Shown: positions 1-64,000 of the stretch, one piece after another
Numbering within the stretch: the first letter of the stretch is position 1
Layout: each line of letters starts with the position of its first letter
Source: Lota lota
Lineage: Eukaryota; Chordata; Actinopteri; Gadiformes; Lotidae
NCBI GenBank assembly: GCA_026745465.1
Contig: JACYXH010000446.1
Location: forward strand, 310,001 to 374,000
Direction of reading: 5' to 3'
Length of the DNA: 64,000 bases
Notes under the pieces: model-generated
What the model saw: only the letters and a program-made list of their open reading frames with translations
What the model was told of the DNA's origin: nothing
Database searches by the model: none
Position numbers and translations under genes: made by a program

Positions 1-125
1 AGTTGTCATCAATCAATTAGATATCGGGATACACAGATAGCCAATGGAAACAAACCCAGTTCATGAACATTGTAGTCGTTCAAGGATATCATATTATACA
101 TCAAGGGTGTTTTACTATCAGCCGA

Positions 126-245
126 AAGGGTCTTGGTTCGAACCACCAACGTCAACAGTCTACCAGTAGGCACCCTTGAGCAAGATGGCTAATCGTCAAT
201 GTATCTGAAGTTGCTTAGGATAAAAGTGTCTGCTAAACGACTAAA
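126..245 (+). repeat. V-SINE-like dispersed repeat, 3' part
   Basis: A stretch with GGTTCGAACC, then AGCAAGATGGC, then the tail GGATAAAAGTGTCTGCTAAA. A conserved block of the type ggataaaagcgtctgctaaatgac is common in fish V-SINE elements. The family comes from memory and the ends are not defined. The rest of the first 1.1 kb shows no gene that I can support. Confidence 0.55.
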
Positions 246-1114
246 GAGTAATCGTAATATTAAATATTAAATCAATGTGAAGATCTTCATGTTTACATGA
301 AGCTGAATAGCTTCACCATTCGGCTAGTAACCTTTCCCTTAGTGTCCAAGTGAACCGCTATCGTTGTTTCCCTGATATATTTCCAGAATTGCTCTACTAT
401 GGAGGATGGATTGGAGAGGTCGCGGAGAGACATCTCCCTGTCCCATACGGTATCCTACGGACCAATCAGACGACTGCTGGGAGAGAGCGACCAACCAAAC
501 ATCAGTATGTGTTTCTGACTATTCTTTATTTCACCAGAGAATCCCATTGTTACCTGGGAACAGACAACAGTGTAAAACATTTTATATTGATCCAAGAAAA
601 CAGTACAGAAATTCAGAAACTATAGTTCACAGATAAATGCATCCATTAACACGTATTCTAAAATGACAGAAAGATACCAAGGAGTATCATTTGCATTTGC
701 TCACAGAGACAGATAGGATTTACGTTAGCAGGTGTGAGACAGGAAGTCATGCAACGATTGACATGTTAACGAGCAGTGGGGTTGTGTTAAGGACATGCTG
801 AAAAGTTGCGTTAGGCTTACAAAAATCGATAAAATGTATGCTTGGTATAGTTTATTTGATACATTTATTTAAATACACCCAGGAACATGAGCACGAATAA
901 AATCAATGAGGATAATCATAATACAGTTATAAAAGTATTTCCGTTGTGGTCCTCTGACAAAGTTTGGCAGCAAATGAAATTAAACAGCAGCAATAAATCC
1001 ATCAGTCACACATTATAGAGTGATGATGCACACATTACAACTGTTGAAATGTGTGAAACAACACAGAGAAGAGAAGTCCGGTACAGACCCTAACCTTTTG
1101 CTCGTGCCCCACAG

Positions 1115-1290
1115 ACGCTGGAGCCATACTCTCTGTAGGGACCTTCGTCCTGGGGGGGCTGCTGGTGGCGTTGCTGCTGGTCACCGGGTTGTTTGGCCGG
1201 CTGTGGCTCCGGTCCAGACGGTCCTACCCAGCCCGGGAGGCCCAGCTCACACTGTCCAACATCCACCACATATCAGAGGTGGCCTCCTGA
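1115..1290 (+). CDS. 3'-terminal coding exon of an unidentified single-pass membrane protein
   Basis: An acceptor (CTTTTGCTCGTGCCCCACAG) ends at 1114. Two bases then complete a split codon and 57 codons run to TGA at 1288-1290. The peptide has a hydrophobic segment of about 23-25 residues starting at AILSVGTFVLGGLL. A basic stop-transfer stretch (WLRSRR) follows, then a cytoplasmic tail ending HHISEVAS. This reads as the C-terminus of a type I membrane protein whose other exons lie left of the window. A CA repeat (1342-1376) and two AATAAA signals (1701-1706, 1859-1864) follow at spacings expected of a 3' UTR. I do not recognise the family. Two longer open frames over the same bases are shadows broken up by the CA repeat. 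Confidence 0.6.
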
Positions 1291-1339
1291 GTGTGGCTAT
1301 GCATGCTGGGAGCACATGCAAACATACGTGCACTCAAAT

Positions 1340-1341
<2 letters not shown>

Positions 1342-1376
<35 letters not shown>
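1342..1376. repeat. (CA)n microsatellite
   Basis: Uninterrupted CA dinucleotides in the predicted 3' UTR of the upstream membrane-protein gene, followed to about 1560 by degenerate CA-rich sequence. Confidence 0.95.
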
Positions 1377-1380
<4 letters not shown>

Positions 1381-1700
1381 CAGACACAAACGCACACTCT
1401 CAAATGCATAAAGCACACCTAAAAGAGGACAGACTCAGGTTCATGAATGGCTACACACACGGATGCACGCATGCACACACACACACAAACACACTTTAAC
1501 ATAAACATATGTACAATTATACACACACTCACGCAAATCACACTTGCACACACAGCCACGTATACACATGCCAACACTTATGCACCAATATTAATATTGG
1601 CGCATAATACTGAGTGTTTTTTCTAAACACTCAGTTACTAAATACCATTTTGTATGTAAATATAAGTGTGGAATGCACGATTTTTGTAACAGAAATATGA

Positions 1701-1706
1701 AATAAA
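1701..1706 (+). terminator. Polyadenylation signal AATAAA
   Basis: AATAAA about 410 bases after the stop of the membrane-protein exon. A second AATAAA lies at 1859-1864. Either could end that transcript; this is inferred from position. Confidence 0.4.
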
Positions 1707-1889
1707 TAATTAAAACATTGACTATCTGCAATAACTTTTTGTTTGTTTGTCACAAAACATGGGCTGATAAAGATGTAGTCTCTTACTTTGTCATTGTCAT
1801 GTGTCGTTATTTATGTGTGAAACAAGTTGATAATCAAAAATTAAATTGTCTTTTTAACAATAAAGAAGAATAGCCTTCTGATATAACTG

Positions 1890-2398
1890 CAATATCATCC
1901 TGGGGGTATTTCCATGCCCTGTCTATTTACAGCGCGCTCACAGGCCTTATTCTATTGGTCTTCTCTGTGGTGACGTTCTACGAGAGCGCCCTGCACTTAC
2001 GGACAACAAAAAAGAAGTGGATGGATCCAATGCTCTGAACGTACAGTCGGCGGTGCAAACCAATCATGATTAGAGAGAGGTACCAACCACTGCATGTTCG
2101 AAGCAGTGATTGGGCGGTAACGGAGAGGGTTACCGCCCATTGTACGTTCGGACCCTAGGTTGCAGCCTCTACCGACAATAAACGCCGACTCTGTGAACAG
2201 CAAGCAGAGGTCTAACTTGGCTCTAGATAAAATCCAGTTGCAGCCTGTTCGAGAGAAGACTTGAATACTTGAATGTCACTGAGCTGTTTTTAGTTCAGTT
2301 TAATATGCTTGCGTTTTAAAGCATCGACACATGAGCAGTGGGGACTCCTTTTAAAAGGATAGTGAACCAAAACGTCTGGACCAGTGGCTTAATTCGGG
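1890..2398 (+). promoter_or_regulatory. fbxo30: Candidate fbxo30 promoter and 5' noncoding exon
   Basis: The interval holds several CCAAT-box-like motifs in both orientations (CTATTGGTC near 1952, ACCAATCAT near 2059, GATTGGGCGG near 2109) and a perfect 11-bp inverted repeat at 2111-2139. It ends at TTCGGGG|GTAAGCA-type sequence with a donor at 2399. The coding exon of fbxo30 starts at an acceptor at 3248, so a 5' noncoding exon ending near 2398 is plausible. No transcript evidence is available. The stretch 2400-3240 shows no other feature that I can support. Confidence 0.3.
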
Positions 2399-3307
2399 GT
2401 AAGCACTTTTCTAGATGCTACCGGCTAACTTGGCTAGCCTATGTGAGTTAGCTGTTATGTGATGCTAACCTGCTGGCCATGTTGTTGATGTTGTTTTGGC
2501 TCCTCATTGGCACCGAAGTTTGGTCATCGAGTAAAGTGCATCAGCAAGTGAGAATAAACACGTATAACATGAACGGTGACGATGAGCCGTCAGCTGCTTA
2601 GTTTAACTTCTGTGTTTTTCTTTAATGCCGGTATGGTGGAGAGAGACCTGCTACGCATGCGTCATGGAGTTACAGGGTTGTTGTTGGCAGTGGCCGAACA
2701 ATAGCAATGTGGTTTTCCACAACTTGCGACATCGTGTTTTTTAAATGACTATTTATATCACTGCGCAGCCAATGTAGAACCCCCACCACCAAATCCCTTA
2801 ACCCTAATTTTGACAAATCCCAAACCCACTAATTCCTAATTACCCCATGATTTGTGGTGGAGGTGTTGTTATTATGTCAAAGGGACAAACAGGTTTTAGT
2901 GCCAGAGTTGTCAGTGTCACCGAGTTCCATGGCAGCGTCTGGTGGCTTTAGGGAAGGGTCAAGTAGCCCTGAGCAACCGGTGTCACCCAAGACGGGTGTT
3001 GTGAAATGTCATTGAACAGCTTTTAGGTTTTGAAAACATATCCACAGACGCTCCATGTTTAGTGCGCGGGTTACTGTATGCTGCCACATGTGTGGAGGGA
3101 TGGCTGTCCAAGTGTCCCTAGGTGTAAGGGTAGACTGCTATGCCAGACTGCAGCTGCATGGAGTGGTTCTAGCACTAACTGCTAGGTTAGCTTACCCACT
3201 AAAACGTAGTAATTGTTCCTGACACTCAAGATTTTCTTGTTGTTCCAGGGTTTGAGAACTTCACCCATCGCTGCTGCCTTGCTTCAGCGCCAGCCAACGT
3301 GTCAAAA

Positions 3308-6224
3308 ATGGAGATCCAGCACGCCCACTGCCTGAAGTGCGTCAACAGAAGGTGCATGACAAGACCGGAGGCGGGCGTCTCCTGCGACCTCATTGGCTGC
3401 CCTCTGGTGTGCGGGGCGGTCTTCCACGCGTGCAAACTGGAGGAGCACCGCGTGTTGTGTCCGTACGAGCGGGTACCATGCCTGAACACGGGCTTCGGCT
3501 GCCCCTTCACCATGGCCCGCTTCAAGATGGCGGAGCACCTGGCCACATGTCCCGCCAGCGTGGTGTGCTGCACCATGGAGTGGAACCGCTGGCCCGTCAG
3601 CTACGCTGACCGCAAGTCATACGAGAACCTCAGCAAAGACTTTGACCAGGTGGAGCAGCTGGACATGGCGCTGGCCCTGCAGGACCAGAGGATGCTGCTG
3701 GAGTCACTGCGGGTGACCACCACCATCTCCAAGAACGGGGACAAGCCCTCGGCGGACCACGGGGACAATAAGACGGCGGCGGAGGCGAGCGCCGCCATGG
3801 ACATGGAGGACGAGCCGTACAGCGGCCTGTACAAGGCCTCGGTGGAGACCAGCAGGACTCTGGCGGCCGCGCTGGAGATCCTCACCAACTCCAAGAGCGT
3901 GGAGGGGATCGCGGCCCACCTCAACGGGGAGAACGGAGATAAGAACGGAGTGGTGTGCAACGGCGCCAACGGCGACAGCCACCGCCGGCACGACGTTGTG
4001 GAGGAATCCAAGAACGTGGACATGAGGGAGAGCGACTCTGATTCGGAGTGCGAGCTGGGGGCGGTAGGCGGCGTGGATTGCGCAGTAGCGGTCGACACGA
4101 ACGGGGACGTGCCCCGCTGGGCAGGGCGCGGCGGTTTTGTGGAGTTGTTTGCAGGAGACGAGCAGGACGAGTGTCTCGACGTTCTCTTGGACGAAGCGCC
4201 CTATGTCAGGCCCACGTCGCGCTATCGTGCCGTGCCAGTCGTCCCCGCGGAGCCCCCCGGGCCCCTGCCGGCGCCGTTCCCCCCGGCAGCGTCCGCTGTC
4301 ATGCCCTACCTGCTGCCGGATCACGTACGCAACAACCTGCTGCAGCACCTCCCCGTGGAGCTGGGCTACCGGTGTCTGGAGCGCAAGCTGCAGAGCGTGG
4401 AACTGCTCAGGGGAATGAGCCTGTTCCCGTTCAACGGGCAGCGCACCCTACTGTCGGACCCCCACCTGTACCGCGCCAAGAGGGTGGACAAGGCGGTGGA
4501 CACATCGGACCTGGAGGTGGTGGACGACCCCATGGGACTCCACGGCATTGACCTGATCACCGCCGCCCTGCTCTTCTGCCTGGGGGATTCCCCCGGCGGC
4601 CGGGGCATCTCGGACAGCCGCTTCGTGGACGGATACCACATCGACTTCGGCACGCAGACCTTCTCCTTCCCCTCGGCCATCCTGGCCACCAACACCACGG
4701 TGGGGGACATCGGCTCGGCCTCGGCCTGCGACCACGCCAGCCCGCAGCTGTCCAACCCCAGCCCCTTCCACACGCTGCGGCTGGACCTGGTGCTGGAGTG
4801 CGTGGCCCGCTACCAGACCAAGCAGCGCTCCATGTTCACCTTCGTGTGCGGTCAGCTGTTCCGGCGGAACGAGTTCTCCTCCCACTTCAAGAACGTCCAC
4901 GGCGACATCCACGCGGGGCTCAACGGCTGGATGGAGCACCGCTGCCCCCTGGCCTACTACGGCTGCACCTACTCCCAGAGACGCTTCTGCCCCTCGGTCC
5001 AGGGCTCCCGAGTCATCCACGACCGGCACCTGGGGTCCTTCGGCGTGCAGCTCTCGCTGCCCCTCAAGCCAGGGGAGAAGCCCCTTAGGAGCACCTGCAG
5101 CTTCGGCGCCCAGTGTGACCACTTCAGCAGCCTCCCCTTCGAGATCCTCCAGCACATCGCCAGCTTTCTGGATGGCTTCAGCCTGTGCCAGCTGTCCCGG
5201 ACGTCCCGCGCCATGCGGGAGGTATGCGCCAGCCTGCTTCAGATGCGGGGCATGGTGGTCATGCTCTGGGGGAAGAAGCAGCTGGCGGACGGGTCTTCTT
5301 CGTGGCAGATAACGGACAAGGTCAGTTCAATTGTATTTTTGTCTTTGTCTTAGTTTTTCATATTAAAGGTGCTATAGGTAAGATTTAAGAGTGTGATATT
5401 GTTAGAAATGCCACAGCCACTCAGTTATTAGTGGGTGAAATGCTCTGTGAGAATTATCTGCTCCGAGTTGACTGGGCGCCTGCCTCTATGAGGCGATTTG
5501 GATTTTAGAGACCAATCCCGGCTAATTTCGACGAATCAGGGCATCTCTTCTCTGATTGGTTCGGAGGAATCCATCCTACCTGTTCATCACAGGTTCTTGA
5601 ATGCAAAACTTCTCAATGGCGGAGAAATGTGGGGAGAGAGGGAGCAGAGAGGGAGGGGATGTTTTTTTTTGGGCTGTATATTTTTTTAAATCTCGCTCTG
5701 TTCTGTGTTTTGCTCTCTCTCTCTCTCTCTACAACTCTCGAATCTTACCTACAGCACCTTGTAATGTAGCATAGTGACAGGGGCCCCCGAGGCTTAACCT
5801 CATTCCTGTCCCGATGCCTTAAAAACACTTTAACCCCCAACCCGAATGGCTGCCGTTATTTGGCTCAGCTTAGGTTAAAGCGCTCACCTTCAACTCCTAG
5901 GGTTGTCGGTTCAAGCGCCCGCTGTGTGGCGTTACATAAACGCACAGCAAACACACTGTGCCCCAATGTGCTATCTGCATGCGGCGATGGCATCACCAGA
6001 CGGCTCTCTCTTTGTCTTAGGTGTGGCGGTTCAGCACGGCCTTCGGCACCGTGACGGAGTGGAAGTTTGCCAACATCGCCAGCATGGCGGACCACCTGAA
6101 GAAGTGCAAGTTCAACACGGTGACGCGGCGCGAGGACGCCGTCCCACTGCCCTGCATGTGCTTCACCCGGGAGCTGACGAAGGAGGGCCGCTGCTTGCGC
6201 TCCGTCCTCAAGCCCGTTGCCTGA
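3308..6224 (+). CDS. fbxo30: F-box only protein 30 (SCF ubiquitin-ligase substrate receptor)
   Basis: Coding exons 3308-5320 and 6021-6224 give 738 residues, close to human FBXO30 (745). The start is the ATG at 3308 (MEIQHAHC), about 60 bases after the acceptor at 3248; an in-frame GTG at 3299 is only an ORF extension. Residues about 8-85 form the Cys/His-rich TRAF-type zinc finger (CDLIGCPLVCGAVFH, ASVVCCTMEWNRW). The middle is acidic and variable. The stretch from about residue 400 (KAVDTSDLEV, GDSPGGRGISDSR) is highly conserved. The F-box begins near residue 609 (LPFEILQHIASFLDGFSL). The last exon supplies VWRFSTAF to RSVLKPVA. The family acts as the SKP1-CUL1 adaptor for ubiquitination; the mammalian protein is linked to muscle atrophy and BMP signalling (MUSA1). 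Codons are strongly GC-rich at third positions, unlike akap12. The intron holds a mobile element. Confidence 0.97.
5366..5761 (+). mobile_element. Non-autonomous DNA transposon with AAGGTGCTATAGGTAAGATT terminal repeats
   Basis: The left end AAGGTGCTATAGGTAAGATT is matched in inverse by AATCTTACCTACAGCACCTT at the right end, so the terminal repeats are about 20 bp. The element lies inside the fbxo30 intron (5321-6020). It has no transposase. Its middle holds a short CT repeat and sequence similar to 40140-40420 (ATCAGGGC, GATTGGTTCGG, AATCCATC), which is a second copy in opposite orientation. The family name is unknown to me. Confidence 0.7.
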
Positions 6225-9200
6225 GCTTGTCGGTGCTAAGGAACACCACCATCACCTGTTCTGTTTTGGTCTGCTAACCCAGAGCTCAGCGAAGTGGTCT
6301 GGTCCACACCACAAAAACATTATTGTCATTTTTTTTTATCTGCAGTGTTTACAAATCGCACAAACAAACGTATGTTTTTTTTTTTTCAGTCTAAAAAACA
6401 TGGCAGGCCGGTTAATAAAAAAAACATACGTTATAGTGTTCACTAAACCAGTGTGTGTTTTTTAAACCACAGAACGGGAACGCACAACCACCGACTGAAA
6501 ATGCCAGCCTTGAATCTTCCACTTTGATAGCGCCACAGAACTACAGAAGCTACAAAATAATATCTGTAATAATCAAAGGTTGGATTATTGAGATTTTATT
6601 TTTCTATAGTGGAGCTAGTACTGGGCAGCATCGGAGGTGAGCAGAGAGCCTTGACTTCTGCAACACTTGATTTTCTATCCAAAGCTGGAGACGTGTCTTC
6701 TCCCTGCGCAGTTTTTATAACTTGCTACCTGAAACGGTTTGTTAAGCACCTTTCTCACGGTTTTGCATTCGGATCTGAAGCTTGTTTTAGGAGGTTTTAG
6801 GACACCGCAGTTCAAACATCAGGCATGTGCGGTGCATGATGTCCGGACAAAGGTACAAACACAAGTGCATTCGTTACCGTTACTGTAAGCCAGCCTCCCT
6901 CCTCCTTCACACTCACCAACCCCGATGACCTAAGTACCACTACCACTAGCACTGAGATTGATGCACAAACTAAAAACATTGCGCACATCGACACACTCCT
7001 GTTTTTAATAATCGAGGTATTTCGCTACACCACTGCGCCGTGGTCTATTGGCATGATGGATGTGGTCGACAACCAACTGCCAGCGAGTATCGATTGAGAC
7101 CAGCGAGGCCTCATCTCACCACTGTCTATTTCGACAGTGTTGTGGATGGATCTCGTCTACACCTCAAATCCATGTGTGGGGGCGACGCCATGGCAACCGT
7201 GCGCGGTGTGGTTCCGAGACGCGCCTCTTTGTCAGTGGAGCTGCCCTGCGCATGCTGACGTCAGGTGTATTACAAAGACCTGCCGGCCAGGTCGAAGAGC
7301 TGAAACAAAACGGGCACACAAACCTTCTGGTAATAAACCCCTCTACTGGGTTGTATTTTGGGTTTGTGTTGGTTTTTGTTTTTAGGTATCTTTGCCGCTA
7401 AGGCATCCCAAGTTTGATGTTGTTCTTGTGTCTCAGGGTCATAGCATGAAACTACAATAACTGCTGGTCATTGTTGTGGTGTATGTAGCCTGATAGAAGA
7501 AATCACTGAAAACCAGCTACTTGACCATTGTGGTGGTCGTAGGATCGGCTGATCGTACCATTCAGTATTAGAGCAGAAGCGAGAGTTGCAGTGAGTGTAC
7601 CGCAGTGCTATGCTGGTTATTTTCCACGTCTTTTAATAATGCAAGTTTTTTTATTTCCGATTTTTGAGGGGATGTTCACTATTGAAGGGCGAGTTAGGCT
7701 GCCAGCTAAAGTCCAACATGAATGTATTGTACGAACATTAAGTAATAAGATGGGGTTCTGTTTGAAAACAAACAGTAAATGGTCAAATGTAAGTGTGGAG
7801 TTTTTTTTCCTCTTAAAGGTGGTACTTTATATAAACGTAGGTTCCCTTATATGAAGGGTAAGCAGCAGAAGACATTTTGCTGCATTGTTTGGAAGGACAG
7901 ATTTGTCAGAGGAAGTCCATGGTGGATTATGCTAGACTGGGGAATATTGTTCTGAAAAAGTGCAGGCCTGGCGAAAGTTAAAGATGTATTCTTTTGACAC
8001 CCAATCTTTTGTAATAATTCAGTTTTATCATGTTATTTTTATATAGGTACCAGAAAAGAAATCTCCTCACTATTATAACTTTTTAGTATGAATTTAGTTA
8101 AAGGTAGTTTTAGCCCCATGAAGCTGTAACGACGGTTACAATATCCAAGGGAAGATATCACGGTTTTCCTCTTTTCACGTTTTGCATGTGTGAGACGTCT
8201 CTGAAAAAACATTTGGTCTGACAAATTGCGTTCACTTTTATATGGTTTTATTTTGCAACCTGAATACTTCATGTTCATATCTACCTTTTTTTGTGTAATA
8301 ACTGCCCCCAGGCCTCCTAGAGATTGTATGTTTTTGTTCTGAATACGAAGCCCAGTTTACTCAAGTATTGGCATACTATGCTAACACTAGATATATATAG
8401 ATATATCTTTATCTATATATCATAACTGAAAAGCACAGAAGCACACACATTTTAAGCCAACTTTTGTGGTTATACCAATAAAAGCCACATGGCACGATTT
8501 TATTTATAACATTATTTTAATGAAGTGGCAACTGTCTTGACTACATTGTTTTCACCACCATTAAAACCTTTTCGTTTTCACTTCAGCCTGGTGTATTTTT
8601 TTAATTATATTTTATCCCATGCGATGAAATACAATTGTCTTGTATCCTTCTTGGTCTTTATTGTGTTAAAGAATGATAGCATAAAGCCTACATACACAAC
8701 CAACTATATATGTGTTCATATTCTACAGACCTCTATGCAAAACAGCAGTCAATGGGACACTGAATAAAAACATGAAAGCTTATAAATATGCTATATTGCA
8801 GTGTGAATAACATTTACACTCACTTCCATAGGGGGGCAGCAGAGACGCATTTCTCCAGAGCAGACATACCTGTCTGTAAATTTACATTAATTTAATTCCC
8901 TTCGGAGTCAAATATATTTGTTTTGAAAAGTCTGTCTACAGCATTCATTTTCTCTCAGACTACAATTGTGTTTTTATGTTGCACGGAGTTCTCGTTTTAA
9001 TTGGCGTGATGCCGACTGCCTAGATTCCAATGACGAAAGAGAAAATGTGACTGAGAACATTATTTCTTTCATAGCATTATCAATTTTTCCAGAGTACATC
9101 TGCCAGAACATAACATCTAGTTGATCCTGTGCTGCGTTGAACGGCGGTAATTGTTAACGCGAGACTTACACCAGCTTCTCTTTTTTTTTTTTTTTTGCTC

Positions 9201-9288
9201 TACATGTCTACGGCAATAAGCAGCATGCGATTCTGTTAACCCGAAAGCCGGCAATCAACAGTTTCAGGATTAAAAATTGCACTTTTAT
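6225..9288. other. Intergenic region, no gene seen
   Basis: Begins with the fbxo30 3' UTR; an AATAAA lies at 6414-6419. The rest is AT-rich sequence with poly-T and ATATAG runs (about 8388-8422), and only short unconvincing open frames. No coding, RNA or clear repeat signal was recognised. Confidence 0.5.
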
Positions 9289-9370
9289 ACCAGGAGTGGG
9301 GTTCGAACCCACGAGGACATATGTCCATTGGATCTTAAGTCCAACGCCTTAACCACTCGGCCATCCTGGT
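9289..9370 (-). tRNA. tRNA-Leu (anticodon TAA)
   Basis: Read on the minus strand, the 82 bases begin ACCAGGA and end TCCTGGT, a perfect 7-bp acceptor stem. The A box (TGGCCGAGTGGTTAAGGC), a leucine-type long variable arm and the B box (GGGTTCGAACCCC) are all intact. The anticodon loop CTTAAGA gives anticodon TAA, decoding UUA leucine codons. There is no intron and no encoded CCA. A run of five T on the minus strand (plus-strand 9272-9276) lies about 12 bases downstream and would serve as the RNA polymerase III terminator. No other tRNA is nearby. Confidence 0.96.
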
Positions 9371-9756
9371 CTGCATTAATAAATTCACCTAAATCACACC
9401 ACAACACTGGAAAGATAGCCCTGTGCTGTGTCTAAGCTAATACAGGTATATCTAATTGTCTGCATCAATGCATTTTCAGTAAAACTTTAATCTCAACTTC
9501 TCAGCTCATAGTACATGTTGTCTTTTTGAACAGAAACAATGTCAATATTTTTTTATCTTTACAATGTCTATCCAAATCTTTCATTGCCTGTGTGGCCCAC
9601 TAGACTAAGTGGGAGCGACCAAACAGTTTCCAAACAAGTCTATATTGAAATCAGACCTTGTGAAATGGAACAAATCAACTGAGCGTGACTGCTCATGTCG
9701 AAAAGGCTTCTGTAACATTTCGTTTTCACAATGCACCAAGCCTGTGTTGTTTCACA

Positions 9757-9894
<138 letters not shown>

Positions 9895-10172
9895 ATAACA
9901 CCATTATTAAGCTAGTGGTCTTTGAGACCAGCTTGGAATGCAATTTTATGAAAATGGGAGGGTACGGCTGAAATGGTAGAATGAATACTTAAATAAACAA
10001 GCTATGTATATATTAACTATCATATTTTCATGAATGCATAATCAACATTGCAAGGAGACATCCACAAAATGTTACGCCCATTAAGGTTATTCACTTGAGG
10101 TCTAGTATGGACATTCCCATGATACATCGCCTTCTTCCAAATCTGACCTTGCCCTTAAATCGTGTCTCAAAT

Positions 10173-10288
10173 GTAAACCTCACACCAGAACTCAATGATT
10201 TTCAAGGCATCATCATCATCCCAATGTCTCTACATTGGGATGATGATGAAGGCTTGAATATCATTGAGTTCTGCTTGTGAGATTTAGC
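10173..10288. repeat. Long inverted repeat (hairpin) in the stx11 3' flank
   Basis: Arms 10186-10227 and 10232-10273 are 42 bases each, match at 39 of 42 positions by eye and are separated by the four-base loop CTCT. With one indel the pairing extends outward to about 10173 and 10288. It lies 33-150 bases past the stx11 stop, so it is probably transcribed in that gene's 3' UTR. Confidence 0.85.
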
Positions 10289-10320
10289 CGTGACGATGGC
10301 TTGAAACCCCATCTCTGACC

Positions 10321-11205
10321 TCAACAACAGGGAAAGCAACAACAACAGAGCTTCCTGCACGGGTTGTCCTTCTTGTACTTCACCGCCAGCCTGATGTGGG
10401 CCGTGGCCGTGGTGACGTAGTCCTGCGTGGCGGACACGTTGGCCTGAATGTTGTCCAGCATGAAGCCCTGCTCCTCCACCAGCAGCGCCATCTGGAAGAA
10501 CAGGTCCCTCACCTCCCTGATGCGGCCCTCCAGCTCCACCAGCTCCTTGTGCCGGTTCTCGATCTCCGTCAGCGCCAGGCGGGCGCCTGTCCGGCCGTCG
10601 GTGAGCAGGTTCTCGGAGAACGCGCTCCACTCGCCCTTCTCGATCATGTCCTCTATCTGCTCCCAGCTCAGCTCCTGGCCCATGATCTCGGCCTGCCGCT
10701 GGATGCGGACCTTGCAGTTCTCCCTCTGGATGACCTCGGCGTCGTTGTACTCCGACAGTGCGTTGTGGAAGGCGCCGGACAGCGAGACGTACTGGGAGCG
10801 CACCATGCGCACCAGGGCCGAGGCGGGCCCGTGCTCCTCCTCCAGCTCCTTGCTACGCGCCTCCAGCTTGGCCAGGCGTGCGTACGTCAGCTCCGCCCTT
10901 TTCTTGATGTCTCGCCCCAGGGCGTTGGAGTCCCGCTTGATGCTGCTTATTCGCCGCACGGAGGTGAGGAACCGGGTGTTCTGCTTGCCCAGGTTCTTCA
11001 CGTTCATCCGCAGCAGGCCGATCTCCACCCGGATGGCCCGGACCTCCTTGAAGAAGCTCTCCATGGTGTCTTCTCCATTGAACAGCACCATGGTTTGCTC
11101 CTGGTCTTCATCCTCATCGTCTGCGGCGATGACGCTCCGCTCCTCAGGCCAGGAGTCGTGAGGTTTTTGGCGGACAACTTGCAGTTCGCTCAGTCGGTCC
11201 CTCAT
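10321..11205 (-). CDS. stx11: Syntaxin-11 (Qa-SNARE of late endosome and granule exocytosis)
   Basis: A single coding exon of 294 codons, as in mammalian STX11. The start is MRDRLSEL at 11205, 17 bases after an acceptor (TGTTTCAG, exon from 11222); the open frame continuing upstream of it is intronic. Residues conserved with STX11 include GKQNTRFLTSVRRISSIKRD in the N-terminal Habc bundle and NCKVRIQRQAEIMGQ. The SNARE helix region runs from about residue 200 (TEIENRHKELVELEGRIREV). Instead of a transmembrane helix the protein ends in a cysteine cluster (RKLCCCCFPCC), which in STX11 is S-acylated to anchor it to membranes. In mammals it pairs with MUNC18-2 in cytotoxic granule and platelet secretion. 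A truncated sister copy lies immediately upstream. Confidence 0.95.
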   Translation of the reverse strand: MRDRLSELQVVRQKPHDSWPEERSVIAADDEDEDQEQTMVLFNGEDTMESFFKEVRAIRVEIGLLRMNVKNLGKQNTRFLTSVRRISSIKRDSNALGRDIKKRAELTYARLAKLEARSKELEEEHGPASALVRMVRSQYVSLSGAFHNALSEYNDAEVIQRENCKVRIQRQAEIMGQELSWEQIEDMIEKGEWSAFSENLLTDGRTGARLALTEIENRHKELVELEGRIREVRDLFFQMALLVEEQGFMLDNIQANVSATQDYVTTATAHIRLAVKYKKDNPCRKLCCCCFPCC

Positions 11206-11692
11206 CTCAGCCGCTGAGTGGTCTGAAACACATCGTTTTGGGAAATGAAGGTCATACATTATATCTGGCCTTGAACAATAAAGCATTTAGCAATCACATC
11301 AGGTCAAAATAGAATAGCTGAAGATGGGAAAACTACAACCAAACCACTCTCATGTAGCAATCTTAGGTTTATGCATGCATGAATGCATGGGATGCACATT
11401 TTTTACATGTTTACATTTTTGTAAAGGAAGCAAAACTTTCTTGTCAGAGCTGCAACGTTCTCTCGACATACACACAAAGTAGGTCTATATGACAGGGAAC
11501 CTATAATCTATCCTGAACACTATGTACACTATGTACTGATACAAAGACAGGGCGTTAGGTTTAACATGGGTCCATACTAAATAACCCAACATTGGAATGT
11601 CTTTACCCAAATACTTGAGGTTATTAACCATCCGTGACTAGGCCAAAAAAACAAGTGTTTTTAAAACAATGTGCAATGAACATCACACATAC

Positions 11693-11873
11693 CTTATCGA
11701 GGAGTTCAAACAAATCCGAAGCGGCCAAACTCCGAGAAGCAAAAGGACCACTGACGAAAAGGTTTTTCGCTTTCCTCTTTCTCCCCGTTAGTTTCAACAT
11801 GTAGACGTACAGTTTTCAGTCCAAACGTTATAAGCGTTCCGCTCGACAGACCGAGTCAAAGAGTTTTAATGCG
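11693..11873 (-). other. stx11: Predicted 5' noncoding exon of stx11
   Basis: A good donor (exon|GTATGT on the minus strand) ends an exon at 11693, facing the acceptor at 11223-11224. The upstream edge is set only by the TATA box at 11901-11909, giving a start near 11870. Inferred; the 470-base intron holds nothing else recognised. Confidence 0.4.
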
Positions 11874-11900
11874 GAAGCCAACTTCATACGCTTCTCACCT

Positions 11901-11909
11901 TTTTTTATA
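11901..11909 (-). promoter_or_regulatory. stx11: TATA box for stx11
   Basis: TATAAAAAA on the minus strand, at the right distance upstream of the predicted 5' noncoding exon. Position-based inference. From here to 12900 only AT-rich sequence without a recognised feature is seen. Confidence 0.4.
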
Positions 11910-12901
11910 GCCTAAAAGGAAACGCGAGTTGCAGCGACACAGTCACAGCAGAGGAAAATTATCGGTAGGCCTGTTGTTGTTTTATAAATAAATAAAAAGT
12001 TGGATTAGGCCTATGTTAATTTCAATGGAAATTGAGCGCTTAGAATAAACATTACATTGTAGTCCACCGTTCTTTATTGCACTTTACTGTTTGCTTTATT
12101 ATTTTATTGCACAGTGTAAATAGTCACTAGCAACGGCAAATGAACGTAGACGTTATCTAGTGTCATCAAATGAAATCGTAATGCATTTACATATCAAACA
12201 AAGTCATACAACAACGAGGTAATAAATAATTGACAATTCAGGAAAAAATAAAAAGTAGGCCTATTATACCGGTTGGCCTATCACCATTCCCAATGTATTC
12301 AAATAAGTCAGTTACTGTTATAAGTAATCAGTTAATTAAATAAGTGCATGAAGACTATATGACGTAGAAACGAAACAAGAACTGACTTGATAGCATAGTG
12401 CTATAGCGTTTTTGACCCCCAGCATAAAGTCTAACTTGATTCTACCTAATAAAGAATCAGATTATCATGAAGTATACTTAAAAATGAAAAAGTGTCCAAA
12501 GTGTGGACTTTGATGTCCAATATGTGTATGTAGTTAAACTATTGTGGGAGTTGCAGTTTATAGGTTTTCCTTATATCATAAAGGCTACTCAGGTGTGTAA
12601 AAGGCAGGAAGTGTAAACCTCATGTGTTTCTATGTAAAATACAAAAAGCTTAAAATAACTTCAAAAATAGAAATAACAGCACACTTTCCGGGATGGGGCC
12701 CAACATTTTGGCATTGGTTTGCTGTCGATACCTTGAAAACTGTAGGAGGAGATACGTGCCAAATATCAATGGAATACAAATACAGAAAAATATCACAGAA
12801 GAACAATAGTGTGTCTGCCCTCCAACACAAACGAAAGGCTCTCAAATTAACGCGTTTGACTGTGCCTACAAAAGGCCTACAGCCCTAGTAAAGCCCTAAC
12901 T

Positions 12902-13370
12902 TTAGAGGCTTTTGTTCTCATACTTATTGGCCTTCTTTAGGTAGACCACGGCCTCCTGGACGGCTGCTTCTGTGTCACTGATGTTCTTCTGGATGCTCTC
13001 CACCGCTGGCCCCTGCTCCTCCGCGAGAACCGCCACGTCCAGAAACACTTCCTGGACGTCTCTGGTGCGCTGCTCCAGCTCCTGGAGCTCCCTGTTGCAC
13101 CTCTCGATCTCCCCCAGCGCCGAGCACGCCATCTTCCCTTCAAGCCCCACGCCAAACACCTTCACGCCTCCTTCCCCGCCCTCCAGCATCTCCTCCAGCA
13201 TCTCCTTCAGCGGCGCCTCCAGCAGCGCCTCATTGTCGTAGGGGACGTCCCGGCCCACCATCTCCAGCTGCCTCTGGATCTGTGTCTGGCAGCTCTCCCT
13301 GTGGCTCCCCTCCGCGTCGTTGTAGCGGAACATGAGCTCCTGAAGGGCGTTTCCCAGGCAACGAAGCCCC
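12902..13370 (-). pseudogene. Truncated stx11-like tandem copy
   Basis: On the minus strand an open frame carries CLGNALQELMFRYNDAEGS, then SCQTQIQRQLEMVGRDV, GEIERCNRELQELEQRTRDV and VLAEEQGPAVESIQKNISD. These align in order with the C-terminal half of the neighbouring stx11. The whole N-terminal half is missing: the frame meets a TGA at 13379-13381 and nothing homologous was recognised beyond it. The C-terminal cysteine anchor is absent and the frame ends YENKSL. The linker before the SNARE helix is glycine- and glutamate-rich and expanded. It could be a decayed tandem duplicate, or the last exon of a re-engineered gene with unseen 5' exons. The roughly 150 intact codons leave some doubt about pseudogene status. 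Confidence 0.65.
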
Positions 13371-13713
13371 CTCAGTCGTCATAGAAAGAGACAATTCTTT
13401 CCAGGCGTGCTTTAAACAAAATCCCTCACACACATATGACAGACAAAAGTTACGTTGTGTTATGATGGACGGCTGGGTACAGTCAGATACATTCTTCTAC
13501 ATTCCTGTCGAGTCACATGGGTCCCCGTGATGGCACCTGAGGAGTAACAGCCCTTTTCCTCTGATCTCATAGAGGGAATTTGGATTGCCTTTGTAGTGCT
13601 TTTTTCTAGTGTTTTTGGATGTCTATTAGTGACTAAATATTCATTTGAACCATAACATGTGAAGCCCCGGTCTTCACATGTCATGGTTCACATTAATATT
13701 CAGTCATTTAGAG

Positions 13714-14042
13714 CAGGGGTTCTCAACTGGTCTGGCCTCAGGACCCACATGTGTCATTAGTCATTAAGTCACAACCCAAAAATAAAAGAAAATGATTTAC
13801 CCATAATATTGCAGTAATCAGCAATGCCTTCATGAACTGTTAAAAACGTTGAGCGAACAAAAAGCTGCAAAACTTTAGGCTAATCTCAATGAAATAGTAA
13901 GCCATTGAAACATCAATTAACACTGAAACATTAATTCATAGACTTCTTTCTTACGATTAAGGTTTGGCATATGCTCTGCAACCCACTTGAAATGCCCTCG
14001 TGACCCACTTATGGGTCATTACCCACCGGTTGAGAATCACTG
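13714..14042. mobile_element. Short non-autonomous hAT element with perfect 8-bp TSD
   Basis: 329 bases. The left end CAGGGGTTCTCAACTGGT and right end ACCGGTTGAGAATCACTG are imperfect terminal inverted repeats of the hAT (Charlie) type. The flanks are identical 8-bp duplications ATTTAGAG at 13706-13713 and 14043-14050. There is no coding capacity. It sits inside an older repeat that resumes at 14051. Confidence 0.88.
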
Positions 14043-14235
14043 ATTTAGAGGACCCTTTTATCCAAAGCCACTTACTGTGTGCATTCAGATACAGGTCATT
14101 AAGAAGCAGGTAGGGTTTCTTGCTCAAGGAATCCCTACAGGTAGGCTGAGGAGTGCGGACGTCAGGTTTCCAACCCAGGACCTTTGGGCTGGAAGACACC
14201 CTGACCACTACAGTATCCTGCCCCATGGTGTGTGC
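14043..14235 (+). repeat. tRNA-SINE-like fish dispersed repeat, interrupted by the hAT element
   Basis: Starts CCCTTTTATCCAAAGCCACTTAC and continues with CAGGTAGGGTTTCTTGCTCAAGG and CCACTACAGTATCCTGCCCC, a block common in fish genomes. A related copy is at 42090-42230. Its 5' piece (CAGTCATTTAGAG) lies left of the hAT insertion. Confidence 0.55.
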
Positions 14236-14765
14236 CGAGGGGCTGAACCAGCCACCACCCTCCTCCCCAAGATGCTCAACGACCTGCTGAAACTCTCTTA
14301 CTGACCTTGGAGATGCTAAATGGTTCACTGTATCAAACATATTCTTCCCTGCATTTGTGAAATATCATTGTCAACATGGACTGTGTTCTCCACACAAAGA
14401 TTCCTTCAATTAGTCTCTGCATGCGTATACTGTATATACAGCGTATACTGACACTACTAACATGACTTTGTAAAATATGATGACGTCCTAATTCTTATAT
14501 ATTCTTAAGAATATAAGGCGAAAATGGAGGCGAAAATGGAGATAACATCAAGTTATCATGTCATTCACTGACGCGAGCACAATTCTAAAGAGGAAGTATG
14601 GAAGACGTTATCTTCCAAAAGAAGGCGTGGCTTAGCAACGCTACTAGAAGCACAACGCATGTCAGTGTTGGGCAGGCCTTTTAAGCACATACAGGATGAA
14701 GACCATAGCCTAGATGCAAAACCTAGTTATCTTTAACTAAATGACAATGGCAGTCTGACGAACAG

Positions 14766-15744
<979 letters not shown>

Positions 15745-15998
15745 CAAGTCTGACCAAGTCTGACTCTTTAATATGAACACAAGCACCATATCAACAGAGT
15801 CGGTGACCTGCAAATTATAACAGCAAATACATATTTTCATGCTATTATTTTTAATGTTAGACTTTTCATTGTTTCTCTTATCTATTTATGTCAGCCAGGC
15901 TTTCTGCAAGCAGCTAAAGCTAGAAGTAAGAAAGCTGTCTATGCTTGATCAGTGCGTTGGTGTATGATGACACTCATTTCCACACCTATGGCCTAGAT

Positions 15999-17124
15999 CA
16001 GGGGTGTCAAACTCATTTTGGTTCAGGGGCCACATACAGCGCAATCTGATCTCAAGTGGGCCGGGCCAGTAAAATAATAGCAAAATAACATATCAATAAC
16101 GTCAACTCCAGATCTTTACTTTTGTTTGTCAATATTTCAATATTATGCCTTAATTGATAATTTAGCCTACATATGTGCATTATAACTCACAGATCACGGT
16201 GGATCTACAAAGGCACAAAACATTTATTCACAGATAGGCCTATGGAACTGAAAAAAATGGCATTTCACTTTGATTAAAACAACTTGTTTATTTTAATGTA
16301 CAGTAGATACATTTCACATCTAACCCCCTGAACTGACTCACCCCGCTATGTACAAACTAAAGTGGGAGCTATGAAGAACGTTATCACCCTGCCTTGTAAA
16401 TCTATTACATTTGTAGGTCAAGGAATTAGACTTGACCTACTCGCTGTCGCTTTTCAGGGCACACGATTTCTGCAGCCTTCAGCATGCATGTTTTCACGAA
16501 CTCACCCTCAGAAAATGGCTTGGATCCTAACGCTATCTCATTAGCAATAAGGTAGCTAGCTTTCACCGCTGCATCACTGACCTCTCGGCTAAGGGTAAAA
16601 ACAGACTGCTGTTTCTTCAGACCCACTAACAATTCATTTATCTTCTCTATTCTCAGTTGTCCTCGCAAATGGTTGTATTTTTCACCATGATGAGTCTCAT
16701 AGTGCCGCCGAATATTATGTTCCTTGAGCACTGAAACTTGCTGATTACACACCAAGCACACAGGTTTCCCATTCACTTCTGTGAATAAATAAGAATCAGT
16801 CCATTTATCTTGGAAAACTCTGCACTCTGTATCAACTTTTCTCCTTTGTGACAAAGACATTTTGGTAATGAGGGTGTAACCGTGGGTAGTTTTGACAACA
16901 AGAGCTTAATAATGATAAGGCAAGATTGGCAGATTGCGCATTCTGGGCGCGTTGCTGTCACGTGCTGTTTATTTCCGGATCTCTCGTTATGTCATTGCGA
17001 CCTCTGCTGGACAAATTTGGAATATCTGTTCCTTTAAAATAAAAATTGGACGTGGTCTCGCGGGCCGGATTGAACCATCTGGCGGGCCGGTTTTGGCCCG
17101 CGGGCCGTATGAATGACACCCCTG
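15999..17124 (-). mobile_element. Internally deleted hAT transposon with BED-finger fragment
   Basis: Left end CAGGGGTGTCAAACTCATTTT and right end GAATGACACCCCTG form hAT-type terminal inverted repeats. Perfect 8-bp duplications GCCTAGAT flank it at 15991-15998 and 17125-17132. Only the N-terminal part of a transposase remains, on the minus strand; the DDE catalytic region is missing, so it cannot move on its own. Confidence 0.9.
16426..16860 (-). pseudogene. Fragment of hAT transposase (BED zinc finger, GTF2IRD2/ZBED-like)
   Basis: 144 codons starting MSLSQRRKVDTECRVFQDKW. The BED-type finger reads CLVCNQQVSVLKEHNIRRHY with two cysteines and two histidines. It continues with RIEKINELLVGLKKQQ and FSEGEFVKTCMLKAAEIVCP, as in transposases related to GTF2IRD2. 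It stops at GQV, well short of the catalytic domain. It lies wholly inside the hAT element. Confidence 0.8.
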
Positions 17125-17826
17125 GCCTAGATGATGTGTCATTTCCACCGCCCTGCATGAGGGTGGATATAGGCACACTACATCTGCTTTTACAGTGCGA
17201 GGGGATTTCTTACTGTTGTTACACAACATTACATTAAACTGGTTGTGTTTGTATTTGTGTGTGTGTGTCTGTTTGTGTATTTGTGTGTGTATTTGTGTGT
17301 GTGTGTATGTTGGGGAGGGAGGGAGAGAAAGAGAGAATGTGTGTGTGTGTGTGTGAGAGAGAGTGAAAGTGTACGTGTCTGTGTGTGTCTGTGTATGTGT
17401 AAGAGAGGTTTAAATCAAAGCGTCAGAATGTAAGGATACTGTTGTAATTATCACATGTAAGATATAAATATGTTTTCAAAATAAACAATAAAATCACATT
17501 ATAAAAACATACAATGTAAATTCCATAGTCATACAAAGCTTTGAAAACGTTTTCGCATTCCCAAAAACAAAAACACATTTATATTCCATAAGTTTTTGGG
17601 TTGCATACAAATCTCTCACTTTTTATTTGTTGTCTTCTTCACTTCAGAGAAATCGCACCGAATTAAGCCCTTAACTTCTCATGGACAGCATCACAGTTTT
17701 TCCTCAAGCTTGTGTCTCTTCCATCATGTGATGAAGTTGATGAGCGTTTCCAGAGCACGGTTTTAGTCAGCCAAAACAATCCGTTACATCAGTTAACAGA
17801 TGTATTAATTGTTATCCGAATTCTGC

Positions 17827-22374
<4,548 letters not shown>

Positions 22375-25300
22375 ATGGGGGACACGCAGTCTGCACAACG
22401 GGACGCCAAGGAAGATGCTGTGGAAGATACGGATAGTGGCCAGGCTCAGGATAGTGAAGTCAGTAAGGTGGAAGACAAGGTAACGCATTTTCATAAATAA
22501 TAATAATAATTGTAATACAATGATAATAGGCCTAATTCAATAAACTACAGCCCCGTGTAGACCACTTAATATATCGTCGTATGGGCCTATGTGTTTCAAC
22601 TTTAATTTGGTGATACTTTTAACGCGTTATAAACTCCTAATATTTAATCCCTGCCATTGTCATTGATTAAGCAGACACAGTGTCGATAACGCCTATATAG
22701 TGTTTTGGATTTAATTTGGTCGAATAAGGTAAACATTCCTTACAAGTTCCCTTTGTTTTGGTTTTGGGCTGTGCAGCTATTGTTGGTGAACCGTGTCAAA
22801 CTTCTGTGCTGTGGGTTTTTAAAGCACGCCTTCCACTGCAGTGTGTTGCTGCCAACATTTCCATTAAAGCATAGACATAGAGGTGGAATCTTTGTTTCCA
22901 TTGATTCAAGTACCATTCACTTGAGGAGATTAGCGTAGGCCTAATCAGAAAATGCGTTTAGGACGTTTTTAATCTCTTCTAAATAACAATATATAGCCAA
23001 CTTCCTGTTTACATTTGTGCCAGGAATAGGCACTTCACTTTAAGTTGATTCATTGACCTGACATACACTGTATATGTTGAAGATGGTCTGACATAGGCTG
23101 CTAATTGTTGCAGTAACAAATGTTTAAAATGAAGAAAAACAAGGCAGTAAATCACACAGCAGTATGTCCAGGCTAAGAAAGCCTTTTATTTTCTTTGATC
23201 CAATAATCTCATGGGAGAGATGGGATTTCCTTATTGCTGCACCCTGCACTGGGGCAACATTGATTATTAGTGTGCACCATCCCTAGTCTATCTTGAACAG
23301 CAAGCCTTACTGGCTGTCCTGCCCTTTAGGGGACTGCAAAGTTATTATTGTTATGCAGGATCAAATTACCATATGAGAACTCCTCCATATATGTTAGTTG
23401 TTGTCTACTTCCAGATCTGGATCAATGTCTGGTAGAATATATTTGAATTGGCCTCTGTGATCTGCATGGGTAGTAGCCCTACGATAGGCTATTCATCTCG
23501 AAATTATTTTATTTTTCTTATAATTTTAATGAGGAATACGGCGTGTGGACGTGTGGATTATTGGCTGGTTAATGTTTCTAGGATAACTTTAAATTATTAT
23601 AAATAGAGCAAATGCTGTCCTAACGTTACCTTATTTTCTTTAAAAGTAGACATATACAGTAAAATAAAGAAGAATCAGCTATTTATTCATCTTTTGTAGG
23701 CCGGTTGGCATTATTCATTATTCATATTCAAAGACAGTGGCACTCACAAATGCAGTGGAAAAGGTTTTTTACCATTACCCCCCACCCCCCATATGTATCT
23801 TCTATATCTACAGCTATGATGGAAATACTAGGCAACATGTGGCTTCATTCACTTCATGATTTGGTGACATAAATATTATATTGGTTGGCCATTATAACCA
23901 TTGACACAATGACCTATTTATAGACAGGGATTTGAAAAGAGAATTGCTGCCATTGCTGCTGGAGATTTGACTCTCACAACCTGACACAACTGCGTGACTA
24001 ATAACATATCCTCAAACATGTTGTGTGTGGATAACAAACAAAGGTGGACAGAGGTGAAAGCATGTGTGTGTCTGTGGATCTATGTTTTAAGATGGGCTAC
24101 ACCACCTGTCTTTGGTAAATAAGAAACAACAAAAGATGGTTACACTAACACCCTTGTCATGTCTAAAAAGTATAATTATTTTTTGGTGATTTAATGTATT
24201 GTAGTAGGTGTGAATGCGAATGCAAGGAAGCACAATAGTTAATCTAAATAATTTACTACATGTTTTACATTTCAGCTTCTCCACAATAATGCACAGATCT
24301 CCGGTCTGCATGGGAAATCAGATGATCCTCTAGCAGAACTAAACGATCACCTTGAAGATGAGTTTATTGATGATGGTAAGTATTTTTATACAGTGTTTAT
24401 GGGTTTCAGGACATAGATGGACTACTGTATGAATAGCCTCATTTACTGAAACAACACGATTTCCTACTTTGATTATGTTGTCTTTGCTACAAGTCCACGT
24501 TTCACCTTCTCCTCTGAAGGGTGACATCTTGTTTTCTCAGGTTCAGTCTGTGACACAGAATCAGCCCTGGTTTCTGCAAGAGAAGATGTTTCCGATACAT
24601 TTGCGACGGTGGACGACAAGGAAGCGCTGTTAGAAGACGTGGAGATCAATGATATGACCGATTCTGATCCCGATGCCGACGAACCAGCGCTAAACGAAAA
24701 AGAGGATAGGATGAACGAAATCAATAAAGGCTTCAGGAAATTCTTCAGCAACATCAGTCTGAAATTAACCGTTAAGCAGGGCACAGATGAAAAACAAGCT
24801 GAGATGGTTTCTGATGTGGCCGTTCTACCGAACGGAGAGGAGGTGCCGTGCAGCCTGGGGGACACCTGCGATGTGGCAAACAAAAGCACGAGCGAGACTT
24901 GCGAGAACAATGCAGATCATCAAATGGCACAGGACTCGGCTGATAATGAATCCACGACCTGCCCCACTGTGACGGACATGACATCTGAGGACACCCAGGA
25001 GAACGTGGAGCACAAAACCACAGTGGCTACGGAGGTGGATCAGGAAGCTGCAGAAGCAATTTTGGCCCAAGCCGACACATCAGAAGTAGAGCCTGAAGGA
25101 TCATGTCCACAGAACTCTGCTGAAGAGGAGGTCCTGTCTCCCATTAAAGTATTCTTTACAACAGGAATCTTTTCGAGTCTACGGAAGAAGAAAAAACCAT
25201 CAGAAGAAAAAAACGAGACGAATGAGAAAGAATCGGTACACATGGATAGAGAGGAACAGGGCAGGACAGAAGAAATTGGAAAAGACTTGGCAAAAGATGA

Positions 25301-28300
25301 GATTTGCCCAAGTGCTGAAAGAGCTGTGGTTGAGGAAAAGCAGAAAACAAAAGAAGGAAATGAGGAGGTCATACGCGAATCAGCCCAGACGAAAAATGGT
25401 CATGGAATCGGAGAAAACCTCGTAAATGCCAATGATGAACTGCTCAGTTCTGAAGAGAAGGTCAAATTTCAAAGTAGCCCACTACAACGTCTGCTTTCTG
25501 GGGCTAACTTGAAGAAGGTCTCCACAAAGCAGCGAGGGAGGAAGAAATCATCAGACACCACTGAACGCGTTACCTGCCATTTGCAATCGTCAGTAGAGTC
25601 AGCCGAGGCTACAACTGAAGAAAGTCCTGCAGTGGCTCCAGAAGAGGTGAAAAAGTTGGAAGAAAGTGCCTGGGAGACGTTGAAAAGACTACTGACTCCT
25701 AAAAAGTTCCAGAAAAGCTCCACTTTGAGCAACGAGGAGGTCGTCGTATCAAGCAAACCAGAGGAACCAATGCCAAGTGAGGGAGAAGAAATAGCAGATG
25801 TGGGCACAGAGGAGAGCAGGAAGAGGAAAGATTCGATTGTTTCATGGGACTCACTCTTGTGTGGTTCTGGAAACAGAAGGAGCAGAAAAAGTTCCAATGC
25901 TGATGAACAGAAACCTAGAACTGAGGGAGATGATAACAGACCAGCAGTTGAATCGAGACATGATACAGACCTGGATAGTTCACATGAGATAGATGATAAC
26001 TTAGCCTCTTCCCCAGAGCAGGGAGGAAGTCCCTCCGATGACGAAGGGTCAACATGGAAATCATTCAAACGTCTGGTCACACCAAAACGGAAATCTAGGG
26101 ATGGGGAGGAAACCAAAGAGCACACCTCAGATAGTGAAATAATCCAGGACGAATCATCCTTTTCATTAAAGAAATTTCTTCCTGGACGAAAGAAAAGGAG
26201 ACCATTTGAAAAGCAAGAGCAAGTACCTTCCGATAAGTCTGAAAGGGAAGAACATTCAGACGAGGAAGACTCGGATACACCAGCAGTGATTCCATTGTCT
26301 GAATTTGACATACCTGAGACAGAAAGTCAAGTAAAAATACAGGCAGTGATAGAAAGTCAAACACCTGAAGCCAAAGACCACAAAGGACAAGAAGAGGTCA
26401 CTGGTCAGACAACAGAAGCAATCATTATGTGTGATAGCACACATGCCTTGCCTAAAGAAACTAAGGACACTGACACTGCTTTAGAAAATCTGACATCTGC
26501 AACCCCTGCTTCCATGGAAGAAGTGGATGATCTGACAGAGTTTGTCAGCAAGCTTCAACAGCTCAGTGACATCCCTGAGGAAGGTCTAATCGAGGAGAGC
26601 TTAGCCACGCTTGCTTCATTTGCTGACGATGCAGCAAGAGACGACACCATTGCAGATGTAATAGAGTTCACATCTGAGGCTGTAACTGCACCAGAGCCCA
26701 TAGATATTACAGTAGAAGATGAAACGGAGATGGTTTCAGCAGTATCTCAGTTGACAGACTCTTCAAAAACATCTGGCAACACAACACCAGTGCCAGCAGA
26801 CTATGACGTCAAAGAAACAGACAACCTCCTCCATCAAGTTGTGGAATCAATTTCTGCCACCCAGAATGAATCCCTAGTGAGCGCAAGTGACCAGAGTCCC
26901 GAACAAATTGCTGGTTCTGTCTCTTGTCACATATTGGAGACATCAATATCAAAAGAACTCAGTATTCTGAAACCACACCAAACTTCAGATGGTACTTTGC
27001 TATGTACTGAGTTTACTGTTGAAGTATTTGATGCAATCGACAGAATTGCAGAGGCAGAGGGCTTATCAGACATGACGGAAGCAATTTCCACACAGTGTTT
27101 ATCTGAAGACACCACTGAAGAGTTTCATTTGGCTGGGATTTCTGTTGATGAACTTAAATATATTAATGAGAGCCAAGTTGTGGGACATTCTTCATCTGAT
27201 GAAAACAAGGCTAAGACCTCCGAGGTTTCGCCCCAGGCTGAGGATGTTAATGTGGCTGAAATTTCAATAGATGACTACAAGAACGATAATGAGCAAGCTA
27301 ATGAAATGGCACCCCCTGGAACAGACTCATATGTTGAGGTCACAATTCAAACAGATAATGCAGCTTTATGGCAGAAAAATGAAGCACTGGAGGACAAATA
27401 TGATCAGATTAAAGAGAGCAGAACTGATGATGAAGCACAAGTCCAAAGCGATGAAATGGTTGATGAGTCTGAAACACTTACACTTACTGATGCATGTGTG
27501 TCTATAAATTCAGAAGAAGTTAGTGTTGCACAAGCAGACGAGATGCCGGCCATGTCAGAAGCCACACCAACAGATGAAATTGCTAAAGGAAATCACTTAC
27601 TGAGTGGTGAACAGATGCAAGATGTCACTGAGCTTAATGTTGGGGATGAGGAACAACATGAGCTCTTAGTTGTAAAGGTAGGTGTTGCTGAGTTTGAACA
27701 TGTGGCAGTGTCAGCACCAGGTGAACCTGAAGACGTAATAATGAAAGCAGACAAGACTAGTAGTCAGCTACAATCATGTTCATCTGGTGACGTGGAGCAA
27801 GCAGAGCAAGGTGTTCAGGAACTTGAAAGCCAATCTATGACTGAAGATATTCCAGTACAAGACTCAACAGTACCTGACAGTTCCATTACCTCCACTGAAG
27901 CAAAAGAACAAATGCAACACACTCCGCTGGAAACAGAAATGTATATAAAAGAGGATGCCGCTGAGGTTTTACAAGATGCTCTCTACGAGGGTGGAGACAA
28001 AACCACAGAAGTAACAGGTGAACTGCAGAAAGAAACATCTGTTGAAGAGAATGTTCAGGTACTTGAACATAAGGTGATAACTGAAGATAGTCCAGTACTG
28101 GAGGATTTGACAGGGAAACATCTTGCAACTGGAGAGAATGAACCTATGGAAGTACCTCAGCACATTTCATTTGAAGAAGATGGCCAGATAGTTGAAATGA
28201 CAAATGAATTGAAAGAAGTAACGTCTATTCACATGACCTCTGTGAATCATGATGTTACTATTATTCAGGCAGTTGAAAAACTGGTTATAACTGAAGACAA

Positions 28301-31300
28301 TGCAGAGTCCCAAGCAGAAAATGCCCTTCCCTCATCAACAAGTGAAGTGGAAAAGGAGGCTGCGGCAGTATCGGAGCAAGGTTTGGCAGAGAAAGAGCTT
28401 ATTTGCAAAGTGAATGACACTCGTGAAGAACCCAGACAAGTTATAGTTCATGAAGATGGCCAACTTACTAAAGTTACAGATGAACTGGAAACATTGACTT
28501 CACTATCTGTGGCCTCTGTAATAACTGAAGACATTGCAGAGTCCCAAGCAGAAGAGGCCAAGAGGGAAGTTGAAAAGGAGGCTGCAATATTGACTGAACA
28601 AGGTTTTACAGAGAAAGAGCTTGTTTCCATCGATAATGACCCTTGTGATGAACCCAGACAAGTTTTAATTCTGGAAGATGGCCAACTAACTGAAGTGACT
28701 GATGAATTAAAAACATCGCAATCTATCCATTTGAGCACTCTGAACTCTGAAGCCAGAAATGTTGAGTTCCATCAAAAGCAATTTATATCAGAAGACATCA
28801 TAGGATTCAATACAGAAAATGCCAGCACCTCGATTACAGATGCAGATGAGAAAGAAACTGCGACACAGTCAGACCATTCATTGTTGGAAAAGGAGTTTGT
28901 TACTGTAGAGAATGACCAGAGGGAAGTACCTCAGCAAATTCCAGTTGAAAACTGTGGCCAAATCATTGAAGTGACAAATGAATTGGAAGAATCAACTTCT
29001 GTAGAAGTAGCCTCTGTGAATAGTGATGTTAGTACTTTTCAGTCACTCGAAAAGCAGGCTTTTACAGAAGATAACCTTGAATCTCATGCGGAGAATGCCG
29101 TTCCCACCTCCAGAGGTGAGGTTGTAAAGGAGACTGCAATAGTGACTGAGCAAGGTTTGGTGGAGAAAAAGGTTGTTTCCATAGAGAAGGACTGTGATGT
29201 TTCCCAAAACATTCTTGTTCACGAAGATTTCCAATTAACTGAAGGTGTAAAGGAATTGGAAACATTCAATTATCTCAATGTGGCCTCAGTGAATTCGGAG
29301 GTTGGTATTGCTCAGGCACTTGAAAAACTGGTTTTGACTGAAGACAATGCAGAGTCTCAAGCAGAGAATGCCCTTCCCTCATCCACGAGTGACGTGTATG
29401 AGCAGGGTGTGGCTGATAAAGAGCTTGATTCCAGAGAGAATTACCCTTGCGATGTACCTAGACAAGTTCTAATTCAAGAAAGTGGCAAACTAACTGAAAT
29501 GACTGATGAATTAAAAACATCGCAATCTGTCCATTTGGGCACTCTGAACACTGAAGCCAGAGATTTCGAGTTCTATCAAAAGCAAATGATATCAGAAGAC
29601 ATCATAGGATCCAATACAGAAAATACCATCACCTCGATTACAGATGCAGATGAGAAAGAAACCGCGACACAGTCAGAGCAATCGTTGTTGGCTAAAGAGC
29701 TTGTAACTGTAGAAAGTGTCCTTAGTGAGGAACTGCAGCACATTTCAGTTACAGATTATATCCAGGTCGCTGATGTTACTGAGGAGTTGGAACCAGTAAC
29801 ATCTACTCATGAAGCTTCTGTGGATTCTAATGCTGCCATCGTTGAGGTTCCTGAAAAGCAAGTTGTATCTGAAGACATCCCAGAACAAGATGGAGCCTCT
29901 GCCTCAGTGACAGCTGAAGTTGAGAATGAAACAGGGGTACTGATAGAGCAAGCTCTTGTGGAAAAACCACCAACAATGGTTTACGATGACCCTAAAGAAA
30001 TTCCCCAACAGAGTGTGGTAAAAGAAGATGTTGAAGTAGTTAATGTGTCAACAGAGTTTGAAGCTCCGCCTGCTGTTCAAATTGCACCTCTGTTCAGTAT
30101 TGTTGAGGTTATTGAAAAGCAAGTTACATCTCAAGACCTAGTATCTAATGCAGAGAATGCCTACCCTGTCATTACAGTTGAAGATGAGAAAGCAACTGTA
30201 ACTCAACCAGAGCAACCAGTGTTGGAAAAAGAGCTTTTAACTGTAGAAAGCGACCTCAGTGAAGAACCGCAGCACATTTCAGTCACAGATGATGTCCAGG
30301 TTGCTGAAGTCACAAAGGAATTGGATCCACCAACACATATTAATTTAGCTTCTGTGGACTCTAATGCTGGTATTGTTGAGGTTCTTGAAAATCAAGTTCT
30401 ATCTGGAGACATCCCAGTACCCGATGGATCCTCTGTCTCAGTGACAGCTGAAGTTGAGAATGAAACTGGGGTACTGACAGAGGAAGCTCTTGAAGAGCTT
30501 CCAACTGTGGACTATGACCCTAAGGGAATTCCCCAACAGAGTGTGGTAAAAGAAGATGATGAAGTAGTTAAGGTGTCAACTGAGTTTGAAGCTCCACCTA
30601 CTCCTCATACAGCCCCTCTGATTTCAGAGTCCAGTATTGTTGAGGTTATTGTAGAGCAAGTTACATTTGAAGACCAAGGGTGTAATGCAGAGAATGCCAA
30701 ACCAGTCATTACAGTTGAAGAAGACAAAGAAACTGTAACTCAACCAGAGCAACCATTGTTGGAAAAAGAGCTTTTAACTGTAGAAAGCGACCTTAGTGAG
30801 GAACCACAGCAAATTTCAGTTACAGATGATGTCCAGGTTGTTGAATTTACAAAGGAATTGGAAGCATCAACATCTGTTTATTTAGCGTCTGTTGACTCCA
30901 ATGCTGGTATCATTGAAGTTCTTGAAAAGCAAGGTGTATCTGAAGACCTTGGACCCAACGCAGTGAATGCCAGCACCCTGATACCAGTTGAAGACGAGAA
31001 AGAAACTGTAACTCAATCAGAGCTATCACTGTTGGAAAAAGAGCTTGTAATTGTGGAAAGTGACCTTAGTGAGGAACCGCAGCACATTTCAATCACAGAT
31101 GATGTCCAGGTTGCTGAAGTCACAAAGGAATTGGATGCACCAACACATATTAATTTAGCTTCTGTGGACTCTAATGCTGGTATTGTTGAGGTTCTTGAAA
31201 ATCAAGTTCTATCTGGAGACATCCCAGTACCCGATGGATCCTCTGTCTCAGTGACAGCTGAAGTTGAGAATGAAACTGGGCTACTGACAGAGGAAGCTCT

Positions 31301-34300
31301 TGTGGTTGAAGAGCTTCCAACTGTGGACTATGACCCTAAGGGAATTCCCCAACAGAGTGTGGTAAAAGAAGATGATGAAGTAGTTAAGGTGTCAACAGAG
31401 TTTGAAGCTCCACCTACTCCTCATACAGCCCCTCTGATTTCAGAGTCCAGTATTGTTGAGGTTATTGTACAGCAAGTTACATTTGAAGACGTAGGATCTA
31501 ATGCAGAGAATGCCAAACCCGTGATTACAGTTGAAGAAGACAAAGAGACTGTAACTCAATCAGAGCAATGTTTGTTGGAAAAAGAGCTTGTAACTGTAGA
31601 AAGTGATCTTATTGAGGAACCACAGCACATTTCAGTTACAGATGTTGTTCAGATCGCTGACATAACTAAGGAATTGGAAGCATCAACATCTACTGATGTA
31701 GTTTCTGTGGACTATAATGTTGGTATCGTTGAGGTTCTTGAAAAGCAGGATATATCTGAAGACATCCAAGTATCTGATGTAGCCTCTGCATCAGTGACAG
31801 CTGAAATTGAGAATGAAACTGGGTTACTGACAGAGCAAGCTCTTTTGGTTAAAAAGGTTCCAAGCTTGGATGCTGACCCTAATGAAATTCCCCAACAGAG
31901 TGTGGTAAAAGATGGTGAAGTAGTTAAGGTGTCAACAGAGTTTGAAGCTCCATCTCATGTTCAAATTACCCCTCTGATTTCGGATTCCAGTATTGTTGAG
32001 GTTATTGAAAAGCAAGTTACATCTGAAGACCTAGGATCTGATGCAGAGAATGCCAACACCTTGATTACAGTGGAAAATGAAAAATTAACGCATTCAGAGC
32101 AATCATTGTTGGAAAAAGAGCTTGTAACTGTAGAAAGCAACCTCAATGAAGAACCACAGCACATTTCAGATACAGATGTTCAGGTTGCTGAAGTCACAAA
32201 GGAATTTGAAGCATCAACATTTGTTCATGTAGCTTCTCTGGACTCCAATGCTGGGATTGTTGAGATTCTTGAAAAGCAAGTTGTATCTGAAAACATCCCA
32301 GTCCCCAATGGAGCCTCTGTCTCAGTGACAGCTGAAGTTGAGAATGAAACTGGGGTACTGATAGAGCAAGTGGTTGGGGGTAAAGCGCTTCCAGCCATGG
32401 ACGATGACCCTAATGAAATTCCCCAGCAGTGTGTCGTAAAACAAGATGATAAAGTTGTGAAAGTGTCAACAGAGTTTGAAGCTCCATCTCATGTTCAAAT
32501 TACCCCTCTGATTTTGGGGTCCAGTATGGTTGAGGTTATTGAAAAGCAAGTTCTATCTGAAGACATCCCAGTAACTGATGCAGAAAAGGCCTCTGCTTCA
32601 ACTACAGCTGAAGCTGAGAACGAAACAGCACTACTGATAGCACAAGCGCTCGTTGAAAAAGTGCTTATAACTGTAGTGAAAGACCTTGATGAAATTCACA
32701 GACAGTGCACTGTCAAAAACAACGATGAGTTTGCAGACATTGCAAAATTATGTACACCCCAAGTGCTTCAAAAACATGTTATACCTGAAGTTATCCCAGC
32801 TCCAGACACAGAAAATGCCCTTGATTCAATGACAGTGTATATTGAGAATCAGGGGGTCATACTGACAGAGCATGCTGTTGTAGAAAAAGAGATTCAAACC
32901 ATAGAGGGTGACCCTTATGAAGTTCCCAGATACAGTGCAGTGAAAAATAACGATCAGTCAACAGAAGTTACCAAGGACTTGGAAGCGCCAACAGCAGTGA
33001 AAATGGTCTTGATAAACCAGGAGACAAGTGTAACCGAAGTTTTTGAAAAACAACATGACTATGTGGCCTTAGTAGTGCCTGAACCCAGCCATGAAGTGGT
33101 CTCTACTGCAGTAAATGATGAGGGTGATATCAATAAACTTGCTGAGGTAGAAAAGAATGCGGAAATGGTTGAGGATGGTGCAGCAATGCAGTATGAAGAT
33201 GGTGCAGCAATACAAGCATTTACATGCGGCGCAAAATATGTCAAAACCTCAATGCACGATGATGCCAACACGGAAACACCAAACATTAGGGAACCTTTGT
33301 TAGATGTCATGGCAACTGAAGAAGAGCCCCAGGACACTGTAGAGCCTGTCAGGGTCCTGGAACCATATATGCAGGAGGACATGATAGAGATGGCCGAAAA
33401 AAGCAAGGGAGATGCTGAGATCAAATCAGCTGAGGAAGTGGGAGTCACAGATGCCAATGAGGCTATGGACATTGGTTGCAAAGTTCAAAATGAGGTAGAG
33501 AATGTCTCCACCTCCCTGGCAACAGAGGAGGAGATACTTGCTGAGATGGATAATGTCATCGCAAAGGAGGTGGATCAACAGGAAAACCAGACAGAAGTGT
33601 CTGAAGAAGGGGCAAAGGAGGAGTCTTGTTTGAAGGAAGAGCGTGTGTGCGCAGTACAAGTTATTGTCACTCCACCAACTGATAAACAAGAAGCAACAGA
33701 AATTACCCAAAGTGAACCAAGTGAATTGGAGGCTCAGAAAGTAACAGAAAACAAGTCTGATGCATCGATCGAAAGACAACCAGAAGTTCTATCCATCACT
33801 GAAATTGGAAATGAAGAGGAAACCGCCTCAATTCATGTTTTTGCGACTACAGACGATTTCTCCATAGATAAACCCAAAACATATCTAGATGAAACTAAAG
33901 TTGAATTAAAAAAAGAATCAGATGAAAATGTCATAGACGAGGATTCATCATGTTCCCCAGAGCTATTAGCTGCAAAGGAAATGATTGAGGCCAAACAGGA
34001 GCAAACTTACTCTTGTTACGTGGTTACGCCCAACAACACAGGCATGGTAGTACCTCAAATAATAATCTCATCTGAAAAAGTGCAACCAACTATTGAAATG
34101 AGGGTGAAAGAAATTCAAGCAATAGAGAATGTGGAATCCAACATACAAATGGAGGTAACTGAACTTCAAGTAAAGGAGAAAGAAGATCCAACTATTAAAA
34201 TTGAAGTGACAGAACTTCAAGTATTGGAGAAAGTGGAACCTAACATTCAAAAGGAGTTAACAGAACTAGGAACAGAACAGAAAAGTGAACCACTAAAACA

Positions 34301-35534
34301 GATCCAGGTGTCTGCGGTCGAAGTAAAAGCGAATGTGGTACCCAAAATACAAATTGAGGGAACAGACTTTCCAGCTACCGAGAAACTGGAATCAACTATT
34401 AAAATGGAGGGAACAGAGCTTCAAGTAACAGAGGAAGTGGAACAAAACATTGAAATTGCACTTACCAAGATTAAAGTCACCGAACGACCTGAAGATGTTG
34501 TCCAAGCAATAGAGGCAATAGATCTTGAGGAAACTGAAGTAGAAATTAAAAAGGAATTAGATATACATCTCATAGAGGATTCATCATTTTCACCACAGGA
34601 AGTAGCTGCGACGGAAATGATGGATGCAAAACAGGAGCAAACTCACCCCTGTGAGGTGGTTACACCAAGTGAGGAAGGAGAGACAACTATTAAAATGGAG
34701 GTAACAGAAATTCAGCTGACAGAGAAAGTACAACCCAAGATACAAATGGAGGTAACTGAACTTCAAGTGAAAAGGAAAGTGGAACCAAACATTCAAATAG
34801 CGTTAACAGAAATGAAAAACTCCTCAACACAGCCCGAACGACCTGAGGTTGGTGTCCAAGCAGAAGAGGCAATAGAAAAAGCGAGAACAATCAAAATGGC
34901 AGACGTACCCGAGAGCCTTCAGAAGAGATGGGTATCTGAGGTTTCAGTAACTCGGGTGATAGAAGTCACAGGACTGGTTAAAGAATTCGATTCAACGAGG
35001 GAGATGATTCAGGCGGAACCGGTGGTGCCCCAAGTTGGCACAGAGCAAGTCGTGTTCCTGAGTCAAACGGGGCTATGTCACAGTGTTGTGGGGCCTTTAG
35101 AAACAACACCGCAACACTTAGTGCACATCGAGCAAGCAGAGAGAGCCGTGCCATCCAGTCGTCCGGTTCAGCCCGAGGTTGGTGTCGAGGCGGCAGAACC
35201 CGTCCCACGAGGGGAAGAGGAACTGGGGCAGGATGTCTGGCTGGATGCAGAGGAGGACATTGGCAAGCAAGAAGGTGCAGAGAAGACTGAGATTGAACCC
35301 CAAGAGTCTGTGGAAAGTCAATGGGAAGGTTCTCAGGCCGATGACCAAGAAGAAGAGTTCCTGGATACAACTGGGCATGCTCACATTGAGGAAGAAAGTA
35401 GCCCAGAAGAAATACAAGCGATAGGAGAAATATATGAAATAGAGAGAGAAGGGGAAGACTTTGCTATTGCACTGGAGGATTCACAAATTAGGAATCTAAC
35501 AGAGACAAGTTTGATTTGCAAGGAGCTGGACTAA
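22375..35534 (+). CDS. akap12: A-kinase anchoring protein 12 (gravin/SSeCKS), greatly expanded
   Basis: Coding exons 22375-22479, 24276-24375 and 24541-35534 keep frame and give 3,732 residues, about twice human AKAP12 (1,782). The start is MGDTQS, a myristoylation signal (Gly2, Ser6) like the human alpha form. Exon 2 begins LLHNNAQISGLHG, matching human LLQKNGQLSTING. Scaffold motifs follow in family order: FRKFFSNISLKLTVK (about 131), SPLQRLLSGANLKKVS, WETLKRLLTPKK (446), VSWDSLLCGS-like stretch, TWKSFKRLVTPKRKSR (574), SLKKFLPGRKKRRP, and ETEMVSAVSQLTDS. These basic modules bind PKC, calmodulin and membrane lipids in gravin. From about residue 1162 to 2909 lies an array of about 20 acidic units, then shorter C-terminal repeats. 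The canonical C-terminal RII-binding helix is not evident. The stop is at 35532-35534. Confidence 0.95.
22480..24275 (+). other. akap12: akap12 intron 1
   Basis: Donor AAG|GTAACG and acceptor TTTTACATTTCAG bound 1,796 bases of AT-rich sequence. A C-rich tract (about 23780-23792) is present. No other gene or clear mobile element is recognised. Confidence 0.7.
27820..33060 (+). repeat. akap12: Coding tandem array, about 20 units of about 87 residues, in akap12
   Basis: Units share an anchor of the form EKQVxSEDIPV, then an AENA/VTAEVENET stretch, then TEQxLxEKELVTVES, then EVPQQ-like or EEPQHIS, and VTKELEAxTSVxxASVxS. About 20 anchors are counted, from MTEDIPVQ near 27840 to IPEVIPAP near 32780, a mean spacing of about 260 bases. 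The frame is open throughout, so it is coding and not a satellite. Some units are nearly identical at the DNA level (see findings). Confidence 0.85.
34080..34810 (+). repeat. akap12: Short coding repeat (about 18 residues) near the akap12 C-terminus
   Basis: About ten degenerate units of the form KVEPNIQMEVTELQVTE, for example KVQPTIEMRVKEIQAIE and KLESTIKMEGTELQVTE. The array is split by a second copy of a block (EVEIKKELD, EDSSFSPQE, AKQEQT, VVTP) also found at about 33890-34030. Confidence 0.75.
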
Positions 35535-36840
35535 TTCCTCTTCAACTCCAGAATCAAGAAAGGGTGAGACTTTTTAAATTGATTCTTTCAAATATTAAAG
35601 CAATCACCAGATTGTCTTGTTTTCCTGAAATTCATCTATTTATTGAAGATACATGTTTGCTTACTATGTACTCCTCTTTTAATGACATCCTTGATCTTGT
35701 CAATGTTTTCTTCAGGTGGAACAGCGTAGAAGTGGAAGGCTGTTGACAAAGTAACAAGTAATGGAAAACAGCAGGAATGGAAAGAGACATTTTTCATCCT
35801 AATTGTCCGATATACTGTTTTGGGGTATATTTAGAACAATTTATTTGCATAATAATTTCATTAATATGTTCAGCTCTTGCTATAGAGACAGCATGGAAAC
35901 TCGAAGCTCAGAAAACCCTGAACGTCATTCATACAGTTTGAATACAGGCACTTACATTCTTATGCTGCATACTATAATTATTTTACAGAGTGCATTTTCA
36001 TTTATATTTGTAATCGCTGCAATGTATACATCTTTTACTGAAGGAGCTGTCTCAATCCTGGGGTAGAACATTTTAATTTGCGGTTTTACGAAGTCACTTT
36101 GCAATGAATCTTTTGTAATAATAAATGGTACAAAGGAATGTGAAATGGTTTTAAAAACAGAAACAATGCAATCCATATGAATATAATCTGTAGCTATATA
36201 AAAAGATAAAGTCTATATAACAGCTAGTATATTTTGATATGAGGAGGCTCTATGCCAAATAGACCGTGGTTAACTGAAAGTAACTAACTAAGTAAGTAAC
36301 TAGTAGTAAACTACTCCCAACTAGATAAACGTATCTAGGACAGCGGTTTCTTGGTCACACTGATGCAACTGCATTCACTTTGTACTTAGATGTTTTTAAA
36401 TTTAGACATTTTGATATGAGCCCAAGGTTGTCACACTGCTCTATAATGTATTACCACAAATTAATATTGCACTGAGCTAAGAACACATATATATTACTAT
36501 AGCAATGTACTAGTACAGTAATATTTATCACTATATAATCTACAGCGCCTTAACTGTATTCTACCCATTCATGGCACCTTGGCTTCCAGTGTTTCATTTT
36601 CAGGAGTTAAAGGCAGCTGGTGATGTCCAAGAGTGTAAGAATGAGACCGGAAATGTGCTTGTAAGAGCAAACTGTATGTTGCGTCACTGATGCATTTAAC
36701 ATCCCTTCCAATCAGATTACACAAGAACTAAAGTTTTAAATTAAACTAATGTTTCCATATGCACCAATATATTTCCGAATGTGTACAAAATGCCACTGCG
36801 ATGATATTTTATTTCAATAAATGTCTAAAGAATTTTAAGC
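35535..36840 (+). other. akap12: akap12 3' UTR, with probable terminal noncoding exon
   Basis: A donor (AAAGG|GTGAGA) at about 35562 and an acceptor (TTTTCTTCAG) at 35715 suggest a short intron in the 3' UTR, less than 50 bases past the stop and so not expected to trigger nonsense-mediated decay. AATAAA at 36816-36821 is the likely end signal. Rmnd1 converges from the right, ending near 37030. Confidence 0.5.
36816..36821 (+). terminator. akap12: Polyadenylation signal of akap12
   Basis: AATAAA about 1.28 kb after the stop and about 200 bases before the convergent rmnd1 3' end. Earlier candidates exist (for example near 36119). Confidence 0.45.
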
Positions 36841-37045
36841 ATACTCTTCTTGATGTATAATCTGACCCATGCAACTTGGTTGATTCCAGACAATTATAAA
36901 ATAAGTATGTTAGGCAAGAAAAGGCAATGTGTGCTCTTAGAACTACATTTATCCAAATATGAATCAAATATAAAACAATGCAAACTGAAAAGTTGCATCC
37001 AATAAAATAGGAGTACAGAAACAAAACACTAGATTTTAAATATAA

Positions 37046-37051
37046 TTTATT
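37046..37051 (-). terminator. rmnd1: Polyadenylation signal of rmnd1
   Basis: AATAAA on the minus strand, about 165 bases after the rmnd1 stop at 37217. Confidence 0.5.
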
Positions 37052-37216
37052 AACTGATATGGAAAGATAATATATTATACAACAGCAAGGGGCTCATTCA
37101 CATTCATTGACAGTTTATAACATCCATTTCCAGAGAGATCTGGGCTCTGTAATTCAGCAGTCTTCTTTGGTAAACGCCATTTCACCAAACATTGGTTGAG
37201 ACCTCAGTTGAACTGT

Positions 37217-40200
37217 TTAAAATATGACTCTTGCCAGTTCAAACATGACCTTGAAAACAAGAAAAGCAGAACAAGTTCAGGATCTCCACATAGGAACTTG
37301 CTCATTCGTTGCCAAGACATCCAAATTTAACATGTATTCAATTAGAATAGATTAATAGGGCCATAGCATTATCATACCTGGTAAACCAGCTCAAGTCATA
37401 ATATTTATGGATGAACAAAGGCTTGACTTTCATGTCAATCTTAACAACATTGAGTCTGGAGGTTCATCATAAAGGAATTCATGTATGGAGTTCAGGTTAC
37501 CTCTAAAGTGATGAGGTATGGAGTTCAGGTTACCTCTAAAGTGATGAGGTATGGAGTTCAGGTTACCTCTAAAGTGATGAGATATGTGTTCAGGTTACCT
37601 CTAAAGTGATGAGATATGTGTTCAGGTTACCTCTAAAGTGATGAGATATGTGTTCAGGTTACCTCTAAAGTGATGAGATATGTGTTCAGGTTACCTCTAT
37701 AGTGATGAGGTATGGGTTCAGGTTACCTCTAAAGTGATAAGATATGAGTTCAGGTTACCTCTAAAGTGATGAGATATGTGTTCAGGTTACCTCTAAAGTG
37801 ATGAGATATGTGTTCAGGTTACCTCTAAAGTGATGAGATATGTGTTCAGGTTACCTCTAAAGTGATGAGATATGTGTTCAGGTTATCTCTAAAGTGATGA
37901 GAAATGTGTTCAGGTTACCTCTAAAGTGATGAGATATGTGTTCAGGTTACCTCTATAGTGATGAGGTATGGAGTTCAGGTTACCTCTAAAGTGATGAGAT
38001 ATGTGTTCAGGTTACCTCTATAGTGATGAGGTATGGGTTCAGGTTACCTCTAAAGTGATGAGATATGAGTTCAGGTTACCTCTAAAGTGATGAGATGAGT
38101 TCAGGTTACCTCTAAAATGATGAGGGATGGCGTTTAGTGTTACCTCTATAATGATGAGGTATGGGTTCAGGTTACCTCTAAAGTTATGAGGGATGGCGTT
38201 TAGTGTTACCTCTATAATGATGAGGTATGGGTTCAGGTTACCTCTAAAGTTATGAGGTATGGAGTTCAGTGTTACCTCTATAGTGATAAGGTATGAGCTC
38301 AGGGTTACCTCTATAGTGATGAGGTATGGCGTTCAGTTACCTCTATAGTGATGAGGATGACAATCATCCACTCCAGCCTCAAGCTATGCTTCTCACTCAG
38401 GTGGTTCCTCATCAGGTCAGCCAGCTCCGTGCAGTGCTGCAGCTTCTCATTCACCACCTGCGACACAGAAAGAAACAATGCCATTTTACTATAATTTACT
38501 ATGTAGTCATAAAGCAGACGCTTTTATCCAAACCAATTGGCTGCTGAGATTAAAACAACTGTCAATGTTCACAAAAACATTGAACTTCAACCCTGAACAA
38601 CCAAGTATTATTATGAAACACATTTCCCTAATCTAATCAAAAATATAAATAAATCACTTCAGATGGAAAACATTTGTGCAATATGATGATTGAGAAGACA
38701 TTTTGATAACCAGTAAGTAAACTTACAAACAAACAAGTAAACTGCACTATGATTACAGTATTACATTAATATTATCTGCCAGTCTGAGGATCTGCATGGC
38801 TGGAAACCACTCCCTTCAGTTCAAGAGAGACATCAGTTTTGAATGAGAGGATTTCTCATTATTAATACACTTTCAAACACCCCAAATATGTAGTAACAGT
38901 ACCCTCTAGGGTTTACCTCAGGTCATTGCGTTTAGTAATTTGACATGTTTTATGGACTTGCAGGTGAGCCAGAGAACAAGCAAAGCACTACATCAATATT
39001 AGAGAAACTACAAATAGTCAAGAGTTGTCCTCGAAAATACTGTACTTAAGTAGCTATAGCAATCAAAATAATGGATTTGATTGGTGGCTGCTAAGTGCAT
39101 TGGACTTACTGATACAGCAAAGTACCTGTATAGCAGAAGGGCACTGTACTAGTGGGGTTGCCACCAAAACAGCATCGTGATACTAGACAAAGCGGTGCTG
39201 GACCAGAAGAGCACCTCGGTATGGTAGATAAAAACAGGGTTGGACCAGTTCATCGTGGCAGGACCAGAGCACTAGAAACCACCAAGAGTAAGGGGGGCTA
39301 GGCATGGCCTTTTTGCAAAACAGCTCTGTGGGGTGCTGACGAACGTTTGAGAAATAGCCGTAGGCCTAGTTAACATTTCTGCTAGTTAGGTTCCTCCTGT
39401 TCTTCAAATGGATATTCCTCTTTATCAAATAGACATGTTCTTGACATTTTCTGCATCAAAAGTGATTTCAGTTCCCCCACGCAGTTGCCAGAGAGAGAGA
39501 GAGAGAGATTTATGGTAAGGCTTTGTGAACTTTAGCATGTAATCAGTTCAATTAATATGCTTTTACACACTTGACTACAACTAATACAAATCATAAACAA
39601 AAAGAGATAATAACATAATCTTCCTTCCTTTTATAGATGGAAAGAACATTTGTATTTCGAAATGTATGCTTTGATACCTGTTGGCCCCACTTGTTGTTAG
39701 TGGAAGTTTTCTTCAAAATCAGTAGAGCTCAAGTACAACTTAATTTACACCAAACCAACCTTTTTTTATCTTTGAACTTATATAATAATTTATCTAGCAT
39801 CATTAACAACATTGAAGTGGCCTATAGGCTGTACGGGTACATTACCCATTAATTAACATTAGTTAATGCAGTAATAAGCATTAATATATAGCATTAGCAA
39901 AGGGGTTTAGGTTTTTGTATTATAGTTCAGTTCTTGTTAGTTAAAGGTACTGGTTAGGGTTAGGTAGCATAAGTTAACTGTTACCTAACTGTTAGTTAAT
40001 GCCTATTACTGCATTAACTAATGTTAATTATTGGTTAAATAATGTGCCCTTTTTGTTAATTGTTACAAATAGAAGAAGCACAGGCGTACTTCTATTGCTG
40101 GTCTTAACTTAATTAACATTTGCTTTGTTTTGTTTATACCTACCAAAGAAAAAAGAGAAGTACCTCCTGGAGCAGTGTTGCATTCACTCCATCTGTGGTG

Positions 40201-40577
40201 TGCGTGCATGTGATTGACAGGCAAGATGGATTCCCCGAACCAATCAGGGAAGAGAGGCCCTGATTGGTCAGAAATGAGCCAGTAGTGGTCCAAAAATGAA
40301 GTCAACCAAAACTGATATTCTCACAGAGCATTTCACTCACTAACCGCTGGACGATGGCTATGGCATTTCTCAAAAAGGACACTCAAATGACAGCACTTGA
40401 ATCCTACCTTAAGCATCTTTAATATATTTGGCAGTAGGTCATGCGTACCTTGACCCGGCGGTTGATGCTGAGGAACATACAGGTCTTGTCATAGAGCTGC
40501 TCCAGGTTCTCTCGGTCCCAGTAGAAGTCTGGTGTCATGAGCAGATCTGAGCTCAGGTTGATGCAGTGTCTGTCAGG

Positions 40578-40664
<87 letters not shown>

Positions 40665-42820
40665 GTGTGAATCAATTGATAAAGTGCAGAACATAATCAC
40701 TATGAATTTTATCTCAGAAAATAGCTATCGCTAAAATATATTGCATTTTTATTATCCATTTAGCGCACACACACACGCAAAGACTAGGAGTGTTATGACT
40801 TCATCAACAGTGGAGCATCGTGAAGAGGTTTTTACCGTAAAGCGAAAAGCTCCCCTATCTTCTGCATAACATCTGCTCTGGACAGCTTCACTCTCTTGCC
40901 TGACTTCAGCATCTGGTTGGAAACAACAAGAGCCCAAAATCAGTTCTGAGAAAAGTTATAGAAAAAGGGACTTTAATAGGCAACGGTCAATCACAGGTAA
41001 TAATATAACTGTTCATCATTTCATGCTTCCTTACTTCTCTTTACTCTATCCACCTTACCTCTGGGATTGGCTGAATTGACTCCACAAAGTTGTCCAAGGC
41101 CACCTCCCATATTGCTAGCTTGACTGGAACAGAACAGGGAGCAAGAGGTTAAAGACAGAGTGCACTGCTACTCCAGTACAACTACTACTCTAGTGCTACT
41201 ATTGATACAAGTGCAGTACATATGCACAAATATGTAACTGAAAATCCCATTCCTACTGTTATTGTCCAAAAATAAAACAGCAAAGATGGCGATCTTATCG
41301 TACACATATTACCACCACCAAGGGTTCATAGGATAGTACTTGTTTACCTGACAGAGACAGTGCATTCGAGAAGGCAAACTTCTCCAAAACAGCTTCATTC
41401 TGATCCATCTCGTTGTTCAGGATGAAGTTCCCACGTTGGAGCTTGGAATTTCCCCTGAGAAAAATTATAATACTATTAACTTCTAGAAAGGAGAGCTAGC
41501 GGTAAATCCAGCACACTAAATAACATACTGTATACATACCGTGTGACTGTATACATGAAAGAAGATAAACAAACATACTCTCCAATGGAATAGTTGATCT
41601 CCTCGTTTTCCCAGTGGACCAGGGCCACTTCGTAGGGCTGGATCTCATGCTGTTCCAGGAGCCTCATCGCCTTCTTCATCTGCGGACACAGCCAGCACAG
41701 CACCATGTTGTTACCATCTACACCAACCCAATGTTCTTACAACAAAGATGGTGACTGACAATAACAACTAAATAGTCTATTTTGACCGTTTAAAGCAACA
41801 TTTGGCTCACCGTCTTCTCCTCAACGTTCCAGAAAACCACGGAGCCCTCTCTGAAATGTTGACATGGAGGAGACGGGTCTGTCATGACCACAAAATAACT
41901 ACGGTTCATAGAAAAGGTACTGAACAGAATGAGAAGGAGCAGAGCATCGCTCTACCTGAAGAAGAACATCAAGGCGATGTCGTCGGGCTTGGCCGCCAAG
42001 TCGGTACATATCACGAGCACATTTGAGGCATCTGAAAAAAGCACACACAACGCTGCAATCTGTGGATAATTTACCCACAATTACTATTTTACTATTATCC
42101 AAAGCAACTCACAGTGAATTCTAACTAACTACTTAATTTATGAGCACTGCAGGTAGGGGTAAGGGCATCTTGCTCAAGGAACCACAACTTTCTGTCTGAA
42201 AATCAACACCTTAACCCCTAGACAACCAAAGCATTACCTCTCGGTAAATCCACTTCACTGAAGCCGTGGCTTATGAGGTCGTGGCAAAGGGTTGGCAAGT
42301 GGTACTGGTCGGCTGTCGCAAAGGCAATGCACTGCATCATCTACAGAGGGAAAAATGTATTAACTAAACTTATCAAAAGCACAACAGGCGATAGCTCTAG
42401 GACTCCTGTGAAAGCCACAGGTTGTGTTTGACGTACCTGGTTCTCGACTTGTAAGGGGTGATTGGTTCGCGATGGCTGCTTCGTTCTTGGCCCCTTTGGA
42501 ACCCTTTTCCCAGGTACCGCAACCACTTTCAAATTTGATTTCAGTACAGACTTCCCAAGGGTTGTGGAATAATGTCGTATTTGTGATCCTTTTTCTGTGT
42601 ACATCCCATGGCCGCCTAATGAGACGCTGCTGGGTCTTTGAAACTGATGGGAGAAATGTGCAACTTGTATTGGATTGCATTGATGAGTATCCAGGTAGAA
42701 GGGCTTGGATGGAGACCAGGCTTGTTTGTTTGATGGGACTGTGCTTGTTTGTGGTGGTTCCCCGGCGGTGTGTTGCTTGGTTAAGTCAGAGAGGTTTGGG
42801 TGAAAATATGTACTTCTCAT
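37217..42820 (-). CDS. rmnd1: RMND1, mitochondrial inner-membrane translation factor (DUF155)
   Basis: Eleven coding exons on the minus strand: 42437-42820, 42238-42340, 41956-42031, 41811-41850, 41579-41679, 41348-41454, 41059-41123, 40836-40912, 40449-40569, 38341-38457 and 37217-37249. All have AG/GT borders and consistent phases, giving 407 residues (human 449). Start at MRSTYFHPN, the first ATG in frame after an upstream stop. Diagnostic stretches are [89 protein letters not shown] and [15 protein letters not shown]. The tiny last exon adds [10 protein letters not shown] and completes the C-terminal membrane helix. RMND1 supports mitochondrial translation, probably by tethering mitoribosomes near mRNA granules. 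The last intron is filled by a minisatellite built from this gene's own donor. Confidence 0.95.
37491..38365 (-). repeat. rmnd1: Minisatellite of about 27 copies (32-33 bp) carrying the rmnd1 5' splice site
   Basis: Plus-strand units read roughly TTCAGGTTACCTCTAAAGTG then ATGAGATATGTG, spaced 32 or 33 bases (first at 37491, 37524, 37557, 37589, 37621). On the minus strand each contains CATCACTTTAGAG|GTAACC, nearly the same as the end of the penultimate rmnd1 coding exon and its donor (CATCACTATAGAG|GTAACT at 38341). The array fills most of the last intron and abuts the exon. Confidence 0.93.
39835..40049. mobile_element. Fold-back (MITE-like) element
   Basis: About 50-base terminal inverted repeats: left GGGTACATTACCCATTAATT, right ending AATAATGTGCCC, with a perfect inverted core AACATTAGTTAATGCAGTAA. 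215 bases in all, AT-rich, no coding. Target duplication not resolved. Confidence 0.7.
40140..40420 (-). mobile_element. Second copy of the fbxo30-intron transposon family
   Basis: On the minus strand it shares GAAATGCTCTGTGAGAAT, ACCAATCAGGGC, CTCTTCCCTGATTGGTTCGG and AATCCATCTTGCCTG with 5366-5761, in the same order, and begins AAAGATGCTTAAGGTAGGAT, a diverged terminal repeat. The other end is unclear. Confidence 0.6.
40588..40661. repeat. (CA)n microsatellite
   Basis: Pure CA tract about 15 bases beyond the 5' end of the 40449-40569 rmnd1 exon, next to its acceptor and branch-point region. Confidence 0.95.
42090..42231 (+). repeat. tRNA-SINE-like fish dispersed repeat
   Basis: TTATCCAAAGCAACTCACAG, then CAGGTAGGGGTAAGGGC, CTTGCTCAAGGAACC and CACCTTAACCCCTAGAC, related to 14043-14235. 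It fills the rmnd1 intron between coding exons 2 and 3. Confidence 0.55.
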
Positions 42821-44003
42821 GACTGCCGCGCCCCCACTCTGCACCACAACGTCCGTAGAAGCATCGCGGCATGGGATGGGGTGCTTTCAACAACACAGGA
42901 GGAGACAGATGCCACTTCAATGACTTCAGTTTCATACCTCTGTATGCCCGCCTCATTTTTATATCAAAGGTGTTTTGCGGGACTATTACAAATAACAAAC
43001 TGTAAATACAATTGGACTATATGCAACTGCAGACTCGTGAACACACACACACACACAGGGATACACTTGCGCAAACACAAACAAACACACACATACATCT
43101 GCACACACATACTATTGGAAAACGATTCGACTACTAGAATACGATTATTCATTACAGATAATAAAAGGAAAGGACATAAGACTGACCTTGGCTCAGTGGA
43201 CTTTAAGTGAAGGAATGCGCTGAGCTCAAATTTGAGAGGACATGAATGCTCAACAAATGTTCAACACTTGTGAGATCCTGAGGAACGTATCCGTCGTTAG
43301 GATGAATTGAACTAGCGAACAGGATGAAGAGAAGTTAGCCTTGCTGTGAACATAATAACAGTTCAGGAGGCTATAGCGGCTAGCTGGTCAGAGAATGAAT
43401 GATAAAACCTGCATTGTTATTGTTGTTTAACATAATAAACGACCCGGGTTGCTAAACTCAACTAACGTCTCACCTACTGTGAAGTTAATAAGGTTTGTAA
43501 TTTAAAGCAAAGAATCAGCTGAATGTTATGTTGACACCACGGTGGGTCCTGTGAATATTGTTCATACAATAAAGTTTCATTTGAACGTCAAGTTCCTGTT
43601 TGGAATGACGTGATTTTACGTCACGACTAAATTATACTATACACTATATACAAAATGCATGTGTTATTCTAGTTTGAATACGAGTGCATCTCTCTATTAT
43701 GGTTGTATTTTTGTTCATTTTAACAATAATAAAAAATACATTAAATATATTGTAAACAATAACTTGTATTCTGTTTGATTCCACTCTGTAATACAATAAT
43801 ATTGCTAATTCAATTTGATTTTAAAACCAAATGATTACCCTTTATATCGCATTTCATTTTAATAGTGGTACGAACGTCCCATTCCCAACCTGAACAGCAG
43901 CGCCCTCTTTGGTAAACCCTGGACATTTGTTTTCTGTTGCTTGGAGACTTCGTGCAAAAGGACAAGAAAGCCTTCATGATAACACATTCCTACATTGACT
44001 TTA
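42821..44003. promoter_or_regulatory. Head-to-head intergenic region of rmnd1 and ccdc170
   Basis: 1.18 kb between the rmnd1 start (minus) and the predicted ccdc170 start (plus). A CRE-like TTACGTCA at 43616-43623, preceded by TGACG at 43606-43610, is the only site I would point to. A CA tract lies near 43042-43057. In human, ARMT1 lies between these two genes; no ARMT1 coding sequence was recognised here. Confidence 0.3.
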
Positions 44004-44628
44004 ATGATGGAAGTTCTTGAAAACTTCGATGAGGTAGGCAAAGGAATTTATAACATCAAATTACCCTTTTCATAAAGAATGACAGTCGTTTTTGCTAGGT
44101 TAGGTTCCTCTGCAGAGAAATTGTAAGAAATGTTGTCCTGTGTTCTTTCAATAGAATTAAACGCAAGGCATTGCTTGAAGAAGTCCAATATCATAAACGT
44201 TTTTATTCATAGACATTGTTAATAATACAATGACACAATAAAAATTTTTACAAAACACTTATAGTAGTTCACATATTACTCGTGGACTACTACTAGACTT
44301 CTAGTACTGCTATTCGCCTACTTCCAATACTTCTACTACCACCTCTGGGCTAATACCACGACTGTTGCTAACAACAATCAACATTAATATAATATTATTA
44401 ATAACAATGCCGGTTCTGGTCAGACAAAGCTGTGTGGGGAGCGGGAGCGGCTGCGTGTGCGGGTGGGGGTGTTGGAGGAGAGCCTGCGGTGCTCGGAGGT
44501 GGAGTGCAGGGCCAGCAGGGTGACTCTGATGAGGCTGATGGAAGAACTGGAGCAGGAGAGGAGGAGGGCCGCCAGCAGCACTGCAGCCCGCCAGTCACTG
44601 CAAGAGGTACGCATGCACACACATGGCT

Positions 44629-44709
<81 letters not shown>

Positions 44710-47700
44710 TGCACGCACACACACAGATACACATTTATGGATACAAACGCACACACACACACGGATACGCACGCACACATACAAACACAAACACACACAC
44801 ACACGGATACGCACGCACACACACACAAACATACACACACACATACGCGCGGATACGCACCAACACACACACATACATGGATACGCACACACATACTTGG
44901 ATTACGCACGCACACACCCACACACACTCACACACAAGGATACGCATGCAAACACACACACAAATGCATACATGGATACGCACAGACGCACAGATGGATA
45001 CGCCTGTGCCCACCATGCTCCTGCACACATGTGAACACATACACACACACACACACATGGATACACTTGCGCACGCACAAACACAAACACGCTTGCCAGG
45101 AACAGAACTGCATAACACACTGGCAAGTGTGACATAATCCAGTTCTAAGTGTAGTGGGGGGTCCTGTGTGTATGTGTGTCTCCAGGAGTTGGAGGGCCTG
45201 GCCGTGGGCAGGCGGAGCGGGGAGCAGGAGAAGCAGAGCCTGATGGAGCGGCTGGAGGCCGGCCAGCGGGTGGTGGAGGCGGCGACGCGGGAGTCCCAGT
45301 GTCTGCAGGGGCAGGTGGAGGAGCTGGACCGCCAGCTCCACAGGAGCCGCGCCGAGACCCAGGCGTCTCAGAGGCAGCTCCACCACCTCCTGGAGACACT
45401 GGCAAAGGCCTTGGGGTTGCCGGGCGACCCCGGGGGCGTCGCCGCGCAGGTAACCGAGGCGGACATCTTACGCCGAGTGGATGAGCTCTGCTCCGGGCAG
45501 CAGGACGCGAAAAGGGTGTGTGGAGGGGGATGCATGACACTCACACGTGCACACACACATACACACGGATACGCAAACAAACACATGTTGAATTATTGGA
45601 TCTGAGGGTTTTAGTCTTTTCAATCGATTTTTGGAAACTGAATATTTCCTCCCATCACTTTATTATCAGTATCACTGTAGAAGATAAATTATTGTGTTTT
45701 TGTTTTGTATTTTGTATTTTTGTATTATTTTTAGTCTTTTCATAACCCTTTTTAATCCTGTGTATGAAACCTCTTCTCCTATCCTATCATTCTTTAAAAT
45801 GTACTTTCTACCCTCTCTCTCTTCCTATCTCTCCCTTCCTATCTTTCCAATCCTCTCTCCAACCCTCTCTCACTCTTCCTCTCTCTCTCCAACCCTCTCT
45901 CTTCCTTTCTCTTTCTTCCTCACTCTCCCTCTCTCTCTCCCTCCAGGTGATGGAGACCAGACTGTCTGAGGTCTCTGCGGAGCTGAGCCAGCAGTCGGAC
46001 CTCCAGAAGGGGACGGAGCAGAGGGCCCAGCGGGCGGAGCATCAGCTGGTGGACCTGAGGGAGCGGCTGCAGGGCGTGCAGGCTGACCTGCTGGCTGTGG
46101 ACGCGCATCGCGATGCCCTCAGACACACCATGCAGCATGTGAGCACAGCAGACACACTGCAGACACACACACATGCATAGATGCACACGCATGCACACAA
46201 AGATGTCTGCCACACTTTGGATTCATACGAATCAATAAATTATCCTATTTATTTTATTTGCCTGGTGATGTGTTGTAGACTGTGTCTGTTTGTGTGTGTG
46301 TGTGTGTGTGTGTGTTGATAATGTTGGTTTTGCTGACTACAACCAGTTTGGTTCTGAACAGCACGAACAGTTCCTCGTGTTGTGATGATGAGTTGGTTTG
46401 GTTCCGAACAGCACGAAGAGTTCCTCAAGCTGTTGATGGAAACCATGAAGATAGATGGAGTGGATCTGGACCTGGGCGTCGACATGAGGCTCCGGCTCAT
46501 CCAGTCCCGGGCAGAACAGCTCGTCAAACAGGAAGGAACAGCCGTGGTGGAGAACAAAACGCTTGCCTACAGCCTACAGAGAAAGGTATCCGTAGCAATG
46601 ATGAATATAGCACGGTGTCTCATGAAATGGTGTCCGGTAATGTGCCATGTCACTGAAACTAATACTGTTAAGAGTTTTGTTACTTTTTCAAAAGCTAGCT
46701 CATGTCCAACAACGTACCTGAATTAACGCTTTGGGAATCAAAGTATCTCTTTGTAACTAACCCCACCTCCTCCTCCTCCTATTTGGCGCCAGTTGAAGCA
46801 GCAGAAGGAGCGTCTGGAGAGCAAGGAGCTCCACACGGCCCTCCTGAGGAAGAAGGTGCTGGAGATGGAGGAGCAGGAGAGGAGGAGCCACTCAGCTCTA
46901 GCCCTGGAGCGGGATGGAGCCCTGGGGGCCGTCCGCAGGCTCCACAAGAAGGTGGAGCGTCTGCAGAGCGAGCTGAACGCCGCTAAGCTCTCCAACGCAG
47001 AGCTCGGGGCCCAGGTGTCCGACAGCACCCAGCTCAAGGTAGAGGGGAGGCGGGTGCAGACATGTAGTCCACCCAGAGGCAGGGTCAGGTGACATTGAGG
47101 GCTGAGATCTACTGTGTGTGTGTGTGTGTATGTATGTATGTAAGAAAAGGGTAGGTCATTAGTTATATTAAAGAGTGGATGGGTTGTACTGTTGTCATAC
47201 TCTATCTTTAATTTTGTTTTGGTTCGGCCAAGTCTCCCACAACCAGATTTTTTTCATTTGGAATGAAGATATTGGATCTTGATTTTGGTCAGGTGGTTAA
47301 CAGGACGTCCACTGTTACTTTTCCCCCCGTTCACGTATTTCCAATGCTGTTGCCATGGGCCATTCTTTATGTGTGTGTGCGCGTGCATGTAAACACACAA
47401 GCTGGCCGTGCTGGAGCAGAGCGAGAGCCTACAGCAGCAGAGCAGGTCTCTGGAGACTCTGGCCGAGGGGAAGACCAGAGCAGAGGAGAGGCTGAGGGTC
47501 ATGACCTCTGACTTCCAGGGCCGAGAGCAGAGGGCCAGGGAGGACCAGTGGCAGATCGCCTCCCTCACACACTCGCTTGACCAGGTCTCCGAGAGGGAGA
47601 GAGAGGTGAGGCCTGGAGCAAAATATCCTTAACCAGTTTCACCTCATATACAAATATTGAGATGGATTTTCTTTTTCTTAAAATATGAACACATGAATGT

Positions 47701-48235
47701 GTAATTAATAGGATATTCAAAGTTACAGCAAATTTGTGTAGTTCACTTTTATCCCTGCTGTTATTTCTCAATGTAGGTTATTTTACACAAAGAACATAAT
47801 TTTTATGTTAAGGATTTGAAAGTAAATTCATAAAACAACCCCGGGATACCAGTCAGTGTACAGTGTATTAATGGAAAAAATAGAAAAGGTCAGCCTTCAG
47901 ATCCTAAACCTCTCCGTCCTCTGGTGTCTCAGCTGGTCAACTTCCGCATGGTCATCTCCCAAATGCTGGGTCTGGACGCCACAACCCAAGTCACCGTGCC
48001 AAATAACCAGATCATCAGGTCACTGGACAGCTTACTCCACCCTCCTCCTCTTCCTCCTCCTCATCTTACTCATCATCACCATCACCATCACCACCCGCCC
48101 CTCACTGGGTTCTGGCCGTGCCCCGCCCACCCAGAGCCTCACACGGGGCTCAGGGAGATCCAGGCCCAGCGTAACAGCGCCCCCACTGGCCAAGAGGAGA
48201 ACAACACCTCTAGGGCCTCGCACTCTGGGCCCTAG
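44004..48235 (+). CDS. ccdc170: CCDC170, coiled-coil domain-containing protein (Golgi/microtubule associated)
   Basis: Predicted coding exons 44004-44033, 44424-44606, 45186-45515, 45947-46138, 46412-46585, 46793-47038, 47402-47605 and 47933-48235, every one a multiple of three and phase 0. Total 553 residues; human CCDC170 is longer (715), so 5' exons may be missing or lost. The first exon (MMEVLENFDE) is the least certain. The rest is almost continuous Glu/Arg/Gln-rich coiled coil. Family-like stretches are MKIDGVDLDLGVDMRLRLIQ, RAEQLVKQEGTAVVENK and LVNFRMVISQMLGLDATTQV. The C-terminus departs into a Pro-rich run and His8 encoded by a CTC/CAC microsatellite before ending SHSGP. Human CCDC170 binds and stabilises Golgi-associated microtubules. 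Introns carry long CA/ggatacgcac repeats, and one acceptor is duplicated. Confidence 0.85.
44630..45070. repeat. (CA)n plus degenerate GGATACGCAC minisatellite
   Basis: Pure CA from about 44630 to 44705, then CA-rich sequence punctuated by GGATACGCAC at irregular spacing to about 45070, filling most of the ccdc170 intron 44607-45185. A short related stretch follows the next exon near 45550. The overlapping long open frames are His/Thr artefacts. Confidence 0.85.
45516..45946 (+). other. ccdc170: ccdc170 intron, CT-rich
   Basis: 431 bases with a long polypyrimidine region (about 45800-45945, CTCTCTCC/CTTCCT) leading into the acceptor at 45946. No other feature seen. Confidence 0.6.
46345..46435 (+). 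repeat. ccdc170: Duplicated acceptor and exon start in ccdc170
   Basis: TTTGGTTCTGAACAGCACGA (about 46347) and TTTGGTTCCGAACAGCACGA (about 46397) are copies offset by exactly 50 bases. The second is the real acceptor and start of the exon at 46412. The first would read HEQFLVL and then TGA. Confidence 0.85.
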
Positions 48236-49532
48236 AACGGCATCACAAGCCTCTACTTTAATCTAAACCCTCTTAGGGTCTCTAGCACAGAGGGGTAGGT
48301 TGATGCAATGGTCATGAGTTACTGATGAGGCCTGACAATTTAGTTTTCTAAGTTGTCAATCTTATCTAATGTATGTCTTCGGAAAGAGTCTGTATTTGTG
48401 TGATTGACCAGAGTTATAAAAAGAGACATGTCTATTTGTGTTTTGTTCGTATGATGCTGAATATTTTTGTTTCAATACATTTCACACATCATCGGAAGAG
48501 CATGTTTTACTAATGGAAACCAGGTGCAGTAAAATAAATACAAAAAACAAAAGACAAAGTCAAAAAAAGGATTTGGCATTCATTGTTTGTGATAGTAAGA
48601 TATTCATACAATATTGATATTCTTTTTTGTTCATCGTTATATACACATTTGGATAAATAATTCTGGACTGTTACAGATTTGAGATAGAGACATAGAAAAT
48701 ATACTGTTTTTCTATTCTTCAGTGTTACTCTCACGGCCATGATTGAAGTGGTTAAAAAAATACATGAGACAGTCAAGTTTATGGACAGCATATTGTAAGC
48801 ATGATCCCTCATGTGAGCGTGGCACTATGGTCGCCACTTACGTGATGCTAGCGTTTGGCGTCGTTGGTTTAATCACCATGGACGCACGACATCAATGAAT
48901 TCAATGAATTCGGGAGCATTTCATGTTAAAAAAATACACTATACATGACTGGCACACGGCAGCGGCGAAGAGATCGGGTGAATCAAAGCAAAAAAAGAGA
49001 ACAGCATGCTGAAAAGTACAAAAATAACTGCGATATATAAGATACTGTATATTAAAAGCTATTTTACACGTTTTACGACAAATAATAATTATCATTCGTC
49101 GTTACGAGCAAAAAAATAACAGGCTACATTTTCATCAATTTTTATCAAGTCGGACGTAAGTACACCATGCCATGTGCATTCAGTCCCTTCTTAAAACTCG
49201 CTCTTCCATCGGCCTCGTCTCTTCAGTGGCCAATCACACACTTTTTAGCTTTTTGTTGTTGTTTCTGATCGTGACAAAGAGGAAGCGTTTCTTTGTTATT
49301 TACAGAGGTATACACATCCTAAAAACAGTGTTATGCCTTATCCTATGTGCTAAACAAAAAAGAGATGATGAACCGTTGACCAGAAGGTACACAACCAACC
49401 CCCACATTTCTCTCACAGTTCTTTAAACAGCGACTACCGGGTTGAAGAAGAGAGATGGCCGTGATTGATCGTACCAGGTCATGATACCGGGTCAGAACGG
49501 CGTCAGACTCGAACCAGCAGCCCACCCCCTCA
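48236..49532. other. Convergent 3' ends of ccdc170 and syne1; no ESR1
   Basis: 1.3 kb of AT-rich sequence holding both 3' UTRs. AATAAA at 48533-48538 (+) is a candidate end signal for ccdc170. In human, ESR1 lies between CCDC170 and SYNE1; there is no room for it and no nuclear-receptor sequence is visible here. Confidence 0.6.
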
Positions 49533-50906
49533 TCACACGGGCGGGGGTCCGTTGGTGTAGCTGAGCATGGGGTAGAAGGAGTGGGCGAAGTTGTTGGACT
49601 GGCTGCAGGTGTAGTCCTCCTCCGTCATGGGCACGAGGAGGTAGGTCACGGCCACCAGCAGGAAGAGCAGGAGGAGCTGGATGGGGAGTGCCACCCAGAG
49701 GACGCGCCGCAGGAACGCCCAGGAGGAGGAGGAGGAGGAGGAGGAAGAGGGCTGGCTCCGGCCCGGCTCAGAACGGGAGGAAACGGACCCAACGTCGCTG
49801 TGAGACCTGGTCACGGTCACACACATACACACAAATGCACACATGGGCGCGCACACACACACACACACACACACACGCACGTATGGGCACGCACACACAC
49901 ACACACACACAGACACATTCAAACACACATGATGGAACAAGGCAACCGACGTGGTTTAGTGGATTGCGTCTCCTGCTAAGGACCTACACGTTCCCTCAAT
50001 CTTTTCGCTCTTGCGATCTCACAGTGTTTATGTTGAAATGGGGGCTTAGTATATGGCCATTTTCTTTAAAGGTTCACAAATACAAGCTATACTCACAATT
50101 TTTTTTTATCACATACTAATTGACTAAGTCTAATCTAATTTCACGAAACAAAAAGGCTAAACCTTTGCTGTAGAGCTCATTACGTGATTATTTGAATGTG
50201 TTTAACAATATACTCTCACGTGATTTTCAATCCAAATAAGATGTCGGTTAAATATGAGAAGGGACTTGGACCAATGCCTTGTGTTTGTCTATAAATTCCC
50301 CCCTTGGAAAGAAAACTCCCAAAAATGTGTACATAGCATTTGACATTGGTGATCTACACAGAAACCAAAACAGCAACACAATTCACAAGACAATTCAGTT
50401 TTCTTTTCTCCATAAAACAGGGAATGTATGCAAGCTTGCATTCCTTTGCAGAGGGAGGAGTTAGGGCAGAAGGCAAACAAACATGCCACTGGAAGATGTT
50501 TCCTATCAAAATAATTTAAAAGGCTTGGATCTCTTGGAAAATTGCAAAAGAGCATGCCAAGGCAGGAGCGAAGCAGAAAACACTTTAAAAAAGGGTAGTT
50601 TTTGTTATTATTCACCATCTGAATACTCCACCTCCCTCAGGAAAGTCGATCAAAACAGCCCGTGTTCTCAAACCTCTCAGTGGGCGTATTGTCTGTTAAA
50701 GGCCACTTCACACCTTCCTCATTTTGTCGCTTACACCTTCTTCTGTGTGGTATACTACTGAATACACTCTGTTATGCGGTCTCTAGTAGGCCCGGTGTTC
50801 TGTTCTGATCACACTGAAATGGTAGCGTAAATCTCCTCAATGTTTCCTCTGACCCCTTTGACCCAACATGGAGATGTGAGAAGATCAACTGATGGCAGAT
50901 TGAGGT

Positions 50907-50937
<31 letters not shown>

Positions 50938-52560
50938 GGATGGTGGATAGTAGAAGTAATATAAAGAGAAGAAGAAGAAAATGTCACGCATAAGGAAGAG
51001 AGAGAGAGAGAGAGAGAGAAAAAAACAGCAACTGCAGCCGTTGTTCATTGCAGACATTTTGTGACAGCTCGGTGATTCGAAGACAAAGTGTGTGTATGTG
51101 TGTGTGTGCGTGTGCGCGCTGCGTTATAGCATAAACGGGGGCGTGTTAGCTAAAGAGAGAACCTCTGGTTAGCCAAGTAGATCAGCCATAAGACGACGAC
51201 GGTGGGAGGGCAGCCTTGCAGACAGCGCCCCCCTGTGGAAGCCATGTTGCTACGAGTGTTTGGACCCACCCATCCCTAACCCTGCTCCCTCCCCTCTAGC
51301 CTAGCCTACACACAGGGTCTAGACGCGGAGAAGATGATGGAATCCATTGTCATGAGCCACCAATCTGGTGTCAAAACCACCATTGGGGTGGTGGGACAAG
51401 AGGGGACAAGGAGGTGAGACTGTGGGGGAGGGGGCGGTGGCAGGCCTTAGGAGGAGGAGTAAAGGGGAGGGGACGGGCGTGAGAGGTGGGTAGGAGGTGC
51501 GTGTGTTAGTAAACACAAACAGTGCATCATGGGTAGGATGAGTTCCATTATCTTCTGGTTTTGGGGGCGGGGGGAGGGGGGAAAGGTGCGCTACGGTCCA
51601 GCAACAGAACAGTACCTGAGGTGTGAGCGGCTGACTGGGGCTCCAGTCCGAGACACATTACTTTTGCCTCGTTGCTGTTTGCCATGAACAGGAATGGGGG
51701 TGAGGGGTGAGGGGGGTAAAACAAAGAAAGTATGTTTCAGTCCAGGCAAATAAAAGACAAAGCTACCCATGAAAGAAAGTCCCCCCAAAAAAAAGATATA
51801 AACATAAGGAGGAAGTGCAGCAACAAAATGGTACGTAAAGGCGGCAAGACAGTCGATCCAAGGACTTCGAGATGAGAGTTTAGTTTTCTCCAAAGCACAC
51901 GGCTGCTTTGAAGCGCTCAGTGGCTGTTGGACCGTGCAATCACGCCACAGACAAGCTGAGTTTATCTACCGACGTATAAACTACGACATGAAAGGTAGGG
52001 GTTGCTCTGAACACGAAAATGCTTATATGGATTGACGAACAAACGCGCTACGTCGTGAACCAAAATTGTTCCGTGCCCATAGTGTTGATCTGGGTAATTT
52101 GTTGTCAAACTAATAGTGCTGCCAAGGAGACACATTTCCTCAGAACAAGACAGAGCTTAAAACAATAGTCAAGTAGTAGTTAAAGCTAAATCATATTTAG
52201 AATGAATAGTAAGTTAAGTAAGCTAAATAAAATATGAGAATAGAGGAGGTATGCCTGGAACAAAACACAGCTAAAAATGGCAACATGTTTCACCATAAAA
52301 CAGTTTGCAACTGGTCTGCCTTGAAATGACCAAAGGTGAAAGACAACTTTAAGTTGTGTTAAGTGCTAACTTAACTTCAACATTTGAAGGCAGCCAAGAC
52401 ACTAACTGTTTTTCTTTTCATTATTTTCAAGTTGAAACAAGTAGCTTTTTTTGTCACCCGAAGAAATAATCCTTCGGTTAATGAGAAACCGAAAAAAAGT
52501 CCCCAAAGTAAACCAAGTTAAAACAACCAGAAAAAAAAGAGAGGAAGAGAGATTGAGAGG

Positions 52561-52650
<90 letters not shown>

Positions 52651-53150
52651 ATGATTTCTCTGTCGTTGTGCCGATGATCTGGGAATAAAGAAGATAATGT
52701 GAAGACAGGTCAAAAAAGCTTTTGGAAGGGGGATTGAGAATGTGTGGAGGTGGATGAGCCGAGGTCTGGGAGGTGGCCGCGGTGATTCAGGTGCTGGCCT
52801 GTGGTGCTGACTACGGGTTTGATGCACTTTGGACATCTGACCAGGTGTTTTCTTTTGGCCAAATCAATTTTCTTTCAATTTTTTTTAAAACGCTCTTCAT
52901 GACGCGCCGGGCGTGTGCACGTTACCGATCGGCGGCGGCTCGGCGTGCTCCTCCCCGACGCCGGGCTGACTGAACCGGATGTGTCCAGGTCATCAGCGGA
53001 CGACCAAGAAGACAGGTCCTGAGAGAGAGAGAGAGAGGGAGGGATGGAGCAGAGAGAGAGAGAGAGACATACGGACAGAGGGACGGACAGAGAAAGAGAG
53101 AGACAGACAGACAGACGGACGGAAAGAGCGAGACAGACAGACAGACGTAC

Positions 53151-53183
<33 letters not shown>

Positions 53184-53289
53184 TGGAGCAGAGAGAGAGA
53201 GAGAGACATACGGACAGAGGGACGGACAGAGAAAGAGAGAGACAGACAGACAGACGGACGGAAAGAGCGAGACAGACAGACAGACGTAC

Positions 53290-53320
<31 letters not shown>

Positions 53321-53867
53321 TGGACAGAGAGAGAGAGAGACAGACAGACAGAGACAGACAGACAGACAGACGGAGAGAGACAGACAGACAGAAAGAGAAA
53401 TATTGTCACAAAAAATATATCATTAAAGACAATTATATCAAAAACAAAGATATACAGGAGGATAGATAGACACATGGAAATAATATGATGACCAATTAAA
53501 GAAAATCAATCAAGAGTAATATCAAATCTCATACGTAAAAGCTAAATCCAACATCAGCACTAGAAGGTTCCAGGCGGAGTTCTGACCTGCTGGCTGCTGG
53601 TGAGGTCCAGGATCCTGGCCAGCTCCCGCAGGTCCCTGGTCACCTCCTTCAGCAGCAGCTTGAGCCGGTTCCCGATTACGTGTACCTTCTCCTTGGCCTC
53701 CAGGCAGTCGCTGCCCGGGGCGTTGACCAGCAGCTGCAGGGACATGTCCTGCAGCAGCGCCACCTTCAGCTGAGAGTCCAGCAGCTCACGCCGCATTTGC
53801 TACACGACAGGGACAAGGAAAGAGAGAGAGAGGGGGAGAGAGAGAGAGAGCGGGAGGTAAAGGGAGA

Positions 53868-53902
<35 letters not shown>

Positions 53903-54178
53903 GGTGGGATGAGTGATTTGAGACATGGAAAGTGAAACGTTGTTCGAAGGCTTACGGAAAGATAAGAGGACACTTTATTAATCCGGAAATTTAGGAGATT
54001 CTGGTGTTGAGATAAGTGGAGGCCGACCTTAGTTAAAGAAAGCTAAGGTAAAATCGTCTCAAATGATTTTTTTTTTAATCCCAATGAATTGTAATGTAAT
54101 TTACAGTCTTTCACATGGACAGCAAAAAAGCATGATCGTGTGAAAGCCAAACAAAGCATTGTAGTATTACACTCACAC

Positions 54179-54218
<40 letters not shown>

Positions 54219-57200
54219 TAGCCTTGACCCTGGTTGAACTAAAAAGGAAATTAGTCTGAACCCCGTCGAATCCCCATGACCATCCCTTGGTGTGCCATCA
54301 CTTGGTAAACAAAGACAACACAACCCAACACAATGAGTCATGACAGCAGCATGATCACATGGGGTCACCACAAGGGCAGAGTGGAGCGTGACGGGGAGAT
54401 CTTGCTGAGGCCCGGCAGTGTCGGCCCCCCAGCGCTGCCGGGGGACGTACCGTGAGGGTCTTGTGATGCTGGTGCAGCGTGTCGCTGTCCTGGATGGGGT
54501 CGATGGGGACCACCTCGTTGCGCCGGCGGTCAATGTTCTCCAGCCACAGCAGGAGGCCGTGGCTCGTCTCGTGGAAGTCCTGGGGACCCGCCACAGAAAG
54601 GGTAAAGAGTTACATTGAACCGACGTTCCAGTTGTATTCTAGTAAACGTGGAATACATTAGGGGTATCGTTATCTACTCACACTACATGAAAAGTCGCCA
54701 GTTAAGCGATTGTGAACGTGATCAAGATCAACTTTTCATAACACATGTTTTATTCAAAAGGGTTTTTCAGCGGAATTTCAGCTCAACTAATTTCATAAAC
54801 TGCCATTCAATTGACTACTACGACATACTCTCTACTAGAGCTAACATGATTTCTGGGGCAGGATAATCCGTTTGCTGGTGTTTTGATTCCTGGTGTTTTG
54901 ATCATTTTTGTCCCCCCACATCATTATTAAGAACAAGACTCCACGGTCAATACATCCCTGTAATGATTTATATTGGACGTTTCTTTAGCTGTTGAGAGCA
55001 CACTCACCTGACACTGCATGAGGGCGTCCTGAAGCGAGGCCCTCCACCCCTCCAGGGCCCTCCCAAGCTTGTCCCAGTGGTTGTTCATGTCCGTCAGCTT
55101 GGCCTGCATCTCCCTGCTCTCCTCGCTGTCCCACTGCACAAACTCCCCGCTGCACAGGTTGATGGACAGCACGATGGCCTTGCGCTTGTCCAGCGCCTTC
55201 TGCAGCTCCTGGGTAGGAAAGAACAACGGCGAAAACACTGTTGTTCTGAGCTCGCACGTAGCGTGAGCTACTGTAAGCTACACCTAGCTTGAAAACTACG
55301 CCTAGCGTATAAGCAATGACAAAGCTTGTAAGCGCATATTTAACGACCATTTAGCATTGAGATAGCTCATAGGCTACGACTGTGTAGCGTTAAGATAGCA
55401 GGTATGCTACTCCTAGCTAATAAGGTACGACCGTGTAGCATTGAACTAGCTCGTATGCTATGACCGTGCAGCATTGACCTAGCCCATTAGCTACCACCAT
55501 GTAGCATTGAGCTAGGCCATTAGCTATGACAGCAAAGCGCTGTGCTCCTACCTTGAGCTTCTTGATGCGCAGCTGGATGGTCTGGATGTCAGTGCTGAGC
55601 TCAAGCCGCCGCTGCTGCTCCAGCTCCTCCTCCGCCTGGCCCAGCCACGCCCACACACTGCGGAGGTCAGAGGTCAGCTGTTGCCACTTCTGCTGATTCT
55701 GCTTGGTGCGCAGCTCCTTGCTCAGGTCCTGCGCCTGCAGCAGCTCCCAGCGCTCAATCACCCCTGCAGGTCAGAAGGGAGCCGGGGAGGGAGGTTCAGG
55801 GTAAAAGCTAATTTCAATAGTGGTCATGTTGTTCACATATTCATGCGTATCACTTATGTATGGTAAATGTATGGTAAATGTTAAGCGCGTAACATCCTCT
55901 ATCGCAATTGTTTTGGGGGTTGTGACAGAAAATCTTCTGTTTGTGGAACTTGGACAAACATTTCCAATTTGACATGATCACATCACATCATGTCACACAC
56001 CTCCTATGTTGGGTTTTGCACTAGTTGGCTGATATAATTGGAAATATGTTGTATAAGGGAAGAGGGATGCTGCTGTCAAAGCCATTTCTTTGAAAAATGA
56101 GGTAATTCATGCTCAAAACTCAGATATTTGGGGCAATACTTAACATAGACAGAACAAACCCCAGAGAGATGTGTAACATGTACTGATCCATCGTCTGGAT
56201 TTTGATTAGCAATCGATCACACAATTGAATAGAAGCAATTGACGATCAATTTAACTTAATGTGATGAATTCACACCAAGTTCAATCAGGTGAGAGACATG
56301 CTCTCCAGGGTGAAATAACCCTCTGGAGGAGGAGCTGTGTGTACCTGAGCTCTGTGACTCAGAGCTGCTGGGGTCGGCCAGGCCTGAGGCCCCGTCCTCT
56401 TCTTCCTTCAGCTCAGAGCCCATCCTCTTCACCTGGTCGATGCTCCCTCGACACTCACCCAGCAAACGCATCTGGAGACAGATAGGGGGGAAGAGGGAGG
56501 GAAGAGAGAGAGGCAAGGAGAGAATGATCGAGGGAGGGGGAGAGAGAGCGAGAGCCAGCAAGAAGGTGAAAGAGAGATGGCGGTAGAGGCAAGGAGAGAA
56601 TGAGCGAGGGAGGGGGAGAGAGAGGGAGAAGAGAGAGAGAGCCAGCAAGAAGGTGAAAGAGAGACGGAGGTAGAGGCAGGGAGAGAATGAGTGAAGGAGG
56701 GGGAGAGAGAGGGAGAAGAGAGAGAGAGCCAGCAGGAAGGGGAAAGAGAGACAGAGAGAGGTAGTGAGAGAGAGATGAAGACTTTAGTGTGCAATCGTAA
56801 GTACAGCAAGTCACTAACCTGGATATTTGTTCCCAGTGTAACCCAGTGGTTTCCAAAGTTTTTTGACCCGTGACCCCATTTTTCACTCGGAAAATCCTTG
56901 CAACCCAAATGTTGTTGAGCATCTGCTCCCCCCACACAATGTTTTAAGCCCATCAACATCTGGCTGTCATATCAACATATCCCACTGGTGTAGTAAGTAG
57001 TAGTTTGCTTATGGCCATGAATCATTAGTTGGTATAAATCACTGTTGATATGATATTGATAAGGACCCTTTACAAAGAAATAATGTATTTTAAAATATCT
57101 GCAGCTTATAAATCAGCTCCAATCTCCAATCCCGACACCACACATGAATATCAGGTCGGAACCCAAGTGGGGTCCGATCCCAAGGTTGGGAACCCCTGGT

Positions 57201-59688
57201 TTAACATGTCATTTTTTTCGTTGAATTTCATTGAAAGAGTCTGTTATGGGATGTTGTCGGCGGCTACTCATGTATCCCATGTAGGATGTCCCATGTTCAA
57301 CATGTCATTTTTCATCAAATGTCATTGAAAGAGTCTGTTATTATGGGACTTAGTCATGGTTACTCACGAATCCCATGTAGGATGTCCCACGTTTGACATG
57401 TCATTTTTCCGTTCAACTGAGCTGAAAGAGTCTGTTATTATGGGATGTCGTCGTGGTTACTCACGTAGCCCATGTAGGAGCCGTCCAGCTCAGTGCTGGT
57501 GGGGGTGCGGCTGCGGCTGCTCTCCAGCTGATGCAGCAGCGAGCTGCGACCGCCGTCGCTCGCCCCCGCCACGTTAGAGTACGACGAGCCCCCGTCACCT
57601 AGTGACACATGGCAACGCAACGTTAGCGCAACAGAACACACCCCGATGAAAACAAAGAACAACGAGTGGAGCGCACTGGTGAGTTTCACATTCAGACCCG
57701 GTGTGAGGTGAGCTCGCTCCTCAAAAATAAAAATAAAAATAAAGAAATCTGCGAAAACCTTAAAGACAAAAGATCGGAGTAAAACAACATGCTTTGTTTT
57801 CGGAAACGCCAACATTTAAAACTAGAAAGTGGTTAGGTGCTACACACGGAATACTACAACAGAACTGAAACTAAGAAGAAAAGCCGGTTAGAGAGAGAAG
57901 TGGTTAGGGTGAATCCCATTTCAGAGTTGTCAAAGCGTACTGCTCGAGATTTGGTATATAGATTCACGTGAATATGGAATTGACCCTATCCAGTGTTAGA
58001 AAACTGCTGCCCATGGTTACAGTGCCTTGTTAGATCGGAATGTGATTGAAAAAAGAAAGACACAAATCAAAGACCCAGACCAGTGAAAAAATCCAAACTC
58101 TAAATTAGGCGGCACTCAAGGGTAAAGGGGGTTGCCGTTATTTCGGGCGACCCCCCAACCCCTTATGGCATGCTGTCGGTACTGCAGTCTCTCCTACCCG
58201 TGGTGGATCTCAGTGTGTTTTCAGTTAGTTTAACATAGGCTTCTGGGCTGTCAGGGATGACTACATCTGGAAGAAACATTGTACAGTACACATATTTAGC
58301 ACTAGGATCCACAGCCATTCAACCAAGATCGGGGTTCAGTACAAATTTGAGGTACTAGTACTTTACTTGAGTATTTTTATTTTCTGCTACCTTTTGCGTC
58401 TACTCCACGACACCTCAAAGACAAATATTGAACCTTTACTCCCTTTCATTTATCTGACAGCTTTAGTTACTAGTTACTTAAGATTCATTTATAGATTATT
58501 TGTACCCAGGTGGAAATTCATAAACTACCCAGCAGTATGAAAAGTAATATATAAAATATATATAAATTAATTGTAATAAGCTCCACATTTACCAGCTGCA
58601 ACAATAAAGCGATGAACACACTAATGCATAGAAAATATAAGCCAATCATATAAGAAATATTATTCTGAAATGGGTCATTCTGCATAATGAATACTTTTAC
58701 TTTTGGTAAGTATATTTAGATGCTAATACTTTTGTACTTTTACTTTTAGTAACATTTAACATTAAGTAATATTTTCAACGCAGGAGTTTTACAGAGTATT
58801 TCTACAGTGTGGTATTAAGACATTAACTTTAGTAAAAGATCAGAGTACTTCTTCCACCACTTTTTTCTTATTCAACTGGACTAAAATCCATTAAAAGTTA
58901 ATGCATATGTTTATGTGTAAAAGTGTATGCATAGTTTATGCATATGCTCAAAGCATACTTCTGTTTTTGATCCTAACATTTTTTTTTCTCCTTTGTATTG
59001 ACCTCCTTCAGCAGAGGATACCACTGTGAGTTTGTTACGGGCACCATGCATGTGTATGTGTCCTCCATGTGTGCATTATGGGTTTGTGTTTAGTGTAAGT
59101 GTGTTTATGTGTGTTACGTTTGTGTCCTCAATGTGTGTATCAAGTTATGTGTTTAGTGTATGTGTGTGTTTGTGTGATACGTGGATCTCATTGTGTGCAT
59201 TATGGAATGTGTTTAGTGTATGTGTGTGTTATGTGTGTGTCCTCATTGTGTGCATTATGTTATGTGTTTAGTGTATGTATGTTTTAGGTGTGTCCCGTGT
59301 GTGTCCTCATTGTGTGCGTTATGGTATGTGTTTAGTGTACATGTGTTACATGTGCAATGTATGTGTCCACATTGTGTGCATTATGTTACGTGTTTAGTGT
59401 ATGTGTTATGTGTTTAATGTATGTGTCCTCATTGTGTGCATTGCTATGTGTTTAGTGTATGTGTATGTTATGTGTTCGTCCTCCTTGTGTGTATTATGTT
59501 TTGTTGTTATGTGTTCATTGTATGTGTGTTTATGTGTGTTACGTGTGTGTCCTTCTGGTCCGCAATGACTTGCTTTGTGTAAACATGCAATGTTTATTCT
59601 GTCCATAGTTCCATGTCTATGTGTCTATACATACAACATCCATATCCACGTCCGTACACGTGTGCCAGTGTGTGAGTGAATGTGTGTG

Positions 59689-59719
<31 letters not shown>

Positions 59720-62138
59720 AACCCCCACCCCCCACCCCCCACCCCTGGTACTGACCCGACAATGCGGAGGCGGGCCGTTGCAGGAAGTCGGCCCCGTCCT
59801 CGCCCTGCTGCTCCCCGAGGGCACGCCCAGCGCTCTCCAGGACGCGGCTCAGGTCGTAGTCGTGGTCCCACTCCAGGGGGATGGAGTCCACGCTGGCGGG
59901 CGTGTCCCGGCCGGACCGCTCCGCCCGCGGCGGTGCCGCCAGCGAGGCCGAGCGGCTGGAGGACGGCAGGGGGGAGGTAGAGGTGGGGAAGCCCTCTCCC
60001 TCCTGCTCCCCCGTGCCCCAGTGAAGGCCGGACGAGGCGTCCCTCCCGCAGTCGCCCTCGTCCAGGTCCAGCTCGCGGTCTGAGAACGAGACCTCTGTGT
60101 CGTCGTCTGTCAGCTGGCAGAAAGAGAGAAAAAAAGATCGTAACCATGGTAACAGTGATCAGTTGCAGTCATTCCACTGCATTCAGTAAGGCCACAGGTG
60201 TACAAATGCAAAACCAACCAAACACACACACACACATGTTCACACCCACATAAACATGCACACACACAGACACACTCACAGAAATGCACAACCAACAATC
60301 CACACACACACACGCACCCTACCCAAACACACAACTTGCACACACACTCACCTTTCAAACTCACCCACCCAACCTACCCACCAAACCGCCACAAACACCA
60401 CCTACATACCCTACACACATATACATCCAACCTACACCCACCCCCACAACTACCAACCCACGACCCACACTCACCCAGCCCCTTACACACCACCTACCCA
60501 CCCTACACACATATCCATCCACCCTACACACAAACACAAACACACACATATACACATTGCCAACCTCCACCCACCCCCACACCCACCAATCCCACCCCCA
60601 CCCCGCCCCCCAACATACGACCCCACCCCACAGCAGTGCAGGCTCTCTGTCTTACGGGCAGGCGGAGGAGCTTCTTGTGGTAGCGCTCCACCCGTCCGAA
60701 CACCTCTTGGCAGTAGCGCCGGAGCTCCTCCTGCTCTTCCTCGATGACGGTGGCGTCCAGCGGCTCAGTCTTCTCCATCAGCGCCTCTGCCTGCTTGAAG
60801 ATCACCTCGATTTTGGGGGACGTCAGGGAGATCTCCTGCTGGAAGGCCTGGGGAGAGAAAGAGGGAGAAAGGAAGGGAGAGGGAGAGGAAGGGAGAGGGA
60901 GAGAGAAGGAGGTAGAGGTATAAAGGGAGAGGGAGAGAGAGGGAGAAAGGGAGAGAGGAAGAGGGGGAGAGGAAGAGAGGGAGATAGTTATAGAGGGAGA
61001 GGGGGAGAGGGGGAGAGGGAGAGAGAGGGAGAAAGGGAGAGGGAGAGAGGGAGAGCGAGGGAGAGAGGGAGAGAGAGGGAGAGGGGGGAGAGAGGGAGGG
61101 AGAAGGGGAGGGGGAGGGAGGGAGAGGGGAGAGAGGAAGAGGGGGAGACGGCGAGAGAGGGAGAGAGCGGGATGTTAGCTTAGGTGCTAACACCTAGGTA
61201 CTAGGTGCTGCTCGGGGCTAGTCAAGTGGTCCGTTGGTCATTTACTTATTTAATAATATGTAATGCAATTTCATATGGATATGATTTGCTGTAATGTCAT
61301 ACAGGTAGAGTCAACTGGTAAGAGTCTTCACTAAAGCCTTTACTAGTGGGGATGTTAACACTGCCAGGGGTACGGGGTTCGATTCCCACTGGGGCCCCCC
61401 GTGTTCACAATGTATGCACTCGTAATGTAACATCACACTTTACAGGATTTCAGGACGATGTCTTAATCCTTTTGTTGCACGTTGAAGTCTCCGTTCCTCC
61501 GTCTTTACGGAGGGACGGTAAAACCTAAGCAACGCCTTTACCCTGAGCTGTTTGATCTTGGCCTGGATGTCACACTCGGAGAAGTGTTCGATGTTGGTGA
61601 GCTGGAGGTCCATCTCCGTCAGCCACACCAGGATGCTGTCCCTAGCCGTCTCAAACTCCTCCCGCTGGCCGATGAAGTGCTGCGGGAGACACACCAGAAA
61701 CCGGTACACTAGTTACGTACATCTCATGGTGCACCTGTGTGTTATTCAGGTTTTTTATTTACCATTCCCCGGGTTTTGGGGAGTTTGTTCTTGTGGGTGC
61801 GGGTTTTAAGAGTTGTGCCCGTTGTGATAATTGTGATGTTTTTCAGGTTAAAATTAAGGGAAATATTCCATTGCAACAGCAGTCCCGACAGTTGGGTTTT
61901 CCTTTGAGTGTACAAGCCCAACAAGCTTATTTCATTTTCAGTTTATTCGACTAATAATTATCAACACTCTATTTCCTGTCTGGGATTACAAAAATACACC
62001 ATTTATTAAGTAACTATGTATAACATATAACCAACCTGGTAGATATAACTACACAAACACAGCAAACATCCAAAAAGCCCTATATTACTTATTCAACATA
62101 TTATATACATATTTGTCAATAGTGAAATCCAATAGTAT

Positions 62139-62202
<64 letters not shown>

Positions 62203-62458
62203 GCACCCATCCTAAAAGTAGCGGTGCTAGCTGGCCTACCTTGAGCCTGCGCAGGACGGAGATCACCCTCTTCTGCAGGTTGTCCCAGCGCTGGTTAGCA
62301 TCGTGTGCCATCCCCCGCAGACAGCAGGCCGCGTCGGTGCGGTTCTCCCGGGCCAGCCGGCGGTACTGCTTGTTCAGGAACTCAAGGTGGGTCAGGCTCT
62401 CGTGCACCTGCCTCTGGAAGCCCTGCGGGGGGCATGCGCGCGCACACACACACACACA

Positions 62459-62501
<43 letters not shown>

Positions 62502-63832
62502 ACACGTGCACATACACACATGCACACACACAAACACATGCACACACATACACATAGACATGGAAACACACACACGTACACACATGCACATAGAAACAAA
62601 TGCAACGCACATACAAACACACGGAAACACACGCACGTACACACATGCAACGCACATACATACACACACACACACACAAAAGTGCACATAAAAACACATG
62701 CAACGCACACAAACACACACACACATAGTAACTTAGAAGCTGGCTACCATGACAAGTTAAAAAAAGGCACACACAGTATGGAAACCAGCAGCGACTAGAC
62801 ATAGAACTCAATAGTGACTGGCTGCACCTACAGACTGTACCGGACCATCACTGACCAGCATTGATCCTATTTATCTTAATGTTGTCTGTTTATGCTGCCC
62901 TCTTCAGGTCGGGTATGTCATCACCACGGTGACTGTCATTCCGTGACGGTGCTTTGACCCCAACCAGGGCTCTTTGTCCGTATGATATGATATCTAGGTT
63001 AAGAAGGGGTGTGTCCTGTGTGACCGCCTCCCCCTCCATCCCATACTGCTAGTGGCGCACCTCGAAGGTCTTGAGCTCCTCCTTGGCGACGGTGTAGAGA
63101 ACGCCGGAGGAGTTGGCGGAGGCGGCGGTCTTCTCGGACGTGGCCAGCCACTCCTCGAAACGGGCAAAGTCGTCCAGAAACTTCTGCCATAGGCGCCACG
63201 TCTCCTCAATCCTAGTGGAGGAGGAGGAGGAGGTGGAGGAGATGTTGGAGGTGGAGGAGGAGGAGGAGGTGGTGGAGGAGGGGCAGGAGGAGGAGGAGGG
63301 GGAGGAGGAGGAGGAGGAGGAGGTGGAGGAGGAGGAGAAAGTTTCAAACGGTTCAAATCTGGCAGTTGGAAGACTTTATAAGTTCACAGGGAAAACAAAG
63401 GTGTAGCTTATGACATTAATTATGGGTCCGTTCAATTTAGGGCTGGAAGTGCATTACACAACTAGTCAAATAAACACACATCGACCACGCTGGTGCTGCG
63501 ACATTCATAAATAAAACCTCCCAAATGGCGAAACGACAGGAACAGGAAGAGACTCTACCCTACTATTGACGACCTGTGACAAGGGGTCCATACAGACCGG
63601 CCTCACAGCACTATAAGCCCCGCCCCCTTCTTCCCGGTGCCTACTTGAGTCTGCGGTCCATGGACAGGGCACAGATGCTGCGCCAGCGGCGGTCCAGGCT
63701 GCGCGTGGCCTGCTGGATGGAGTCGCACTCGGTGTCAGTAGCGCAGGCGTCGCAGTCGTGGAGGAGGACCTCACACAGGTTGAGCACAGACGCCACGCCT
63801 GTGCTGTGCTTCTCTATGTCCCTCTGCAGCTC
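49533..63832 (-). CDS. syne1: SYNE1 (nesprin-1), C-terminal spectrin repeats and KASH domain; 5' part outside the window
   Basis: Sixteen minus-strand exons: 63645-63832, 63061-63211, 62240-62422, 61542-61679, 60656-60847, 59756-60113, 58198-58266, 57465-57598, 56345-56471, 55552-55763, 55008-55208, 54451-54579, 53587-53799, 52926-53018, 51616-51674 and 49533-49806. All phases fit, giving 906 codons plus stop. Signature stretches match human nesprin-1: SPEAYVKLTEN, SRTPTSTELDGSYMGY, RLLGECRGSIDQVKR, RWELLQAQDLSKELR, STDIQTIQLRIKKLK, INLCSGEFVQWDS, HGLLLWLENIDRRRNE, GSDCLEAKEKVHVIGNRLKL and DLSSWSSADDLDTSGSVSP. The last exon encodes a Ser9 run, the transmembrane helix (ALPIQLLLLFLLVAV) and a lumenal KASH tail ending YTNGPPPV. 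This tail binds SUN proteins in the perinuclear space and joins the nucleus to actin in the LINC complex. The gene continues beyond the right edge. Confidence 0.96.
49807..51615 (-). other. syne1: syne1 penultimate intron with CA tracts and a G31 run
   Basis: CA-rich tract at about 49815-49930, then unremarkable sequence, then 31 consecutive G at 50906-50936 (plus strand) and a GA tract near 51000-51018. Another G-rich area lies around 51420-51590. No exon or RNA gene recognised. Confidence 0.6.
50906..50936. repeat. G31 homopolymer
   Basis: 31 consecutive G on the plus strand (C on the syne1 sense strand). The true length is uncertain because such runs are hard to sequence. Confidence 0.85.
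51675..52925 (-). other. syne1: syne1 intron with (GA)n tract
   Basis: Contains a GA repeat at about 52567-52647 and otherwise no recognised feature. The small exon 51616-51674 encodes QRGKSNVSRTGAPVSRSHL. Confidence 0.6.
53019..53400. repeat. GAGA/GACA satellite with internal 137-bp duplication
   Basis: Mixed GAGA and GACAGACA blocks. GATGGAGCAGAGAGAGAGAG followed by ACATACGGACAGAGGGACGG occurs at about 53043 and again at about 53180, so a 137-base unit has been duplicated. It begins immediately at the acceptor of the exon 52926-53018, where it supplies the polypyrimidine tract on the minus strand. Confidence 0.85.
53818..53900. repeat. (GA)n tract next to a syne1 acceptor
   Basis: GA-rich stretch just upstream (minus sense) of the exon 53587-53799. 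A matching CT tract is at 54180-54214 in the same intron. Confidence 0.8.
56472..56770. repeat. Purine-rich tandem repeat in a syne1 intron
   Basis: GAGAGA-rich sequence with a repeated AGCCAGCAAGAAGGTGAAAG motif (about 56551, 56641 and a variant near 56728), spaced about 88-90 bases. Immediately precedes, in the minus sense, the exon at 56345-56471. Confidence 0.75.
56844..57198. mobile_element. Short non-autonomous hAT element in a syne1 intron
   Basis: Left end CAGTGGTTTCCAAAGTTTT and right end AAGGTTGGGAACCCCTG are hAT-type inverted repeats; 355 bases; no coding. Flanks GTGTAACC and GTTTAACA look like a diverged 8-bp target duplication (6 of 8). Confidence 0.75.
57205..57480 (-). repeat. 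syne1: 97-bp tandem repeat containing a syne1 splice donor, three copies
   Basis: On the minus strand the exon end CCTACATGGGCTAC|GTGAGTAACC (donor at 57464) is repeated as CCTACATGGGATTC|GTGAGTAACC 97 bases downstream and as CCTACATGGGATAC|ATGAGTAGCC a further 97 bases on. A partial fourth unit abuts the hAT element at 57198. Confidence 0.9.
58267..59755 (-). other. syne1: syne1 intron with GT-rich degenerate repeat and C27 run
   Basis: AT-rich at the left, then about 59040-59560 a degenerate repeat of TGTGTTTAGTGTATGTGT and GTGTCCTCATTGTGTGCATT at intervals of roughly 50-60 bases. Next come 27 consecutive C at 59693-59719 (G on the sense strand), 36 bases past the donor of the exon 59756-60113. 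No gene recognised. Confidence 0.65.
60114..60655 (-). other. syne1: syne1 intron, CA/CCA-rich
   Basis: Degenerate CACACAC and CCACCC/CCTACCCACC sequence. The long overlapping open frames (His/Thr/Pro-rich) are compositional artefacts. Confidence 0.7.
60848..61180. repeat. GA/GGGA-rich tract in a syne1 intron
   Basis: Over 300 bases of nearly pure purine on the plus strand (GAGAGGGAGAGAGGGAG), giving a very long polypyrimidine tract before the exon 60656-60847 on the sense strand. Confidence 0.85.
62142..62201. repeat. (CA)n microsatellite
   Basis: Pure CA tract about 40 bases past the donor of the exon 62240-62422. A second CA-rich tract (about 62441-62730) lies on the other side of that exon and overlaps its acceptor region. 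Confidence 0.92.
63215..63335. repeat. GGA/GGT trinucleotide repeat
   Basis: Imperfect GGAGGAGGT repeat starting at the acceptor of the exon 63061-63211; it forms the C/T-rich acceptor tract on the minus strand. Confidence 0.85.
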
Positions 63833-64000
63833 CTGGGGGAGAGGGAGGGGGTAGAGGGGAGGAAGAGGGAGGAGAGGGAGGGAGGGGGGAAAGCAAGGGG
63901 GGAGAGGGAGGGAGGAGAGGGGGGAGGAGAGGGAGGAGCAGGGAGAATGAGATGGGGGGGGGGTATTTTTAGCATTTAGTTTATAAAATGTAATAAATTA

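Follow-up and report, generated by a model that had tools for sequence, protein, structure and literature searches.

We analyzed a 64,000-nt stretch of the Lota lota genome (hereafter, the window; assembly GCA_026745465.1, contig JACYXH010000446.1, positions 310,001–374,000). The rmnd1 model built from the window occupied positions 42820 to 37217 of the minus strand and consisted of 11 coding exons; all 10 introns were of the GT...AG type. The product, 407 aa in length, contained the DUF155 domain (RMND1, PF02582; Pfam score of 175.9 bits with a gathering cut-off of 27, E 1.1e-51), and its best protein match was Lota lota P0001 with 100% identity. The Lota lota protein on record has 422 aa, its first 15 residues being absent from the model product, and carries the native last 10 residues, i.e., the end coded by the terminal exon. 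A protein search returned 1183 homologues at E <= 0.001; among the best 120 of these, the next gadiform matches were those of Arctogadus (86% identity), Merluccius (80%), and Gadus (79%).

On the plus strand, an uninterrupted open frame of 3641 codons (24609–35534) lay tail to tail with rmnd1 and contained a WSK motif (PF03832, E 1e-6); it is probably akap12, judging from the motif and from gene order. This frame contained about 8 copies of a 273-bp unit (91 codons, 62% matches) at 30097–32291 and 51-bp (17-codon) repeats at 34077–34267 and 34693–34813, all identified with TRF. A KASH domain (PF10541, E 2.5e-23) was encoded at 49539–49955 of the minus strand, and marks where a nesprin gene, probably syne1, has its 3' end; further frames, reaching to about 55.7 kb, resemble spectrin on visual inspection. 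The features of the 3' part of rmnd1 are listed in Table 1.

Table 1. Features of the 3' part of rmnd1 in window coordinates; a slash marks the exon–intron boundary or its copy.
Feature	Position	Strand	Details and basis
Penultimate coding exon of rmnd1 (exon 10 of 11)	38341..38457	-	117 nt; gene model, DUF155, 100% identity
Repeat seed CTCATCACTATAGAG, exonic half of copy 1	38341..38355	-	Unit comparison, 16-mer scan
Real 5' splice site, GAG/GTAACTGA	38333..38343	-	Predicted U1 duplex, -6.6 kcal/mol
Array inside intron 10, comprising 26 decoy junctions and a closing intronic half-unit	37483..38340	-	858 nt of the 1091-nt intron
First intronic unit	38309..38340	-	Read-through from the exon gives VTERHTSSL + TAG
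Decoy 14, the sole broken donor, GAG/ATAACC	37881..37889	-	AT for GT at 37886
Intronic half-unit GTAACCTGAACTCCATAC closing the array; unique intron follows	37483..37500	-	Unit comparison
Unique remainder of intron 10, ending in TTTTCAAG	37250..37482	-	233 nt
Terminal coding exon of rmnd1	37217..37249	-	33 nt: 10 codons + stop; gene model
AATAAA, possible polyadenylation signal downstream of the rmnd1 stop	37046..37051	-	Motif scan

Anatomy of the array in the last intron

A minisatellite adjoined the end of exon 10 and included its canonical donor. TRF placed it at 37490–38355 with a period of 32, 26.8 copies, and 90% matches. Cut at its donors, the array gave 27 junction copies between 38355 and 37483; the real junction, at the 38355 end, is followed by 26 decoys. 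Both counts agree with the original prediction, according to which the rmnd1 5' splice site had been amplified about 27 times inside the last intron. A tandem unit was also present as predicted; its proposed length of 32–33 bp proved too narrow, as the donor-to-donor spacings (n = 26) were 30, 32, 33, or 34 bp, with 32 bp being the commonest.

With the array removed, about 250 nt of intron 10 would remain, a length similar to the 96–266 nt of eight of the nine other introns of the model. The ninth of them, intron 9 (38458–40448, minus strand), was 1991 nt long, far from the sizes of the eight introns preceding it. Exon 10 thus lies between two long introns, and the array accounts for the excess of intron 10 only.

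The real end of exon 10 at 38341 reads CTCATCACTATAGAG/GTAACT. The exonic half of copy 1 is made up of the last 15 bases of the exon, and 16 bases match when the preceding C is included. Intron 10 opens with GTAACTGAACGCCATAC, followed by CTCATCACTATAGAG/GTAACC, and so onward through the array. The exon-end 16-mer CCTCATCACTATAGAG was found in the intronic array without mismatches four times, with one mismatch five times, with two mismatches 16 times, and with three mismatches once; all 26 decoys therefore matched it with at most three mismatches. Outside the array, nothing better than four mismatches was found in the whole window on both strands. Judging from these comparisons, the likeness between the exon end and the decoys is far beyond chance, and each unit does carry a near copy of about 16 final exon bases with the donor, as had been proposed.

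The motif AGAG/GTAAC was present in 26 of the 27 copies; the unit contains AG/GT, so both splice sites have been duplicated. Nineteen of the 27 units had CTTTAGAG/GTAAC or a close form of it, the remainder having TATAGAG/GTAAC. An intact GT was retained by 25 of the 26 decoys, which bears out the predicted supply of many intact decoy donors. With an acceptor-like AG directly before the donor, the units might also form a ladder of recursive splice sites, where joining of the real donor to a later AGAG would rebuild the same exon end together with the same donor, so that the mRNA and the protein would stay unchanged however many such steps took place. The decoys would do no harm under this scheme, which is the sole use for them seen by us that keeps the protein whole. 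The pyrimidine tract before the acceptor-like AG is short, and we regard recursive splicing here as highly improbable.

Fourteen unit types were distinguished, following each other in the order ABCDEDEFGHIJIKLMMMGNIMMMJJJ. The eight units nearest to the exon varied in length from 30 to 34 bp, while units 9–24 were all 32 bp long but one; units 25–27, the most distal ones, were identical 33-mers as opposed to the mostly 32-bp units in the middle of the array. This order bears on the accuracy of the assembly. Tandem arrays are error-prone, and the present one is known here from one assembly, so that its copy number could have been inflated or its copies mis-ordered. However, simple misassembly would not generate so structured a succession of 14 unit types, and there is very little probability that the array is an artifact of this kind.

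Probable origin and expansion of the array

At the end of exon 10 and just beyond it, RLEWMI..LI.IE followed by V[ML]FE was found in 120 of 120 listed proteins (the best 120 of 1183 homologues); within this set, the exon-end peptide is kept from cods to salmonids, suckers, and loaches. The exon is thus older, and the array was derived from it. The shared sequence alone could also have arisen in the reverse direction, from an intronic repeat the end of which was copied over the end of the exon; this order of events is scarcely credible for an exon end coding for a segment so widely kept.

The ends of the array were complementary halves of one unit: the 15 exonic bases next to the exon and GTAACCTGAACTCCATAC where the array gives way to unique intron. 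This is the arrangement expected if some 33 bp spanning the junction had been tandemly duplicated once. The claim that the array touches the exon end at 38341 and grew from the exon 10/intron 10 junction is therefore well supported by the sequence: the seed is exact, half-units are present at both flanks, and the exon end is older. Most probably, a segment with 15 bp of exon and 18 bp of intron was tandemly duplicated and then expanded to 27 copies via slippage or unequal exchange. The pair D–E repeated side by side and the identical neighboring units are marks of such processes. A 66-bp block of two units was repeated exactly, units 4–5 being the same as units 6–7 (38125–38256, minus strand).

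After the expansion, selection for an intact protein and for accurate splicing would have held only the first copy, and the other 26 would have been carried as intron. Passive expansion of a minisatellite, accompanied by leaky splicing at a low level, is in our view the likely explanation. With coding exon making up half of the unit, the array offers a clean natural example of a minisatellite whose origin is readable.

Predicted strength and use of the decoy donors

The predicted energy of the U1 duplex was -6.6 kcal/mol at the real donor and at 25 of the 26 decoys, in a model that credits nothing to the +6 U of the real site (C or A in the decoys); the broken decoy had -0.6 kcal/mol, and the other nine rmnd1 donors ranged from -4.6 to -10.1 kcal/mol. 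Given its +6 U, the real donor may be slightly better than the decoys. Since 25 decoys equal the real donor in predicted U1 pairing, a small fraction of transcripts probably takes one of them, while the first donor would serve most transcripts. These 25 donors could be used as a system for measuring positional choice of the 5' splice site by the spliceosome.

We translated the mRNAs expected for all 26 decoy positions, the broken one included, and obtained one common tail, VTERHTSSL, followed by a stop. The stop codon, TAG, lies in CTATAGAG, which derives from the exon but is read here in a different frame; all decoys share this stop because the first unit holds it. According to the original prediction, use of any alternative donor or read-through would replace the last 10 residues of the protein; their loss was predicted at every decoy position, but the tail that replaces them has nine residues, not 10. 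Mean hydropathy of the tail in 15-residue windows decreased from 1.65–2.31 in the native form to 0.46–1.54 in the swapped one, which is in line with damage to the predicted C-terminal hydrophobic helix.

The distance from the stop to the last junction was 2 nt for decoy 1, 35 nt for decoy 2, and 69–810 nt for decoys 3–26. Nonsense-mediated decay generally requires 50–55 nt between the stop and the last junction. By this rule, only decoys 1 and 2 are predicted to escape decay, and these would give a protein with VTERHTSSL in place of its native last 10 residues; the intact donors among decoys 3–26 would give mRNAs open to decay. Full retention of intron 10 removes the last junction and should hence lead to escape as well. 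On balance, the passive array would lower RMND1 output slightly, perhaps more so when the array is longer, if its length varies among fish as we infer; no selected function would be involved.

Two proposed benefits of the array were rejected after translation. Buffering of the donor against mutation failed, as none of the 26 decoy positions restored the native last 10 residues. In-frame lengthening by repeat multiples was excluded too: the protein is not extended, a stop being met within the first unit.

The array might otherwise serve as a platform that binds U1 or buffers the donor and so protects splicing of the last intron. Its enrichment in the donor core would suit this role, with 25 copies of GAGGTAAC inside intron 10 and none in the nine other introns of the rmnd1 model. 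However, the buffering half of the proposal falls with the translation result above, and a scan of intron 10 revealed neither AATAAA nor ATTAAA for U1 to mask, for which reason masking of intronic polyadenylation signals was rejected. A protective platform of either kind appears very unlikely.

The donor core GAGGTAAC was the least variable stretch of the unit, one of its eight columns being variable compared with 11 of 26 others. In a permutation test, the quietness of the core had a p value of 0.038 as a preset window and of 0.40 when any 8-column window was allowed; selection on the core is, with the latter value, not claimed. Drift does not specially predict a single broken donor among 26 together with a quiet core, and this counts weakly against the passive reading.

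Folding predictions were considered with regard to possible mutual pairing of the decoys, by which they would silence themselves and leave the copy at the edge free; this would be compatible with passive expansion. The sequence AGGUAACCU is self-complementary except for its middle base, and the predicted decoy–decoy duplex (-10.6 kcal/mol) was stronger than the real–decoy one (-6.6 kcal/mol). The real donor was the most accessible of the 27 in all three settings of the folding window, and replacing the decoys' +6 C by U raised their median accessibility about fourfold, from 0.00074 to 0.00311. When the spacers were shuffled freely, decoy medians as low as observed were obtained in 1 of 60 shuffles, and the real donor was top-ranked in only 3 of 60. 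On the other hand, copy 1 still ranked first when given the decoy sequence or the decoy base alone, so the base change of the real donor is not the cause of its rank. Accessibility of the real donor was similar with the array collapsed (0.0086 vs. 0.0105), and decoy values as low were given by 26 of 100 unit shuffles of the same composition that kept the repetitiveness. The accessibility pattern in these models is thus read as mainly an edge effect, and self-silencing of the decoys is considered unlikely.

Comparable arrays and genomic background

The closest known system is the VNTR of human ABCA7 intron 18 (PMC5954066). Its 25-bp units, of which the reference has 23.7 copies, adjoin exon 18 directly, and the first GT of the array is the donor of that exon. 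Use of the donor of the next unit leads there to retention of one unit, a frameshift, and a premature stop, at a level of 2 ± 1% of transcripts as we read the passage (PMC5954066), a precedent for the low-level leaky use proposed for the rmnd1 decoys. Both the ABCA7 and the rmnd1 minisatellites adjoin an exon end, contain the exon's own donor in their first copy, and have donor-like sequences further downstream. They differ in that, in the published description, the ABCA7 unit begins with the GT of the donor, whereas the rmnd1 unit also includes 15 bp of coding exon; the former array lies between exons 18 and 19, and the latter in the last intron, upstream of a terminal coding exon of 33 nt. 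Decoy use and length variation were measured for ABCA7, while the rmnd1 array is known from sequence alone.

A selected dosage switch is another possible reading, in which the ratio of first to decoy donor use and the length of the array would set the level of RMND1 through decay (decoys 3–26) or tail-swapped protein (decoys 1–2). The GT kept in 25 of the 26 decoys, their U1 pairing equal to that of the real site, and the convergence of every alternative on one stop would all fit such a switch, as would the inverse correlation of VNTR length with ABCA7 expression in PMC5954066; greater length goes there with more exon 19 skipping, too. The single stop, however, follows simply from its presence in the first unit, and conservation of the donor core was not significant once any window was allowed. 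Moreover, retention of one ABCA7 unit was constant across array length in the same source (PMC5954066), which speaks against an effect of rmnd1 array length by the one-unit-retention route. A dosage switch is therefore a doubtful explanation, and passive expansion is preferred; the array could nevertheless show whether array length tunes gene output.

Another human minisatellite, that of IFI6 (G1P3, 6-16), is credited in the title of Turri et al. (1995, doi 10.1093/nar/23.11.1854; cited in PMC4526556) with supplying multiple donor sites for splicing. In rmnd1, the repeat units likewise carry several donor sites, although candidate ones. The IFI6 units are reportedly 12 nt long and located at the exon end, with later donors in frame and adding residues, in contrast to the 30–34 bp spacing and the early stop of rmnd1. 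In potato, a tandem duplication crossing an intron–exon boundary made a new intron, as stated in the passage used here (PMC4974935). Duplication over a splice boundary multiplied splice signals in both cases, but the potato event was a single duplication giving a spliced intron, while rmnd1 has many copies. A paper on an earthworm minisatellite and exon–intron junctions was rejected as a precedent; in the part consulted, it is not about donors inside an array.

The rmnd1 array thus joins the known donor-carrying minisatellites at exon ends, with ABCA7 and IFI6 as human precedents. The array itself is confirmed; the rarity implied by the original prediction is weakened by these precedents. Its new features are the half-exonic unit, the site before a tiny terminal coding exon, and one tail for all alternatives. 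Among the open-licence papers listed in the literature searches, no report of this array was found. The occurrence in a fish of an array like that of ABCA7 suggests that VNTRs carrying donors recur and are searchable.

The codfish background of the array is rich in repeats. Tandem repeats are unusually dense in Atlantic cod, which favors the passive reading, and 21% of them were heterozygous in the sequenced fish according to PMC5241972, a paper with no matches to "splice" in its main text. Codfishes generally are noted for short tandem repeats in the passage seen of PMC13011446. In the window, many more micro- and minisatellites were identified with TRF at 44632–63946, including CA, GA, and GGA tracts and units of 60 to 139 bp, which is in line with the published repeat-rich genomes of codfishes.
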